From positions 1-46,540 of the forward strand of contig NZHP01000019.1 of the NCBI GenBank assembly GCA_002691465.1: a DNA stretch of 46,540 bases, read 5' to 3'. Below are positions 1-46,540 of this stretch, one piece after another. The notes beneath the pieces were generated by a model that was not told where the DNA came from, searched no databases, and worked only from the letters and a program-made list of their open reading frames with translations. The position numbers were made by a program, and so were the translations under genes. Within the stretch, counting starts at the first letter, position 1. Each line of letters opens with the position of its first letter. Source of the DNA: Gammaproteobacteria bacterium (GTDB lineage Bacteria > Pseudomonadota > Gammaproteobacteria > Steroidobacterales > UBA11654).

Positions 1-186
1 GTCATGGTGATCCTTATCAAACGAAACGACTTCGCCTTTATCCATTGCATGTCTCAGAATTGAGCAAGGAACTACCTTCTTTTTTTTGTATACCTCTGGA
101 ATTTCAGAATAGAACAGGCTGACTGCAACCGGGTTGCCTCTCACCTTCCCTCTAAGAGAATCGTCTAATGCATTTAGATCTACCAT
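1..186 (-). CDS. DUF169 family protein (N-terminal part, cut by window edge)
   Basis: An open frame runs on the minus strand from an ATG at 184-186 off the left edge, giving 62 codons with no stop. The peptide begins MVDLNALDD and contains RGNPVAVSLFYSEIP and then PCSILRHAMDKGEVVSF. This resembles the start of DUF169 proteins, where a PVAV-type strand is followed by a conserved Cys and an A-x-x-G-E segment. DUF169 has no settled function; some members occur near redox genes. It is divergent from the flavin-reductase-like gene, with 47 bp between the starts, so the two may share a promoter region. The family call rests on a short fragment. Confidence 0.6.
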   Translation of the reverse strand, partial: MVDLNALDDSLRGKVRGNPVAVSLFYSEIPEVYKKKKVVPCSILRHAMDKGEVVSFDKDHHD

Positions 187-233
187 TATTTTAATTATAG
201 TATTTATGTTGTAAAAAAGCTTAAAATCACAAT

Positions 234-1106
234 ATGTCATTTTGGAAAAAGAAAACTGAAAAGTGGGTAGAGAGCCCAATGCATAATAACTGGTATCAAT
301 CCAGCTCCTATTTTCTAAGTTCTTTCGCTCTAATCACCTCTGTAAGTGAGGACGGAATAACGAGTATTGGTCCTTATCAGTTGTCATTTCCATTTGGTGT
401 CATTGATCGAAGGGAATGGATTGTGATATCTCGACGTGGGTCAAATACATCAAGAAACTTACTAAGAAATAAAAAATGTGCTCTTAATTTTGTCGAATAT
501 GACAAAAAACATATCCCAAATATTGTTGATCTTGGGTATCCGGGTCAAGCTCCTGAAGAAAAAATGGAGGACTGCACTTTCGAACTGGAGGATACTCCCA
601 CAGAATCATTTGTCAGTGATCCCGAAAGGCCGAAAGTTATCAAAGAAGCTTTTCAAGTTTTCGAATGTGAACTGAATGACAATCCAGAAGATTTTCATTA
701 TGCAGGAACAGAATCTACAGAATATTTGCTTTTAAAAATTAATCATGTCCACCTCAGAGAAAGATGGAGGAATAATTTAGATAAAGGAAACGATATGGAA
801 ATACCAAATATGCCAATCAGTTTTGGCTTTAGAAATGCAAACCAGTTCTGGTTCGCAAAACATAAAAAAGCATTTTGGCTTCCAACTCCTGAGAACAAAG
901 GAGCAAAGCATGATGCGGTAATGTACATCGCAAATAGGCTTGATGAAGAAATTACTTTTACAGAAAATGCTTGTAAAGAATTAACTGGAATACCCAAAGT
1001 CTTTGTAAAAACTGCATTGAAAGGCATTGTAAAAGAGGCAAAAGGTCAAGGTATCACAACCATTGATAAAGCATTTATCGAGGAAGTGAATAGCAAAAGG
1101 CAATAG
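234..1106 (+). CDS. Flavin-reductase-like split-barrel protein with C-terminal PCP_red-like domain
   Basis: 290 aa, cytoplasmic, no signal peptide. Residues ~25-180 look like the FMN-binding split barrel of the flavin reductase/DIM6-NTAB family, including SRRGSNTSRNLLRNKKCALNF, where R-x-x-x-NL and xNF are typical. The last ~50 residues (FTENACKELTGIPKVFVKTA, then a Thr-Ile-Thr segment and an acidic helix) resemble the small PCP_red domain found at the C terminus of light-independent protochlorophyllide reductase subunit B and in some stand-alone proteins. The protein probably binds FMN or a related flavin; F420 is possible because this genome makes it. No photosynthesis genes are present. 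It heads a plus-strand run, with the next gene 4 bp downstream. The substrate is unknown. Confidence 0.65.
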   Translation: MSFWKKKTEKWVESPMHNNWYQSSSYFLSSFALITSVSEDGITSIGPYQLSFPFGVIDRREWIVISRRGSNTSRNLLRNKKCALNFVEYDKKHIPNIVDLGYPGQAPEEKMEDCTFELEDTPTESFVSDPERPKVIKEAFQVFECELNDNPEDFHYAGTESTEYLLLKINHVHLRERWRNNLDKGNDMEIPNMPISFGFRNANQFWFAKHKKAFWLPTPENKGAKHDAVMYIANRLDEEITFTENACKELTGIPKVFVKTALKGIVKEAKGQGITTIDKAFIEEVNSKRQ

Positions 1107-1110
1107 GCTT

Positions 1111-1728
1111 ATGTCACACCGAACAGACGCTTTACCAAAGTTAACAGGAATAAAACGCCTCATTAGAGAATTTAGATATCATGAATTTTCTAGGCAAAGC
1201 ATAGGGATCTTCCTTGTCAGTGTTTTTTGCTTTGAAACATCTCCACATTCAATATTTCCTTACGCATCTAATATTGCTGTAGGTCTTATTCTTCTGGGTC
1301 TAGCAACCCGAATGTTTGCATCAGGATTTGTCTTAAAAAATAAAGAACTTTCCACAACAGGGCCTTATGCATTTATAAGGCATCCTCTATACACGGGAAA
1401 TATAATGATTCTAATAGGCTTGTGTCTGATTAATGGTTTCTTTTGGTCTTTTATCATTGCATTTATTTTCTTCTGGTTTTATTACCCCGCTGCGATTGAA
1501 TATGAAGACAGAAAACTAAAATCACTTTTTCCAGATACTTGGGAAGAATGGGCATCTATCACTCCAGCACTGATGCCTAAAATCGATCTTAAAAATACCA
1601 TGAATGGCGAGATTTTTTCTAAATTAGATCTGAGAAGTTGGTCTATTAAAAAAAGTCTGATGACAAACTACGAACCAGTGATTGTTGTCTATGTTTTGAT
1701 CTGGCTTTTTATTGTTGCGCAAAGATAG
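1111..1728 (+). CDS. Isoprenylcysteine carboxyl methyltransferase (ICMT)/PEMT-like membrane methyltransferase
   Basis: 205 aa with about four hydrophobic segments (near residues 32-48, 54-72, 98-125 and 185-202). The signature GPYAFIRHPLYTGN at residues 84-97, followed by acidic Y-E-D at 131-133 and W-x-E-W at ~144-147, is the SAM-binding region of the ICMT/PEMT/NnrU-like superfamily. Bacterial members methylate small hydrophobic or isoprenoid substrates at the membrane; the substrate here cannot be inferred. The gene lies 4 bp after the flavin-reductase-like gene and 9 bp before the kinase-like gene, so it is probably co-transcribed. The family call is secure and the substrate is open. Confidence 0.75.
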   Translation: MSHRTDALPKLTGIKRLIREFRYHEFSRQSIGIFLVSVFCFETSPHSIFPYASNIAVGLILLGLATRMFASGFVLKNKELSTTGPYAFIRHPLYTGNIMILIGLCLINGFFWSFIIAFIFFWFYYPAAIEYEDRKLKSLFPDTWEEWASITPALMPKIDLKNTMNGEIFSKLDLRSWSIKKSLMTNYEPVIVVYVLIWLFIVAQR

Positions 1729-1737
1729 ACTAAGAAA

Positions 1738-2388
1738 GTGGAGCGCGAGGATCTATTAAAAATAATTTCTGAAAAGCTTGGCACCTCAGCTTCCATACCC
1801 ATATTTGAAGGCAATCAAGGCAGGCTCTTCAAAGTTGAAACTGATGAAAAAGCTTATCTGATTAAATCAGCCAATCAAGATCACTGGTGGTCTAAATCGA
1901 TCAACAGATGGAGCATCAGACATGAATTTAAAATCTATGAAATACTGAAAAATTTGGATGGCATACCAAAGTGCTATGGTCTAACAAAAGATGGATCTTT
2001 AGTCCTTGAATATATAGATGGAGAATCTTACAGAAGCAAACAATTCGAACTCAATGGGAATGATCAATTCTTCAACTCTCTCCTAGAGCTAATAAAATCT
2101 ATGCACGATAGGGGTATCGCTCACGGGGATCTAAAAAGAAAGGACAATCTCTTAGTTGGTGGAGACTTAAATCCATATCTGATTGATTTTGGAACCGCTT
2201 TAATCAAAGAAAATCGCAGCGGGCTTTTTAAAAAAATCATTTTCAATTTCTTAAAGAAAACAGATTTGAATGCTTGGGTTAAACATAAGTACAAGAGGTC
2301 TTATGATAAAATCTCAGAAAAAGACAAGGATTACTACTCACCAACTTTTGTAGAAAAGTTTTACAGAAAATTTATTAAACGGATTTAA
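1738..2388 (+). CDS. Lipopolysaccharide kinase (Kdo/WaaP)-like protein kinase fold
   Basis: 216 aa starting at GTG. It has the core of a kinase fold: a Gly-containing N-lobe (EGNQGRLFKV, residues 24-33), a candidate ATP-binding Lys at 43 in AYLIKS, a catalytic loop HGDLKRKDNLL at 129-139 (Asp131, Asn137), and the metal-binding LIDFGTA with Asp150. HGDLK followed by LIDFG is typical of WaaP/KdkA/RIO-type small kinases rather than Ser/Thr kinases. The target may be a sugar on the LPS core or lipid A, or a protein. No other LPS gene is nearby. Four bases separate it from the DUF5652 gene. Confidence 0.7.
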   Translation: MEREDLLKIISEKLGTSASIPIFEGNQGRLFKVETDEKAYLIKSANQDHWWSKSINRWSIRHEFKIYEILKNLDGIPKCYGLTKDGSLVLEYIDGESYRSKQFELNGNDQFFNSLLELIKSMHDRGIAHGDLKRKDNLLVGGDLNPYLIDFGTALIKENRSGLFKKIIFNFLKKTDLNAWVKHKYKRSYDKISEKDKDYYSPTFVEKFYRKFIKRI

Positions 2389-2391
2389 ATC

Positions 2392-2589
2392 ATGCTAGAA
2401 CCTCCATTGCTTTATTACTGGATAATTCCATTAATTATTTGGTCAACGGTATGGAAGCTAATTGCTTTATGGACATCTGCTAGAAATCGCCAATTGATAT
2501 GGTTCATATGCCTTGCTGTAACTAATACTGCGGGCATTCTTCCAATTCTTTACATCTACTATTACCAAAAAGATAAATCCCAAATATAA
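2392..2589 (+). CDS. Small membrane protein, DUF5652 family
   Basis: 65 aa with two predicted membrane helices: residues ~7-25 (LLYYWIIPLIIWSTVWKLI) and ~35-57. Between them sits ALWTSARNRQ, and the second helix contains the N-T-A-G-I-L-P-I-L-Y pattern of DUF5652 proteins. The function of the family is not known. The gene sits 4 bp after the kinase-like gene and 2 bp before the methyltransferase, so it belongs to the same transcript. The match to the family pattern and the tight spacing argue that it is real despite its size. Confidence 0.7.
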   Translation: MLEPPLLYYWIIPLIIWSTVWKLIALWTSARNRQLIWFICLAVTNTAGILPILYIYYYQKDKSQI

Positions 2590-2591
2590 AA

Positions 2592-3482
2592 ATGAAATAT
2601 ATTTTAGATTCGGGAATGGGTACAGAACTTGAAGCAAGAGAAATAAATATTCCTGATTGGAAAAAATCAATATGGACAGCCAATGCTCTTATTTTCAATC
2701 CTGATTCAGTCAAAAATATTCATATAGAAAACATAGAAGCCGGTTCCAATGTCATCATCACAAACAATTACTACGTCACACCAAATATTCTAAAAAGAGA
2801 AAACTTAGAGGCAGACTTTGAAAAACTTGTGCAATGCTCAATTGATATTGCTGAAGAAGCCAGATCGGGGTTTAAAAATATATTGATTGCTGGCTCCTTC
2901 CCTCCGATTGAGACCAGCTTTAGGCCCGATTTAACTCCTGATGATAAAAAACTTGTCTCATTTTATGACGATTTATTAGAAATAATGTATGGACAGGTGG
3001 ACTTAATTGTATGTGAGACCATGTGCTCAATCAGAGAGGGAATCATTGCAAGTGAAATTGCATCAAAAAAATTCGATGAAGTATGGTTAAGCTGGAATAC
3101 AAGAAGCATGGATGGATCTAAGTTGCCCAGCGGAGAATTACTAGAGGATGCCATTAATGCTGGAAACAAGATTGGAGTAAAATGCCAACTTTTGAATTGC
3201 ACAGCAACAAACTTGGTCACGGATCATCTAGAAACAATGAAGAAAGCCAATGAGTTTGGTGTCTATGCAAACTCTCGCGAATACAAAGAATCAAACCATA
3301 TAGAGGACTTGGGTAAGAAAATTGATCCGGACATATTCCATTATCATAATACTGTAGAGATAACGCCTAATGAGTATGCCAAACAGGCAAAAATATGGGC
3401 CGATGAGGGAGCTTATGTAATTGGAGGATGTTGCGATACCAGCCCTGCTCACATAAAGGCATTAGCTGAAATCATCAATTAG
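2592..3482 (+). CDS. Homocysteine S-methyltransferase family protein
   Basis: 296 aa, the normal length for the Pfam S-methyl_trans (MmuM/BHMT) family. The N terminus has LDSGMGTELEARE, matching the conserved D-G-x-x-G-T-x-L pattern. The zinc ligands are visible as Cys203 (LLNCTA) and the pair Cys280-Cys281 (GGCCDTSPAHI). Family members transfer a methyl group from S-methylmethionine, betaine or SAM to homocysteine to give methionine. The donor cannot be decided, so no symbol is given. It is the last gene of the plus-strand run. Its stop lies 8 bp inside the convergent aceE 3' end, leaving no room for an intergenic terminator. Confidence 0.85.
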   Translation: MKYILDSGMGTELEAREINIPDWKKSIWTANALIFNPDSVKNIHIENIEAGSNVIITNNYYVTPNILKRENLEADFEKLVQCSIDIAEEARSGFKNILIAGSFPPIETSFRPDLTPDDKKLVSFYDDLLEIMYGQVDLIVCETMCSIREGIIASEIASKKFDEVWLSWNTRSMDGSKLPSGELLEDAINAGNKIGVKCQLLNCTATNLVTDHLETMKKANEFGVYANSREYKESNHIEDLGKKIDPDIFHYHNTVEITPNEYAKQAKIWADEGAYVIGGCCDTSPAHIKALAEIIN

Positions 3483-6090
3483 ACAAAAGACCTTTTGCTT
3501 TTTTGATAATTGACTTCACGCTTATTCCAAAATGGTCTCTTAGAGCTTCTCGCGTTTCACTCAAGCCGTAACCATCTGTTCCGAGTGTTGTTAGACCGCC
3601 TGGAAAAAGATGCGAAATGCTATCTGGGAGCAAAGTAACCCAGTCGCTGACTGATAAAAAGTGTCCATCATGATCTTCTAAAATAGACTCGATGTATGAT
3701 TTTTTCTCAGAGTTCTTCGAGTCTCGATAATCTCTATGTAAAAGATTGTAACTGGTTACACTCCAAATATACGTTGGGATACCCTCTCCCTCTAAAGTCT
3801 CTTGTGCTTCAATGACCTCCTGCATAAGACTCCCACTCCCTAGCAGATGTATAGGCTTGCCTTTGAATTTTTTTAATAGGCTCTCAGAGGCTTCTTTAAA
3901 ACAATACATTCCATTCAAAATTCCTTCGCGGGAATCTTCAGGCATTGCAGGATGAGTATAGTTTTCATTGTATACAGTGATGTAATAAAAAATATCTTCT
4001 TTATCCTGATACATTCTTTTTATTCCATCTTGCATGATTACAGCTAACTCATATGCAAAAGCAGGATCGTAAGTCATCATATTTGGAACGATCGAAGCCA
4101 AAACATGGGAATGTCCGTCTTGGTGCTGAACGCCCTCACCATTTAAGGTCGTTCTACCCGCTGTTCCACCAATTAAAAAACCTTTGGTCATGGCATCACC
4201 ACATGCCCACACCATATCGCCAACCCTTTGCATTCCAAATATGGAATAAAAGATATAAATGGGAATCATTGGGAGTTGAAAGTGGGAATATGCCGTTCCT
4301 GCAGCCATGAATGATGCCAAAGCTCCTGCCTCACATATCCCTTCTTGGAGAATCTGTCCGTCTTTTGCTTCTTTGTAAGGCGAGATAGTTCCTGCATCAA
4401 CAGGCTCATAATTCTGCCCATCTGGCGAATAGATTCCTGCCTGTGAAAATAGCCCATCCATACCAAAGGTCCTTGCCTCATCTGGAATAATAGGAACTAT
4501 ATATGGTCCAATATTTTTATCTCTCAACATCTTCGACATCATTCTAACAAGAGCTAAAGTTGTTGATATAGTTCGGTCAATGCCATCTGTGAAGTCAGAA
4601 AATTGATCCATATCTGGCGCCTTTAAAGCTTTGCAATCATCAAATCTGATGGGTTGATAACCCCCAAGATCTTCTCTCATTTTATGCATGTATTTCATTT
4701 CATCTGAATCTTGATCAGGAACATAAAACTCTGCGGCAATACATTTCTCCTCAGAAAGTGGTATTTCAAGTCTTTTGGCAATTTCAATTCTCTCGTCATC
4801 CGACATAGTCTTCTTTTGGTGAGCTATGTTTCTACCCTCAGATCCTTCGCCTAAGCCATAGCCTTTTAGAGTTTTAACAAGAATAACAGTGGGCTTTCCA
4901 GATGATTTGGTAGCTGAATCAAATGCCGCATATAGCTTCTTGTGGTCAAATCCTCCTCGCTTGATTGCTTTTAGTTCATCATCACTTAAATTTGTCATGA
5001 TTGACTCAAGCTCTTTATTGTCTTTTACCCAGTGAGCTCTCTGTTCAGCTCCACTCGAAACAGAGTACATTTGGTACTCGCCGTCTAGCACTTCATCCAT
5101 TCTTCGCTGCATAACATCATTGTGATCAATTGCAAATAGTGAGTCCCACTCCGATCCCCAAATCACTTTAATTACATCCCATCCAGAACCCCTGAAAACT
5201 GCTTCCAATTCCTGAATGATTTTTCCATTGCCTCTCACAGGTCCATCCAATCTTTGCAGATTGCAGTTGACAACAAAAATTAAGTTGTCCAATTTTTCTC
5301 TTGAGGCAATATTGATTGTTCCTATTGTTTCAGGTTCATCCATTTCACCATCCCCAAGAAATGCCCAGACTCTTCCTCCTTCCTTGGTAAGCAAGCCTCT
5401 GTTTTCTAGATATTTAGTAAAACGAGCATAGTAAATAGAAGATACTCCGTTTAGGCCCATCGAAGCCGTTGGGCTTGGCCATAACTCCGGTCTCCTCCTT
5501 GGATGAGGATATGATGGGAGACCGCCATCTTTTTGTAGTTCTCTCCTAAAATTACCGATTTCTTCAATTGATAATCGACCTTCTAAAAAAGCTCTAGAGT
5601 AAATGCCTGGAGATGAGTGCGCTTGGATATTAAACATATCGCCCTGGTATTTATCAGAGCGTGATCTTATGAAATGGTTAAGAGCAACCTCAGTCATTGT
5701 CGCAGTGGATGCATAGGTTGCGATATGCCCTCCAAGGCCTTCTCCTAAATCATACGCTTGGAGAACCATGGCCATTGCGTTCCATCTAATGATATTTTCT
5801 ATTTTTGTTTCCATTTCAATATCACCTGGATAAGCAGGTTGCTCAGAGAGTGGAATTGAGTTCCTATAGGGTGTATTCAGTGTGGCCTCCGATAATGAGA
5901 TGCCATGGCTCAATGCGTAATTTTGCAATTCTCTAAGAAGCTCCTTGACCTCTTTATCTGTATAGCTTTCCTTAACTGCTTGTAAGGATTCAATCCATTC
6001 ATGGATCTCCATTCTCCATTGGCTTTGAAACTCATGAGTATCGCCTTGATCTATGGATGCGACTTGAGTATTTTTTTTAGATTCAGCCAT
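3475..6090 (-). CDS. aceE: Pyruvate dehydrogenase E1 component, homodimeric type
   Basis: 871 aa, close to the ~887 aa of E. coli AceE. It decarboxylates pyruvate with thiamine diphosphate and acetylates the lipoyl domain of E2. The TPP-binding motif is present: GDGEMDEPE from residue 246, ending at NCN around 275-277. Upstream are the AceE-specific IQAHSSPGIYSRAFLEGRL and PELWPSPTASMGL segments, and the C-terminal half contains the GRTTLNGEGVQHQDGHS segment. The start ATG (MAESKKN) fits the family. Unusually, neither aceF (E2) nor lpd (E3) follows: the downstream neighbour is the convergent methyltransferase gene. It is divergent from ilvD across a 121-bp gap. Confidence 0.97.
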   Translation of the reverse strand: MAESKKNTQVASIDQGDTHEFQSQWRMEIHEWIESLQAVKESYTDKEVKELLRELQNYALSHGISLSEATLNTPYRNSIPLSEQPAYPGDIEMETKIENIIRWNAMAMVLQAYDLGEGLGGHIATYASTATMTEVALNHFIRSRSDKYQGDMFNIQAHSSPGIYSRAFLEGRLSIEEIGNFRRELQKDGGLPSYPHPRRRPELWPSPTASMGLNGVSSIYYARFTKYLENRGLLTKEGGRVWAFLGDGEMDEPETIGTINIASREKLDNLIFVVNCNLQRLDGPVRGNGKIIQELEAVFRGSGWDVIKVIWGSEWDSLFAIDHNDVMQRRMDEVLDGEYQMYSVSSGAEQRAHWVKDNKELESIMTNLSDDELKAIKRGGFDHKKLYAAFDSATKSSGKPTVILVKTLKGYGLGEGSEGRNIAHQKKTMSDDERIEIAKRLEIPLSEEKCIAAEFYVPDQDSDEMKYMHKMREDLGGYQPIRFDDCKALKAPDMDQFSDFTDGIDRTISTTLALVRMMSKMLRDKNIGPYIVPIIPDEARTFGMDGLFSQAGIYSPDGQNYEPVDAGTISPYKEAKDGQILQEGICEAGALASFMAAGTAYSHFQLPMIPIYIFYSIFGMQRVGDMVWACGDAMTKGFLIGGTAGRTTLNGEGVQHQDGHSHVLASIVPNMMTYDPAFAYELAVIMQDGIKRMYQDKEDIFYYITVYNENYTHPAMPEDSREGILNGMYCFKEASESLLKKFKGKPIHLLGSGSLMQEVIEAQETLEGEGIPTYIWSVTSYNLLHRDYRDSKNSEKKSYIESILEDHDGHFLSVSDWVTLLPDSISHLFPGGLTTLGTDGYGLSETREALRDHFGISVKSIIKKAKGLLSN

Positions 6091-6105
6091 TCGTCATCAA
6101 ACAGT

Positions 6106-6133
6106 TTGTTGATTATTCACTTCTCGCTATAAA
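6106..6133 (+). promoter_or_regulatory. Candidate sigma70 promoter for ilvD and possibly the F420 genes
   Basis: TTGTTG (6106-6111), a 16-bp spacer and TATAAA (6128-6133) lie in the aceE/ilvD divergent gap, about 79 bp before the ilvD ATG. No leader-peptide gene or attenuator hairpin was noticed. Because the following genes are closely spaced, this could drive the whole ilvD-npdG-cof run. Confidence 0.3.
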
Positions 6134-6155
6134 AAAAGATTACTTTACCACGAGA

Positions 6156-6184
6156 ATTATACTTATGATCAGGAAATGAGATAA
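6156..6184 (-). promoter_or_regulatory. Candidate sigma70 promoter for aceE
   Basis: On the minus strand a perfect -10 hexamer TATAAT (6156-6161) lies 17 bp from a weak -35, TTATCT (6179-6184), about 65 bp before the aceE start. The -10 is convincing and the -35 is poor. No PdhR-like operator was recognised. Confidence 0.4.
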
Positions 6185-6211
6185 TATTATTCCTTAAATA
6201 ATGGATTAAGC

Positions 6212-8065
6212 ATGCCTGATTACAGATCTAAAACATCGACACATGGAAGAAATATGGCAGGAGCGAGAGCTCTCTGGCGAGCAACCGGCATGGGCGATGA
6301 TGATTTTGGTAAGCCAATCATCGCTATAGCAAACTCTTTCACTCAGTTCGTTCCTGGTCATGTCCACCTAAAGGATCTTGGTCAAATGGTTGCAAGAGAA
6401 ATTGAAAAATCAGGCGGAGTTGCAAAAGAGTTCAGCACTATTGCAGTTGACGATGGAATCGCCATGGGCCACTCGGGAATGCTTTATAGCTTGCCTTCAC
6501 GAGAACTAATAGCAGATGCTGTTGAATATATGGCAAATGCTCATTGTGCAGATGCGCTTGTATGCCTGTCGAATTGCGACAAAATTACACCGGGGATGCT
6601 GATGGCAACAATGCGGCTTAATATACCAACCATTTTTGTATCTGGCGGTCCAATGGAAGCGGGCAAAGGTTTAATAAAGGGTCAAGAAGCCAGTCTAGAT
6701 TTAATTGATGCAATGGTTTTAGCTGGAGATCCAACTGTTTCCGACGAAGAGGTTGAAAAAATTGAAAGATCTGCTTGCCCAACTTGTGGCTCATGTTCTG
6801 GTATGTTTACTGCCAATTCTATGAATTGCTTGGTTGAGGCTCTCGGACTTGCCCTCCCTGGCAATGGAAGTGTGCTAGCAACCCATATTGATCGCAAAGA
6901 ACTTTTCCTAAAAGCGGGAAGAATTATTGTTGAGCTCACAAAACAATACTATGAGAAAGACGATGAGAGCGTTCTTCCAAGAAACATCGCAAATTTGAAA
7001 TCATTCGAAAATGCCATGACCTTGGATATTGCGATGGGAGGCTCTACAAATACTGTGCTTCATATTCTCGCTGCTGCAAAAGAGGGCGAGCTTGATTTTG
7101 GAATGGATGACATAGATCGCTTATCCAGAAGAGTTCCTAACCTATGCAAAGTTGCTCCGAGCAGTAATTTCCACATGGAAGATGTTCATAGAGCCGGAGG
7201 AATAATGGCTATTCTTGGGGAGCTGGAAAAAGCAAAATTACTCAATTCTGAGAATAAAACAGTACACACAGAAACAATGCTCGACGCAATTAACGAATGG
7301 GATATCAATAGAAAACCATCCAAAGAAGTCAAAGAATTCTACTCTGCTGCGCCTGGAATGATCCCAACAACTCAGCCTTTCTCACAAAATAAAAGATACT
7401 CAGAACTGGATTTAGATCGTGAAAATGGATGCATTAGAGGCTCTGATAATGCGCATAGCCAAGACGGAGGATTAGCGGTATTAAAGGGCAATATCGCATC
7501 AGATGGATGCATTGTAAAGACTGCTGGTGTTGATGAAAAGATTCTAACCTTTAGTGGTCCTGCAAAAGTTTTTGAGAGTCAAGATGATGCGGTTGATGCA
7601 ATTCTTGGAGATGAGATTCTTGCGGGGGATGTCGTCGTTATTCGTTATGAAGGACCTAAGGGTGGGCCAGGCATGCAAGAAATGTTATATCCAACTAGTT
7701 ATCTAAAAGCAAAAGGGCTTGGTGAAAAATGTGCCTTAATCACAGACGGGCGATTTTCAGGCGGAACATCTGGTTTATCCATCGGACATATTTCTCCAGA
7801 GGCAGCATCAAAAGGCTACATTGCTCTAATCAAAGACGGAGACATAATAAATATTGATATTCCGAACAGGTCCATCAATGTTGATCTCTTGGATGAAGAT
7901 CTAGAAGTTAGAAGAAAAGAAATGTCCTCATTTGGAAAAAAAGCCTGGAAACCAAGAAATAGAGACAGGAAAGTTAGCTTGGCTCTACAGGCATATGCAT
8001 TATTGGCATCATCTGCATCAGATGGAGCCGTCAGACAAATAGAAGGAATTGGTGATGACGAGTAA
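6212..8065 (+). CDS. ilvD: Dihydroxy-acid dehydratase
   Basis: 617 aa, matching E. coli IlvD (616 aa). It dehydrates 2,3-dihydroxy-3-methylbutanoate and 2,3-dihydroxy-3-methylpentanoate in valine, isoleucine and leucine synthesis, using an Fe-S cluster and Mg2+. Cluster and metal residues are in place: CLSNCDK with Cys122, Asp123 and Lys124, and [10 protein letters not shown] with Cys195, the same numbering as E. coli. The C-terminal [12 protein letters not shown] segment is also typical. No other ilv gene is nearby. Its end overlaps npdG by 11 bp, so it probably heads the F420 transcript. Why a branched-chain amino acid gene leads an F420 operon is not clear. Confidence 0.97.
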
Positions 8066-8711
8066 ATCAAAAGTAATCGGTATATTTGGTGGAACAGGTG
8101 CCCTGGGATCTGCATTATCAAAAAAATGGTCAAAAACCGGGCATCAAATCATCATTGGCTCAAGAAATGCTGATAAAGCTATTTCAGTTGCTGAGGAGAT
8201 CAATGCTGAAATTGGAAATAACAATGTCACTGGGAGTGACTTAATGGAAACGGCAAAGAATTGCGGGATTGCCGTCTTGGCTGTGCCCTACTTCAGTCAT
8301 TCGGAAACACTAAATCAAATAAAGCCATTTCTGAGCGGAAAGATTTTGGTCGATACAACTGTCCCGCTCTCCAAACCTGTGACAAAAGTAAATCTTCCAA
8401 AGCAGGGTTCTGCAGCATTGGAGGCGCAAATGCTGCTTGGTGAAGAGGTACTTGTTGTGTCAGCTTTGCAAAATATTGGATCTCATTTGGTGGGCTCCCA
8501 GGAGAAGATTGATGCTGAAGTATTGGTATGCGGCAATTCAAATGATGCAGTTGATGAAGTAATCACTCTTATTGGTGACCTTGGTCTGCAATGCTGGCAT
8601 GCTGGTTCAATTGAAAACTCAGCTGCAGCTGAGGCATTAACCTCAGTGCTTATTTCGATCAATCAAAAGCACAAATTGAAGTCATCAGGCATAAAAATTA
8701 CCAGCCGTTGA
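8055..8711 (+). CDS. npdG: F420H2:NADP+ oxidoreductase (NADPH-dependent F420 reductase)
   Basis: 218 aa from the ATG at 8055. TTG and GTG codons at 8049 and 8052 are in frame, but the AGAAGGA at 8041-8047 is best placed for 8055. The N terminus [18 protein letters not shown] is the dinucleotide-binding fold with the G-G-T-G-x-L-G pattern of F420-dependent NADP reductases, followed by [11 protein letters not shown] (Ser-Arg favours NADPH). VLAVPY and [11 protein letters not shown] are also family features. It moves hydride between NADPH and F420. It overlaps ilvD and sits 21 bp before cofE, so context strongly supports the F420 role. Confidence 0.9.
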
Positions 8712-8732
8712 TACAGAAGCTCAATAATTTAA

Positions 8733-9512
8733 ATGGATAAAAAAGAAGCGTGCTCTGAGATCACTCTGACTGCAATTCAGAATATTCCCGAAATTAATCC
8801 GGGCGATGATGTTTCAAGGATTATCAACCAATGCCTATTGGACCAGGAATACGGTCTTAGAAACAATGATTTGATTGTCATTGCGCAAAAAATCATTTCC
8901 AAGTCGGAAAATAGATTCATCGATCTAAAAACAATCGAGCCCTCAGAGGAAGCAATAAAATTAGCTAAAGAGACAGATAAAGACCCGAGATTGACAGAAT
9001 TAATTCTCCAAGAATCAAATCGTATAATTCGTGCTGAGAACGGCACGATCATAGTTGAGCATAAGCTTGGGCATATACTCGCAAATGCTGGCATTGATCG
9101 ATCCAATATTGGGAGGAGAAACGATTATGCCCTTCTGCTGCCAAAAGATCCTGATGGCTCAGCAACAAAAATAAAAAAATCTTTTGAAGATCGCTATCAA
9201 ATTAAACTTGGAGTTTTAATTACTGACAGCATGGGAAGAGCATGGAGATTGGGTACAACGGGACATGCATTGGGATCCTCTGGAATCAAAACCTTAATTG
9301 ATATGAGGGGTGAAGAATTTGATAGGGATGAAAGACTATTGCAAACAACAATTATCGGTGTTGCCGATCAAATTGCATCTGCGGCAACACTTTTGATGGG
9401 TGAGAGTTCCGAGGGAGTGCCTGCAGTTATCCTTAGAGGTTTGGACTTGCTTGATGACTCTGATACTGTGAACGATCTGATCAGACCGGCTGAGGAAGAT
9501 TTATTTCGATGA
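8733..9512 (+). CDS. cofE: Coenzyme F420-0:L-glutamate ligase
   Basis: 259 aa, the size of archaeal CofE and of the N-terminal domain of mycobacterial FbiB. No C-terminal nitroreductase-like FbiB domain is fused. It adds glutamates to F420-0 with GTP. Diagnostic segments are GLRNNDLIVIAQKIISKSE, the GHILANAGIDRSN region and GVLITDSMGRAWRLGTTGHA, followed by RDERLLQTTIIGVADQIASA. The start ATG is preceded by little Shine-Dalgarno sequence. Its stop overlaps the cofD start (ATGA), implying translational coupling. How many glutamates are added cannot be told from the sequence. Confidence 0.95.
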   Translation: MDKKEACSEITLTAIQNIPEINPGDDVSRIINQCLLDQEYGLRNNDLIVIAQKIISKSENRFIDLKTIEPSEEAIKLAKETDKDPRLTELILQESNRIIRAENGTIIVEHKLGHILANAGIDRSNIGRRNDYALLLPKDPDGSATKIKKSFEDRYQIKLGVLITDSMGRAWRLGTTGHALGSSGIKTLIDMRGEEFDRDERLLQTTIIGVADQIASAATLLMGESSEGVPAVILRGLDLLDDSDTVNDLIRPAEEDLFR

Positions 9513-10465
9513 AATATAATGATAAAAAAATTGTTGCGTTATGCGGAGGCATTGGAGGCTCAAAACTTGTGCTCGGATTGAATAATATATTGGATCAAAA
9601 AAATCTCAGCATCATTGCAAACACTGGAGATGATTTCCTACATCTCGGTTTCTATATATGTCCCGATATCGATACGGTGATTTATACGCTCGCAGGAGTT
9701 AGTAATACAGAAACAGGATGGGGGAGAGAGGATGAAACATGGAAGACGCTCGATGTTCTAAAAGAATTAGGTGCAGATACTTGGTTTCAACTCGGAGACA
9801 AGGACCTAGCGATTCATCTTTTTAGATCGAAAGAAAAAAGAAATGGTGTACTTTTGACCACGATAACCAGAAAGATCACAAATAAATTTGGTCTAAAAAC
9901 CAATGTCCTGCCAATGAGCAATCATCCCGTTCAAACTTTCCTAGAAACAGAAGACGGTGAAATGTCCTTTCAAGATTACTTTGTAAGAAATAAATGCAAG
10001 CCAAAGGTCATAAATATTCTATTTAAATCCAAGAAACCAGTGGCAACCGATGCAGTGAAAAGATCGCTCATGGACAAAAATTTGGATGGAATTATATTCT
10101 GTCCCTCAAATCCTTATCTGAGCATTGATCCCATACTTTCAATCAATAGAATTAGAAAGTTAATTGAGAATCAAAAAAAGCCAAGGATAGCTATTTCCCC
10201 AATTGTTGGTCACGATTCCGTGAAAGGCCCAACGTCTAAATTAATGAAGGAAATGGGGGTTGAGGTTTCCTCTCTATCCATTGCAAAACATTACAAAGGA
10301 TTAATTGACGGGATCGTCATTGATCATGAGGATGAACAACAAGCAGAGGAAATTAGAGAAATGGGCATTGAAGTCAAACTCTCTAAAATCATTGTAGAGA
10401 CTGAAGAAGAAAAAATGAGGCTGGCAAAGGAGAGTCTCGATTTCATCAAAGAGATTGGATCATAA
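9509..10465 (+). CDS. cofD: 2-phospho-L-lactate transferase (F420 synthesis, CofD/FbiA)
   Basis: 318 aa, normal for CofD. It joins the activated phospho-three-carbon unit to Fo, forming F420-0 or its dehydro form. The N terminus has LCGGIGGSKLVLGLN, then SIIANTGDDFLHLGFYICPD and the D-T-V-I-Y-T-L-A-G segment, all typical. Later come TWFQLGDKDLAIH, LPMSNHPVQT, and AISPIVGHDSVKGPTSKLM. It overlaps cofE by 4 bp and ends one base before the cofC ATG. Sequence alone does not show whether the donor derives from 2-phospholactate, phosphoenolpyruvate or 3-phosphoglycerate. Confidence 0.95.
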   Translation: MKYNDKKIVALCGGIGGSKLVLGLNNILDQKNLSIIANTGDDFLHLGFYICPDIDTVIYTLAGVSNTETGWGREDETWKTLDVLKELGADTWFQLGDKDLAIHLFRSKEKRNGVLLTTITRKITNKFGLKTNVLPMSNHPVQTFLETEDGEMSFQDYFVRNKCKPKVINILFKSKKPVATDAVKRSLMDKNLDGIIFCPSNPYLSIDPILSINRIRKLIENQKKPRIAISPIVGHDSVKGPTSKLMKEMGVEVSSLSIAKHYKGLIDGIVIDHEDEQQAEEIREMGIEVKLSKIIVETEEEKMRLAKESLDFIKEIGS

Positions 10466-11077
10466 ATGTGGGCCATCATTCCCATCAATGAATTTTCGAG
10501 ATCATTCACTAGGCTCTCATCGGTACTGGATCCCGAGCAAAGAACGAAATTGGCCAAAAATTTATCGAGTCGATTGATTCAGATACTGCTTGCAGTAGAT
10601 GAAGTTGAAAAAGTCATTCTCTTCACATCTGAGAAAAATTGGCTAGGTGAAATAAAGCATTCAAAATTAGTGCTCAGAAAAGATGAGGACAAAAAACCTT
10701 TGAAACAGAAAATTGATTCTGTTGCAGATTGGGCGTACGGATTGGGTGCAAAAAAAATGATGTATTTATCCATTGATCTTCCCATTGTGGAAAAAAAAGA
10801 CATCAGACAAATCATTGACTCACACAAAAATGGGTTAACCCTTGTTGAGGCAAAAAAGGATGGAGGCACCAATGCGTTGATCACTGATCTTCCTAGAAAA
10901 ATTAATTTTCAATTCGGCAGTGAAAGTTTCAAGAAGCATTTAGAAGCCGCGAAATTAGAAAAATTAAAGACAAACATTCAATCGGCGGAGGGTTTGAGCT
11001 TTGATCTTGATGATCACGATGACTGGGAATTTTTAATCAAACACTACCAACCAGAAAAAAACCCGCTGAAGATTTGA
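10466..11077 (+). CDS. cofC: 2-phospho-L-lactate guanylyltransferase (CofC/FbiD), divergent
   Basis: 203 aa, typical length. CofC/FbiD activates a three-carbon phospho-acid with GTP for CofD. Family marks are the N-terminal WAIIPINEF strand, LSIDLPIVEKKDI replacing the usual P-A-D-L-P, KKDGGTNALI (the conserved G-T-N-A-L), FGSESFKKHLEAA and the C-terminal SFDLDDHDDWEFL. The usual Lys-Ser-Arg-Leu nucleotide loop near the N terminus is altered: SRSFTRLSSVL is found instead. The gene starts immediately after the cofD stop. Context and the G-T-N-A-L/F-G-x-x-S-F pair make the assignment secure even though the sequence is diverged. Confidence 0.87.
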   Translation: MWAIIPINEFSRSFTRLSSVLDPEQRTKLAKNLSSRLIQILLAVDEVEKVILFTSEKNWLGEIKHSKLVLRKDEDKKPLKQKIDSVADWAYGLGAKKMMYLSIDLPIVEKKDIRQIIDSHKNGLTLVEAKKDGGTNALITDLPRKINFQFGSESFKKHLEAAKLEKLKTNIQSAEGLSFDLDDHDDWEFLIKHYQPEKNPLKI

Positions 11078-11120
11078 ATTTAGGATTGTCTTAGGCGCAT
11101 GAAAAGGCTATAAAAGACTG

Positions 11121-13502
11121 ATGTCAAAACAAGAACTAGATCATTACATATCTTTATTAAACTCCCATGAGTTAGACGATCTAATGGAAAAAGCCAAAGA
11201 GATCAGAGGAGATAATAAAAAGGTCATTACCTACTCTAAGAAAGTATTTATTCCTTTGACGGAGCTTTGTCTAGATGTCTGTCATTACTGTACTTTTGCG
11301 AAGGCACCGAAAAAGCTCGATGCTCCCTACCTTGAGCCAGATCAAGTCCTTGCAATTGCAGAACAAGGCAAGGCGCAATTCGTCAAAGAGGCTTTGTTTA
11401 CCCTCGGCGAGAAACCGGAAATGAGGTATCAGGTCGCGAAAGATCATCTCCAAAAATTAGGCTTTGAGACAACGATTGAATATCTTGGCTCAATGTCGAA
11501 ACTGGTTTATGAAGAAACCGGTCTACTGCCGCACTTAAATCCTGGAAACATGACGCTTCTAGAAATGGAAAAACTGAGAGAATATTCGGTCTCCATGGGC
11601 ATCATGCTGGAATCAAGTTCAGAGCGGCTTTGTGGCAAGGGAGGTCCGCATTTTGGATCGCCAGACAAACAACCAGCAACGCGACTGCAAACAATGAAGA
11701 ATGCGGGGAAACTGAGGATACCAATCACCACTGGCATACTCATCGGCATCGGTGAAACCATTGAAGAGCGAATTCAGAGTCTTCTTGATATAAAAAATCT
11801 GCACAGAGAATACGGTCATATCCAAGAAGTAATCATCCAGAACTTTATTCCAAAAGAAAACACAAGAATGAAAAAACATTCTCCCGCATCCAAAGAGGAT
11901 CTTCTTTGGACGCTTTCGGCAGCAAGAATCATTTTTGGCAAAGACATGAATATACAATGCCCGCCCAATCTCAATTCTGATTACCTTGACCAAATTTTAG
12001 ACTGTGGAATCAATGACTGGGGCGGTGTTTCACCAATTACCATCGATCATGTGAATCCCGAGTCGCCGTGGCCGCAGATAGAGCAATTAGAAAAAATTAC
12101 AAACAACAAGGGAATGGAACTTGTTGAGCGTTTAGCAATTTATCCGGAATACATAGAAGATCAATCCTGGTATGACAAAAACTTGCATTCAGGAATCTTG
12201 GAGCTTTCCGACTCATCTCGATATGGAAGACATGATCAATGGCGCTGTGGTGAATCACTGAGCATTCCTGCGTCAGGAAAACACGACCTATGGGTGAACA
12301 AAAAAAGTGGCGATGTTTCAGATGAAATCAAGAAGATACTTGATAAATCCATTCATGGATTCGATTTGGATCATGATGAAATTACCAAACTCTTTCATAC
12401 CAGAGGAGACGATTATCATCTCGTCCTAAATCACGCAGACCGACTCAGGCAGAAAATAAATGGCGACGAGGTCACCTATGTGATCACCAGGAATATCAAT
12501 TACACAAATATCTGTAAATACTCGTGTCATTTTTGTGCATTCTCAAAAGGGAAAACGAAAGAGAATTTAAGAGGAAAGCCTTATCTGATTAACAATGATG
12601 AGGTTGCAGATAGAGCATTAGAGGCATGGTCTAAAGGGGCGCATGAAGTATGCCTTCAAGGTGGAATACACCCTCATTACGATGGCTACACATACATCGA
12701 TATTTGCAAAGCAATAAAAGAACGCGTTCCGGAAATACACATACACGCATTTTCTCCCTTGGAGGTAACGCATGGGGCGAGCTCATTGGGTCTGCCGATT
12801 GATGAATATCTTCAAAAACTCAAAGAGGCAGGATTGAGCACAATGCCTGGGACTGCCGCAGAAATTTTGGATGACGCTGTCAGAGAAAATATTTGTCCTG
12901 ATAAATTGACTTCTGAGGAGTGGATTAATGTCATTAAAACCGCACACAGAGTTGGAATAAAAACAACGTCTACTATTATGTTTGGACATACCGAACAACC
13001 CGCTGACTGGTCAACCCACCTGATAAAACTAAGAGACCTTCAAAAAGAAACCGGTGGCATTACGGAATTTATACCACTCCCATATGTGAGCATGGAATCA
13101 CCCATGTATAAGAGAGGGAATTCAAGACCTGGTCCGACATTCAATGAGGTTTTGCTGATGCATGCGGTGTCGAGAATAGCTTTGAATCCTCATATTAAGA
13201 ATATTCAAGCAAGCTGGGTAAAGCTTGGGAAGGAAGGGGCATTGAGTTGTCTCAATGCAGGAGTCAATGACATGGGCGGTACATTAATGAATGAATCCAT
13301 ATCAAGAGCTGCTGGCAGTATTCATGGACAAGAGTTTGAAGCAAATAGGATGGAAGAATTCATTAGAAACTCTGAGAGAAGACCTCAATTGAGAAATACT
13401 ACCTATGAACCAATTCAATCTAGGATAAATTCAGAAATATCATATGATTTAAGCATGGCTTACATGCAAACATTTATGGATAGCGCACACCCAGTTGTGT
13501 GA
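11121..13502 (+). CDS. fbiC: Fused CofG-CofH, 7,8-didemethyl-8-hydroxy-5-deazariboflavin (Fo) synthase, FbiC type
   Basis: 793 aa with two radical-SAM halves. The N-terminal CofG half has C-x3-C-x2-C at Cys50, Cys54 and Cys57 (CLDVCHYC). The C-terminal CofH half has Cys465, Cys469 and Cys472 (CKYSCHFC). Together they make the deazaflavin Fo from tyrosine and the pyrimidine 5-amino-6-ribitylamino-uracil. CofG-then-CofH order and total length match actinobacterial FbiC; archaea generally use two separate proteins. It ends the F420 run, 43 bp after cofC. Its TGA directly abuts the stop of the convergent DUF4491 gene. Confidence 0.96.
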   Translation: MSKQELDHYISLLNSHELDDLMEKAKEIRGDNKKVITYSKKVFIPLTELCLDVCHYCTFAKAPKKLDAPYLEPDQVLAIAEQGKAQFVKEALFTLGEKPEMRYQVAKDHLQKLGFETTIEYLGSMSKLVYEETGLLPHLNPGNMTLLEMEKLREYSVSMGIMLESSSERLCGKGGPHFGSPDKQPATRLQTMKNAGKLRIPITTGILIGIGETIEERIQSLLDIKNLHREYGHIQEVIIQNFIPKENTRMKKHSPASKEDLLWTLSAARIIFGKDMNIQCPPNLNSDYLDQILDCGINDWGGVSPITIDHVNPESPWPQIEQLEKITNNKGMELVERLAIYPEYIEDQSWYDKNLHSGILELSDSSRYGRHDQWRCGESLSIPASGKHDLWVNKKSGDVSDEIKKILDKSIHGFDLDHDEITKLFHTRGDDYHLVLNHADRLRQKINGDEVTYVITRNINYTNICKYSCHFCAFSKGKTKENLRGKPYLINNDEVADRALEAWSKGAHEVCLQGGIHPHYDGYTYIDICKAIKERVPEIHIHAFSPLEVTHGASSLGLPIDEYLQKLKEAGLSTMPGTAAEILDDAVRENICPDKLTSEEWINVIKTAHRVGIKTTSTIMFGHTEQPADWSTHLIKLRDLQKETGGITEFIPLPYVSMESPMYKRGNSRPGPTFNEVLLMHAVSRIALNPHIKNIQASWVKLGKEGALSCLNAGVNDMGGTLMNESISRAAGSIHGQEFEANRMEEFIRNSERRPQLRNTTYEPIQSRINSEISYDLSMAYMQTFMDSAHPVV

Positions 13503-13784
13503 TTAGCGATTTGGGTTTTTAGGAAACCATCCTTTTTTTACCCTGCCCTCTTGTTCGATTAATTCACCGATACTCCAAAGACAGGAGAAACCAAACACGC
13601 CTAGGAAGATTGAGAAAAAGAGATTTTCAGTAAAAAGAGACCATATGACAAAACTCCATCCTATGACAAAAAAAATAGGCCATACTTTTTTACCAAAATA
13701 GTATTCAACTTTGATAACAACAGGATGAAATATACCGATGATCAAAAAGACGATTACGCCCATTGCGAGTCCTTCAAAATGCAC
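13503..13784 (-). CDS. DUF4491 family membrane protein
   Basis: 93 aa with three hydrophobic segments (residues ~5-24, ~33-50 and ~55-72). The patterns IIGIFHPVVIKVEYYFGKK, LGVFGFSCLWSIGELIEQE and C-terminal KKGWFPKNPNR are characteristic of DUF4491, a small inner-membrane family without known function. Translation probably starts at GTG 13784, five bases after AAGGAG; an ATG overlapping the spacer is out of frame. It is convergent with fbiC, and the two stop codons touch. Divergent from the TonB receptor; no Fur box faces this gene. Confidence 0.85.
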   Translation of the reverse strand: MHFEGLAMGVIVFLIIGIFHPVVIKVEYYFGKKVWPIFFVIGWSFVIWSLFTENLFFSIFLGVFGFSCLWSIGELIEQEGRVKKGWFPKNPNR

Positions 13785-13909
13785 ATTTACTCCTTTTTAA
13801 ACGTCTTTATGTGACGTGATTATACAAGGATTTCGGACCTATCATAGATTTAGATTGATTCCATTCGAGGTTTTTTAAGCATCTATGATTTTTAAAAAAA
13901 ATACTTGCA

Positions 13910-13938
13910 TTGTTATTGATAATGATAATCGTTATCAT
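13910..13938 (+). promoter_or_regulatory. Promoter of the TonB receptor gene, overlapped by the Fur box
   Basis: TTGTTA (13910-13915), a 17-bp spacer and TATCAT (13933-13938) form a plausible sigma70 promoter. The Fur box at 13918-13936 covers the spacer and most of the -10, the classical geometry for iron-dependent repression. A start of transcription near 13945 would make the ATG at 13944 unusable, which supports the ATG at 13965. Confidence 0.55.
13918..13936. promoter_or_regulatory. Fur box upstream of TonB siderophore receptor
   Basis: GATAATGATAATCGTTATC matches the 19-bp E. coli Fur consensus GATAATGATAATCATTATC at 18 of 19 positions. Further GATAAT-like hexamers flank it (ATTATTGATAAT before, ATTAATAATGATAG after), so more than one Fur dimer could bind. 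Strong evidence for iron-Fur control of the receptor. Confidence 0.92.
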
Positions 13939-13964
13939 TAATAATGATAGATTTGGAAAATATT

Positions 13965-16040
13965 ATGAAGATAAACAGATACTTTTTGAATGCAGTCCTT
14001 TTTGCATTCAGTGTTTCAAGTTTTATGCCTTTATTAGCTCAGGATTCTGATGATGATGTAGAGGAAATTGTAGTTAAAGGTAAAGTCCTCTATTCCGACC
14101 AGGTTAATGCACTAAAGACTCCTGTTCGCATTTTGGATGTTCCACAAACACTATCAATTGTCACCGACGACGATATAAAAAACCAAGGCTTTAGAGAACT
14201 TGGTGATATCGTAAGATACACACCAGGTGTAAATACTTCTCAAGGCGAAGGACACCGTGATTCAGTAGTATTTAGAGGTGTTCGTTCGACAGCTGACTTT
14301 TACCTTGATGGCGTGAGAGACGATGTTCAATACTATCGTTCTTTATATAACCTTGAGCAAGTCGAAATTCTTAGGGGTCCAAACGCACTTTTATTTGGAC
14401 GCGGTGGAACTGGCGGCATGATTAATCGTGTTACCAAAAAAGCAGTAATAGGTGAAGAATTTGGATTAGTTGATTTTGGTGCAGATACTTTTGGTGCATT
14501 TGATGTCGCAGCCGACTACAACTGGCAAACAGCGGATAATACTGCCCTTAGAGTTAATGTTCATGTTGACTCACTGGATAATCACAGAGATCTCTATGAT
14601 GGCGATCGAACTGGGTTCAATCCTACGATGAGGATAGAGATGAGCGATCAAACAACTGTTGATCTTTCATATGAGTACGCTGACCATGAAAGAGTCATTG
14701 ATAGAGGAATTCCAACTGAGAATGGCAGACCTGTCGAATCTTTAGAAAAAATAACTTTTGGTACTTCGGATATAAATCTCACTACACTTGAGGCTCATAT
14801 TTTACGTGCGAATGTAAGTCATGAGTTTTCTGATTCTAGGAAAGGAAACCTCACAATTCAGTCCAGTGATTTTGAAAAAAGATATACAAACCTTTATGCA
14901 TCTGGATACGACGGCACATTGGTTACGCTCGATGGATACGATGATCCAACTGAGAGAGATAATTTAATCGTCTCAGGTAATATCGTCAGTGAAATTGAAA
15001 TAGGTGCAACCACTCATACTCTTTTGGTTGGCGCAGAGATCATTGATACCGATAACAAAAATCTTCGCTATGACACATACTGGTCTACCACTGGCAATGA
15101 TAAAGAAACCTTTCAAATAACAAGGCCTTTGGATATTTCAGTCAATTCAGCTGGTGTTGCAACTGCTGTTGACTTTGTCACCAAGTTGAAGAGTCAAACA
15201 GAATCTGACATCAAAGTTAAGTCATTGTTTATACAAGATCAGATTGATGTATCAGAGAACTTAAAACTTCTCCTTGGTGGTCGATTTGATAGTTTTGATA
15301 TCACTGTCACAGACATAAAAGGTGGATCCGCAGAATCAAGAAAAGATGAAGAGTTCTCGCCACGTGCAGGAATTATTTACAAGCCTCAGGATAATGTATC
15401 TTTCTATGTCAGCTACAGCGAAAGCTTCCTTCCAAGGTCAGGTGAACAATTCAAGAAGCTATCGTCTAGCAGTGCTAAATTGGATCCAGATGTATACGAA
15501 AGCACAGAAGTAGGCGTGAAGTATGATATCTCAGATGAGCTGAGCTTTACTGCAAGTTACTTTGAAAGCGATCAGGTTCTGGCTACACCCGATGATACTG
15601 GTGAGGGAGCCGAAATCATAGGTCTTCAAGTTGATGGCTTTGAGCTACAACTAAAAGGCCAAATTAATGACAGTCTCTTCATGGCGCTGGGTTATAGCAA
15701 CATGGATGGTAAGACTAAATCTGGTGGGGAACCACGTGAGATCCCGAATAGTACTTTTTCAGTATGGGCAATGTATCAAGTTAGTGATCAACTCAGCTGG
15801 GGTCTGGGGATGACTCGCCAAGGTGAATCTAACATCAGTAATGATAAGCCAGGATTAATACTTCCTGATTACTCAAGAATAGACTTTGCTCTAAACTATG
15901 ATGTATCAGAAGACCTTACAGTCACATTAAATGTAGAGAATCTAGGGGATGACCTATATTTCCCTCACTCACACAGTACGCACCAAGCGTCGGTTGGTGA
16001 AGGGATAAATGCTCGTCTCTCTATTAGAAGAAGATTCTAA
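13965..16040 (+). CDS. TonB-dependent siderophore receptor
   Basis: 691 aa from the ATG at 13965; an in-frame ATG 21 bp upstream is disfavoured because it falls at the likely transcription start. An N-terminal signal peptide is visible (KINRYFLNAVLFAFSVSSF, cleavage near LLAQD). EEIVVKGK is a probable TonB box. The plug follows, with VPQTLSIVTDDDI, YTPGVNT, FRGVRSTADFYLDGVRDD and VEILRGPNALLFGRGGTGG. The C-terminal barrel ends in Arg-Arg-Phe, as expected for outer-membrane insertion. The plug most resembles catecholate/ferric-siderophore receptors (Fiu-like), but the ligand is not determined. No siderophore synthesis genes are nearby. The Fur box indicates induction by iron limitation. Confidence 0.93.
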   Translation: MKINRYFLNAVLFAFSVSSFMPLLAQDSDDDVEEIVVKGKVLYSDQVNALKTPVRILDVPQTLSIVTDDDIKNQGFRELGDIVRYTPGVNTSQGEGHRDSVVFRGVRSTADFYLDGVRDDVQYYRSLYNLEQVEILRGPNALLFGRGGTGGMINRVTKKAVIGEEFGLVDFGADTFGAFDVAADYNWQTADNTALRVNVHVDSLDNHRDLYDGDRTGFNPTMRIEMSDQTTVDLSYEYADHERVIDRGIPTENGRPVESLEKITFGTSDINLTTLEAHILRANVSHEFSDSRKGNLTIQSSDFEKRYTNLYASGYDGTLVTLDGYDDPTERDNLIVSGNIVSEIEIGATTHTLLVGAEIIDTDNKNLRYDTYWSTTGNDKETFQITRPLDISVNSAGVATAVDFVTKLKSQTESDIKVKSLFIQDQIDVSENLKLLLGGRFDSFDITVTDIKGGSAESRKDEEFSPRAGIIYKPQDNVSFYVSYSESFLPRSGEQFKKLSSSSAKLDPDVYESTEVGVKYDISDELSFTASYFESDQVLATPDDTGEGAEIIGLQVDGFELQLKGQINDSLFMALGYSNMDGKTKSGGEPREIPNSTFSVWAMYQVSDQLSWGLGMTRQGESNISNDKPGLILPDYSRIDFALNYDVSEDLTVTLNVENLGDDLYFPHSHSTHQASVGEGINARLSIRRRF

Positions 16041-16109
16041 AACATTTAATAGGTTACAAATGATAACGGCAATCACCCCCCCGCTTTTATCTGAGTAACG
16101 ATTTAACAG

Positions 16110-16159
16110 TGGAGCTCAATGATCTAAAAAATCATTCCCTCTAACTACCATGGGCTCCA
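16110..16159 (+). other. Nested inverted repeat after the TonB receptor gene
   Basis: TGGAGC (16110-16115) pairs with GCTCCA (16154-16159), and inside it AATGAT pairs with ATCATT around a short A-rich loop (16119-16135). The 3' flank is TTGTTATTTG, a poor U-tract. This may be a weak terminator for the receptor mRNA or a 3' stabilising structure. Nothing else is seen in 16041-16190. Confidence 0.3.
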
Positions 16160-16231
16160 TTGTTATTTGAATAAATCTTTAGTCCGAAATTATTTGATAA
16201 AAATTAAGATCTGATTAAAATTAATTTAAAT

Positions 16232-16250
16232 GAAAATGATTATCATTTAA
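16232..16250. promoter_or_regulatory. Fur box upstream of the FTR1 permease gene
   Basis: GAAAATGATTATCATTTAA matches the Fur consensus, read in its reverse-complement form, at 15 of 19 positions, with an intact ATGATTATCAT core. An embedded TATCAT (16241-16246) could be the -10, as in the TonB receptor promoter, giving a transcription start near 16253. The -35 is unclear. Confidence 0.8.
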
Positions 16251-16259
16251 ATTTAGAAG

Positions 16260-16315
16260 AGCAAGCTGGAGTAACACTCATACCTTAACCTTTACCTGGC
16301 TTGCTTTTCTTTTTT
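16260..16315 (+). terminator. Terminator-like hairpin inside the FTR1 leader (possible attenuator or small RNA end)
   Basis: AGCAAGC (16260-16266) pairs with GCTTGCT (16299-16305), extended inward by two G-U pairs and one G-C, with a loop of about 26 nt. It is followed at once by the U-rich run TTTTCTTTTT. This is a Rho-independent terminator shape, but it sits between the Fur box and the permease gene, ending 13 nt before the ATG. It could end a ~60-nt Fur-regulated small RNA or attenuate permease expression. Confidence 0.6.
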
Positions 16316-16328
16316 ACAAGGAACCAGA

Positions 16329-17228
16329 ATGAATGAATTTATAATTGTTTTTAGAGAAAGCCTAGAGGCCTGCCTTATCGTAGGAATCATATACACACTT
16401 CTTGAAAAGAATAATTTAATAAAGGAAATCAGACAGCTATGGGCAGGTGTTGGCGCTGCAATCATTGCCAGTATTTTTGTAGCTTTAGCACTTAATAATA
16501 TTAAAGAATCTATAGGAAATGAATCCTATACTGCTCTCTTCGAAGGTGTTTTCATGTATATCACTGCGGGTTTACTTTGGTATGTGATTTTTTGGTTATC
16601 TAAACATGTTAGTGACAGAACAGGGCTTGAGAATGAAACTAAAAATGCAATGCAAGCTTCAGGTTGGGGAGTCTTTCTTGTGGTCTTTTTTGCAATTCTC
16701 AGAGAAGGCTTTGAAACAGCAATCTTTTTAATGGGCAGTCTCTCAATGACAGGCTCTTTCTCTTATGTCGGCTTTATTCTAGGCATGTTAATTGCAATCA
16801 TGATTGGCTATTTTATTGTCATTCAAGGCAGAAAAATAAATCTGAGATCATTTTTCAGAGCAACAACATTCTTATTAGTGCTTTTTGCATCAGGAATGGT
16901 CGCTTATGGAACGCATGAAATGGAGGAATTCCTAGTCAAAGGTGATCGTTTAGAGGTGGTCGGCCTGCAAGATAAATCAGAAATTAATCGAGTGTGGGAT
17001 ATACTCCAACCAAAAACGACTCTCGATGAAAATGATAGTGCATTTTTGTACTCATATGATCTAAATGGAAAAGAAAAATACACTCACCTACTCCATGACA
17101 AAGGTCGGGTTGGTGTTTTTTTGAAAGGATTTTTAGGCTACAACAGCAATCCGAATTGGGTTGAGTTCATTTTTTGGATTTTGTCCTTAGTTCTTGGACT
17201 CAAGCTTTGGAGAAAATTCTATTTCTGA
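16329..17228 (+). CDS. FTR1-family high-affinity iron permease
   Basis: 299 aa with about seven hydrophobic segments. Both REXXE iron-binding motifs of the FTR1/EfeU family are present: R9-E-S-L-E13 in helix 1 and R125-E-G-F-E129 in helix 4. FTR1 proteins move iron across the inner membrane. Yeast Ftr1 works with a ferroxidase and E. coli EfeU with EfeO and EfeB, neither of which is adjacent here. The C-terminal part carries a ~70-residue soluble loop between helices. AAGGAA at 16319-16324 is the ribosome binding site. The Fur box upstream indicates iron control together with the TonB receptor. Confidence 0.9.
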   Translation: MNEFIIVFRESLEACLIVGIIYTLLEKNNLIKEIRQLWAGVGAAIIASIFVALALNNIKESIGNESYTALFEGVFMYITAGLLWYVIFWLSKHVSDRTGLENETKNAMQASGWGVFLVVFFAILREGFETAIFLMGSLSMTGSFSYVGFILGMLIAIMIGYFIVIQGRKINLRSFFRATTFLLVLFASGMVAYGTHEMEEFLVKGDRLEVVGLQDKSEINRVWDILQPKTTLDENDSAFLYSYDLNGKEKYTHLLHDKGRVGVFLKGFLGYNSNPNWVEFIFWILSLVLGLKLWRKFYF

Positions 17229-17240
17229 AGAAATTCAAGC

Positions 17241-17267
17241 CTTGAATATTATTTAATCAACCATATA
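17241..17267 (+). promoter_or_regulatory. Candidate heat-shock (sigma32-type) promoter of the Hsp20 gene
   Basis: CTTGAA (17241-17246) and AACCATATA (17259-17267) resemble the sigma32 elements CTTGAA and CCCCATnTA; the second agrees at six of eight defined positions. The 12-bp gap is slightly shorter than usual. Transcription would start near 17274. Confidence 0.5.
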
Positions 17268-17328
17268 TCTCCTTTGTGGATGCCTAAATTGGGTCCACAT
17301 AAATAATTAACTTGCTTAAATAAGGAGA
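17268..17328 (+). promoter_or_regulatory. Possible RNA thermometer masking the Hsp20 ribosome binding site
   Basis: The Shine-Dalgarno AAGGAGA (17322-17328, five bases before the ATG) is perfectly complementary to TCTCCTT (17268-17274). Between them a second hairpin pairs TGTGGA (17275-17280) with TCCACA (17294-17299), stacked directly on the first helix. Masking of an Hsp20 ribosome binding site by leader pairing is the logic of ROSE and fourU thermometers, although the sequence does not match those families. Caution: a start at the sigma32-like promoter would remove most of the masking strand. Confidence 0.45.
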
Positions 17329-17333
17329 ACATT

Positions 17334-17783
17334 ATGGTAAATACATTATTTGATACAGTCTGGAGAGACATCTCTCCATTTGCTGTTGGTTTTGATAGAA
17401 CATTTGATGCGCTGTCAATCATGGCAAATTCAAAATCACAAAGCATTAACTACCCTCCATACAATATCCGGAAGGTCAGCGATGAAAAATATACGATTGA
17501 ATTAGCAATAGCAGGATTTGAAGAGGATGATCTTGATTTGGAAGTCCAAGGAGAAACTCTCACTATTTCTGGTAACAGATCAAACGAAGCATCAGAAGGT
17601 CTAGTTCATCAAGGTTTGGCTTCTAGAAATTTCGTCAGAAAATTTGTAATTTCTGATGATGTGGAAGTCAAAGGTGCTGCCCTCTCAAATGGCATGCTCT
17701 ACATTGGCATGGAAAGACTTATCCCTGAACATCGTAAGCCCAAAAAAATAAGTTTAACGACTAAGAAAAAATTATTGGGATAA
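17334..17783 (+). CDS. Small heat shock protein, Hsp20 family
   Basis: 149 aa, similar in size to IbpA. The alpha-crystallin domain covers residues ~38-140: YPPYNIRKVSDEKYTIELAI, then AGFEEDDLDLEVQGETLTIS and the FVRKFVISDDVEVKGAALSNG segment, where the A-x-L-x-N-G pattern is diagnostic. The C-terminal I-x-I/V anchor is weak. As an ATP-independent holdase it would keep unfolded proteins soluble. The N terminus MVNTLFDTVWRDISPFAVGF resembles IbpA-type proteins (aromatic-rich, D-R-x-F-D). A strong AAGGAGA precedes the ATG, a heat-shock-like promoter lies upstream, and a terminator follows. Confidence 0.93.
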   Translation: MVNTLFDTVWRDISPFAVGFDRTFDALSIMANSKSQSINYPPYNIRKVSDEKYTIELAIAGFEEDDLDLEVQGETLTISGNRSNEASEGLVHQGLASRNFVRKFVISDDVEVKGAALSNGMLYIGMERLIPEHRKPKKISLTTKKKLLG

Positions 17784-17792
17784 GAAGGCTTT

Positions 17793-17816
17793 GGGGAGGT
17801 CAATCGCCTCCCCTTT
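17793..17816 (+). terminator. Rho-independent terminator after Hsp20
   Basis: GGGGAGG (17793-17799), a 7-nt loop and CCTCCCC (17807-17813) form a perfect 7-bp GC-rich stem followed by TTTGCATT. The short U-run is modest, but the stem is the strongest in the window. It lies between Hsp20 and the convergent membrane-protein gene. Confidence 0.75.
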
Positions 17817-17824
17817 GCATTCAT

Positions 17825-18217
17825 TCAAAATAGATCTCTGATCTGGGGAGACAAATAAGCCGAAGCTATTTTCACGCCTGAAATAATCGCTGCGAGCTGT
17901 AACATCTCCTGATTCAATGAAGAGGAAATATTAATTTCTGGCATCATCATGCCAGTGATCAATACACCCGATGTTGAGAGTATCCAAAGCTCTCTTGAAT
18001 TCTTGACATAAAAATACATCAATACGTCGGCGATAAATGCCAACAGTATCAGTACTAGCTGAATGTAAAACCAATCGCTGAACCCATCCAAAGCAAGCTG
18101 CCCATAATAGCCATTGATTGATTCAGGAAAGGGATAGGACAAATCCATTAGATACCCACCCAAAATAAGTACGATTGGACCGATGATTAATAACCTGAAA
18201 TAAGTGGAATAGTTCAT
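17825..18217 (-). CDS. Hypothetical four-helix membrane protein
   Basis: 130 aa, not recognised as a named family. Hydrophobic segments appear near residues 7-25, 49-70, 76-92 and 105-122, so it is probably an inner-membrane protein with four helices. No signal peptide or metal-binding motif stands out. The start ATG lies 6 bp after the stop of the luciferase-like oxidoreductase gene, so the two are probably co-transcribed. This may hint at a shared job, but no function can be assigned. It is convergent with Hsp20 across the terminator. Confidence 0.65.
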   Translation of the reverse strand: MNYSTYFRLLIIGPIVLILGGYLMDLSYPFPESINGYYGQLALDGFSDWFYIQLVLILLAFIADVLMYFYVKNSRELWILSTSGVLITGMMMPEINISSSLNQEMLQLAAIISGVKIASAYLSPQIRDLF

Positions 18218-18223
18218 GTAAAA

Positions 18224-19264
18224 CTATAATACCTCGTTCGCAATCACTTCAATTGCTTTCTGGCCTACATTTCCTAAGACCAAAGTCCCAATTTTTCCAG
18301 TCTTATCTAGCTCTTTCCAATGAGAAAGTTGCTCAATGATGCGTTCTTTTGGTCCAATGAGTGTGCACTCATCCACCAATTCATTGGGAACAGCCATTGC
18401 TGCTTCATCTTTTTTGCCTTCTAAATATAGGTCTTGAATTTTTTCTGCAGCTTCCTCGTAACCTAGGCGTTTTGCATAGTCATTATAAAAATTCTTAGAT
18501 TTTGCTCCCATTCCACCAATGTATAATGCAAACATTGGTTTCATGGCCATATAACAAAAATCGATGTTATCCCCCATTGCAACTGGCACAAAGGGTGCGA
18601 CATCGAAATTATCAAAGGATTTGTCTTCTGAAGATTTTGCAAACCCCTCTTCGACATGCTCGCCGATGATGTCAAATTTTTCCGGATTCATCCAAATGGG
18701 GAAAACGCCATCCGAAACCTCCCCAGCGCATCTTAATCCTGCTGGAGTAATCGATGCAGTATAGATTTTGAGATCTCCAGTGCTATGAAGAATGCTCTTT
18801 AAGGGCTTTCCTAAACCCGATGAGCCCTCTCCTTTGAAAGGAATCTGATAATGATGACCGTCAAACTCAAGTGCCTCTTCTCTGTCAATGATTTTTCGAA
18901 TTATTGTGATGTATTCCTTTGTTCTGGTAAGAGGTCGTCCATATGCCTGCCCATACCATCCTTCAACAACTTGAGGGCCTGATGGACCCAAACCAAGTAA
19001 AAATCGATTATTGGAGAGCGCGTTGAGCGACAATGCCGTCATCGCAGTCATAGCCGGTGTTCTGGCTTGCATCTGCATAATTGCTGTCCCAACTTTAATC
19101 TTAGAGGTTTGTGCAAGTACATAAGATGCAACAGAAACTGCATCTGAGCCATAAGACTCTGCAGCCCATACCGAATCAAAACCCATCTTTTCAGCAAAGA
19201 GTATATCTTCCATGGGGATCTTCAGTTTTCTTGGAGAATATCCAAGACCAATACCTAGCTTCAT
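18224..19264 (-). CDS. LLM-class (luciferase-like) oxidoreductase, probably F420-dependent
   Basis: 346 aa from the ATG at 19264, which has AAGGA eight bases upstream; an in-frame TTG lies 6 bp earlier. The TIM-barrel pattern of F420-dependent LLM enzymes is clear: GFDSVWAAESYGSDAVSVAS, the KVGTAIMQMQARTPAMTAMT segment, and RFLLGLGPSGPQVVEGWYG with PLTRTKEY. These segments are typical of the F420-using branch common in actinobacteria rather than FMN-using bacterial luciferases. The natural substrate is unknown. A complete F420 pathway lies 5 kb away, which supports the cofactor call. It has its own good promoter and is followed by a small membrane-protein gene. Confidence 0.87.
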   Translation of the reverse strand: MKLGIGLGYSPRKLKIPMEDILFAEKMGFDSVWAAESYGSDAVSVASYVLAQTSKIKVGTAIMQMQARTPAMTAMTALSLNALSNNRFLLGLGPSGPQVVEGWYGQAYGRPLTRTKEYITIIRKIIDREEALEFDGHHYQIPFKGEGSSGLGKPLKSILHSTGDLKIYTASITPAGLRCAGEVSDGVFPIWMNPEKFDIIGEHVEEGFAKSSEDKSFDNFDVAPFVPVAMGDNIDFCYMAMKPMFALYIGGMGAKSKNFYNDYAKRLGYEEAAEKIQDLYLEGKKDEAAMAVPNELVDECTLIGPKERIIEQLSHWKELDKTGKIGTLVLGNVGQKAIEVIANEVL

Positions 19265-19299
19265 TTTCAAAATCCTTATTAATGTTAGAAATTAGAATC

Positions 19300-19328
19300 A
19301 TTATAGAATGATGCGTTTGTAATGCCAA
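19300..19328 (-). promoter_or_regulatory. Sigma70 promoter of the LLM oxidoreductase gene
   Basis: On the minus strand TTGGCA (19323-19328) and TATAAT (19300-19305) are separated by exactly 17 bp, about 36 bp before the ATG. The -10 is embedded in the inverted repeat ATCATT-ATAG-AATGAT (19297-19312), which could be an operator. Confidence 0.65.
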
Positions 19329-19430
19329 GAAAGTGCCTGAACTCTTTGAATTTTCGTGAAATTTCTTTTCAATATCAACTGGCTGACCTGTAGAATGATT
19401 TCCTAACTTTAAATTAGTAGATATCTATCA

Positions 19431-21551
19431 ATGTCTGAACTTAAAGAAAAATGGAAAAAAAGAGCCCAATCTGAACTTAAAACAGATGAAATTGAAAGTC
19501 TTGATTGGCATACACTCGAAGGGATAGAGGTCAAACCAGTCTATTCCTCTGAGGATCTAATGGAATTAGAGCATCTCGATACCATGCCGGGAATTGAGCC
19601 ATTCCTGAGGGGTCCCAGAGCTACGATGTATACCAAAAGACCTTGGACTGTCAGACAATATTCTGGTTTTTCAACTGCTGAAGAATCAAATGCATTTTAT
19701 AGAGAAAACATATCAGGCGGACAGACTGGTCTTTCTGTGGCGTTTGATTTAGCCACCCATCGAGGTTATGACTCAGACCATCCTAGAGTTGCTGGCGACG
19801 TTGGTAAGGCTGGTGTAGCAATTGATACCGTTGAAGACATGAAAATGCTATTCGATCAGATCCCTCTAGAGAAAATGTCAGTCTCGATGACCATGAATGG
19901 TGCAGTAATCCCTATCATGGCAATGTTTGTTGTCGCTGCTGAAGAACAAGGCGTTGATCAGTCAAATCTAAACGGGACATTGCAGAATGACATTCTCAAA
20001 GAATTCATGGTCAGAAATACATATATATACCCTCCCAAACATTCAATGAGAATAGTTGCTGATATCATCGAGTATTGCTCACACAATCTACCTCAATTCA
20101 ATACCGTCTCTATCTCTGGGTATCATATGCTTGAGGCTGGAGCCACATGCACACAGGAACTCGCCTATACCCTTGCAGATGGTCTAGAGTATGTTAGATC
20201 TGCCATGAAAAAAGGTCTGGATATTGATGATTTTGCTCCAAGACTGTCATTTTTCTTTGGAATAGGCATGAACTTCTTCATGGAAATTGCAAAACTGAGA
20301 GCGGCGAGACTCCTCTGGTCTGAGATGATCAAAGAAGAATTTTCTCCAAAAAATCCTAAATCTTTGATGCTAAGAACTCATTGCCAAACATCAGGGGTAA
20401 GTCTTACCAGTCAAGATCCATATAATAATATAGTCAGAACTACCATTGAGGCCATGGCTGCAGTTTTGGGTGGCACGCAGTCGCTCCATACAAATTCTTT
20501 TGATGAGGCATTGGCTCTGCCAACACCTTTTTCTGCTCAAATTGCAAGAAATACGCAGTTGATTCTCAGAGAAGAATCGGGATTGACAAAAGTTGTCGAT
20601 CCACTAGCTGGCTCTTATTATCTTGAATCGTTAACTGATTCAATGATCCGCGAAACAAGAAAGCTTATACAAGAAGTTGAAGAACTTGGGGGCATGACAA
20701 AGGCAATCCAAGCAGGAGTGCCAAAACTAAGGGTAGAAGAATCAGCCGCCATCAGGCAAGCAAGAGTGGATAAAAAAGAAGACGTTATTGTTGGGGTGAA
20801 TGCTTATAAAAACAAAGATCAAAAAGAAGTCGACATACTGTCAATTGACAATGAAGGAGTCAGAGATCAACAGATTAAGAAATTAGAATCAATAAAAAAA
20901 GAGAGAAATGAGGAAGCATGTCAAAATGCACTGGCTGAACTTGAAAAATGTGCTGCTGAAGATGGTAACCTAATGGCATTGGCGATTGAGGCAGCAAAAC
21001 ATCGGGCAACTGTTGGTGAGATCTCATTGGCAATGGAAAATGTTTTTGGAAGACATAAGGCTGTTTCTCAATCAATCAGTGGAGTTTACCGAAAAGAGTA
21101 TGAGGGCGATGAAGATTTTATGAAAGTTGAAGGCAAAGTAAAAGAATTTGAAGAATCACATGGCAGAAGACCTAGAATCTTAGTGGTCAAATTGGGTCAG
21201 GATGGGCACGATCGTGGTGCCAAAGTGATTGCGACAGCTTTTGCAGACATGGGTTTTGATGTCGATATAGGTCCTCTGTTTCAAACTCCTGAAGAGGCTG
21301 CAAGGGATGCTATTGAAAATGACGTTCATATCATTGGTGTCTCCTCGCAAGCAGCCGGACACAAAACATTGGTTCCGATACTCATGAATTCTCTTGCAGA
21401 ACAAGGTTCAGAAAATATACTTGTTGTTTGCGGTGGAATTATTCCTGAACAAGACATAGAAACACTCAAGAAATGCGGTGTTGCAACAGTTTTTGGTCCA
21501 GGAACGAACGTCACGAAAGCAGCTTTAGAAGTAATTGATATGATTCAATAA
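19431..21551 (+). CDS. scpA: Methylmalonyl-CoA mutase, single-chain with B12 domain
   Basis: 706 aa, like E. coli ScpA (714 aa) and the large subunit MutB. It isomerises (R)-methylmalonyl-CoA to succinyl-CoA with adenosylcobalamin. The catalytic TIM-barrel is at residues ~40-560, with [20 protein letters not shown] and [20 protein letters not shown]. The C-terminal cobalamin domain has D591-G-H593-D-R-G596. No MutA-like small subunit is adjacent, so it is probably a homodimer. It leads a five-gene run (mutase, pccB, pccA, meaB, epimerase) with gaps under 10 bp. The 160-bp upstream region shows no cobalamin riboswitch, and the Shine-Dalgarno is weak. Confidence 0.96.
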
Positions 21552-21555
21552 GATT

Positions 21556-23088
21556 ATGAAAGAAAACATTAAAGAACTGGAAAGAAAAAAAGCTGCTGCC
21601 AAATTAGGTGGCGGAGAAGAACGAATAAAGAAACAGCATGCGAAAGGCAAGCTGACCGCCAGAGAAAGACTGGAAATTCTCTTGGATGAAGGATCGTTTC
21701 AAGAACTCGATATGTTTGTTGAGCATAGGGCAGTTGACTTTGACATGGACAAACAAAAGATCCCGGGTGATGGAGTTGTGACCGGGTATGGAAAGATCAA
21801 TGGCAAACTGGTTTATGTTTTTAGTCAAGACTTTACTGTTTTTGGCGGTTCGCTTTCCGAAACTCATGCCGAGAAGATCTGTAAGATCATGGATCATGCA
21901 GTCAGAAATGGTGCGCCCTTAATCGGACTAAATGACTCTGGTGGAGCAAGGATTCAAGAAGGGGTTGTTTCACTCGGTGGTTATGCAGAAGTCTTCAAAA
22001 GAAATGTACTTTCATCTGGAGTCATTCCACAGATTTCACTTGTCATGGGTCCTTGTGCAGGTGGCGCAGTCTATTCGCCTTCAATGACTGATTTCATATT
22101 CATGGTTGAAGACAGCTCATACATGTTTGTTACTGGGCCAGACGTTGTCAAAACAGTCACACATGAGGAAGTGACTGCTGAGGAACTCGGAGGAGCATCG
22201 ACTCACAGTGAAAAATCTGGAGTTGCTGATTTAACGTTTGAGAATGATAGAGATGCACTCCTTATAACAAGAGAGTTCATGAGCTATCTTCCGCAAAGCA
22301 ATCAAGAATATCCAGAAACTATTGAATGCAATGATTCGATAGACCGAGAAGAATCTGCACTTGATACATTGGTGCCTCAAGATCCTTCCAAACCATATGA
22401 CATCAAGGAAGTAATTCATAAGGTGGCCGATGATGGTGATTTCTTTGAACTCCAACCAAAGTATGCACAAAATATTGTCACTGGTTTTATTCGACTCAAT
22501 GGGTCAAGCATTGGAGTGGTTGCGAATCAGCCCTTGGTGCTGGCAGGTTGTCTTGATATCAACTCCTCAATCAAGGCTGCACGTTTTGTCAGGTTCTGTG
22601 ATGCCTTTAATATTCCAATCTTGACATTGGTTGATGTTCCAGGCTTTATGCCAGGAACTTCTCAGGAATATGGCGGGATCATTAAACATGGAGCAAAATT
22701 GCTCTTCGCATACGCTGAAGCAACCGTTCCAAAAGTGACTTTGATTACCCGAAAAGCATACGGTGGAGCTTATGATGTCATGAGTTCAAAACACATCGGA
22801 GGCGATATCAATTTTGCATGGCCTTCTGCAGAAATAGCAGTGATGGGTGCCAAAGGCGCTGTTGAAATTATTTTCAGGCAGGATATCGGGGACGAGAAAA
22901 AAATTGAAAAACGAACGCAAGAATATACTGAAAAGTTTGCCAATCCCTTTATAGCTGCAGGCAGAGGATATATTGATGATGTAATCATGCCAAATAATTC
23001 CAGGAAAAAATTAATCGAGTCATTCGAAATGCTTAAGAATAAGCAACAGGAAAACCCTTGGCGTAAGCACGACAATATCCCACTCTAG
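21556..23088 (+). CDS. pccB: Propionyl-CoA carboxylase beta chain (carboxyltransferase)
   Basis: 510 aa, normal for PccB. It transfers CO2 from carboxybiotin to propionyl-CoA, giving (S)-methylmalonyl-CoA. Family marks are [65 protein letters not shown] and, in the C-terminal half, [20 protein letters not shown] with AYGGAYDVM. These two crotonase-like halves form the CoA- and biotin-binding sites. It sits 4 bp after the mutase gene and 8 bp before pccA, so all subunits are co-expressed. Some enzymes of this type also accept acetyl-CoA, but the neighbours favour propionyl-CoA. Confidence 0.96.
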
Positions 23089-23096
23089 GAAAACGT

Positions 23097-25061
23097 ATGT
23101 TTAAGAAAATCTTGATCGCAAATCGCGGAGAAATAGCTTGTAGAGTTATTAATACTTGCAAAATTATGGGCATCAAAACTGTTGCAGTTTATTCTGATGC
23201 AGATGAAAGCGCCTTGCATGCTGATCTCGCTGATGAGGCTATCTCCATAGGTGGATCCAGCTCCTCAGAAAGCTATCTCGTAATAGAAAAAATCATTGCT
23301 GCTTGTAAGGAAACCAAAGCAGATGCAGTTCATCCAGGCTATGGCTTTCTTTCTGAAAATGAGCAGTTTGCAAAAGCATTGGAAGAAAATGAAATTGCTT
23401 TCATTGGTCCTAATCGCAAAGCAATTGTGAGTATGGGCGATAAAATTAAATCAAAAAAGATTGCTGAAGAAGCGAATGTGAATGTAATCCCTGGTTATAC
23501 CAAGGCAATTAAAGATGAAAAAGAAGCTGTTGAAATAGCAAAAGAGATTGGCTATCCAGTGATGCTTAAGGCTAGTGCCGGTGGCGGCGGAAAAGGAATG
23601 AGAGTTGTTCGAAATGACGATGAATGCGTCGATGGTTTTACAAGGGCAAAAAATGAGAGTCAAGCAAGCTTTGGTGACGACAGAATCTTTGCTGAAAAAT
23701 TCATAACAGAACCTCATCACATCGAGATACAAATTCTTGCAGATAAGAAAGGCGATGCCATCTTTTTAGGAGAAAGAGAATGCTCAATCCAAAGAAGGCA
23801 TCAAAAAGTTATTGAAGAAGCCCCTTCTCCATTTATCAATGATCAAACAAGGCAAGAAATGGGCCGTCAGGCCATCGCACTTGCCAAAGCAGTGAATTAT
23901 GAGTCTGCTGGAACTGTTGAGTTCATTGTGGATAAAGACCAAAATTTTTATTTTTTAGAGATGAATACAAGATTGCAAGTTGAACATCCAGTAACAGAGA
24001 TGGTTACTGGAATTGATTTGGTAGAACAAATGATAAAGATAGCCTCTGGTGAAAAACTTAAAATCAAACAGAGTGATATAAAGACTAATGGCTGGGCAAT
24101 TGAATCGAGAGTCTATGCCGAGGATCCTTATCGCGACTTCATGCCATCCATTGGGAGATTATCAAAATATCTAACTCCTGAAGATAGTGATACGGTCAGA
24201 GTCGATACTGGAATCAGAGAAGGCAGTGAAGTATCGATGTTCTATGATCCGATGATTGCAAAGTTAATCACTCATGGTGAAAACAGAGACACGGCGATTG
24301 AGAATATGACTGATGCAATAGACCAATATGTCATCGATGGCTTGTCTCATAATCTAAATTTTCTTAGCTCAATCATGCAAAATAAGACATTTCGTTCGGG
24401 TTATACGACCACAGATTTTATCGAGCAAGAATACCCGGATGGTTTCCAAGGAGAGCCTGTCAATGAGAGAGAATATGAATTTTATGCATCGATATTGAGT
24501 GCCTGTTACATGTTAGACCAATTAAAGCTGAATCCTTTTTATGAGAATAAAAATAACTATGCTATTAAATTTGAAAATAAGAGCATCGAAAGCACCATAA
24601 AAAAAGATGGGGATGTTTTCTTAGTTGAAATAAACAACAACCAATATCATTTGTCTCTGAACATGCAATCAAATGATCCAAGGGTCATCTGTTCAGTCAA
24701 TGATGAGAAGATGATTATGCAGATCAGAAAAAAAATACCTAGATACGAACTAATCCATAAAGGCAAGATTGCATTGGCATTGATATCCGAACAGAGATTG
24801 GCGGCACTTAATGAATTAATGCCGAAGAAGATTCCTCAAGATATGTCTAAGTTTTTACTCTCTCCAATGCCGGGACTATTGATAAAAGTTTGCGTGAATC
24901 AGGGACAAGAAGTAAAAGCAGGAGAAGAGCTTGCGGTGGTTGAAGCCATGAAAATGGAAAATAGTCTCAGGGCTTCAAAAGATCTTAAAATTAAATCGAT
25001 ATTGGGTTCAGAAGGCGATAATCTATCAGTTGACCAAAAAATTCTGGAGTTTGAGGACTAA
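23097..25061 (+). CDS. pccA: Propionyl-CoA carboxylase alpha chain (biotin carboxylase and biotin carrier)
   Basis: 654 aa. The biotin carboxylase domain begins at once (FKKILIANRGEIACRVI) and covers about residues 1-450, with the ATP-grasp glycine loop KASAGGGGKGMR, HIEIQILAD, FLGERECSIQRRHQK and FLEMNTRLQVEHPVTEM. A BT-like middle region follows. The C-terminal biotinyl domain carries AMKMEN with the biotinylated Lys619, 35 residues from the end. The enzyme carboxylates biotin with ATP and bicarbonate and passes it to PccB. Length and order match bacterial PccA. It is 6 bp upstream of meaB. Confidence 0.96.
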   Translation: MFKKILIANRGEIACRVINTCKIMGIKTVAVYSDADESALHADLADEAISIGGSSSSESYLVIEKIIAACKETKADAVHPGYGFLSENEQFAKALEENEIAFIGPNRKAIVSMGDKIKSKKIAEEANVNVIPGYTKAIKDEKEAVEIAKEIGYPVMLKASAGGGGKGMRVVRNDDECVDGFTRAKNESQASFGDDRIFAEKFITEPHHIEIQILADKKGDAIFLGERECSIQRRHQKVIEEAPSPFINDQTRQEMGRQAIALAKAVNYESAGTVEFIVDKDQNFYFLEMNTRLQVEHPVTEMVTGIDLVEQMIKIASGEKLKIKQSDIKTNGWAIESRVYAEDPYRDFMPSIGRLSKYLTPEDSDTVRVDTGIREGSEVSMFYDPMIAKLITHGENRDTAIENMTDAIDQYVIDGLSHNLNFLSSIMQNKTFRSGYTTTDFIEQEYPDGFQGEPVNEREYEFYASILSACYMLDQLKLNPFYENKNNYAIKFENKSIESTIKKDGDVFLVEINNNQYHLSLNMQSNDPRVICSVNDEKMIMQIRKKIPRYELIHKGKIALALISEQRLAALNELMPKKIPQDMSKFLLSPMPGLLIKVCVNQGQEVKAGEELAVVEAMKMENSLRASKDLKIKSILGSEGDNLSVDQKILEFED

Positions 25062-25067
25062 GCAAAA

Positions 25068-26048
25068 ATGGATTCAATCATTGATTTGCTTTCGCAAATA
25101 CAAAAGGGCGATAGAAAAGCGATAGCGAAAGCCATAACACTTGTTGAGTCCACAAAACCCGAGGACCAAGTACTTGCTGATAAACTACTCGGTTTGCTTC
25201 CAGAATCAAAAAAAATATCTCTCAGAATCGGGATATCTGGGCCTCCGGGTGTTGGAAAATCAACATTCATCGAAACCATCGGTCAAACAATCATCTCTCA
25301 AAATGAACATTTGGCTATACTTGCTGTTGACCCGAGCTCATCCATCACTGGCGGATCTATTTTAGGAGATAAAACAAGGATGGATTCCTTGAGTAAAAGT
25401 GATCAGACATTTATTCGCCCTTCTCCGTCAGGTGGAAATCTTGGTGGCGTTGGTCATGCAACAAAAGATTCTATTCGAATATTGGAAGCAGCAGGATATA
25501 GAGTGATCTTGATAGAAACGCTTGGGGTGGGTCAGGCAGAAATAGATGTCCTTGATATGACAGATATTTATCTGGTGCTCCTAAGTCCAGGAGGAGGAGA
25601 TGAATTGCAAGGAATAAAAAGAGGCATCATTGAAGTTGCAGATATACTGATAGTTAATAAAGCAGATGGAAACTTAGAAGCCACTGCTAGAAGTACAGTT
25701 TTGGATTATAAGAATGCTTTGAAGCTCCAAAAGGCAAGACATCAAGATTGGTCTGTACCCGTGTTGTCTATTTCTGCTCTTGAATCCAAGGGCATTGATG
25801 AGGTCTGGAATGAAATTATGAAACTCAAAGACCACTTACACGAACTCAAAATATTCGATGAAAATAGATCATTTCAAGATGAGAAGTGGGTGAAAAGAAA
25901 GAAAAAGAATCAAATTCTCTCGTTGCTAGACTCAAAGGATGAAATCTTGGATGAGATTGAAAGAAATATCATCGAAAGTGATAAACAACTGCTGAAAAAA
26001 TTTTCTCTTTGGATAAAATCTATTTTTAATTTTAAAAAATCATCATGA
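25068..26048 (+). CDS. meaB: Methylmalonyl-CoA mutase-associated GTPase MeaB
   Basis: 326 aa, the usual MeaB/ArgK size. It is a SIMIBI G3E-type GTPase that gates cofactor loading and protects the mutase from inactivation. The P-loop GPPGVGKST is at residues 58-66. Other marks are LAVDPSSSITGGSILGDKTR, TFIRPSPSGGNLGGVGHAT, the switch region ETLGVGQAEIDVLDM, and the guanine-specificity motif NKADG. The C-terminal tail is Lys/Phe-rich and may be divergent. It overlaps the epimerase gene by 4 bp (ATGA). Its place between pccA and the epimerase makes the role unambiguous. Confidence 0.95.
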   Translation: MDSIIDLLSQIQKGDRKAIAKAITLVESTKPEDQVLADKLLGLLPESKKISLRIGISGPPGVGKSTFIETIGQTIISQNEHLAILAVDPSSSITGGSILGDKTRMDSLSKSDQTFIRPSPSGGNLGGVGHATKDSIRILEAAGYRVILIETLGVGQAEIDVLDMTDIYLVLLSPGGGDELQGIKRGIIEVADILIVNKADGNLEATARSTVLDYKNALKLQKARHQDWSVPVLSISALESKGIDEVWNEIMKLKDHLHELKIFDENRSFQDEKWVKRKKKNQILSLLDSKDEILDEIERNIIESDKQLLKKFSLWIKSIFNFKKSS

Positions 26049-26449
26049 TAGGAAAACTTAATCACATAGCCATCGCGGTTCCAGATTTAGAGTCGGCAAG
26101 TAAAATCTATAAGGACACCCTCGGTGCCAATGTCTCTGAGCCAGTGCCAATGCCAGAACATGGGGTCACAACTGTTTTTATTGAATTACCTAACACGAAG
26201 ATTGAGTTATTGGAGCCTCTTGGGGATGACTCGCCGATTCAAAACTATCTGCTAAAGAACCCTAAGGGAGGCATGCATCACATCTGCTATGAAGTTGACG
26301 ATATCTATGCATCAAGGGATAAATTAATTGCGGATGGTGCGACAATTTTGGGAAGCGGTGAGCCATCAATTGGAGCTCACGATAAGCCTGTCTTATTTCT
26401 TCATCCAAAAGATTTCTGCGGGACGCTGATTGAAATAGAGCAAAAGTAA
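26045..26449 (+). CDS. mce: Methylmalonyl-CoA epimerase
   Basis: 134 aa, typical of this vicinal-oxygen-chelate enzyme. It interconverts (S)- and (R)-methylmalonyl-CoA, linking the carboxylase to the mutase. KLNHIAIAVPDLESA at the N terminus gives the metal ligand His7; GGMHHICYEVDD gives His78/His79; the C-terminal TLIEIEQ provides Glu130. ELLEPLGDDSPI is also characteristic. It overlaps meaB by 4 bp. Its TAA touches the stop codon of the convergent DUF5916 gene, so any terminator must lie inside coding sequence. Confidence 0.94.
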   Translation: MIGKLNHIAIAVPDLESASKIYKDTLGANVSEPVPMPEHGVTTVFIELPNTKIELLEPLGDDSPIQNYLLKNPKGGMHHICYEVDDIYASRDKLIADGATILGSGEPSIGAHDKPVLFLHPKDFCGTLIEIEQK

Positions 26450-28765
26450 CTAGAATCTGTACCTTATTTTGGCAGCAAACCTATTGCCTTGTGGCTCATC
26501 CCAAGTATCAGAGAATATGGTTGAGTTTGTGGCTTCGTCGCCAAAGAAAACACTTCCACCTCTTGTATAAACAAAGTAAATATTAGATAGAGGTGCAATT
26601 TCATACTTATATCTCACCTGGAATGCCAAGCTTCCGAGATTGATGCTGTCTGCGGGTAAGTCTGATTTTTTGAAATAACCATTGTCATCTATCTGCCAAG
26701 ATTGTCCGCCTTGGTTTCTAAATGAAACCAATTCAATTTTAATGGTGAATTCTTCTTTCTCGGTGCGATACCAAGTAACGCCTGTATTTAAACCAAGTCT
26801 TTTTTGTGAAAAAGTCCCGTACAGGTCCTCACCGGTTCTGATCGTCCAGTTTGATCGATTCCTATGATTCATTCTTAGCCAGGTTCTAATGTTATCGCTC
26901 GGCGTATACCCAATGCCCATAGAAGCACTTCGCCTTCTGTCCGTGAAAGCATAATAATTTTTCCTTTCAACACCAATCCCAAATGAGTATTTCCAAGGTC
27001 CGTATTGAGGGCTCCTGTAATCAAAGTCTATATTCCCTCCGTTTCCAGTTCTTAAGAAAGGTGAGATCTGGCTGCCTTGCATGATTTCATCGTCCTTTCC
27101 TTTTGAGCTGATATTTGACTGAATGAAGATGTTTGATGTGCTTTTGAAACTTTGTGAAAAACTAAAGCTATAAAATTGCTCTAAATTTTCATGTTCAGCA
27201 TTGTTCTGATCCCAGTAGTCAATATTGTAACTTCTGCTTTTTGAAATCGACTGATCTTCAAAATCTGTTCTTGTATAGCCCAGTGTTGCACCATAAGCCA
27301 TCAGATCATTTCTCCACAAATATCCCATGTCATTGATATTTAGATCGTCACTGAAATAGTAAATCTCTGCCCCATATCTCCATTCTTTATTTGGCCTGTG
27401 CATGGCCATTGTCCTTGACCCAAAGCCACTGTCTTCGTCTGAAATGTTCGAAAACATATTGATATGTTCTATTTTCAGTCCGCTGTCAGAAATATACTGA
27501 TAATCGATTGTATTAACAGTTGCTTGCCTATCAATGAATGTCTTATCTGCATGGGTTGCCATGTGTCCGATTCTGTGTTTTCCGACATTATGAATCGTCC
27601 TAAAAGCATAAAAATTAGTGCCTTCACTAAAATCCTCATCTTTTTCAAACGTTGCAAATGCTCCAAAATCAGTCGACTCACCCCTTTGTGTAAATTTAAA
27701 AGCCATGTCAATATCGTTTGTGTTTACCTTGCTGGCATTGCATTGGGCTTCTAAATCATCGCTTCCGCCCTCTGATTCGGAATATTCGCTGCAATCATAC
27801 ATTGGCCTTGCTCCTATTCTTCTTGTGTGAAGAATGGAATACAGCTCAAAGCCTGGATACCAATCAAGTTCGATATTGAATATCGACTGACTTTGAGTAA
27901 AAAATGGCCGCTTGTCAGAATAAAAAGTCTCTCTTGGTGAATAATTAATGACTACATTATCGCTCTCAACTTGACCAAAATCTGGATTAATCGTTGCGAC
28001 TAATTCACCTCCTGCTCCTGTGTTATATATGACCTCAGTGCCTGCATCAAATGATGACTCATCATTAATAAAATCATTGTTCGCAACGGTGTATGGAAAG
28101 AAATCAAGGTTTTTAGGATTGGCTTGAACGACTTCAACTTTATTAAGAACCGAGAGAAACTTAGATCTCTGATAAGAAATTCCAGGAAATCCAATTGTTA
28201 TTCCTAGGTGCTGAATCATTCTTGCCACACTTACTCCAATGGTTCGTGAGTCGCCATCTTGTTTATTCATCGGCGCCATATTCCAAGGAATAAAGAATTC
28301 TGAATACCAGTTTTCTTCATTTTCAAAGGTTGCAGCAAACCACTCGCCATCCCAATCTCCATCGAGTTGCTTCTCATTAGTAATGGTGTAATCGAGAACA
28401 GATCCGCCAAGGGCAACGCCTAACATGTATCCAGTATTTCCGGTATTATCCAGATCAACAACGACAAAATTTCTGTCATGGGTCTGCCTAAGACCATCTC
28501 TAGCATGCCTTCTTCGATCTCTTGTTTCAGGGGTTTGCGAGTTAATGAAACCAAAGTAAATGCCTTTCTCATCGGAGTGAATCAGTACTCTAGTATCTAG
28601 ATCAGGGGACTCTAAACTGAATGGGACAATGACAACGAATTCATCAATGTTTTGTGCATCTTTCCACTCTTCTTCGTCTAATTTTCCATCTATCAGAATT
28701 GCGGCATTCAAAATCATTGGACAAAGAGCCAAGGTGAATATGAATATTTTTATAGATTGTTTCAT
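26450..28765 (-). CDS. DUF5916 domain protein with CBM9-like N-terminal domain, outer-membrane-like
   Basis: 771 aa with a signal peptide (residues 1-~21, KIFIFTLALCPMILNAA). The first domain begins IDGKLDEEEWKDAQ, the opening of carbohydrate-binding family 9-like domains, and runs to about residue 210. The rest is DUF5916-like: long runs of alternating hydrophobic strands, FYSDKRPFFTQSQSIF, and a C terminus ending in KIRYRF, which suits an outer-membrane beta-barrel. The function of DUF5916 is unknown; members are common in marine bacteria. A cysteine pair near the RPMYDC segment could form a disulfide. It overlaps the upstream FabD-like gene by 4 bp, implying coupled translation. Confidence 0.8.
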   Translation of the reverse strand: MKQSIKIFIFTLALCPMILNAAILIDGKLDEEEWKDAQNIDEFVVIVPFSLESPDLDTRVLIHSDEKGIYFGFINSQTPETRDRRRHARDGLRQTHDRNFVVVDLDNTGNTGYMLGVALGGSVLDYTITNEKQLDGDWDGEWFAATFENEENWYSEFFIPWNMAPMNKQDGDSRTIGVSVARMIQHLGITIGFPGISYQRSKFLSVLNKVEVVQANPKNLDFFPYTVANNDFINDESSFDAGTEVIYNTGAGGELVATINPDFGQVESDNVVINYSPRETFYSDKRPFFTQSQSIFNIELDWYPGFELYSILHTRRIGARPMYDCSEYSESEGGSDDLEAQCNASKVNTNDIDMAFKFTQRGESTDFGAFATFEKDEDFSEGTNFYAFRTIHNVGKHRIGHMATHADKTFIDRQATVNTIDYQYISDSGLKIEHINMFSNISDEDSGFGSRTMAMHRPNKEWRYGAEIYYFSDDLNINDMGYLWRNDLMAYGATLGYTRTDFEDQSISKSRSYNIDYWDQNNAEHENLEQFYSFSFSQSFKSTSNIFIQSNISSKGKDDEIMQGSQISPFLRTGNGGNIDFDYRSPQYGPWKYSFGIGVERKNYYAFTDRRRSASMGIGYTPSDNIRTWLRMNHRNRSNWTIRTGEDLYGTFSQKRLGLNTGVTWYRTEKEEFTIKIELVSFRNQGGQSWQIDDNGYFKKSDLPADSINLGSLAFQVRYKYEIAPLSNIYFVYTRGGSVFFGDEATNSTIFSDTWDEPQGNRFAAKIRYRF

Positions 28766-29733
28766 TGATAATTTAATTTCGATGCTTCCTCTATTGTAGA
28801 TGTATTAATTGCTGGTACATAAATGACTTCACTTTTTAAATTCCTAAAGTTCTTTTTTGTTATTCCTTCTAAATTAGGTCTTTTTTCATTGGGTGGAGTT
28901 CCTTCACCTATTCCTCCTCCAAATTCAATGATTATCTCAACTTCCATTTTTGAGGCAGTATCCATGCATCCCAACCAATTCACTGGTTTAAATAGCTGAT
29001 TATAAAGTAGTTCTGAACTTTTACTTCCATCAATTTTATGTATTTCCGATGAAAAATTAGATAACACAGGTGCTTTCATTTGTTTAAATTCAGTTTGACC
29101 TAGACACTGTTTAAACTCCTCAGCTGCCTTAATCATTAAGCTCGTGTGAAATGCGCCCTCTGTTTTCAGCTTGATTGACTTTTTCCTAGGATAATCGTTA
29201 GTCAGCCTGTTTTCTAGCTCCGCAATATCCTCATCGCTTCCTCCAACCACTGTTTGTTTCATTTGATTGACTGTGGCTACCTCGCAATTAGATTTGCTAA
29301 TGATATCCTCTGTTTCATCTTTGTTAAAAGGTATGGCTAACATCGATCCAGAACCGTGCTTACCCATTAGCTTTCCTCTTTCGCTTACCAATTCTAGACC
29401 TTCTTCAAAACTGACGCTTCCAGAAATAACAAGGGCAGTATATTCACCAAGGCTATGGCCGGCCAGTAGCATTGGGTTAGGATCGTTATCACATAATTCT
29501 GAGAAATATTCATAACAAGCAATCTGATGTGTCATCAAGACAGGTTGAGTGAACTTTGTGAGATTTATTTCATTATGCTTATCGGTGAATGACAATTCAG
29601 AGATGTCGTATCCCAAAACCGAAGAGGCTTTATCATATACATCTTGAGCACTCCTAGATTTCTCAACCAGATCTTTGCCCATGCCTTTATATTGTGATCC
29701 TTGACCAGGAAATATAAACATCACATTGGCCAC
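28762..29733 (-). CDS. FabD-like ACP S-malonyltransferase / acyltransferase
   Basis: 323 aa from a GTG start preceded by AGGGGAG. The fold is that of malonyl-CoA:ACP transacylase: IFPGQGSQYKGMGKDL at the N terminus, nucleophile Ser94 in GHSLGEYTA, an Arg near 119 and catalytic His196 in EGAFHTSLM. It would load malonyl (or another acyl) groups from CoA to an acyl carrier protein. The C terminus deviates from housekeeping FabD: FGGGIGEGTPPNEKRPNLEG replaces the usual E-V-G-P-G-x-V-L pattern. No fatty acid or polyketide genes flank it. It is instead coupled to the DUF5916 gene. It may be a second, specialised copy; a housekeeping fabD elsewhere is expected. Confidence 0.8.
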   Translation of the reverse strand: MANVMFIFPGQGSQYKGMGKDLVEKSRSAQDVYDKASSVLGYDISELSFTDKHNEINLTKFTQPVLMTHQIACYEYFSELCDNDPNPMLLAGHSLGEYTALVISGSVSFEEGLELVSERGKLMGKHGSGSMLAIPFNKDETEDIISKSNCEVATVNQMKQTVVGGSDEDIAELENRLTNDYPRKKSIKLKTEGAFHTSLMIKAAEEFKQCLGQTEFKQMKAPVLSNFSSEIHKIDGSKSSELLYNQLFKPVNWLGCMDTASKMEVEIIIEFGGGIGEGTPPNEKRPNLEGITKKNFRNLKSEVIYVPAINTSTIEEASKLNYQ

Positions 29734-29896
29734 TGTGAAACTCCCCTATTTGTTGTGCTATGTGAATTTTTTTTGTAATTATGAAGCAATCAACTCTAAA
29801 AACAATGATTTAATTGTGGAGATCATTTTACAGACAGTTGTTATCTTTTTAGCATCAATAGTAAGATCAATCTCTAGAAAGAAGGAATTTTATAAG

Positions 29897-31069
29897 ATGT
29901 CCAAGTTAAATATCGCAATCATCGGAGCTGGAATTGGAGGCATGAGTGCTGCACTAGGCCTCTCTCAAAGTGGCTTCAAAGTAAGTGTATTTGAGCAAGC
30001 ACCCGAATTATCTGAAGTTGGCGCAGGTTTGACAATTACTCCCAATGCCACAAAAGGTTTAAATTACTTGAATCTTGGTGAAGGCATCAAGTCTGTTGGA
30101 ATGGCTCATACCAACCAAGGTGTCAGACATTATGAAACTGGCGAGGTAATAGTGCCATTGGAAAGGGGCGAGAAGATGATGCAAAAATATGGCGCATATC
30201 AGTTTCAGGCTCATCGTGCCGATGTACACAATTTATTTATTGACGCCATGAATGCTTATCCAAACAGTCAAGTGTATGTAAATCACAAACTTACGGGGCT
30301 TGTTGAAAAAAATGGGCTTGTTGAGCTCACATTTAATGACAAGGATAAATATGAATTCGATTTTGTCATCGGAGCAGATGGAAACCGGTCAACAGTTAGA
30401 AGTATTATCATCGGAGACGATGATCCGGAATTTGCTGGATACGTTGCTTGGCGTGGGCTTGTTCCTACGGGACAGCTTTCAGAAGAAGATTTTGACGAAT
30501 GCGGTTCTTCTGCATTTATTGCACCAGGAAGAGTATTTGCAAGATATCTCGTCAGAAATGGTGAACTTTATAATTACGCAGCATTTCTCGTAACCGATGA
30601 ATGGGCTGAGGAAGGATGGGCAATCCCATCTGATATTGAAGTCGTGACTGATATTTTTTCTGACTATAACAATCAGGTAAAAAATATTATTGCTGCCACT
30701 CCTAGGGATGAGTTATTTAAATGGGGTATTTTTGCCAGAGCTCCAGCGGATAATTGGTCATCAGAGTTTTCAACTCTCCTAGGAGACGCCGCACATCCCC
30801 TTGAACCATTCATGGGACAAGGTGCCAGTATGGCTATCGAGGATGGTGTAGTTATATCAAGAATAATTGCGGATTCAGGGAGTCAAAATGAGATAGTTGA
30901 TCGTTACCAAAAAGCCAGAATAGAAAGAGCTCACTTTGTCACTGAAAATTCAAAAAAAGCAGGTATGCGCTTTACTGGAAAGACGCCAGATGATTACTCT
31001 AAAGAGGATCACAAGAACGAAGAAGAGCTGGGGTTGTTTTACTATGACCCGAGCACTGTTGAAATCTGA
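29897..31069 (+). CDS. FAD-dependent monooxygenase (salicylate / 3-hydroxybenzoate hydroxylase-like)
   Basis: 390 aa from the ATG at 29897, which has AGAAGGAA ~10 bases upstream; the frame stays open for 57 more codons but that extension lacks the family fold. The N-terminal dinucleotide-binding motif is GAGIGGMSAALGL (G10-x-G12-x-x-G15), followed by Glu in VFEQAP. The second FAD motif GADGNRSTVR and the third, LLGDAAHPLEPFMGQGASMA, are those of single-component aromatic hydroxylases. It would insert one oxygen atom next to a phenolic or heteroaromatic carboxylate using NAD(P)H. The substrate is unknown. It lies 100 bp before the Rieske oxygenase gene, which has its own promoter. Confidence 0.88.
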   Translation: MSKLNIAIIGAGIGGMSAALGLSQSGFKVSVFEQAPELSEVGAGLTITPNATKGLNYLNLGEGIKSVGMAHTNQGVRHYETGEVIVPLERGEKMMQKYGAYQFQAHRADVHNLFIDAMNAYPNSQVYVNHKLTGLVEKNGLVELTFNDKDKYEFDFVIGADGNRSTVRSIIIGDDDPEFAGYVAWRGLVPTGQLSEEDFDECGSSAFIAPGRVFARYLVRNGELYNYAAFLVTDEWAEEGWAIPSDIEVVTDIFSDYNNQVKNIIAATPRDELFKWGIFARAPADNWSSEFSTLLGDAAHPLEPFMGQGASMAIEDGVVISRIIADSGSQNEIVDRYQKARIERAHFVTENSKKAGMRFTGKTPDDYSKEDHKNEEELGLFYYDPSTVEI

Positions 31070-31097
31070 TCAAAATTGAAATAAATAGTCCGATACA

Positions 31098-31112
31098 GTT
31101 ACACTTCGTTAC
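31098..31112 (+). repeat. Tandem GTTAC motif upstream of the Rieske oxygenase gene (copy 1)
   Basis: GTTACACTTCGTTAC contains two GTTAC half-sites whose starts are 10 bp apart. A matching element, GTTACATTTAGTTAC, occurs upstream of the MFS gene at 34784. Ten bases further on is the -35 of a good promoter. The sequence also reads TTACAAAGTAA at its right end, a small inverted repeat. Probably an activator or repressor site shared by the two genes. Confidence 0.5.
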
Positions 31113-31121
31113 AAAGTAATT

Positions 31122-31150
31122 TTCTTGGCAAGAATGTAAATACATATAAT
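31122..31150 (+). promoter_or_regulatory. Sigma70 promoter of the Rieske oxygenase gene
   Basis: TTCTTG (31122-31127), a 17-bp spacer and a perfect TATAAT (31145-31150) lie 19 bp before the ATG. The predicted leader is only ~13 nt and includes AAAGGA. The weak -35 together with the upstream GTTAC pair suggests an activated promoter. Confidence 0.6.
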
Positions 31151-31169
31151 CTTTCTAAAGGAAAAGAAT

Positions 31170-32291
31170 ATGTATATTAATTTTTGGTATCCGGTCTGTC
31201 TCAGCGATGAAATCAATGAAGGACCCAAAAGAGCAACCATACTTGGTTTAGACTTTGTTGCATTCAGAGATCACAAAGGGATTGCGCATTGCCTAAGTAA
31301 TGTTTGTGTACATAGAGGAGGTTCATTGGCTCATGGCATTTGTCATGACGACGGAACCATAGCGTGCCCATATCATGGTTGGAGATTCGATGGGTCAGGA
31401 AAATGTCAAAAAATACCTTCGCTTGGTCCAGGAAGCAAAGTACCAAAAAGAGCAAAAGTAGATAGTTATCCAGTTCAAGAAAAATACGGCATTGTTTTTG
31501 CTTTTCTAGGAGATCAGCCTGAGAAAGAAAGGCCTGAGTTGTATGAAATTGAGGAGTTTGAAGCAGAAGGTTGGCGGTCAAACGATCCAAAAATTATTGA
31601 TGTTGAATATAATTATGAACGATCAATTGAAAATGGTTTAGATCCCGCACACAACGAATTCGTTCATCCTACTCACGGTTTCTCGGGTGCCAAAAATGAT
31701 TACAAAGTTAATCCAACAAAAATTACAAAAGTAGATAGAGGTGCAGATTTTGAGCAGCTGTTTGATGCTGCCCCACCACTAGATGAAGAAACATATGGTA
31801 AAACTGCTAGAAAAAGTGAAGGAGAATTGACGGTCTGGGGAGGCTACAGAGGACCCAATACACTAATCACACTGATTCATACAAAAAAAGAAACAAATTG
31901 GTTTCATCAGTATTTCTTCGAACAACCAGTCAATGAGTTTAAAACAAGAATCTTCTTCATAAGTATGCGGAACTGGCTACTTGAAGAAAATATGGATGAC
32001 ATGATCATGGAAAGAAATATGGCAGTTGCTAATCAAGACATTGCCCTCTTAAATGAATTAAAACCCTCCATAACACCGCCCACACTCACAAAGGAAATCT
32101 TTGTGCCCGCAGATTTGATCATTGGTGAATACAGAAGCTCTTTGGAAGAATTCACTAAAAAAGGCTTTAAAATTGATGTGAAAAAAATGAAAGATACCCA
32201 ACATCAAACTGCTTACGCAATTCCATCTCCTGCTAGGAGAAAAGAAAAAAGCTGGGTTTTAGACTCGGTACCTCTGGTAAGCTCAAAGTAA
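31170..32291 (+). CDS. Rieske non-heme iron oxygenase, oxygenase component
   Basis: 373 aa. The Rieske [2Fe-2S] ligands are Cys46-x-His48 (CVHRGG) and Cys66-x-x-His69 (CPYHGW), 18 residues apart. The mononuclear iron site follows in ENGLDPAHNEFVHPTH, with His161 and His166. Size and lack of a beta subunit suggest a monooxygenase or demethylase of the phthalate-dioxygenase/vanillate-demethylase/pheophorbide-a-oxygenase kind. It needs electrons from a reductase, but no ferredoxin or reductase gene is adjacent. The substrate is unknown. Its stop TAA directly abuts the stop of the convergent SDR gene. Confidence 0.9.
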   Translation: MYINFWYPVCLSDEINEGPKRATILGLDFVAFRDHKGIAHCLSNVCVHRGGSLAHGICHDDGTIACPYHGWRFDGSGKCQKIPSLGPGSKVPKRAKVDSYPVQEKYGIVFAFLGDQPEKERPELYEIEEFEAEGWRSNDPKIIDVEYNYERSIENGLDPAHNEFVHPTHGFSGAKNDYKVNPTKITKVDRGADFEQLFDAAPPLDEETYGKTARKSEGELTVWGGYRGPNTLITLIHTKKETNWFHQYFFEQPVNEFKTRIFFISMRNWLLEENMDDMIMERNMAVANQDIALLNELKPSITPPTLTKEIFVPADLIIGEYRSSLEEFTKKGFKIDVKKMKDTQHQTAYAIPSPARRKEKSWVLDSVPLVSSK

Positions 32292-33044
32292 TTATTGGGC
32301 TGATAAGCCGCCATCAATCACCAGCTCTGATCCGGTGATCATTTTTGATTCATCACTTGCAAGAAATAAGATTGAGTTTGCTACATCTTCAACAGTCACT
32401 AATTTTCTGACAGGAATTTGTCTTTCTATTTTAGATACAAGCTCCTCATTTGGATTTTCAAAAAATGATTTCATCATCTCAGTTTGAGCAAAAACTGGAT
32501 GCACGCTATTACACCTGACTAGATCAGTGCTTCTCGCACAATGAAGCGCCACGGACTTGGTTAAGTGTCTCACTGCAGCTTTTGCACTGTTGTAGGCTGC
32601 AAAATTATGTCCAGCAACAATCCCAGAAATAGATGAAATATTGATGATTGAACCATTACCAGACTCTCTCATGAGTGGAATGGCATATTTGCATCCAAGA
32701 AATACTGAATCGAGATCAACTTTGTGAACCAACTCCCATTCTTCCTCTGTGGTTGCTTCTACATCAGCCATAAAACCAATGCCAGCATTATTAACAAGCA
32801 CATTTAATCCCGAAGATTTAGCTTTTATTTCATCAATGATAGTTATCCAGTCTTCTGTCTTTGTTACGTCATGGGAAATGAAATTTACGCCTAACTCTTT
32901 AGAGGCTTTTTTGCCATTTTGCACATTGATATCTGAAATATAAACCTCAGCCCCTTCTCTCTTAAATAACTCTGCTGTAGCTTTTCCGAAGCCAGAAGCT
33001 CCTCCAGTCACTAATGCTACTTTTTTACTTAACCTTTTAGTCAT
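32292..33044 (-). CDS. Short-chain dehydrogenase/reductase
   Basis: 250 aa, classical SDR. Cofactor motif TGGASGFG at residues 13-20, Asp38 after strand 2 (favouring NAD+ over NADP+), NNAG at 85-88, and catalytic Ser138, Tyr151 and Lys155 (Y-N-S-A-K). The C terminus VEDVANSILFLASDESKMIT and GSELVIDGG is typical of alcohol dehydrogenases such as cyclopentanol or cyclohexanol dehydrogenase. It probably oxidises a secondary alcohol in the pathway encoded around it, but the substrate is not known. It is divergent from the tandem hydrolase gene (78 bp) and convergent with the Rieske gene. Confidence 0.9.
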   Translation of the reverse strand: MTKRLSKKVALVTGGASGFGKATAELFKREGAEVYISDINVQNGKKASKELGVNFISHDVTKTEDWITIIDEIKAKSSGLNVLVNNAGIGFMADVEATTEEEWELVHKVDLDSVFLGCKYAIPLMRESGNGSIINISSISGIVAGHNFAAYNSAKAAVRHLTKSVALHCARSTDLVRCNSVHPVFAQTEMMKSFFENPNEELVSKIERQIPVRKLVTVEDVANSILFLASDESKMITGSELVIDGGLSAQ

Positions 33045-33057
33045 AATGAAAATAATA

Positions 33058-33086
33058 TTTTGTTAAAATTGAAGCCATATTATAAC
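33058..33086 (+). promoter_or_regulatory. Candidate promoter of the tandem hydrolase gene
   Basis: TTTTGT, a 17-bp spacer and TATAAC (33081-33086) lie 36 bp before the hydrolase ATG in the SDR/hydrolase divergent gap. The -10 is good and the -35 weak. No GTTAC pair is present in this gap. Confidence 0.3.
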
Positions 33087-33122
33087 TTCCTAAATAGAAA
33101 ATACTGAAGATTACCTGAGCAG

Positions 33123-34778
33123 ATGAACAACAAAATCAAAACAAAATTTCAGACCATTGGAGGAAAATTTGGTGAGAGACAGGTTCGATATTTAACTTCA
33201 GGATCTGGTCCGGTTATATTTTTGTTGCATCAATCACCGAAATCCGCTGATGAATACAAACCTTTGATGAAGTTGTGGTCAAATGACTTTTGCATGATTG
33301 CTCCTGATACGCCTGGTTTTGGATCTTCGGATCCATTAGAAAGTGAAAAAGTCACCATAGAGGAGATAGCTGAAGCAACGATTGAGTTAGCTGATGCATT
33401 GGGCATTGATCGATTTGGTCTCTATGGTTTTCATACCGGCGCAATCATATCAATTGCTCTGGCACACAAATTTTCAAATAGGATTGAAGCCGTATCATGC
33501 AATGGAGTTTTAGTTCTGACTGATGATGAACTTGAAAAAATAAGGGCAGAATACTTACCTCCATTCGAACCTAGATGGGATGGCGGTCATTTAAGTTGGT
33601 TATGGTCAAGAATGAGAGAACAATTGGTTTTCTTTCCATGGCATGAAAGGACAAAGGTTGCCAGAATGAAATTCAGTATTTCTGACCCATTGATACTGCA
33701 TGAGAATGCGGTTGATGTAATGCGAGCTGGAGATAATTATAGATCTGCGTATGGAGCCGCATTTGAATATCGTCTTGAAAATTTTGTGCCTGAATTAAAG
33801 GTTCCGGCCTTGATTACTGCTGGAGAATGGGATCCTTTGTGTAAATGCCTAGAAGATTTGACTCCGTCAAGATCTACTGTAATTGAATCATCCAAAGACC
33901 AAGATCAAGCCCTAGAAAAATCAAGAGCACATCTTCTTAAGCATTCAAAAAACAAATCAATTGTTTTCCCTGAGTGTGCAATGAAAAATAATGGCTTGAC
34001 TAGATCAGTTATTGAAACTTCTGTTGGTGATATCTGTATACAGAAAAATTTTGATCAAACAGATGAGAATCCATTGGTAATTATTCCACCAATTGGTGGG
34101 TCTTCAAAAACCATAAAATATTTATCAAATGGACTTTCAAAAGAACAAAAATTGATAGTGATTGATCTTCCAGGACACGGCGAATCGGTAAAAGATATAA
34201 AAGAACCTATCCTGGATTGTTTCAATCAAGCTGTCTCAGATGTAATCGATGATCAACGCATAAAATATTTTACTCTTGCAATCATCAATCATCCCGGAAG
34301 CCTTTCTCAGCTTATCAATGAAAAAAATGCTCGTATAAATCATCTTATTCTTATCGAACCATGGTTTGTGGATAGAATGTTCATTGAAGAATACATAGAA
34401 AAAGGATTGCCTGATATTAAGAAAGAATGGCATGGAGGACATTTAAATCAATACTGGTATATGGTCAGAGACTCAAAACTTTTTTGGCCTTGGTATAACA
34501 CAGTTATTGATGGAATAATGGATCTAAAACCTCAACTGGATGAAACACAGCTTCAAGATGAGGTGACAGAATTGATCCGATCTGAATCGAACTGGATATC
34601 TGCAATGATCGGTTCGCTAAATGCTTCTGTCAACATTGAAATTGATGTCAAAACAACCGTTTGTTACAGGGAAAATCATCCACTGTCACAATTGCCACAT
34701 AAAAAGAATAATTTTTCTAAGCTGCAGCTGGATGATGAAATCAGAAACTGGTCTGAGAATCTTAAAACCATTCTTTAG
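33123..34778 (+). CDS. Tandem alpha/beta-hydrolase (two related domains, second degenerate)
   Basis: 551 aa. Domain 1 (residues ~15-245) has FLLHQSPKSADEY as oxyanion strand, APDTPGFGSSD, an elbow G102-F-H-T-G106 and GEWDP with candidate acid Asp237. Domain 2 (~315-551) has IIPPIGGSSK, VIDLPGHGES and an elbow-like N389-H-P-G. The lids align: RWDGGHLSWLWSRMREQLVF in domain 1 against EWHGGHLNQYWYMVRDSKLF in domain 2, so this is an internal duplication. The canonical G-x-S-x-G serine is His in domain 1, which suits a non-standard hydrolase or C-C lyase; domain 2 may be structural. A single-domain relative lies at 36165. The substrate is unknown. Confidence 0.82.
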   Translation: MNNKIKTKFQTIGGKFGERQVRYLTSGSGPVIFLLHQSPKSADEYKPLMKLWSNDFCMIAPDTPGFGSSDPLESEKVTIEEIAEATIELADALGIDRFGLYGFHTGAIISIALAHKFSNRIEAVSCNGVLVLTDDELEKIRAEYLPPFEPRWDGGHLSWLWSRMREQLVFFPWHERTKVARMKFSISDPLILHENAVDVMRAGDNYRSAYGAAFEYRLENFVPELKVPALITAGEWDPLCKCLEDLTPSRSTVIESSKDQDQALEKSRAHLLKHSKNKSIVFPECAMKNNGLTRSVIETSVGDICIQKNFDQTDENPLVIIPPIGGSSKTIKYLSNGLSKEQKLIVIDLPGHGESVKDIKEPILDCFNQAVSDVIDDQRIKYFTLAIINHPGSLSQLINEKNARINHLILIEPWFVDRMFIEEYIEKGLPDIKKEWHGGHLNQYWYMVRDSKLFWPWYNTVIDGIMDLKPQLDETQLQDEVTELIRSESNWISAMIGSLNASVNIEIDVKTTVCYRENHPLSQLPHKKNNFSKLQLDDEIRNWSENLKTIL

Positions 34779-34783
34779 CTAAG

Positions 34784-34798
34784 GTTACATTTAGTTAC
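34784..34798 (+). repeat. Tandem GTTAC motif upstream of the MFS transporter gene (copy 2)
   Basis: GTTACATTTAGTTAC differs from the copy at 31098 only at positions 7 and 10, both in the spacer. The half-sites are again exactly 10 bp apart. It sits 5 bp after the tandem hydrolase stop and 56 bp before the transporter ATG; a TAAAAT at 34820-34825 could be the -10. Probably the same regulator binds both copies. Confidence 0.5.
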
Positions 34799-34854
34799 TC
34801 TTTATAAAGGATTATTTTGTAAAATTTTTTGATGTTTAGAATCATAGAAATCAA

Positions 34855-36168
34855 ATGACAGAGAAAATAGGTCCAATCTTTCTCGCCAAAGGGATAAGCA
34901 AAACAAACGCTTTAACTTACTTCTATGCATGCTTTATTTGCATAGGTATTTTGGCAGGAATGAATTTTGTACAAGGCTATATTTTGACTGTAGTTCTTGA
35001 TATACCGATGAATGGTCAAGGAACAGTTACTGGTAATCTGGCATTTCTTCAAGAAATCATAGCCATCCTCTTAATAGGTCCCTTTGGTATCTTATGTGAT
35101 CGAATAGGGAGAAAGCCTGTCTTTGTGATTGGCACCCTATTGATCTCTGTGGGCCTTGCGATTTATCCATATGCAACAAACCTGACTGAACTATTTATCT
35201 TTAGATCAATATTTGCAATTGGAGCCGCATGCCTATCGTGTGTTCTTGCAATTGTGGTTGGCGATTACCCTGCAGAACAATCTAGAGGTAAGTTTGTGAG
35301 TGTTCATTCTATTCTGAATGCCTTTGGCGTCTTAGGCTTTGCGATTGTACTCGGAAGACTTCCTTCAATTTTAGAGAGCAATGGTTATGCCGCAATTGAT
35401 GCAGCTAAAATTACCATGTTAGTTGCTGCGATCATAGGATTAATATCAGCTTTTATCTTTTACAAAGGTCTGAAAGGTGGCGTTCCAGAAGATGCTGAAG
35501 AGAATAGAGAATCGAAACCTGGAACTAAGGAGTTAATTTCAGTGGGTCTTAAGTCCATAGTAAACCCTAAGATAGCCTTAGCATATGCTGCAACATTTCT
35601 TGCTCGAGCTGATGTATCAATTAATGGTCTATTTATATCTCAATGGGCTATTACCAGTGGATACGCAATGGGTCTCACTCCATCCGAGTCTATAGGTAAA
35701 GTTGTTCCTGTAATTGTGGCAACAAATCTGATTAGTATGTTTTGGGCTTATTTGTTTGGTGTGATAATCGATCGCATTGATAGAGTCATTGCTATGGTCA
35801 TAGCCATGGGTATGGGTCTTGTTGCATATGGTTTGGTTTTCTTTGTAGACTCTCCATTGAATTATGCAAATCTTCCAATATTCATTTTAATCTCTTGTAG
35901 CGCCATCGGGACTGTAATAGCAACGGCAAGTCTAATCGGTCAAGAAGCTCCGCTTAGACAACGAGGAACTGTGATTGGCTTCAGCTCATTCTTTGGAGCA
36001 ATTGGCATCTTGGTAGCAACATCTGTTGGAGGTCGTTTATTTGATTTATCTCCAAATGGTCCATTCCTTTTGATAGCGAGCATCAATGGATTTCTATTTA
36101 TTGCATCAATTATTATTTCTATAAAATCATCCAATGGGATGTCTGAGAAGAGAAACCTTTCTGAATGA
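34855..36168 (+). CDS. Major facilitator superfamily transporter
   Basis: 437 aa with about 12 hydrophobic segments. The loop between helices 2 and 3, GILCDRIGRKPVFVIG, is the MFS motif A (G-x-x-x-D-R-x-G-R-K/R). A second, weaker copy (FGVIIDRIDRVIA) is between helices 8 and 9. It probably imports the pathway substrate or exports a product; the direction is not visible. The stop overlaps the ATG of the following hydrolase (ATGA), so the two are translationally coupled. The GTTAC-repeat element upstream suggests co-regulation with the Rieske oxygenase. Confidence 0.9.
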   Translation: MTEKIGPIFLAKGISKTNALTYFYACFICIGILAGMNFVQGYILTVVLDIPMNGQGTVTGNLAFLQEIIAILLIGPFGILCDRIGRKPVFVIGTLLISVGLAIYPYATNLTELFIFRSIFAIGAACLSCVLAIVVGDYPAEQSRGKFVSVHSILNAFGVLGFAIVLGRLPSILESNGYAAIDAAKITMLVAAIIGLISAFIFYKGLKGGVPEDAEENRESKPGTKELISVGLKSIVNPKIALAYAATFLARADVSINGLFISQWAITSGYAMGLTPSESIGKVVPVIVATNLISMFWAYLFGVIIDRIDRVIAMVIAMGMGLVAYGLVFFVDSPLNYANLPIFILISCSAIGTVIATASLIGQEAPLRQRGTVIGFSSFFGAIGILVATSVGGRLFDLSPNGPFLLIASINGFLFIASIIISIKSSNGMSEKRNLSE

Positions 36169-36947
36169 TTAGAAAAGCATATACAGAGACTTCAATGGGT
36201 CAATGCCATTATAGATATAAGAGTGGTAATGGAATTCCAATGGTTTTTCTTCATCAAACACCAAGCTCTTCATTGATGTACGAAGAGCTCATATCAAAAT
36301 TACCCGAAAATCCATGCATTGCAATTGATACTCCAGGATTTGGAATGAGTGATGATATTTCCGGAAATCCAAGCATTGAAGATTATGGAAAGTATGTTTT
36401 AGAGGTCTTAGGGAATCTAGAAATAAGAAAATTTCACTTAATAGGTCACCATTCTGGCGCCTCAATAGCATTGAGTGTTGAAAATCAACGCAGTGATCTG
36501 GTTGCTTCACTTACACTGATTGGTGTTTTTCTAGCAACATCAGAAGAAAAAGAAATTATGAAAAAACAAACAGGTTTAGATTGGTCACCTAAGGAAGACG
36601 GAGGGCATCTCATTAATGCATGGAATTTAGCAGGAATAATTTTAGGCGCAGGTGATAATCTAGATCTGAGACAACGTGAAACAATTGATGCGATACGTGC
36701 AGAAACCTCTGCCAAGCAAATGCATCATGCAATCTGGGATTTTTCAGAGATTAATGCTTTTAAAAAAACAAATAAACCAAGTTTGGTCATGTGTTCTGAA
36801 GACGATGTAATGTTCCCTTTCTTAGATAAAGTAATAGACTGTAGGCCTGAAGCAACTATTCAGATAATCCAAGGCAAGAACCTTGAGCCAGACTTAGATG
36901 CTGAAAACATTGCTCTGCATCTAATGGAGTTTTATAGGAAAATCTAG
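36165..36947 (+). CDS. Alpha/beta hydrolase with G-x-H-x-G elbow
   Basis: 260 aa, single domain. VFLHQTPSSSLMYEEL matches the oxyanion strand of the tandem hydrolase at 33123, DTPGFGMSDD follows, and the elbow is G94-H-H96-S97-G98, with His rather than Ser at the usual nucleophile position. EDGGHLINAW at residues 144-153 is the lid motif shared with both domains of the tandem protein, which makes them paralogues. Candidate acid residues are Asp213 and Asp214 in SEDDVMF. The final His is not obvious. It overlaps the MFS gene by 4 bp and is 1 bp from the cytochrome b561 gene. Confidence 0.85.
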   Translation: MIRKAYTETSMGQCHYRYKSGNGIPMVFLHQTPSSSLMYEELISKLPENPCIAIDTPGFGMSDDISGNPSIEDYGKYVLEVLGNLEIRKFHLIGHHSGASIALSVENQRSDLVASLTLIGVFLATSEEKEIMKKQTGLDWSPKEDGGHLINAWNLAGIILGAGDNLDLRQRETIDAIRAETSAKQMHHAIWDFSEINAFKKTNKPSLVMCSEDDVMFPFLDKVIDCRPEATIQIIQGKNLEPDLDAENIALHLMEFYRKI

Positions 36948-36948
36948 C

Positions 36949-37458
36949 ATGGAAAATCAAGTCGCAAAAAAAGCTGGAATAATACTAAGTTGGTTGGGGT
37001 TCTTATTATTCATTATAATCTTTATAAATATGCTTCAAGCACCAAGAATTACCATTGGCACTGAAGAAAGGGAAATAATGAGAAATTTTCATCTGGTTGC
37101 TGGCACATTTTTAATGGCAGTGAGTATGTTTAGGGTGTATCTATGGGTCCATTTTCCGCCACAAAAGAATCAGCGCTTACTACCTGAACAAGAGTATATA
37201 TTTATCCACTTCTTGCAATTTAGCCTTTACTGCTCCTTTGTTGCTCAAGGTATAAGCGGTTTTTTGATGGCGTGGTCAGATGGTGTCTTGAGATTCATGA
37301 AGGACATAGACACAATTGATCATGGACTTTGGACTACTTCGGGTTATTTGCATAGCGCATTTGGATTTTTTTATATCATGCTAATCCTGATAATCATAAT
37401 CTTAAGGCTATATCACATGCTTAGATATCGTGTCTTTAGTGTGAATATTTTTGCTTAA
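36949..37458 (+). CDS. Cytochrome b561-like membrane protein
   Basis: 169 aa with four membrane helices (near residues 9-28, 46-67, 87-110 and 132-155). Histidines suited to bis-His heme coordination lie within or beside helices: NFHLVAG, HFLQF, GYLHSAFGF and RLYHML. This is the pattern of the bacterial cytochrome b561/YodB family, which passes electrons between quinol or soluble donors and periplasmic acceptors. It is followed at once by a c-type cytochrome gene, so the two probably form a membrane redox relay. One base separates it from the hydrolase gene upstream. Confidence 0.8.
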   Translation: MENQVAKKAGIILSWLGFLLFIIIFINMLQAPRITIGTEEREIMRNFHLVAGTFLMAVSMFRVYLWVHFPPQKNQRLLPEQEYIFIHFLQFSLYCSFVAQGISGFLMAWSDGVLRFMKDIDTIDHGLWTTSGYLHSAFGFFYIMLILIIIILRLYHMLRYRVFSVNIFA

Positions 37459-37459
37459 T

Positions 37460-38017
37460 ATGAGGAAGCACCTAAATAATACTAGAGGCTTACATTGGTT
37501 GTTTATGGCAATGCTAATTGGTATCGCTTTTTATCTCCCATTTCTTATCTTTGGAGCCTTTCCATACAACACAAAAACAAATACAAATCCTAATGAATTA
37601 AGTCAACTTACTGAGGATATTGATTCGATTGATTTTTATGCCATGAATGAGTTCTTACCTTCATCTCCAGAAGAGATACAAAAAGAAATCGATGCTTTTG
37701 AATCCTGGGAAGGAGGGAAATGTCGTTTTTGCCATGCAGTAAAGAGTGATGATAGAGATCGTATGGCTCCGACTCTCTATGGAATTTTTGGAAGGCCCGC
37801 TGGAGTAGAAAATAACTATACTTATTCAGATGCATTGATCAATATGAAAGACAATGGTTTAATTTGGACTCCTGAAACGCTTGATGCATTCATATCAGAT
37901 CCATCAAATTATATACCTGATAATAGGATGAGGGTTCAGGGCATTAAAGATTCAGAAACGAGAAAATTAATAGTAAATTATTTAATGAGAGAAAGTAAAC
38001 CAAACATAGGGGAGTAA
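37460..38017 (+). CDS. Membrane-anchored c-type cytochrome
   Basis: 185 aa from the ATG at 37460; a TTG nine bases earlier is in frame. One N-terminal hydrophobic helix (residues ~12-33) is probably an uncleaved anchor, placing the C-terminal domain in the periplasm. The single heme site is Cys88-R-F-Cys91-His92. Later YIPDNRMRVQGI supplies Met157 as likely axial ligand, with the class I cytochrome c pattern of Asp-Pro, Tyr-Ile-Pro and Met. It follows the cytochrome b561 gene by 1 bp and precedes DUF1838 by 6 bp. It may take electrons from a periplasmic oxidation step toward the terminal oxidase. Confidence 0.87.
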   Translation: MRKHLNNTRGLHWLFMAMLIGIAFYLPFLIFGAFPYNTKTNTNPNELSQLTEDIDSIDFYAMNEFLPSSPEEIQKEIDAFESWEGGKCRFCHAVKSDDRDRMAPTLYGIFGRPAGVENNYTYSDALINMKDNGLIWTPETLDAFISDPSNYIPDNRMRVQGIKDSETRKLIVNYLMRESKPNIGE

Positions 38018-38023
38018 CAAGAA

Positions 38024-38884
38024 ATGAAATTCGAAACTGAAATTAACTTTAAATCTAATATATGGAATCGAGATGCCTGGGCAAGAATACAAGCTGATCT
38101 AAATTCTGAAAAAGAATCAATATGCTATACGACTGGAACCATCCTAGGAGTGAGACCGGGTCAAGCAGTTAAAGAATTATGTGGTTTTGAAACTTTCTTA
38201 TGTACAAGATTAATGCCTGCTGCTGAAGATGGAAGCATTCGAAGACTAAATAAAGAAGTTATTTTCTATACGGATCCAAGATCTGGTCAAATGATTGATG
38301 AGTGGACTAATCCTTATACAGAAGAAGTGGTTGATGTTATTCATGTTGCGAATGATCCATTTAATTATACGATTTCTGAATGGCTTATTCTTGCACCTGA
38401 GGATTTTAAAACTGGTGAAAAAGCAGAGCCTAGAAAGATTCCTCTTATATTTCCTTGGAAAAGATCAGGTGATGTCATTACTCTCAGTACGGACATGCAT
38501 TTATATTATCCAAATCCATTACAGCCTGATAAGTGGGTCAGAGAATCATCAGGAAAAATGGCACGCGTCTCTGAAATGATGCGCTATTTTGTATCTGCGA
38601 AAGATCTAGAAAATCCTGAATTGACCTCTGTGAATTACACAGGAACTTGGAATAGAATCACGCCATGGCTTCCATGGATGCTTATGGGTGATACTCCTGG
38701 ACATTGTTTATATATGAGCACAATGCTTAAGTCAGATAACATTGATATCATTCCAGAACATGTTCGTGAGTTCTCTGAAGAGAGATATCCAGGCATGCTG
38801 TCGGCACCAACCGAAGACTATGGTCCAAGTATTTCTAGTCTTGAGTACTATGCTAGACAGCAATCACCAGCCCCTGTGAAGTAA
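38024..38884 (+). CDS. DUF1838 family protein
   Basis: 286 aa with no signal peptide or membrane helix. The segments YTGTWNRITPWLPWMLMGDT, PGHCLYMSTM and a C-terminal YPGMLSAPTEDYG are the conserved core of DUF1838, together with the YTDPRSGQMIDEWTNPYTEE strand. The biochemical role of DUF1838 is not established. Its position right after the b- and c-type cytochromes and among hydrolases, and its good ribosome binding site (GGGGAG, 38009-38014), suggest it is a core part of this pathway. The protein is rich in Trp, as expected of a ligand-binding beta fold, but no catalytic motif can be named. Confidence 0.82.
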   Translation: MKFETEINFKSNIWNRDAWARIQADLNSEKESICYTTGTILGVRPGQAVKELCGFETFLCTRLMPAAEDGSIRRLNKEVIFYTDPRSGQMIDEWTNPYTEEVVDVIHVANDPFNYTISEWLILAPEDFKTGEKAEPRKIPLIFPWKRSGDVITLSTDMHLYYPNPLQPDKWVRESSGKMARVSEMMRYFVSAKDLENPELTSVNYTGTWNRITPWLPWMLMGDTPGHCLYMSTMLKSDNIDIIPEHVREFSEERYPGMLSAPTEDYGPSISSLEYYARQQSPAPVK

Positions 38885-38888
38885 ATTC

Positions 38889-40229
38889 ATGAATCAGAGG
38901 TCTGTAATGGATCATAACTATCCATCAAGTAAATCAGCATGGTATGCAGTGACCATTTTGACCATTGCCTATGTTGTCTCTTTTTTGGACCGACAATTAC
39001 TGTCTTTGGTGGTCCCACTCGTAAAAAGAGACTTGCTGTTGACCGATACTCAGGTCAGCCTCTTGCTGGGTTTAGCATTTGCGCTCTTTTATACGACTAT
39101 GGGAATTCCAATTGGTAGGCTGGCTGACAAGAAAAGTCGAAGAACCATAATTGCTGTAGGAATTTCATTCTGGTGCTTGATGACTGCTGCATGTGGTTTA
39201 GCTAAAAACTACATGCAATTGTTTCTAGCAAGAGTGGGTGTGGGCGTGGGTGAAGCTACATTGAGTCCCAGCAGTTTATCTATGATTGGAGACTATTTTC
39301 CAAAAGAAAAAAGGGGGAAGGCTTTAGGTCTCTTTAATATTGGCGTTTCTGTTGGGGCAGGCATTGCATACATCATTGGCGGGCAGATCATGGCCTATGT
39401 CGCAACGAGAGATAATATTTCTCTTCCAATCATTGGGGAGATTTATCCATGGCAAGCATTATTCATAATGGTTGGGCTCCCGGGTCTTGTAGTTGCTGCG
39501 TTGATGATGACAGTAAAAGAACCTGAGAGAAGCGAGAAAATTGAATTAAAGAGCGATGAAGGCAATGTAACAGATGAAGTCTCGATCAAAGAGACAATTA
39601 ATTTCATCTGGGAAAGAAAAAGTGCCTACGGATGGCTTTTCCTTTCGATGGCTTGTTCGGTTTTAATTGGATATGCATTTCTGTCGTGGATGCCGACCAT
39701 GTATGACAGAACATATGGAATTGACTTTGGTACTATCACAATGTGGCTTGGTATTGCTTTCTTGATCTCGGGTCCAGTGGGAGCAATCGGAACAGGTTGG
39801 TTGGGAGATCATGTGTTTAAAAAATATGGTGGAAGTGCACACATAAAACTTTTTGCTTTCACAATGATCATTCTTACAATTGCTGCGGCTCTGGTCCCGC
39901 TTATGCCAACCTATCAATTGGCGACACTTATGTTTGTGCCCCAAGCAATCATGGCGGCAGGCCAAACAGCACTAGCGCCTTTGGCGATTCTCAATATCAC
40001 ACCTAACCAATTGAGAGGACAAGTAACTGCAATCTATTTTTTTGTTATAAGCATGACTGGATATACTTTAGGGCCTACGAGTGTTGCCCTTCTTACTGAT
40101 TATGTATTTAAGGATGAATCCTTGATCGCATATTCAATGGCTATAGTTTCTTTGGTTGTTGGAATAATAGGTATTTTTGCAGGATTTATGGGGGTTAAGC
40201 CATATCAAAAATACATTGAGGGAAATTAA
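38889..40229 (+). CDS. Major facilitator superfamily transporter, spinster-like
   Basis: 446 aa, about 12 membrane helices. YVVSFLDRQLLSLVVPLVKR and GIPIGRLADKKSRRTIIAVG (MFS motif A) are followed by FLARVGVGVGEATLSPSSLS and FPKEKRGKALGLFNIGVSVG, a pattern typical of spinster-like bacterial MFS proteins often found beside aromatic or terpenoid degradation genes. A second ATG at 38907 has the better Shine-Dalgarno (AGAGGT) and would shorten the protein by six residues. It probably imports the pathway substrate; the solute is unknown. It is convergent with the CoA-transferase gene, 2 bp away. Confidence 0.9.
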   Translation: MNQRSVMDHNYPSSKSAWYAVTILTIAYVVSFLDRQLLSLVVPLVKRDLLLTDTQVSLLLGLAFALFYTTMGIPIGRLADKKSRRTIIAVGISFWCLMTAACGLAKNYMQLFLARVGVGVGEATLSPSSLSMIGDYFPKEKRGKALGLFNIGVSVGAGIAYIIGGQIMAYVATRDNISLPIIGEIYPWQALFIMVGLPGLVVAALMMTVKEPERSEKIELKSDEGNVTDEVSIKETINFIWERKSAYGWLFLSMACSVLIGYAFLSWMPTMYDRTYGIDFGTITMWLGIAFLISGPVGAIGTGWLGDHVFKKYGGSAHIKLFAFTMIILTIAAALVPLMPTYQLATLMFVPQAIMAAGQTALAPLAILNITPNQLRGQVTAIYFFVISMTGYTLGPTSVALLTDYVFKDESLIAYSMAIVSLVVGIIGIFAGFMGVKPYQKYIEGN

Positions 40230-40231
40230 AC

Positions 40232-41419
40232 TTACCCGTTAGAAACCACCTCTTGATCGAATAAGTCTTTGATCTCTTTTTCGTTCAACCCAATTTCTTC
40301 GAGTATTTTATGCGTGTGCTCTCCAACACTTGGTACTGGCGTATGCACATCAAACCTTCGATCATCCATATTAATTGGCATTGCCGGAAGCTTGGTCTTT
40401 CCTCCACTGGGGATTTTAATATCCAGCAGTCCACCAGATTCATTTAGATGCGGATCATCAAATAAATCCTCGGGTTTACTAATCGGTGCAAATGGAAGAC
40501 CAGTTTTGTCTAGTTTCTTCATCAAATCACTTTTTGTAAAAGTCTTAAATAACTTCTGAAGTCGAGGAATAATCACATCTCTTTGATCTACCCTACTCTT
40601 GTTCAGGTCTAAAGATTTGTCATTTATATAATCATCCAAACCAAATGACTCGCAAAATAATTTCCACTGTGTGTCGCTCACAACGCCAATGAAAACTTGT
40701 TCTTCATCTTTTGTTTCAAAGATATCATAGACAGCCCATGCAGCCACTCTTACAGACATCGGTGGCGGAGCCGAACCCGTTGTGGCTGTCTGCGCCATAT
40801 GCTGACCCATAAGGTAGACAACATTCTCATACAATGCGCTTGTAACTTTTTGGCCTTTTTTAGTGGATTGCCTTTCTTGCAATGCAGCCAGTATAGCAAT
40901 GGCGCCAAACATACCGCCCATAATATCAATCACCGACGAGCCAGCTCTAAGAGGCCTTCCCGGTGGTCCGGTCATATAAGCAAGTCCTCCCATCATCTGT
41001 GCCACTTCATCCAATGCTGTCCTATTTTCATAAGGTCCACTCAAGAAACCCTTTGCAGAGCAATAGATTATTTCTGGATTTAGCTTTGAAAAACTCTCAT
41101 AACTAAATCCAAGCTTATCCATCGCTCCTGGTCTAAAATTTTCAATGAACACATCTGATTTTCGTATCAGGGCTTGAATTATTTTTTTACCCTCTTCTTT
41201 CTTGACATCCATGGCCAGGCTTCTTTTGTTCCTGTTATAAGTGAGAAAATAGCCTGAACCAGATTTCTTGAGCGCCCTTGTCTTATCTCCAGAAATTGGT
41301 TCAATCTTAATAACTTCTGCGCCCAAATCACCTAGTATTGCTCCAACAGCAGGTCCCATAACCATATGGGTCATTTCGATGACTTTAATTCCTGAAAGCG
41401 GTTTGTTTGAGGTACTCAT
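40232..41419 (-). CDS. Family III CoA-transferase (CaiB/BaiF type)
   Basis: 395 aa from the ATG at 41419; a TTG start six codons upstream is possible but has no ribosome binding site. The N terminus PLSGIKVIEMTHMVMGPAVG is the usual family start. Catalytic Asp137 is in TALDEVAQMMGG, preceded by ENFRPGAMDKLG. It transfers CoA between carboxylic acids through an aspartyl-CoA thioester. Here it may activate a carboxylate from the oxygenase/hydrolase steps for beta-oxidation, but donor and acceptor are unknown. It is read on the opposite strand to the transporter genes on both sides and has a 70-bp divergent gap to DUF1244. Confidence 0.9.
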   Translation of the reverse strand: MSTSNKPLSGIKVIEMTHMVMGPAVGAILGDLGAEVIKIEPISGDKTRALKKSGSGYFLTYNRNKRSLAMDVKKEEGKKIIQALIRKSDVFIENFRPGAMDKLGFSYESFSKLNPEIIYCSAKGFLSGPYENRTALDEVAQMMGGLAYMTGPPGRPLRAGSSVIDIMGGMFGAIAILAALQERQSTKKGQKVTSALYENVVYLMGQHMAQTATTGSAPPPMSVRVAAWAVYDIFETKDEEQVFIGVVSDTQWKLFCESFGLDDYINDKSLDLNKSRVDQRDVIIPRLQKLFKTFTKSDLMKKLDKTGLPFAPISKPEDLFDDPHLNESGGLLDIKIPSGGKTKLPAMPINMDDRRFDVHTPVPSVGEHTHKILEEIGLNEKEIKDLFDQEVVSNG

Positions 41420-41489
41420 ATACTCAGATAAATTCAAAGAAGATTATATTACTATTCTAATAATAATATGTTTAGATATCACACTAATT

Positions 41490-41777
41490 ATGAACAAGAA
41501 AACAGAGATCCAATCTGCCGTCTTTCAAAGACTTATTAATCACCTTCAAAAAGAATCTGATGTGCAGAATATCGATATGATGATACTCGCCGGATTTTGC
41601 AGAAACTGCTTAAGTCGCTGGTACCAAGAAGAATCCGAAAAAATGGGAGTAGAGATTGATAGCGGTGATGCAAAAGAGATTGTTTATGGCATGCCTCATT
41701 CGGAATGGAAAGAGCGTTACCAAAAACCTGCCACACAGGAGCAACTGGATCTGATGAATGCCCGAAAAGATAAGTAA
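41490..41777 (+). CDS. DUF1244 family protein
   Basis: 95 aa from the ATG at 41490. The open frame extends upstream to 41268, but that part only mirrors the CoA-transferase gene on the other strand. The core FQRLINHLQKESDVQNIDMM and LAGFCRNCLSRWY with Cys37-x-x-Cys40 is the DUF1244 signature; MPHSEWKERYQKPAT completes the fold. Family members are small cytoplasmic proteins of alpha- and gammaproteobacteria with unknown role. Its stop overlaps the start of the next MFS gene by one base, so the two are co-translated. Confidence 0.88.
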   Translation: MNKKTEIQSAVFQRLINHLQKESDVQNIDMMILAGFCRNCLSRWYQEESEKMGVEIDSGDAKEIVYGMPHSEWKERYQKPATQEQLDLMNARKDK

Positions 41778-42979
41778 TGAATAATGATCAAAAGATTGGC
41801 CTTGATAAGGCCATATTAATTACTGGTCTTGTCATATATGGCACAGGCTTTTCCCTCCTCTATGTTATTTTTGCTCCGCTATCAAGAGAGATTGGATTGA
41901 GCATCAATCAGTTTGGTGTTTTGATTGCAATATCAAATGTCGCCCTTGTTTTTTCGTCATATTACTGGGGGAGAAAGAGTCAAATAATTGGGAGAAAGAA
42001 GGTATTTGTAATTGGTTTACTCTCATATGGTTTTGCATTTCTTCTATTTACATTTGGTATTCAAGTTGGGCTTTGGGGCATACTCAGTCCCTTAACGCTG
42101 TTTATACTGCTTCTGGTCATCAGAATAATTTACGGCATTTTAATTGGAGGCATTCAACCTGCTGCAGTTGCTTACATGTCTGATAGTACTGATTCAGGCA
42201 ATCGAACTAAAGGCATGGCTCTCATCGGGATGGCTTCAGGAATCGGGACAATGATTGGGCCTGTGATGGGAGGATCGCTTTCTTTCATCCATCCTTTGTT
42301 CCCAATGTATTGCGGTGCTGTTATCGCTTTAATTGGAGCAATCTTGGCTCAAAAATATCTTATTCATTCAGTACCGGATAATCCTGAATTGAAGCAAAGC
42401 CAATCACTAAAATTCTATGATCCTAGGGTCCTTCCATTTCTTATCGGCTGGTCTGTTGCCTTTATGGTATTTACATCAGTACAAATCATTTCTGCATTCT
42501 TTATACAAGATCAGTTAGGAATATCAGATCCTGATCAAGTTATTAAATTCACTAGTATCGCACTATTATCAATGGCTTTAACTTCAACTTTTATGCAAGC
42601 TGTGGTTTTACAGGTCATTAATATTTCGACACAAACATTGTTGAGAATCTGTTTTTTAATTTTTGGAATGGTTTTGATATCAATAAGTGTTGTGGATTCA
42701 TTAACAGAATTTTTCTTAGCTTATGCAGGAATGGGCATTGCCTTCAGTATGATTACCCCGGGCCTAAATGCAGCTGCAACATTGAGTGTTAAACCTTCTG
42801 AGCAAGGAGAAGTTGCAGGATTCTTAGCCGGTGCGCCCGTTGTTGGGATGATCTTTGGTCCTACGATTGGTACATTGTTATACAATCTGGATCCAACCTT
42901 TCCATTTTATTACGGAGGACTGGGTGCAATTATTTTGGGAGTCTATTTTCAGTTTGTCAGAGTGGGTGAAGAAAACTAG
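41777..42979 (+). CDS. Major facilitator superfamily transporter, drug/H+ antiporter-like
   Basis: 400 aa, 12 predicted membrane helices. The motif-A loop is WGRKSQIIGRKKVFVIG, and helix 5 carries GMASGIGTMIGPVMGGSLSF, close to the antiporter motif C (G-x-x-x-G-P-x-x-G-G), which favours an efflux or antiport role over uptake. It may export a toxic intermediate or an unrelated compound. The start overlaps the DUF1244 stop by one base. The stop TAG directly touches the stop of the convergent PPOX gene. Confidence 0.88.
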   Translation: MNNDQKIGLDKAILITGLVIYGTGFSLLYVIFAPLSREIGLSINQFGVLIAISNVALVFSSYYWGRKSQIIGRKKVFVIGLLSYGFAFLLFTFGIQVGLWGILSPLTLFILLLVIRIIYGILIGGIQPAAVAYMSDSTDSGNRTKGMALIGMASGIGTMIGPVMGGSLSFIHPLFPMYCGAVIALIGAILAQKYLIHSVPDNPELKQSQSLKFYDPRVLPFLIGWSVAFMVFTSVQIISAFFIQDQLGISDPDQVIKFTSIALLSMALTSTFMQAVVLQVINISTQTLLRICFLIFGMVLISISVVDSLTEFFLAYAGMGIAFSMITPGLNAAATLSVKPSEQGEVAGFLAGAPVVGMIFGPTIGTLLYNLDPTFPFYYGGLGAIILGVYFQFVRVGEEN

Positions 42980-43543
42980 TTAGGTTTTTTTTGATTCAGA
43001 AAATCCATCTGAAGCTTGCTCATGTTTTTCATCTCGACGCCATATCTGCCTTGGACCGTATCCATCCTTTCTTAAAAAATGTTCTGTATAAACAATTCTA
43101 TCAGGGTCTAGTCGCATAAGTTGATACTGAGGAGGATTTTCAAATCCTGTATTTATCTCAGCAGCTGAAGCCTGCCATCTAAAAATAGTCATGCCATAAT
43201 CCCATTCAGAAGTTCCCGGTTCAAGTATCTCGGCTTTACCAAATAACTGAGCTCCCTGTGCAGTCACCCAGCCTGCCATTGGATTCGCTACTGCAAACGA
43301 CACTCTCGGGTCACGTTGCATTGCCTTGAGTTTAGGGCTTCCAGGTTGAGGCAAGACATAAATTGTAAATTTGTCAGCGTAAAATTCCAATGGGCTGACA
43401 ATAGGTCCGTTGAGCCCTAAGGTCCCAAGCATGCCAAGATTGGTTAATGTCAGAGCACGTTGAATTCTATGCTCAAGCATCTCTCTAGGCAGCTTCTTTG
43501 TTGTCCAAGGTATTTCATCTAACCACGGGTGTGCATTACTCAT
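42980..43543 (-). CDS. Pyridoxamine 5'-phosphate oxidase-like split-barrel protein (flavin or F420 binding)
   Basis: 187 aa from the ATG at 43543, which has GGGGGA just upstream; an ATG 12 bp earlier overlaps that Shine-Dalgarno. The split barrel runs from the MLGTLGLNGPIVSPLEFYAD segment through RDPRVSFAVANPMAGWVTAQ to GKAEILEPGTSEWDYG, matching PPOX-class proteins. Members bind FMN, F420 or heme; the cofactor cannot be told from sequence alone, but this genome makes F420. The tail is charged and probably disordered. It is transcribed just downstream of the tRNA-Arg gene on the same strand. Confidence 0.8.
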   Translation of the reverse strand: MSNAHPWLDEIPWTTKKLPREMLEHRIQRALTLTNLGMLGTLGLNGPIVSPLEFYADKFTIYVLPQPGSPKLKAMQRDPRVSFAVANPMAGWVTAQGAQLFGKAEILEPGTSEWDYGMTIFRWQASAAEINTGFENPPQYQLMRLDPDRIVYTEHFLRKDGYGPRQIWRRDEKHEQASDGFSESKKT

Positions 43544-43561
43544 ATTATCCCCCATTTCATA

Positions 43562-43638
43562 TGGCGCGCCCGGAGGGATTCGAACCCCCGACCACCTGGT
43601 TCGAAGCCAGGTACTCTATCCAGCTGAGCTACAGGCGC
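43562..43638 (-). tRNA. tRNA-Arg, anticodon TCG
   Basis: The 77-nt minus-strand transcript folds into a complete cloverleaf. The acceptor stem GCGCCTG pairs with CGGGCGC (one G-U), and the discriminator G precedes an encoded CCA. The D arm is GCTCAGCTGGATAGAGT. The anticodon stem CCTGG/CCAGG holds the loop CTTCGAA (anticodon TCG), and the T arm contains GGTTCGAATCC. It reads CGA and probably other CGN codons. Confidence 0.97.
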
Positions 43639-43647
43639 GTAAAAGCA

Positions 43648-44577
43648 TTATAACTCACAAATGAATGGATTAGCTTTTTTCAAGGTTCTCCAAGCATCTA
43701 TCGCTTCTGGGATGCTGACTAATTTAAATACAAAGTTGTCATTAGGTCTCAATTGACCAAGTAAATGGCGATCGGCTTTAATGACTTGCAATATTCTTGG
43801 GTAGCCACCCAAAGTTTGAGCATCAGCTCCCATGATAATTGGCTGGCCCCCATTTGAGCATTGGATTGTTCCCGGGTAAATGGGCTTACTTTTCATCAAT
43901 CCTTGATCATCTATTGAAAAACGATCACCGCCTGTCCTTATACCCATTCTATTTGACTCATTGCTCACAGAAAAATTATGTGACTCAAGCGACGAGGATC
44001 CATTATTTAGTAATTGAAACTCGGGCCCTTTTACGACCCGAATGATTGATGTTAAGAGATCATCAGGATATTTGCCTGAAGATTGATATGAAGAATTCTT
44101 TTGTCTGGCTTCTTCGAAGTCTATAATCTGATCATTTTCAATTTTGGATCCATTGATTCCTCCCAGTCTTCCAGGCAAATATGTTGAAACACTATCCAAA
44201 AATTGTGTTGCTTGGATATTTTTTGAGAACGCAATATAAAACCTTAAGTTTTCTTGTACGACATCAGCTGTAAATATATTTCCTGCTTTCAAGCTTAAAA
44301 CTTTATTTTGTTCAACTTTGACTCCGTCGATTGTAATTTGATTGATCCTTGCTCCGCTGACGCATGCCTGAATGTCTTTGAGTACTTTAAATTGTGGACC
44401 AGTCATGGTGCACTCAAGAACTGGGGAATTGATTTCTTTTCCCAAAATTTCATTTGCCTTCATCGAGGATACATAATCAAAGCAACCTGACTGAGGAATA
44501 CCAATGTGCCGACTCCCAGCTCTTCCAAGGTCCTGAACTGTGGTTTGCAATCCTGTTTTGAGAAATTGAATGGCCAT
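43648..44577 (-). CDS. pxpC: 5-oxoprolinase subunit C (biotin-dependent carboxyltransferase-like, KipA)
   Basis: 309 aa from the ATG at 44577, one base after the pxpB stop; 310 aa is the normal size. The start FLKTGLQTTVQDLGRAGSRH and IGIPQSGCFDYVSSMKANEI are family hallmarks, as is the C-terminal segment around GGDRFSIDDQG, SNGGQPIIMGADAQTLGGYP and IKADRHLLGQLRPND. PxpABC cleaves the cyclic by-product 5-oxoproline to glutamate with ATP. A longer open frame upstream (14 codons) overlaps pxpB and is not needed. It is the last gene of the operon; the tRNA-Arg follows 10 bp downstream. Confidence 0.93.
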   Translation of the reverse strand: MAIQFLKTGLQTTVQDLGRAGSRHIGIPQSGCFDYVSSMKANEILGKEINSPVLECTMTGPQFKVLKDIQACVSGARINQITIDGVKVEQNKVLSLKAGNIFTADVVQENLRFYIAFSKNIQATQFLDSVSTYLPGRLGGINGSKIENDQIIDFEEARQKNSSYQSSGKYPDDLLTSIIRVVKGPEFQLLNNGSSSLESHNFSVSNESNRMGIRTGGDRFSIDDQGLMKSKPIYPGTIQCSNGGQPIIMGADAQTLGGYPRILQVIKADRHLLGQLRPNDNFVFKLVSIPEAIDAWRTLKKANPFICEL

Positions 44578-44578
44578 C

Positions 44579-45262
44579 TTACTTCTCGTCTTGGATGCTT
44601 CTAAACTCATCCTTCCCAATTTCTTTGAAATTGATTTTTATCCCAGGTTTAAGCTTCAGAGAATGACTGTCATTTAGATTGAAATAATTGATTGGGGTAA
44701 TACCTATGATGGGCCATCCTCCTGGGCCTCCTAAGCAATAAATACCAGTCCGATTATTCGCAATTCCAACGGCACCGACTGGAGTATCGGTCCTTGGCTT
44801 AATGAGTCTAGGCACAGATATTCTTTCATCAAGATCGCCCAGGTAAGAAAATCCCGGTGTGAAGCCTATGGCCTTAACTTCATAGACTGCAGAAGAATGA
44901 ATGGAAATGATTTCATTCACTGTGAGTTTTAGCTGCTTTGAGACTTCTTTGATATCGCTTATGGATATTTGTTCATAACATATCGGGATTTCCAGTACTT
45001 CATCAACTTGAATGATAGAGCTCAAGTCGAAAGAGGAGATGGAACTTTCAATCCCATTAGCATCCATCGGGATAGTTTTAGATCTAACTGATACCATCTC
45101 TTCAGATGCAATAACCTCTATATCATTCTGATTGCTCAATAAATGTTCTGCGAGATGCCAATATAATTCTGATCCTTTGATTGTCGAATTCTCAAGATCA
45201 ATCTTGATCTCAAGTATGTCCTCAGATATCACTGAAACTTTTTTATTGAAGTCAGATTTCAT
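44579..45262 (-). CDS. pxpB: 5-oxoprolinase subunit B (KipI-like)
   Basis: 227 aa from the ATG at 45262, which overlaps the pxpA stop by 11 bp; a longer frame to 45331 would overlap pxpA further and has no family homology. The C-terminal half holds the family core: VYEVKAIGFTPGFSYLGDLD, the RISVPRL/PRTDTPVGAVGIA segment and GIYCLGGPGGWPIIGITPIN. With PxpC it forms the kinase/decyclising part of the complex. The N-terminal domain is diverged (residues 1-90). Operon order pxpA-pxpB-pxpC with overlapping ends argues for coupled synthesis. Confidence 0.92.
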   Translation of the reverse strand: MKSDFNKKVSVISEDILEIKIDLENSTIKGSELYWHLAEHLLSNQNDIEVIASEEMVSVRSKTIPMDANGIESSISSFDLSSIIQVDEVLEIPICYEQISISDIKEVSKQLKLTVNEIISIHSSAVYEVKAIGFTPGFSYLGDLDERISVPRLIKPRTDTPVGAVGIANNRTGIYCLGGPGGWPIIGITPINYFNLNDSHSLKLKPGIKINFKEIGKDEFRSIQDEK

Positions 45263-46022
45263 AGCTCGATACGTCAATATTATTCTCGAGTAGCTTCTTC
45301 TTAACTTCAATTGCTGTTGACGCCGAATCATGATGATCGCTGTGAATACATAGAGTGGCAGCTTCGATCTCTAAATATTTAGATTCCTCTGTCAAAACTC
45401 TTCTTTCCGATGCGATGGTTATCGCTTGTTTGGTCCTCTCTTCAAGAGAAGAAATCATTGCATCCTCAGAGACCCTATCAACCAAAGATCCATTCGATTT
45501 GTATTTCCTATCTATGAATGCCTCATTTATGACTTTGATGCCAGCCTTATGAGCAAGCTTACTAATAACTGAATAAGGCTGACAGACTAACGCTAAATTT
45601 GGATAAGTTGAATTAATGATAGACAAACAGAGATTGCTGAGTTTCTCGTCAGAAAAACAATCGTTGTAGAGCTGACCATGAAATTTGATGTGCATCGGCA
45701 TTGTCTTTAGCTTAGTAGCTATGTCCATGAATAATTCTATTTGATCAATAATCGACTGCTTCAATGCGTGATCGTTAACTGAAAAGTTTGACCTGCCAAA
45801 TCCTTTCCTATCAGGGTACGAAGGATGGGGACCAACCAAGACACCATGATTGATGCAATGATGAATGATATGTCTCATAGAAGCCTGATCGCCAGCATGC
45901 CCTCCGCAAGCTATATTTGCAGATGTGATGTGGTGAATCAGCGAAATCTCATTTTTCAATTCGTTTTCATTGCTGTACTCGCCTAAATCAGCATTTAAGT
46001 CTATTGTTTTATTATTTTTCAT
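45252..46022 (-). CDS. pxpA: 5-oxoprolinase subunit A (LamB/YcsF family)
   Basis: 256 aa, normal length. It begins KTIDLNADLGEY and continues ITSANIACGGHAGDQASMR, HGVLVGPHPSYPDRKGFGRS, MHIKFHGQLYND and CIHSDHH, the polar metal-dependent hydrolase-like core of LamB/YcsF proteins. It supplies one part of ATP-dependent 5-oxoprolinase. It is the first gene of the three-gene minus-strand operon. A candidate promoter is at 46047-46076. Nothing nearby suggests an alternative role such as lactam utilisation. Confidence 0.94.
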   Translation of the reverse strand: MKNNKTIDLNADLGEYSNENELKNEISLIHHITSANIACGGHAGDQASMRHIIHHCINHGVLVGPHPSYPDRKGFGRSNFSVNDHALKQSIIDQIELFMDIATKLKTMPMHIKFHGQLYNDCFSDEKLSNLCLSIINSTYPNLALVCQPYSVISKLAHKAGIKVINEAFIDRKYKSNGSLVDRVSEDAMISSLEERTKQAITIASERRVLTEESKYLEIEAATLCIHSDHHDSASTAIEVKKKLLENNIDVSSYEI

Positions 46023-46046
46023 CTAATCGTATTAAAGGTGATCATT

Positions 46047-46076
46047 TTTATAAGAAAATTCAAATTTATTCAGTAA
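46047..46076 (-). promoter_or_regulatory. Candidate promoter of the pxpABC operon
   Basis: On the minus strand TTACTG (46071-46076), an 18-bp spacer and TATAAA (46047-46052) lie about 25 bp before the pxpA ATG. AT-richness makes chance matches likely. Confidence 0.35.
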
Positions 46077-46163
46077 TTTTCTCATTAATAATAAACCTCT
46101 AAGAAGTGCATTTGCGCAAAATTATTTTTTTATTTCATTTTTTTAAAATTTTTAAAAAAAAAC

Positions 46164-46175
46164 TTATAGGACATA
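46164..46175 (+). repeat. TTATAGGACATA direct repeat, copy 1
   Basis: TTATAGGACATA recurs exactly at 46252-46263, 88 bp downstream. The central AGGAC is unusual in a stretch otherwise made almost only of A and T (46130-46290). Possibly paired regulator sites upstream of the RNA promoter. Confidence 0.45.
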
Positions 46176-46251
46176 TTTTTTTTGATGTTTTTTTTGGATT
46201 TTTATAAAAATCAGTAAGTTATAAAATACTCTTAATACTGGATATTATTTT

Positions 46252-46263
46252 TTATAGGACATA
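46252..46263 (+). repeat. TTATAGGACATA direct repeat, copy 2
   Basis: Second exact copy of the 12-mer, 45 bp upstream of the promoter at 46308. The flanks differ, T-rich before and A-rich after. Confidence 0.45.
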
Positions 46264-46307
46264 AAAAAAATTAGTAAAAAAAACTTTGCTTTTTCCCACG
46301 AATGTAT

Positions 46308-46335
46308 TTGAAAAAAATTAAGTAAATCGTAATAT
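46308..46335 (+). promoter_or_regulatory. Candidate strong promoter reading toward the right edge
   Basis: TTGAAA (46308-46313), a 16-bp spacer and TAATAT (46330-46335) are preceded by ~180 bp of A/T tracts resembling an UP element. Base composition changes sharply just after the predicted start near 46342, as if stable RNA begins there. Confidence 0.5.
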
Positions 46336-46341
46336 TAACTC

Positions 46342-46540
46342 ATCTCTTGAGATCGACCTGGAAGTAACTTAAGACGCAGAAAGGAGAGTCAAAAAGAGAA
46401 AGAGACCTAAAGGGTGAAAGCGAATCAGGGAAGATAAGCTAGCAGCAAAAAAGAACTGATTCCCACCAAGTTCGGAAAGAGATACCGGGCGAGGCGCTGA
46501 AGAAAGAATCTCGCTTCAGACACCCCAAGGACTCGACTAA
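46342..46540 (+). ncRNA. Putative structured RNA or rRNA-leader-like transcript, cut by window edge
   Basis: From ~46342 the sequence turns from AT-rich to purine-rich with many stops in all frames, so it is not coding. Possible helices: GAATCAG (46422-46428) with CTGATTC (46456-46462); GCGAG (46489-46493) with CTCGC (46510-46514); CTGAAG (46497-46502) with CTTCAG (46514-46519), which competes with the previous helix for C46514; and a long-range GAGTC/GACTC (46386/46530). It does not match tmRNA, 6S, 4.5S, RNase P or tRNA as I know them. It could be a novel RNA or the leader of an rRNA operon beyond the edge; no boxA was recognised. Confidence 0.4.

Follow-up and report, generated by a model that had tools for sequence, protein, structure and literature searches.

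A predicted ROSE-type RNA thermometer in the hsp20 leader of a marine gammaproteobacterial family, with counterparts ahead of phage hsp20 genes

Does the leader of this small heat-shock gene sense temperature, and if so, which of its strands holds the ribosome binding site? The question is raised by a stretch of 46,540 nucleotides (the window), contig C39 of a gammaproteobacterial genome (G000) of 1.4 Mb in 41 contigs, where a gene for an IbpA-type small heat-shock protein follows an iron permease gene after a gap of 105 nt (Table 1). This gap holds CTTGAA, CCATATAT, a first hairpin (hairpin I) and the Shine-Dalgarno sequence (SD). A sequence-only reading had described an Hsp20 leader with a heat-shock promoter and an SD hidden by a seven-base strand upstream. 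The gene and its leader are as described there, and the promoter was rightly recognized. The idea of a thermometer-like leader with a hidden SD also holds up, with promoter and leader conserved, but the masking strand does not: the partner of the SD is CUUGCUU in a second hairpin (hairpin II). The leader is very probably a short two-hairpin ROSE-type RNA thermometer behind a sigma32-type promoter, its function being predicted from anatomy, conservation, homology to the Rfam family ROSE_3, the presence of rpoH and the self-repression residues of the protein. It adds a member to a known thermometer class; taken alone, the window widens the range of this thermometer by one family of marine gammaproteobacteria, which is streamlined and uncultured.

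Table 1. Features of the hsp20 locus (window positions) and of the viral leaders mentioned in the text (locus positions).
Feature	Position	Strand	Basis or remark
FTR1-family iron permease gene, upstream of hsp20	16329..17228	+	PF03239, E 4.5e-43
Sigma32-like -35 box CTTGAA	17241..17246	+	sequence; CTTGAA in 7/7 host-type leaders
Sigma32-like -10 box CCATATAT (CCATAT = 17261-17266)	17261..17268	+	14 nt past CTTGAA; aligned in orthologs
Masking strand UCUCCUU of the sequence-only reading	17268..17274	+	complement of 17322-17328; upstream of or at the expected start
Predicted 5' UTR of promoter-derived RNA, 60 nt, with putative start	17274..17333	+	ROSE_3 match 17274-17339 from model position 1; analogy with P. 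putida ibpA
Hairpin I, 9 pairs, one unpaired G (17282), apex UGCC...GGG	17275..17299	+	pairing in 6 leaders; covariation in 48 leaders
Hairpin II: CUUGCUU (17311-17317), loop AAAU, AAGGAG (17322-17327)	17311..17327	+	invariant in 6 distinct leaders
Shine-Dalgarno AAGGAG	17322..17327	+	sequence; 6 nt upstream of ATG 17334
hsp20, encoding an IbpA-type small heat-shock protein of 149 aa	17334..17783	+	ORF; Pfam PF00011, E 1.8e-17
Terminator-like stem, 3' of hsp20	17793..17813	+	consensus scan (4 sites vs 3.3 expected in the scanned region)
Viral leader, S-PM2	L189:229-288
Viral leader, P-SSM2	L190:194-249
Viral leader, P-SSM3	L188:216-270
Fourteen viral leaders with CTTGA[AC]-25 nt-TATAAATA	L117, L128-L130, L145, L149-L151, L156, L158, L166, L168, L171, L184

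The published sigma32 consensus reads NNCTTGAA-N(13-18)-CNCCATAT (PMC3669281). In the window, CTTGAA serves as the -35 box and is followed after 12 nt by AACCATAT, a -10 box of the CCATAT type at a spacing 1 nt below the published range. The genome carries rpoH (TIGR02392, 372.7 bits, above cut-off), and the distance from CTTGAA to the apex of hairpin I is 40-41 nt in all seven host-type leaders. For P. putida ibpA, the start has been mapped 61-62 nt before the AUG at a sigma32-type, RpoH-dependent promoter (PMC3669281). By analogy, the window transcript would start near 17274, immediately before hairpin I. The ROSE_3 match begins at the same base, which had already been proposed as the transcription start in the sequence-only reading.

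The leader downstream of this putative start resembles the ROSE-like class in several respects. It is the 5' UTR of a small heat-shock gene, it folds into two hairpins (the class has two to four) of which the 5' one is stable, and its 3' hairpin pairs the motif U(U/C)GCU imperfectly with the SD: UUGCU (17312-17316) lies opposite AGGA (17323-17326) with G17314 unpaired, and the stem contains one U-G pair. The ROSE_3 model (RF02523) matches with 34.6 bits (E 1.2e-5 per genome) over its full length (model positions 1-69), a score short of the 43 bits that Rfam has curated as the gathering (reporting) threshold for this family, which every relative tested also fails to reach. The Pseudomonas ibpA ROSE element (PMC3669281; RF02523) shares with the window the sigma32-type promoter, the UTR of about 60 nt and the small heat-shock gene, as well as a stable hairpin I with an AUGCC...GGGU apex and a hairpin II in which U(U/C)GCU faces the SD. 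In the two-hairpin leader of P. putida, heating opens hairpin II and raises translation (PMC3669281). The window leader differs in being AU-rich, in scoring below the Rfam cut-off and in having a hairpin II that is predicted to be weak. Given the Pseudomonas-like layout, the length of the UTR and the rpoH gene, the leader would by its anatomy be a short ROSE-like thermometer. The classic ROSE leaders of gammaproteobacterial ibpA, which were compared from genomes of the class, likewise place UUGCU or UCGCU opposite AGGA before the start; many of them read CATATTGCT...GGAGGATATG and lack the AACTTGCTTAA...AAGGAG form that is common to the window's family and to phages. With fourU thermometers the window leader shares an SD in a labile stem, but it has no run of four consecutive U facing the SD, the feature that defines fourU; the partner of the SD is CUUGCUU instead. 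The leader had been called unlike ROSE or fourU in sequence, which is correct for fourU and mistaken for ROSE, whose UUGCU motif is contained in the described stretch and had been overlooked.

How well is this structure kept among relatives? ROSE_3 scores the orthologous leaders of G002, G003, G006, G008 and G009 at 32-37 bits and that of G001 at 27, leaving the G010 leader unmatched. In an alignment (A1) of six distinct orthologous leaders (G000, G008, G003, G006, G010 and G001), all six keep CTTGAA and hairpin I, and in each TTAACTTGCTTAA ... AAGGAG is uninterrupted. The two hairpins together are paired in 89 of 89 cells, a share that falls to 41-58% on sliding the partner by 1-3 columns; a shuffle control of this pairing (98/500) says little because the sequences are so few. 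The host family shows no variation in hairpin II and, within the host leaders, one pair of hairpin I has changed on both sides, from G-C to A-U. A covariance model (R1), built from 34 leaders with the window among its training rows, finds a single match in the window's genome (E 3.6e-14), and a leader of this type is present in nine of the 11 genomes of the family. In the R1 search, G005 was without the leader and G004 had only one, on a phage contig.

Further matches of these searches lie outside the hsp20 leaders of the family. Within G000, the only other ROSE_3 match (contig C8, 17.5 bits) is antisense within an ORF; it and its counterparts in G002 and G004 are taken as chance (antisense in an ORF in G000 and G004, the same sequence in G002), and extra matches of the pattern ACTTGCTT...AGGAG in G004 and G005 are read in the same way. 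Locus L056 in G025 gives a 26.4-bit match. R1 also recovers a leader that had been left out of the model and stands ahead of a different gene in G007 (E 1.1e-10). There, at G007:C65:15299-15359 (L045:1492-1552, minus strand), a sigma32-like box and a ROSE-type leader precede a gene for a DUF4389 membrane protein (PF14333, E 1.4e-18).

Beyond the bacteria, cyanophages and other marine phages (loci L077-L196) carry a ROSE-type two-hairpin leader before hsp20. Among the distinct leaders examined, the SD-hairpin motif occurs in 7/7 of host type, 69/72 viral and 23/49 bacterial ones, 19 of these 49 belonging to a distant Hsp20 group. A stricter motif pattern is found in 50 of 59 viral hsp20 leaders versus one of 226 other leaders at the same loci. 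R1 recovered 48 of 50 sources selected from 110 viral loci and 10 isolates, including 14 of the 16 outside its training set, and missed S-TIM5 and L097. Its isolate matches include S-PM2 (E 7.2e-7), Syn1 (2.1e-6) and Agrobacterium phage Atu_ph07 (1.5e-4), as well as S-CAM8, P-SSM2, P-HM1 and others, and the match in Pseudomonas phage Paride is weak (0.037). Rfam recovers hardly any of these leaders: of 19 loci, ROSE_3 matched only L161 (25.4 bits). In P-HM1 (L191), the leader match spans 210-267 and the annotated hsp20 start is at 214; the annotated GTG start is therefore probably about 51 nt too far upstream.

The 48 aligned matches show changes on both sides in 7/9 pairs of hairpin I and 2/6 pairs of hairpin II; the covariation in hairpin II, which is modest, comes only from distant leaders because inside the host family the hairpin does not vary. 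Over these leaders, 121 covarying cells were observed versus 35.9 (sd 5.6) in shuffled and 18-37 in slid alignments, in an alignment that was fitted to the structure and has related, non-independent rows. Of the 76 leaders of host type or viral origin that bear the motif, 71 have a hairpin I with the apex Y-G-C-Y ... R-G-G. The arms of hairpin I, of which 44 different 5' versions occur, pair at no fewer than five of six places in 90% of leaders and in 4.4% when arms are swapped between leaders, a comparison that is flattered by taking the best candidate per leader as the observed arm. In the window, this apex (17281-17293) repeats the ROSE core, Y-G-C-Y opposite R-G-G with one G unpaired, in a hairpin with no SD, and is perhaps a protein-binding copy of that core.

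A box resembling T4 late promoters is present in 51 of 71 viral leaders, with the apex of hairpin I usually following 15-20 nt later (36 of the 46 leaders with both features). Given the box-to-apex spacings in host and viral leaders, both kinds of promoter would place the RNA start close to the base of hairpin I. Fourteen viral hsp20 leaders, mostly from close relatives, have CTTGA[AC] exactly 25 nt upstream of the T4-late-like TATAAATA, and the two may form a joint sigma32 (heat) and late promoter. We lean towards a wider reading, in which ROSE would be the standard hsp20 leader of marine T4-like phages and the window gene would belong to a phage-linked line; the chaperone, needed late in infection and made from a late-type promoter, would be translated only upon heat or once misfolded protein has titrated Hsp20 away, with hairpin I, which repeats the ROSE core but has no SD, resembling a further copy for a protein to read. 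The hsp20 of cyanophages is a core gene whose use is unproven and for which a role as scaffold has been suggested (PMC3037559). If the reading holds, ROSE would be at work in a new setting, a lytic phage whose core chaperone is gated by a thermometer of bacterial type, and the phage leaders make it testable whether phage Hsp20 is made on heat, on aggregated protein or on both.

Temperature-dependent leaders on phage genomes have precedents in lambda cIII (PMC4166951) and the fourU element of SPbeta blyA (PMC10586365), which resemble the phage hsp20 leaders in this respect but are of non-ROSE type and have no small heat-shock gene downstream. None of the matches listed for thermometers, ROSE, IbpA, phages and cyanophage hsp20, a set of titles and abstract openings from which subscription journals are mostly absent, describes a ROSE element in a phage. 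By term search, the available text of a cyanophage genome comparison (PMC3037559) does not contain "thermometer", "hairpin" or "untranslated", and that of a study of cyanophage small heat-shock proteins (PMC3827213) does not contain "promoter", "untranslated", "upstream" or "temperature".

For the window leader, we infer the following course of events. Heat would raise sigma32 and initiate transcription at about 17274, directly before hairpin I. Hairpin II would, at growth temperature, hold AAGGAG in its imperfect stem with CUUGCUU; heating would melt this weak hairpin and free the ribosome site, with hairpin I staying folded. By analogy with IbpA of E. coli, Cedecea and Vibrio, Hsp20 may also bind the leader of its own mRNA and keep translation low as long as no aggregates sequester the protein. 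These IbpA proteins repress their translation through the ROSE 5' UTR, for which R93 is required and R97, K98 and Y34 are important (PMC10474464). Could the leader then be chiefly an operator for Hsp20 that senses aggregation, with temperature being secondary? This is conceivable, though we think it rather unlikely; the putative binding of Hsp20 and melting are not exclusive. Residues matching all four of those named, at positions assigned on the E. coli IbpA sequence, are present in 7/7 host-type Hsp20, the window's included. R93 is matched in 77 of 83 viral Hsp20 and R97, as R or K, in 75, and the conservation of the apex in the SD-free hairpin I would equally suit a protein ligand. Against an operator as the chief function, position 98 is K or R in only 10 of the 83 viral proteins, and the six without a scored R93, all of them named isolates (L189-L193 and L196; in four the pattern is simply unmatched), still have ROSE-like leaders.

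Thermosensing by the ROSE-type leader would depend on how the SD opens, and for the window leader the folding prediction is equivocal on this point. Using an energy model that ignores the non-canonical pairs of ROSE, hairpin I (17274-17300) is predicted at -11.5 kcal/mol and hairpin II alone at only -0.3 kcal/mol at 37 C. For 17274-17345, the SD is predicted to be unpaired with a probability of 0.13 at 5 C, which climbs to 0.64 at 50 C. Once 36 nt of coding sequence are added, the SD is predicted to be mostly open at all temperatures (0.61-0.72). The 37 C minimum fold is without hairpin II, and in the ortholog L005 the probability is nearly flat (0.34 to 0.39). In the 34 leaders of alignment A2, compared with 38 other SD leaders as controls, the SD is predicted to be more deeply buried: the mean probability of being unpaired is 0.19 in host, 0.21 in viral and 0.51 in control leaders at 10 C, and 0.42, 0.38 and 0.65, respectively, at 50 C. 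Alternatively, the conserved hairpins might merely stabilise the mRNA or tune translation constitutively, without thermosensing. The stable hairpin at the 5' end and the small temperature effect in folds that include coding sequence agree with such a role, but the invariant CUUGCUU/AAGGAG pairing with its ROSE motif and the tie of this motif to hsp20 leaders would be left unexplained, which makes it improbable.

The seven-base strand of the sequence-only reading was thought to mask the SD in read-through RNA and, heat-induced RNA from 17274 escaping it, to allow control in two directions. The complementarity is there: TCTCCTT (17268-17274) and AAGGAGA (17322-17328) form seven perfect pairs, the stem TGTGGA/TCCACA adjoins them as the described second helix, and among 28 window genes with an SD that were examined only hsp20 reaches a seven-base complement. 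The minimum fold of 17229-17353 uses the mask pairs (-26.1 kcal/mol, z -2.43), and no terminator-like site is listed by the consensus scan between the permease gene and hsp20, so read-through into hsp20 is possible. However, when the 85 nt upstream are shuffled by mononucleotide, 73 of 2000 trials also yield a perfect SD-touching complement of at least seven bases, which puts the mask only weakly above chance. Over the six distinct leaders, only 71.4% of mask cells are paired, about as many as with the partner slid by -3. The mask is retained in three of them (seven pairs in G000, seven with one G-U in G008, six in G003), missing in G006 and G001 and largely missing in G010 (alignment A1). Compensatory changes in relatives, the check that had been proposed, number zero for the mask and are found in hairpin I (above). 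Moreover, the strand is promoter DNA that follows the -10 box and leads up to the expected start, and heat RNA would therefore lack it. In RNA that contains it, the SD is predicted to be unpaired with a probability of 0.01-0.04 at all temperatures from 5 to 50 C, so the mask would be a shut-off and not a thermometer, a role in which it was rejected. Control in two directions is unsupported because its logic depends on this unconserved mask, and the model is thus very improbable, the mask being most likely incidental.

Where does the Hsp20 behind the ROSE-type leader come from? The window protein shares 46-47% identity with its best viral matches and 68% with L197 (G232:C1:265071-265514), from a 1.2 Mb genome of another family of the class that has the same leader before Hsp20. 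The L197 protein nests in the Hsp20 clade of the window's family (98/75 with G010), which may mean transfer. In a careful tree of 73 rows, reduced from 139 by dropping 12 viral rows that were long or divergent, 19 bacterial rows of distant kind and viral near-duplicates (the 139-row tree was a quick search only), the seven host-type rows join 27 viral rows (95/80). Constraining the host rows with 30 gammaproteobacterial rows was not rejected (p-AU 0.23); the window Hsp20 may descend from phage, or transfer may have gone the other way.

The Hsp20 on the phage contig of G004 (L011, G004:C28:71080-71466) is 100% identical to one in IMG/VR UViG_3300020373_000074 and is a phage Hsp20 whose contig has been binned with a bacterial genome. 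The ORF before it resembles T4 RegA. In S-PM2, P-HM1 and ACG-2014f, hsp20 is preceded by a gene with the annotation RegA.

Two other elements of the window were noted. A single long ORF (11121-13502, plus strand) resembles a fused FO synthase for the cofactor F420. The end of the contig (46345-46540, plus strand) holds an IMES-1 RNA (RF02034, 104 bits), an RNA known from metagenomes on which the literature search found nothing. IMES-1 is above cut-off in 0/9 genomes of other families of the order, in 0/14 control genomes and in 10 of the 11 genomes of the window's family, a distribution that marks this family as a host group for the RNA.

Follow-up and report, generated by a model that had tools for sequence, protein, structure and literature searches.

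A probable catabolic locus with DUF1838 and His-elbow alpha/beta-fold genes, linked to F420 genes in Proteobacteria

The window analysed here is a stretch of 46,540 nucleotides from a small-genome marine gammaproteobacterium, and the genes under consideration occupy positions 29,897-43,543. An FAD group A hydroxylase (FMO; 29897..31069, + strand; FAD_binding_3, E 1e-21) is followed by a Rieske non-heme iron oxygenase of the VanA_C type (31170..32291, +; Rieske and VanA_C domains, CxH..CxxH and DxxH motifs), a short-chain dehydrogenase (SDR; 32292..33044, -), which is missing from some relatives, and ABHdi (33123..34778, +), a protein with two alpha/beta-hydrolase-fold domains. ABHdi sits 76 bp upstream of a tight operon with intergenic gaps of -4, 1, 1, 6 and 4 bp, which comprises the MFS1 transporter (34855..36168, +), the single alpha/beta-fold domain of ABH2 (36165..36947, +), a cytochrome b561-type membrane protein (36949..37458, +; PF01292, E 6.9e-10), a cytochrome c (37460..38017, +) with one CXXCH and, judged by eye, an N-terminal membrane anchor, a DUF1838 protein (38024..38884, +; PF08894, E 2.6e-47) and the MFS2 transporter (38889..40229, +). 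The region is completed by a family III CoA-transferase (40232..41437, -), a DUF1244 protein (about 41490..41777, +, start read from the ORF), the MFS3 transporter (41777..42979, +) and a PNPOx-type split-barrel protein (42980..43555, -), the last one having a weak likeness to the Rv1155 F420 family. An earlier note on this DNA had listed the FMO, Rieske oxygenase, SDR, b561 and c-type cytochromes, DUF1838, three MFS transporters and the CoA-transferase, together with three hydrolase domains, within 14 kb. Every family was detected by domain or profile matches at near-identical coordinates after small corrections, and chance assembly is disfavoured; a single operon, however, is not what is found, only MFS1 to MFS2 being tightly packed. 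DUF1244, the PNPOx-type protein and the upstream F420 genes were absent from that note. In an operon-level promoter and terminator scan, promoter-like sites showed no excess over shuffled sequence.

The alpha/beta-hydrolase fold of ABHdi and ABH2 was recognised by domain and model comparison, and the relatedness of the three domains in the two genes was confirmed: the N domain of ABHdi shares 27% identity with ABH2 (E 1e-23) and matches its own C domain with E 3e-8. An invariant GxHTG elbow (H104) and a DG-HL...FPW[HY] motif are present in the N domain, the elbow of the C domain is degenerate, and ABH2 carries a GHHSG elbow (H96). The nucleophile position is occupied by His in all GxHxG members and by Ala in four relatives (L165-L168); no Ser, Asp or Cys nucleophile was found in the GxNxG elbow, nor was there an invariant catalytic His after the last strand in the A2/A3 alignments. 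Ordinary hydrolysis is therefore doubtful, and the C-C or ester cleavage that had been ascribed to these hydrolases is not upheld. The fold itself is shared with BphD/HsaD C-C hydrolases and dehalogenases (Foldseek E about 1e-13, TM by target 0.56-0.73), in contrast to which the proteins described here have His or Ala at the nucleophile, no conserved terminal His, a two-domain form in ABHdi and the added DG-HL / FPW[HY] motif. This alpha/beta-fold family, which has lost its nucleophile, is likely to be misannotated as hydrolase. Two genomes of this bacterial family have no ABHdi, and in another two in-frame stop codons disrupt it, so that it is not indispensable.

The DUF1838 protein scores 162 bits against PF08894 (Pfam gathering score 25) and belongs to a leaderless, cytoplasmic clade; the majority of other copies in Proteobacteria bear a Tat-like leader, and the same MFS family as MFS1 flanks the Tat-type paralogues. 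Its structure model is a high-confidence beta-barrel with no close solved relative, and its sequence gave chance matches only in the PDB. Fold matches to LmcA, PsbO and AttH-like barrels were dropped as a clue to function, their TM being below 0.4. Only one paper was found to name the family, for ArtU of the aurantimycin cluster, and it gives no function (PMC5031334). Breakdown of nitrogen rings was considered as a substrate clue, as hydantoinase A/B, nitrilase, isochorismatase and deacetylase-like genes lie near Tat-type DUF1838, and was rejected because none of them is present in the window. The neighbouring b561 gene adjoins that of an anchored cytochrome c, as in carriers of periplasmic dehydrogenases. 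In Azospirillaceae b561 and cytochrome c are fused beside Tat-DUF1838 clusters, next to a leader-bearing amine-oxidase-type flavoprotein, whereas here no such flavoprotein is adjacent.

Among solved structures the FMO is nearest to decarboxylative vanillate 1-hydroxylase, 6-hydroxynicotinate 3-monooxygenase and tropone 2-monooxygenase, and its best score against substrate-specific equivalog models (3HB6H/salicylate type) is 214 bits, below the cut-off of 459. The CxH..CxxH motif, the mononuclear iron motif and the VanA_C domain of the Rieske oxygenase are all intact, as in VanA oxygenases and methylxanthine demethylases. Unlike in VanA systems, no VanB-type reductase (Fer2 plus NAD_binding_1) lies in the locus and no clear one was seen among 11 species genomes of the family, in agreement with the earlier description of a Rieske oxygenase without its own reductase. 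This genome, a MAG of 84% completeness, yielded neither an NAD_binding_1 protein nor a suitable Fer2 protein. Six of the 11 family genomes, this one included, encode a glutathione-reductase-type ferredoxin reductase (PF14759). The genome has five Rieske oxygenase-like proteins, and in a sister clade the oxygenase gene is duplicated in tandem.

A complete F420 biosynthesis operon is located at 8.0-13.5 kb of the same window, its genes all on the + strand and all above curated cut-offs: CofE, F420-0:glutamate ligase (8733..9512; TIGR01916, 258.7 bits vs 180.65), CofD, 2-phospho-L-lactate transferase (9509..10465; TIGR01819, 286.2 vs 257.45), the guanylyltransferase CofC (10466..11077; TIGR03552, 122.5 vs 105) and the bifunctional FO synthase CofGH/FbiC (11121..13502; NF006687, 1053 vs 1018). 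They are preceded by NpdG/Fno, NADPH:F420 oxidoreductase (8049..8711, +; TIGR01915, 159.4 vs 149.8). A luciferase-like hydride transferase (LLHT) of the Rv3520c subfamily (18224..19270, -) is predicted to be F420-dependent from its TIGR03559 score of 370.8 bits, above the cut-off of 335, which is also passed by the LLHT partners in loci L172 and L057; it is 51-62% identical to LLHTs adjoining DUF1838 or ABHdi in other families. The PNPOx-type protein reached 27 bits, and a homologue 30.7, against the F420-dependent PPOX/FDOR model TIGR03618, below its cut-off of 79; copies 63-65% identical to it occur in F420/ABHdi clusters (L172, L174, L184, L185). Like the F420-dependent LLHT systems of Actinobacteria and archaea, the window encodes a TIGR03559 LLHT along with the whole gene complement for making and recycling F420. 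The LLHTs of those groups act on organic compounds, either by oxidising alcohols or by reducing unsaturated substrates (PMC8498797); here the system is gammaproteobacterial and tied to DUF1838 and His-elbow alpha/beta-fold genes.

Nine further species genomes of the family show this gene order, with the operon and ABHdi largely retained. Family-level synteny alone proves little, since the housekeeping FabD and 5-oxoprolinase genes are kept in place too. Beyond the family, leaderless DUF1838 and ABHdi are the two genes that stay together; of 69 loci from other groups, 18 combine DUF1838 with a GxHxG alpha/beta-fold gene, where about 1.4 alpha/beta-fold genes would be expected at background density. 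In a distant genome (L177), 19 kb hold two Rieske oxygenases as well as CoA-transferase, DUF1838, MFS2, MFS1 and ABHdi genes, the last five encoding proteins 63, 54, 49, 37 and 37% identical, respectively, to those of the window. CoA-transferases of 57-64% identity are found near DUF1838 also in L105, L117 and L126, MFS2 lies directly 3' of DUF1838 in L060, L062 and L066, and DUF1244 follows leaderless DUF1838 in other groups. The conserved synteny proposed as a check in the earlier note was thus found both inside and outside the family, which backs the reading of a coherent, undescribed set of catabolic genes; its core recurs elsewhere, although SDR, MFS3 and FMO are without association outside the family, in which MFS3 and FMO alike are kept.

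The linkage extends to the F420 genes. Leaderless DUF1838 and a Rv3520c-type LLHT lie no more than 20 kb apart in 10 of the 14 other-family genomes that have both, and in seven of these cofD is 13-38 kb from DUF1838, including the single-contig genomes G037 and G074. In one other family the F420 operon, LLHT, ABHdi and leaderless DUF1838 fall within 13-38 kb; the linked genomes are mostly of one family (five genera) and are hence not independent. Among 30 ABHdi-anchored loci F420 genes were counted in 5-6, LLHT in eight, DUF1838 in 10 and PNPOx in four, as against 0, 0, 0 and 1 in 20 control loci. A count over DUF1838 loci beyond the family gave no PNPOx, a zero that is a sampling effect given the four ABHdi-anchored loci (one genus). 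Presence and absence of F420 and DUF1838 outside the family are associated (Fisher p about 4e-10); this is mostly a between-family difference and hence not strong proof, and within the linked family co-occurrence is uninformative because nearly all members putatively make F420, so that physical linkage was used instead.

It can be proposed, with a probability of roughly 0.6, that the region supplies the oxidation steps of a catabolic locus. Its substrate would probably be a hydrophobic cyclic organic compound, and the route would be coupled both to F420 and to a b561/cytochrome c electron outlet. Observed are the gene families, the kept operon, the linkage of DUF1838, ABHdi, LLHT and F420 operon and the loss of the Ser nucleophile; what we infer concerns the substrate, the order of reactions, the reaction of each enzyme and any link to propionyl-CoA. 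The substrate would be imported by the MFS transporters and hydroxylated by exchangeable oxygenases, here the FAD hydroxylase and the Rieske enzyme, in the loci of other groups flavin enzymes, luciferase-like or of another kind. SDR and the F420-dependent LLHT may perform hydride steps, with F420 made and recycled by CofGH/C/D/E and NpdG of the same window. The oxidised skeleton would then be processed by the constant core of cytoplasmic DUF1838 and His-elbow alpha/beta-fold proteins, probably not by serine hydrolysis and possibly by isomerisation, C-C lysis or similar. An acid product could be activated by the CoA-transferase, and the b561/cytochrome c pair may feed the respiratory chain with electrons from an oxidation in the membrane or periplasm.

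That the DUF1838 operon and F420 genes are neighbours by genome history, with an F420-independent operon and an LLHT of general metabolism, is rather unlikely. The F420 genes of the window are 20-29 kb away with unrelated genes in between, LLHT adjoins cofD also in genomes that have DUF1838 at another place or lack it (G058, G146, G122 and the single-contig G089, where LLHT and F420 genes are 190 kb from DUF1838), and many genomes with Tat-type DUF1838 clusters have no F420 genes. Nevertheless, five genera of another family show LLHT, F420, ABHdi and DUF1838 genes together in differing gene orders, where chance would give about 1% per genome. Still less probable is that independent genes, with no function in common, lie near each other in genomes that are small and conserved, a reading that is already disfavoured: FabD and 5-oxoprolinase genes are kept in place within the family too, but not one of the 100 anchored loci contains them, while the same catabolic sets reappear in distant genomes with other surroundings.

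As to the substrate, breakdown of a steroid or terpenoid skeleton, along the lines of the terpenoid-like compound supposed in the earlier note, is unlikely. It would agree with the Rv3520c subfamily of the LLHT, as the M. tuberculosis gene Rv3520c sits among the KstR/cholesterol genes (PMC1995591, PMC6429209), with a 4beta-methylsterol monooxygenase as best NCBIfam match of the Rieske enzyme, and with the Mut/Pcc genes, confirmed at 19-26 kb, which could drain propionyl-CoA. The Rieske match reaches only 97 of 600 bits, however, no proven role of Rv3520c was found in the literature, and Mut/Pcc genes are missing from all 100 anchored loci, so that their nearness in the window is uninformative on function. 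The mycobacterial region resembles this one in its catabolic surroundings and in the propionyl-CoA handling genes of the genome; here no Mce-type importer and no Kst/Hsa-type ring-cleavage genes were seen in the region. A conventional aromatic-acid route, with the FMO and Rieske enzyme hydroxylating or demethylating and the alpha/beta-fold proteins hydrolysing a ring-cleavage product, is improbable. The FMO relationships, 3-hydroxybenzoate 6-hydroxylase being among them, and the VanA_C domain point that way, but the region has no ring-cleaving dioxygenase, neither oxygenase reaches an NCBIfam substrate-level cut-off, and the Ser nucleophile that ring-cleavage hydrolases use is absent from the alpha/beta-fold proteins.

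A 2021 review of cofactor F420 counts among its unanswered questions why Proteobacteria and other newly recognised producers make it (PMC8498797). F420 genes kept beside a catabolic set in relatives suggest that some Proteobacteria may use F420 in this setting, and with defined catabolic genes beside them in several genera the question becomes testable. More tentatively, and with considerable doubt, DUF1838 and the His-elbow proteins might form a new non-hydrolytic pair that cleaves or isomerises a skeleton and acts with F420-dependent LLHTs in an undescribed degradation pathway that is widespread among marine and freshwater Proteobacteria; if true, it would be a main reason for F420 production there. 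Nothing was found in the literature on this gene system, and no paper linked F420 with DUF1838 and His-elbow proteins. The gene set also supplies a functional setting for the His-elbow alpha/beta-fold family and for DUF1838, a family with almost no literature, of which some marine groups carry up to about 20 copies per genome.

All genes that the earlier note had named in this catabolic region (29897-43543) were confirmed by open reading frames and domain searches. The genome which carries them is 1.40 Mb in size (84% complete) and belongs to a family represented by 11 species genomes between 1.1 and 1.6 Mb; the public contigs that match are from uncultured marine Gammaproteobacteria, one of them labelled Woeseia sp. 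MFS transporter 1 (MFS1, 34855-36168, +), the single-domain alpha/beta-hydrolase-fold protein ABH2 (36165-36947, +), cytochrome b561, cytochrome c, DUF1838 (38024-38884, +) and MFS2 (38889-40229, +) create one packed unit with gaps of -4, 1, 1, 6 and 4 bp. The two-domain alpha/beta-fold protein ABHdi (33123-34778, +) lies 76 bp upstream of it, the FAD group A hydroxylase (FMO) and the Rieske oxygenase are also upstream on the same strand, and the SDR, CoA-transferase and split-barrel PNPOx (42980-43555, -) genes are opposite. The order FMO, Rieske, SDR, ABHdi, MFS1, ABH2, b561, cytochrome c, DUF1838, MFS2, CoA-transferase, DUF1244, MFS3 (41777-42979, +), PNPOx is conserved in family relatives (50-97% identity), with a tandem pair of Rieske genes in the sister clade, SDR or ABHdi absent from some genomes and in-frame stops in ABHdi of two further ones. 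Taken alone, family-level synteny is weak evidence, because housekeeping neighbours are conserved too. Positions 26450-28765 encode a 771-residue DUF5916 protein that may have a signal peptide. Behind tRNA-Arg (43562-43638), 5-oxoprolinase-type genes (LamB/YcsF, CT_C_D, CT_A_B; 43648-46022) stay close to the locus in most family genomes, strongly diverged (37-87%).

The genome collection contains 306 relatives of DUF1838; linkage was examined in the best 79 of these, whose loci were fetched and their genes called and clustered. A GxHxG-elbow alpha/beta-fold gene was present in 18 of 69 loci outside the family, against about 1.4 matches expected in 1.17 Mb of loci at the background of ABHdi-like matches (1.17 per Mb, 147 genomes of the order); the excess is large, although the formal p-value is too small, the loci being related. 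MFS2 stands directly downstream of DUF1838 in L060, L062 and L066, five loci have DUF1244 close to it, and CoA-transferase copies (57-64% identity) neighbour it in L105, L117 and L126. In L177 (genome G024), 19 kb hold two Rieske oxygenases (42 and 52%), CoA-transferase (63%), MFS2 (49%), DUF1838 (54%), MFS1 (37%) and ABHdi (37%). The window's housekeeping neighbours occurred in none of 100 anchored loci. The Mut/Pcc genes, which the earlier note tentatively saw as taking up propionyl-CoA from the region, were confirmed at 19.4-26.4 kb of the window and are not linked to the system in any of the 100 anchored loci.

The window also encodes NpdG, CofE, CofD, CofC and CofGH (8049-13502) and an Rv3520c-type F420-dependent luciferase-like hydride transferase (LLHT, 18224-19270), all above curated cut-offs; this 1.4 Mb marine gammaproteobacterium has a complete F420 biosynthesis operon and an F420 LLHT. 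In the window these parts are more widely spaced than in the linked loci elsewhere, with 9 kb between cofD and LLHT and 20 kb between LLHT and DUF1838; five other genomes of the family show this spacing too. A search of the order found leaderless DUF1838 within 20 kb of LLHT in 10 of the 14 genomes of another family having both, and cofD 13-38 kb from DUF1838 in seven genomes of that family, two of them single-contig (G037, G074); in a third single-contig genome (G089) DUF1838 and the LLHT/F420 genes are 190 kb apart. L172 and L174 contain the run PNPOx, MFS, regulator-like gene, DUF1244, DUF1838, ..., outer-membrane protein, ABHdi, chorismate-lyase-like gene, small protein, LLHT, second LLM and F420 operon, and 20 control loci from the same genomes were without F420 gene, LLHT, DUF1838 or ABHdi. 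The search shows the window's gene association recurring elsewhere in the order, with the caveat that the linked genomes are mostly from one family, and the F420 link makes the system more interesting.

The AlphaFold2 model of ABHdi has two alpha/beta-hydrolase domains (mean pLDDT 89.8), and its nearest solved folds are fluoroacetate dehalogenase, esterases and BphD. The nucleophile position is an invariant His in both alignments, H104 in the ABHdi N domain and H96 in ABH2, and in four relatives it is Ala (GSATG); the elbow of the C domain is not consistent. The acid residue is kept (D237 invariant in ABHdi N, D214 nearly invariant in ABH2), and no conserved His follows the last strand in either alignment. 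Because of the His or Ala at the nucleophile position and the lack of a conserved terminal His, serine-type hydrolysis appears unlikely from the alignments, and a reaction with His/Asp as general base is possible. The gene observation of the earlier note stands and its interpretation is right in part, with C-C or ester cleavage by these proteins not supported. In L165-L168 DUF1838 is adjoined by DUF1330, nitrilase, FAD_binding_4, an amine-oxidase-type flavoprotein, cytochrome c, a TonB receptor and a GSATG-elbow alpha/beta-fold protein.

Beyond the gene families, operon, linkage and nucleophile loss, which are established, we infer a route in which a substrate would be taken up by the MFS transporters, oxygenated by FMO and the Rieske oxygenase and taken through hydride steps that depend on F420 and NAD; the oxidised skeleton would then be worked on by DUF1838 and the His-elbow proteins, the acid product would be activated by the CoA-transferase and electrons would drain through b561/cytochrome c. 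The weak point of this scheme is its core enzymes, whose roles are putative throughout. A hydrophobic cyclic compound is our guess for the substrate, from the oxygenase types, the barrel folds and the Rv3520c subfamily; Rv3520c sits in the cholesterol region of M. tuberculosis (PMC1995591, PMC6429209).

A single 407-residue fusion protein that matches both b561 and cytochrome c of the window adjoins Tat-type (leader-bearing) DUF1838 clusters in Niveispirillum and Azospirillum, with an amine-oxidase-type flavoprotein beside it; this fusion in Azospirillaceae supports the view that the window's two cytochromes work as one electron carrier. In L094 and L101-L103 (Azospirillaceae) the fusion adjoins the flavoprotein, HyuA/HyuB and a leader-bearing DUF1838. 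Five proteins of the window's genome resemble Rieske oxygenases, and a further Rieske protein of 196 residues looks like PetA from its length. In agreement with the claim that the Rieske oxygenase lacks its own reductase, no VanB-type reductase was found in this genome or the family (drafts, 64-92% complete). Fer2 matches across the family are mainly a protein of about 716 residues, which in the window's genome adjoins other NADH-dehydrogenase-like genes and is NuoG by context, with ferredoxins of about 110 residues in three genomes; NAD_binding_1 matches are weak and confined to four. The likely partner is a glutathione-reductase-type reductase, present in 6 of the 11 genomes.

DUF1838 is confidently modelled as a long-stranded beta-barrel (mean pLDDT 94.5) with many conserved polar residues and no close fold among solved structures (best TM 0.39). 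Unlike most other copies, which start with a Tat-like leader, the window copy falls in a well-supported leaderless clade (SH-aLRT 100), so this version acts in the cytoplasm. Seven genomes of the order show a large expansion, with 13 to 20 DUF1838 matches each; their group, f13, is without F420 cofD. In 14 loci the Tat-type copies neighbour a conserved pair of proteins, one of 120 residues that belongs to no known family, the other of 409 residues with a methyltransferase domain.
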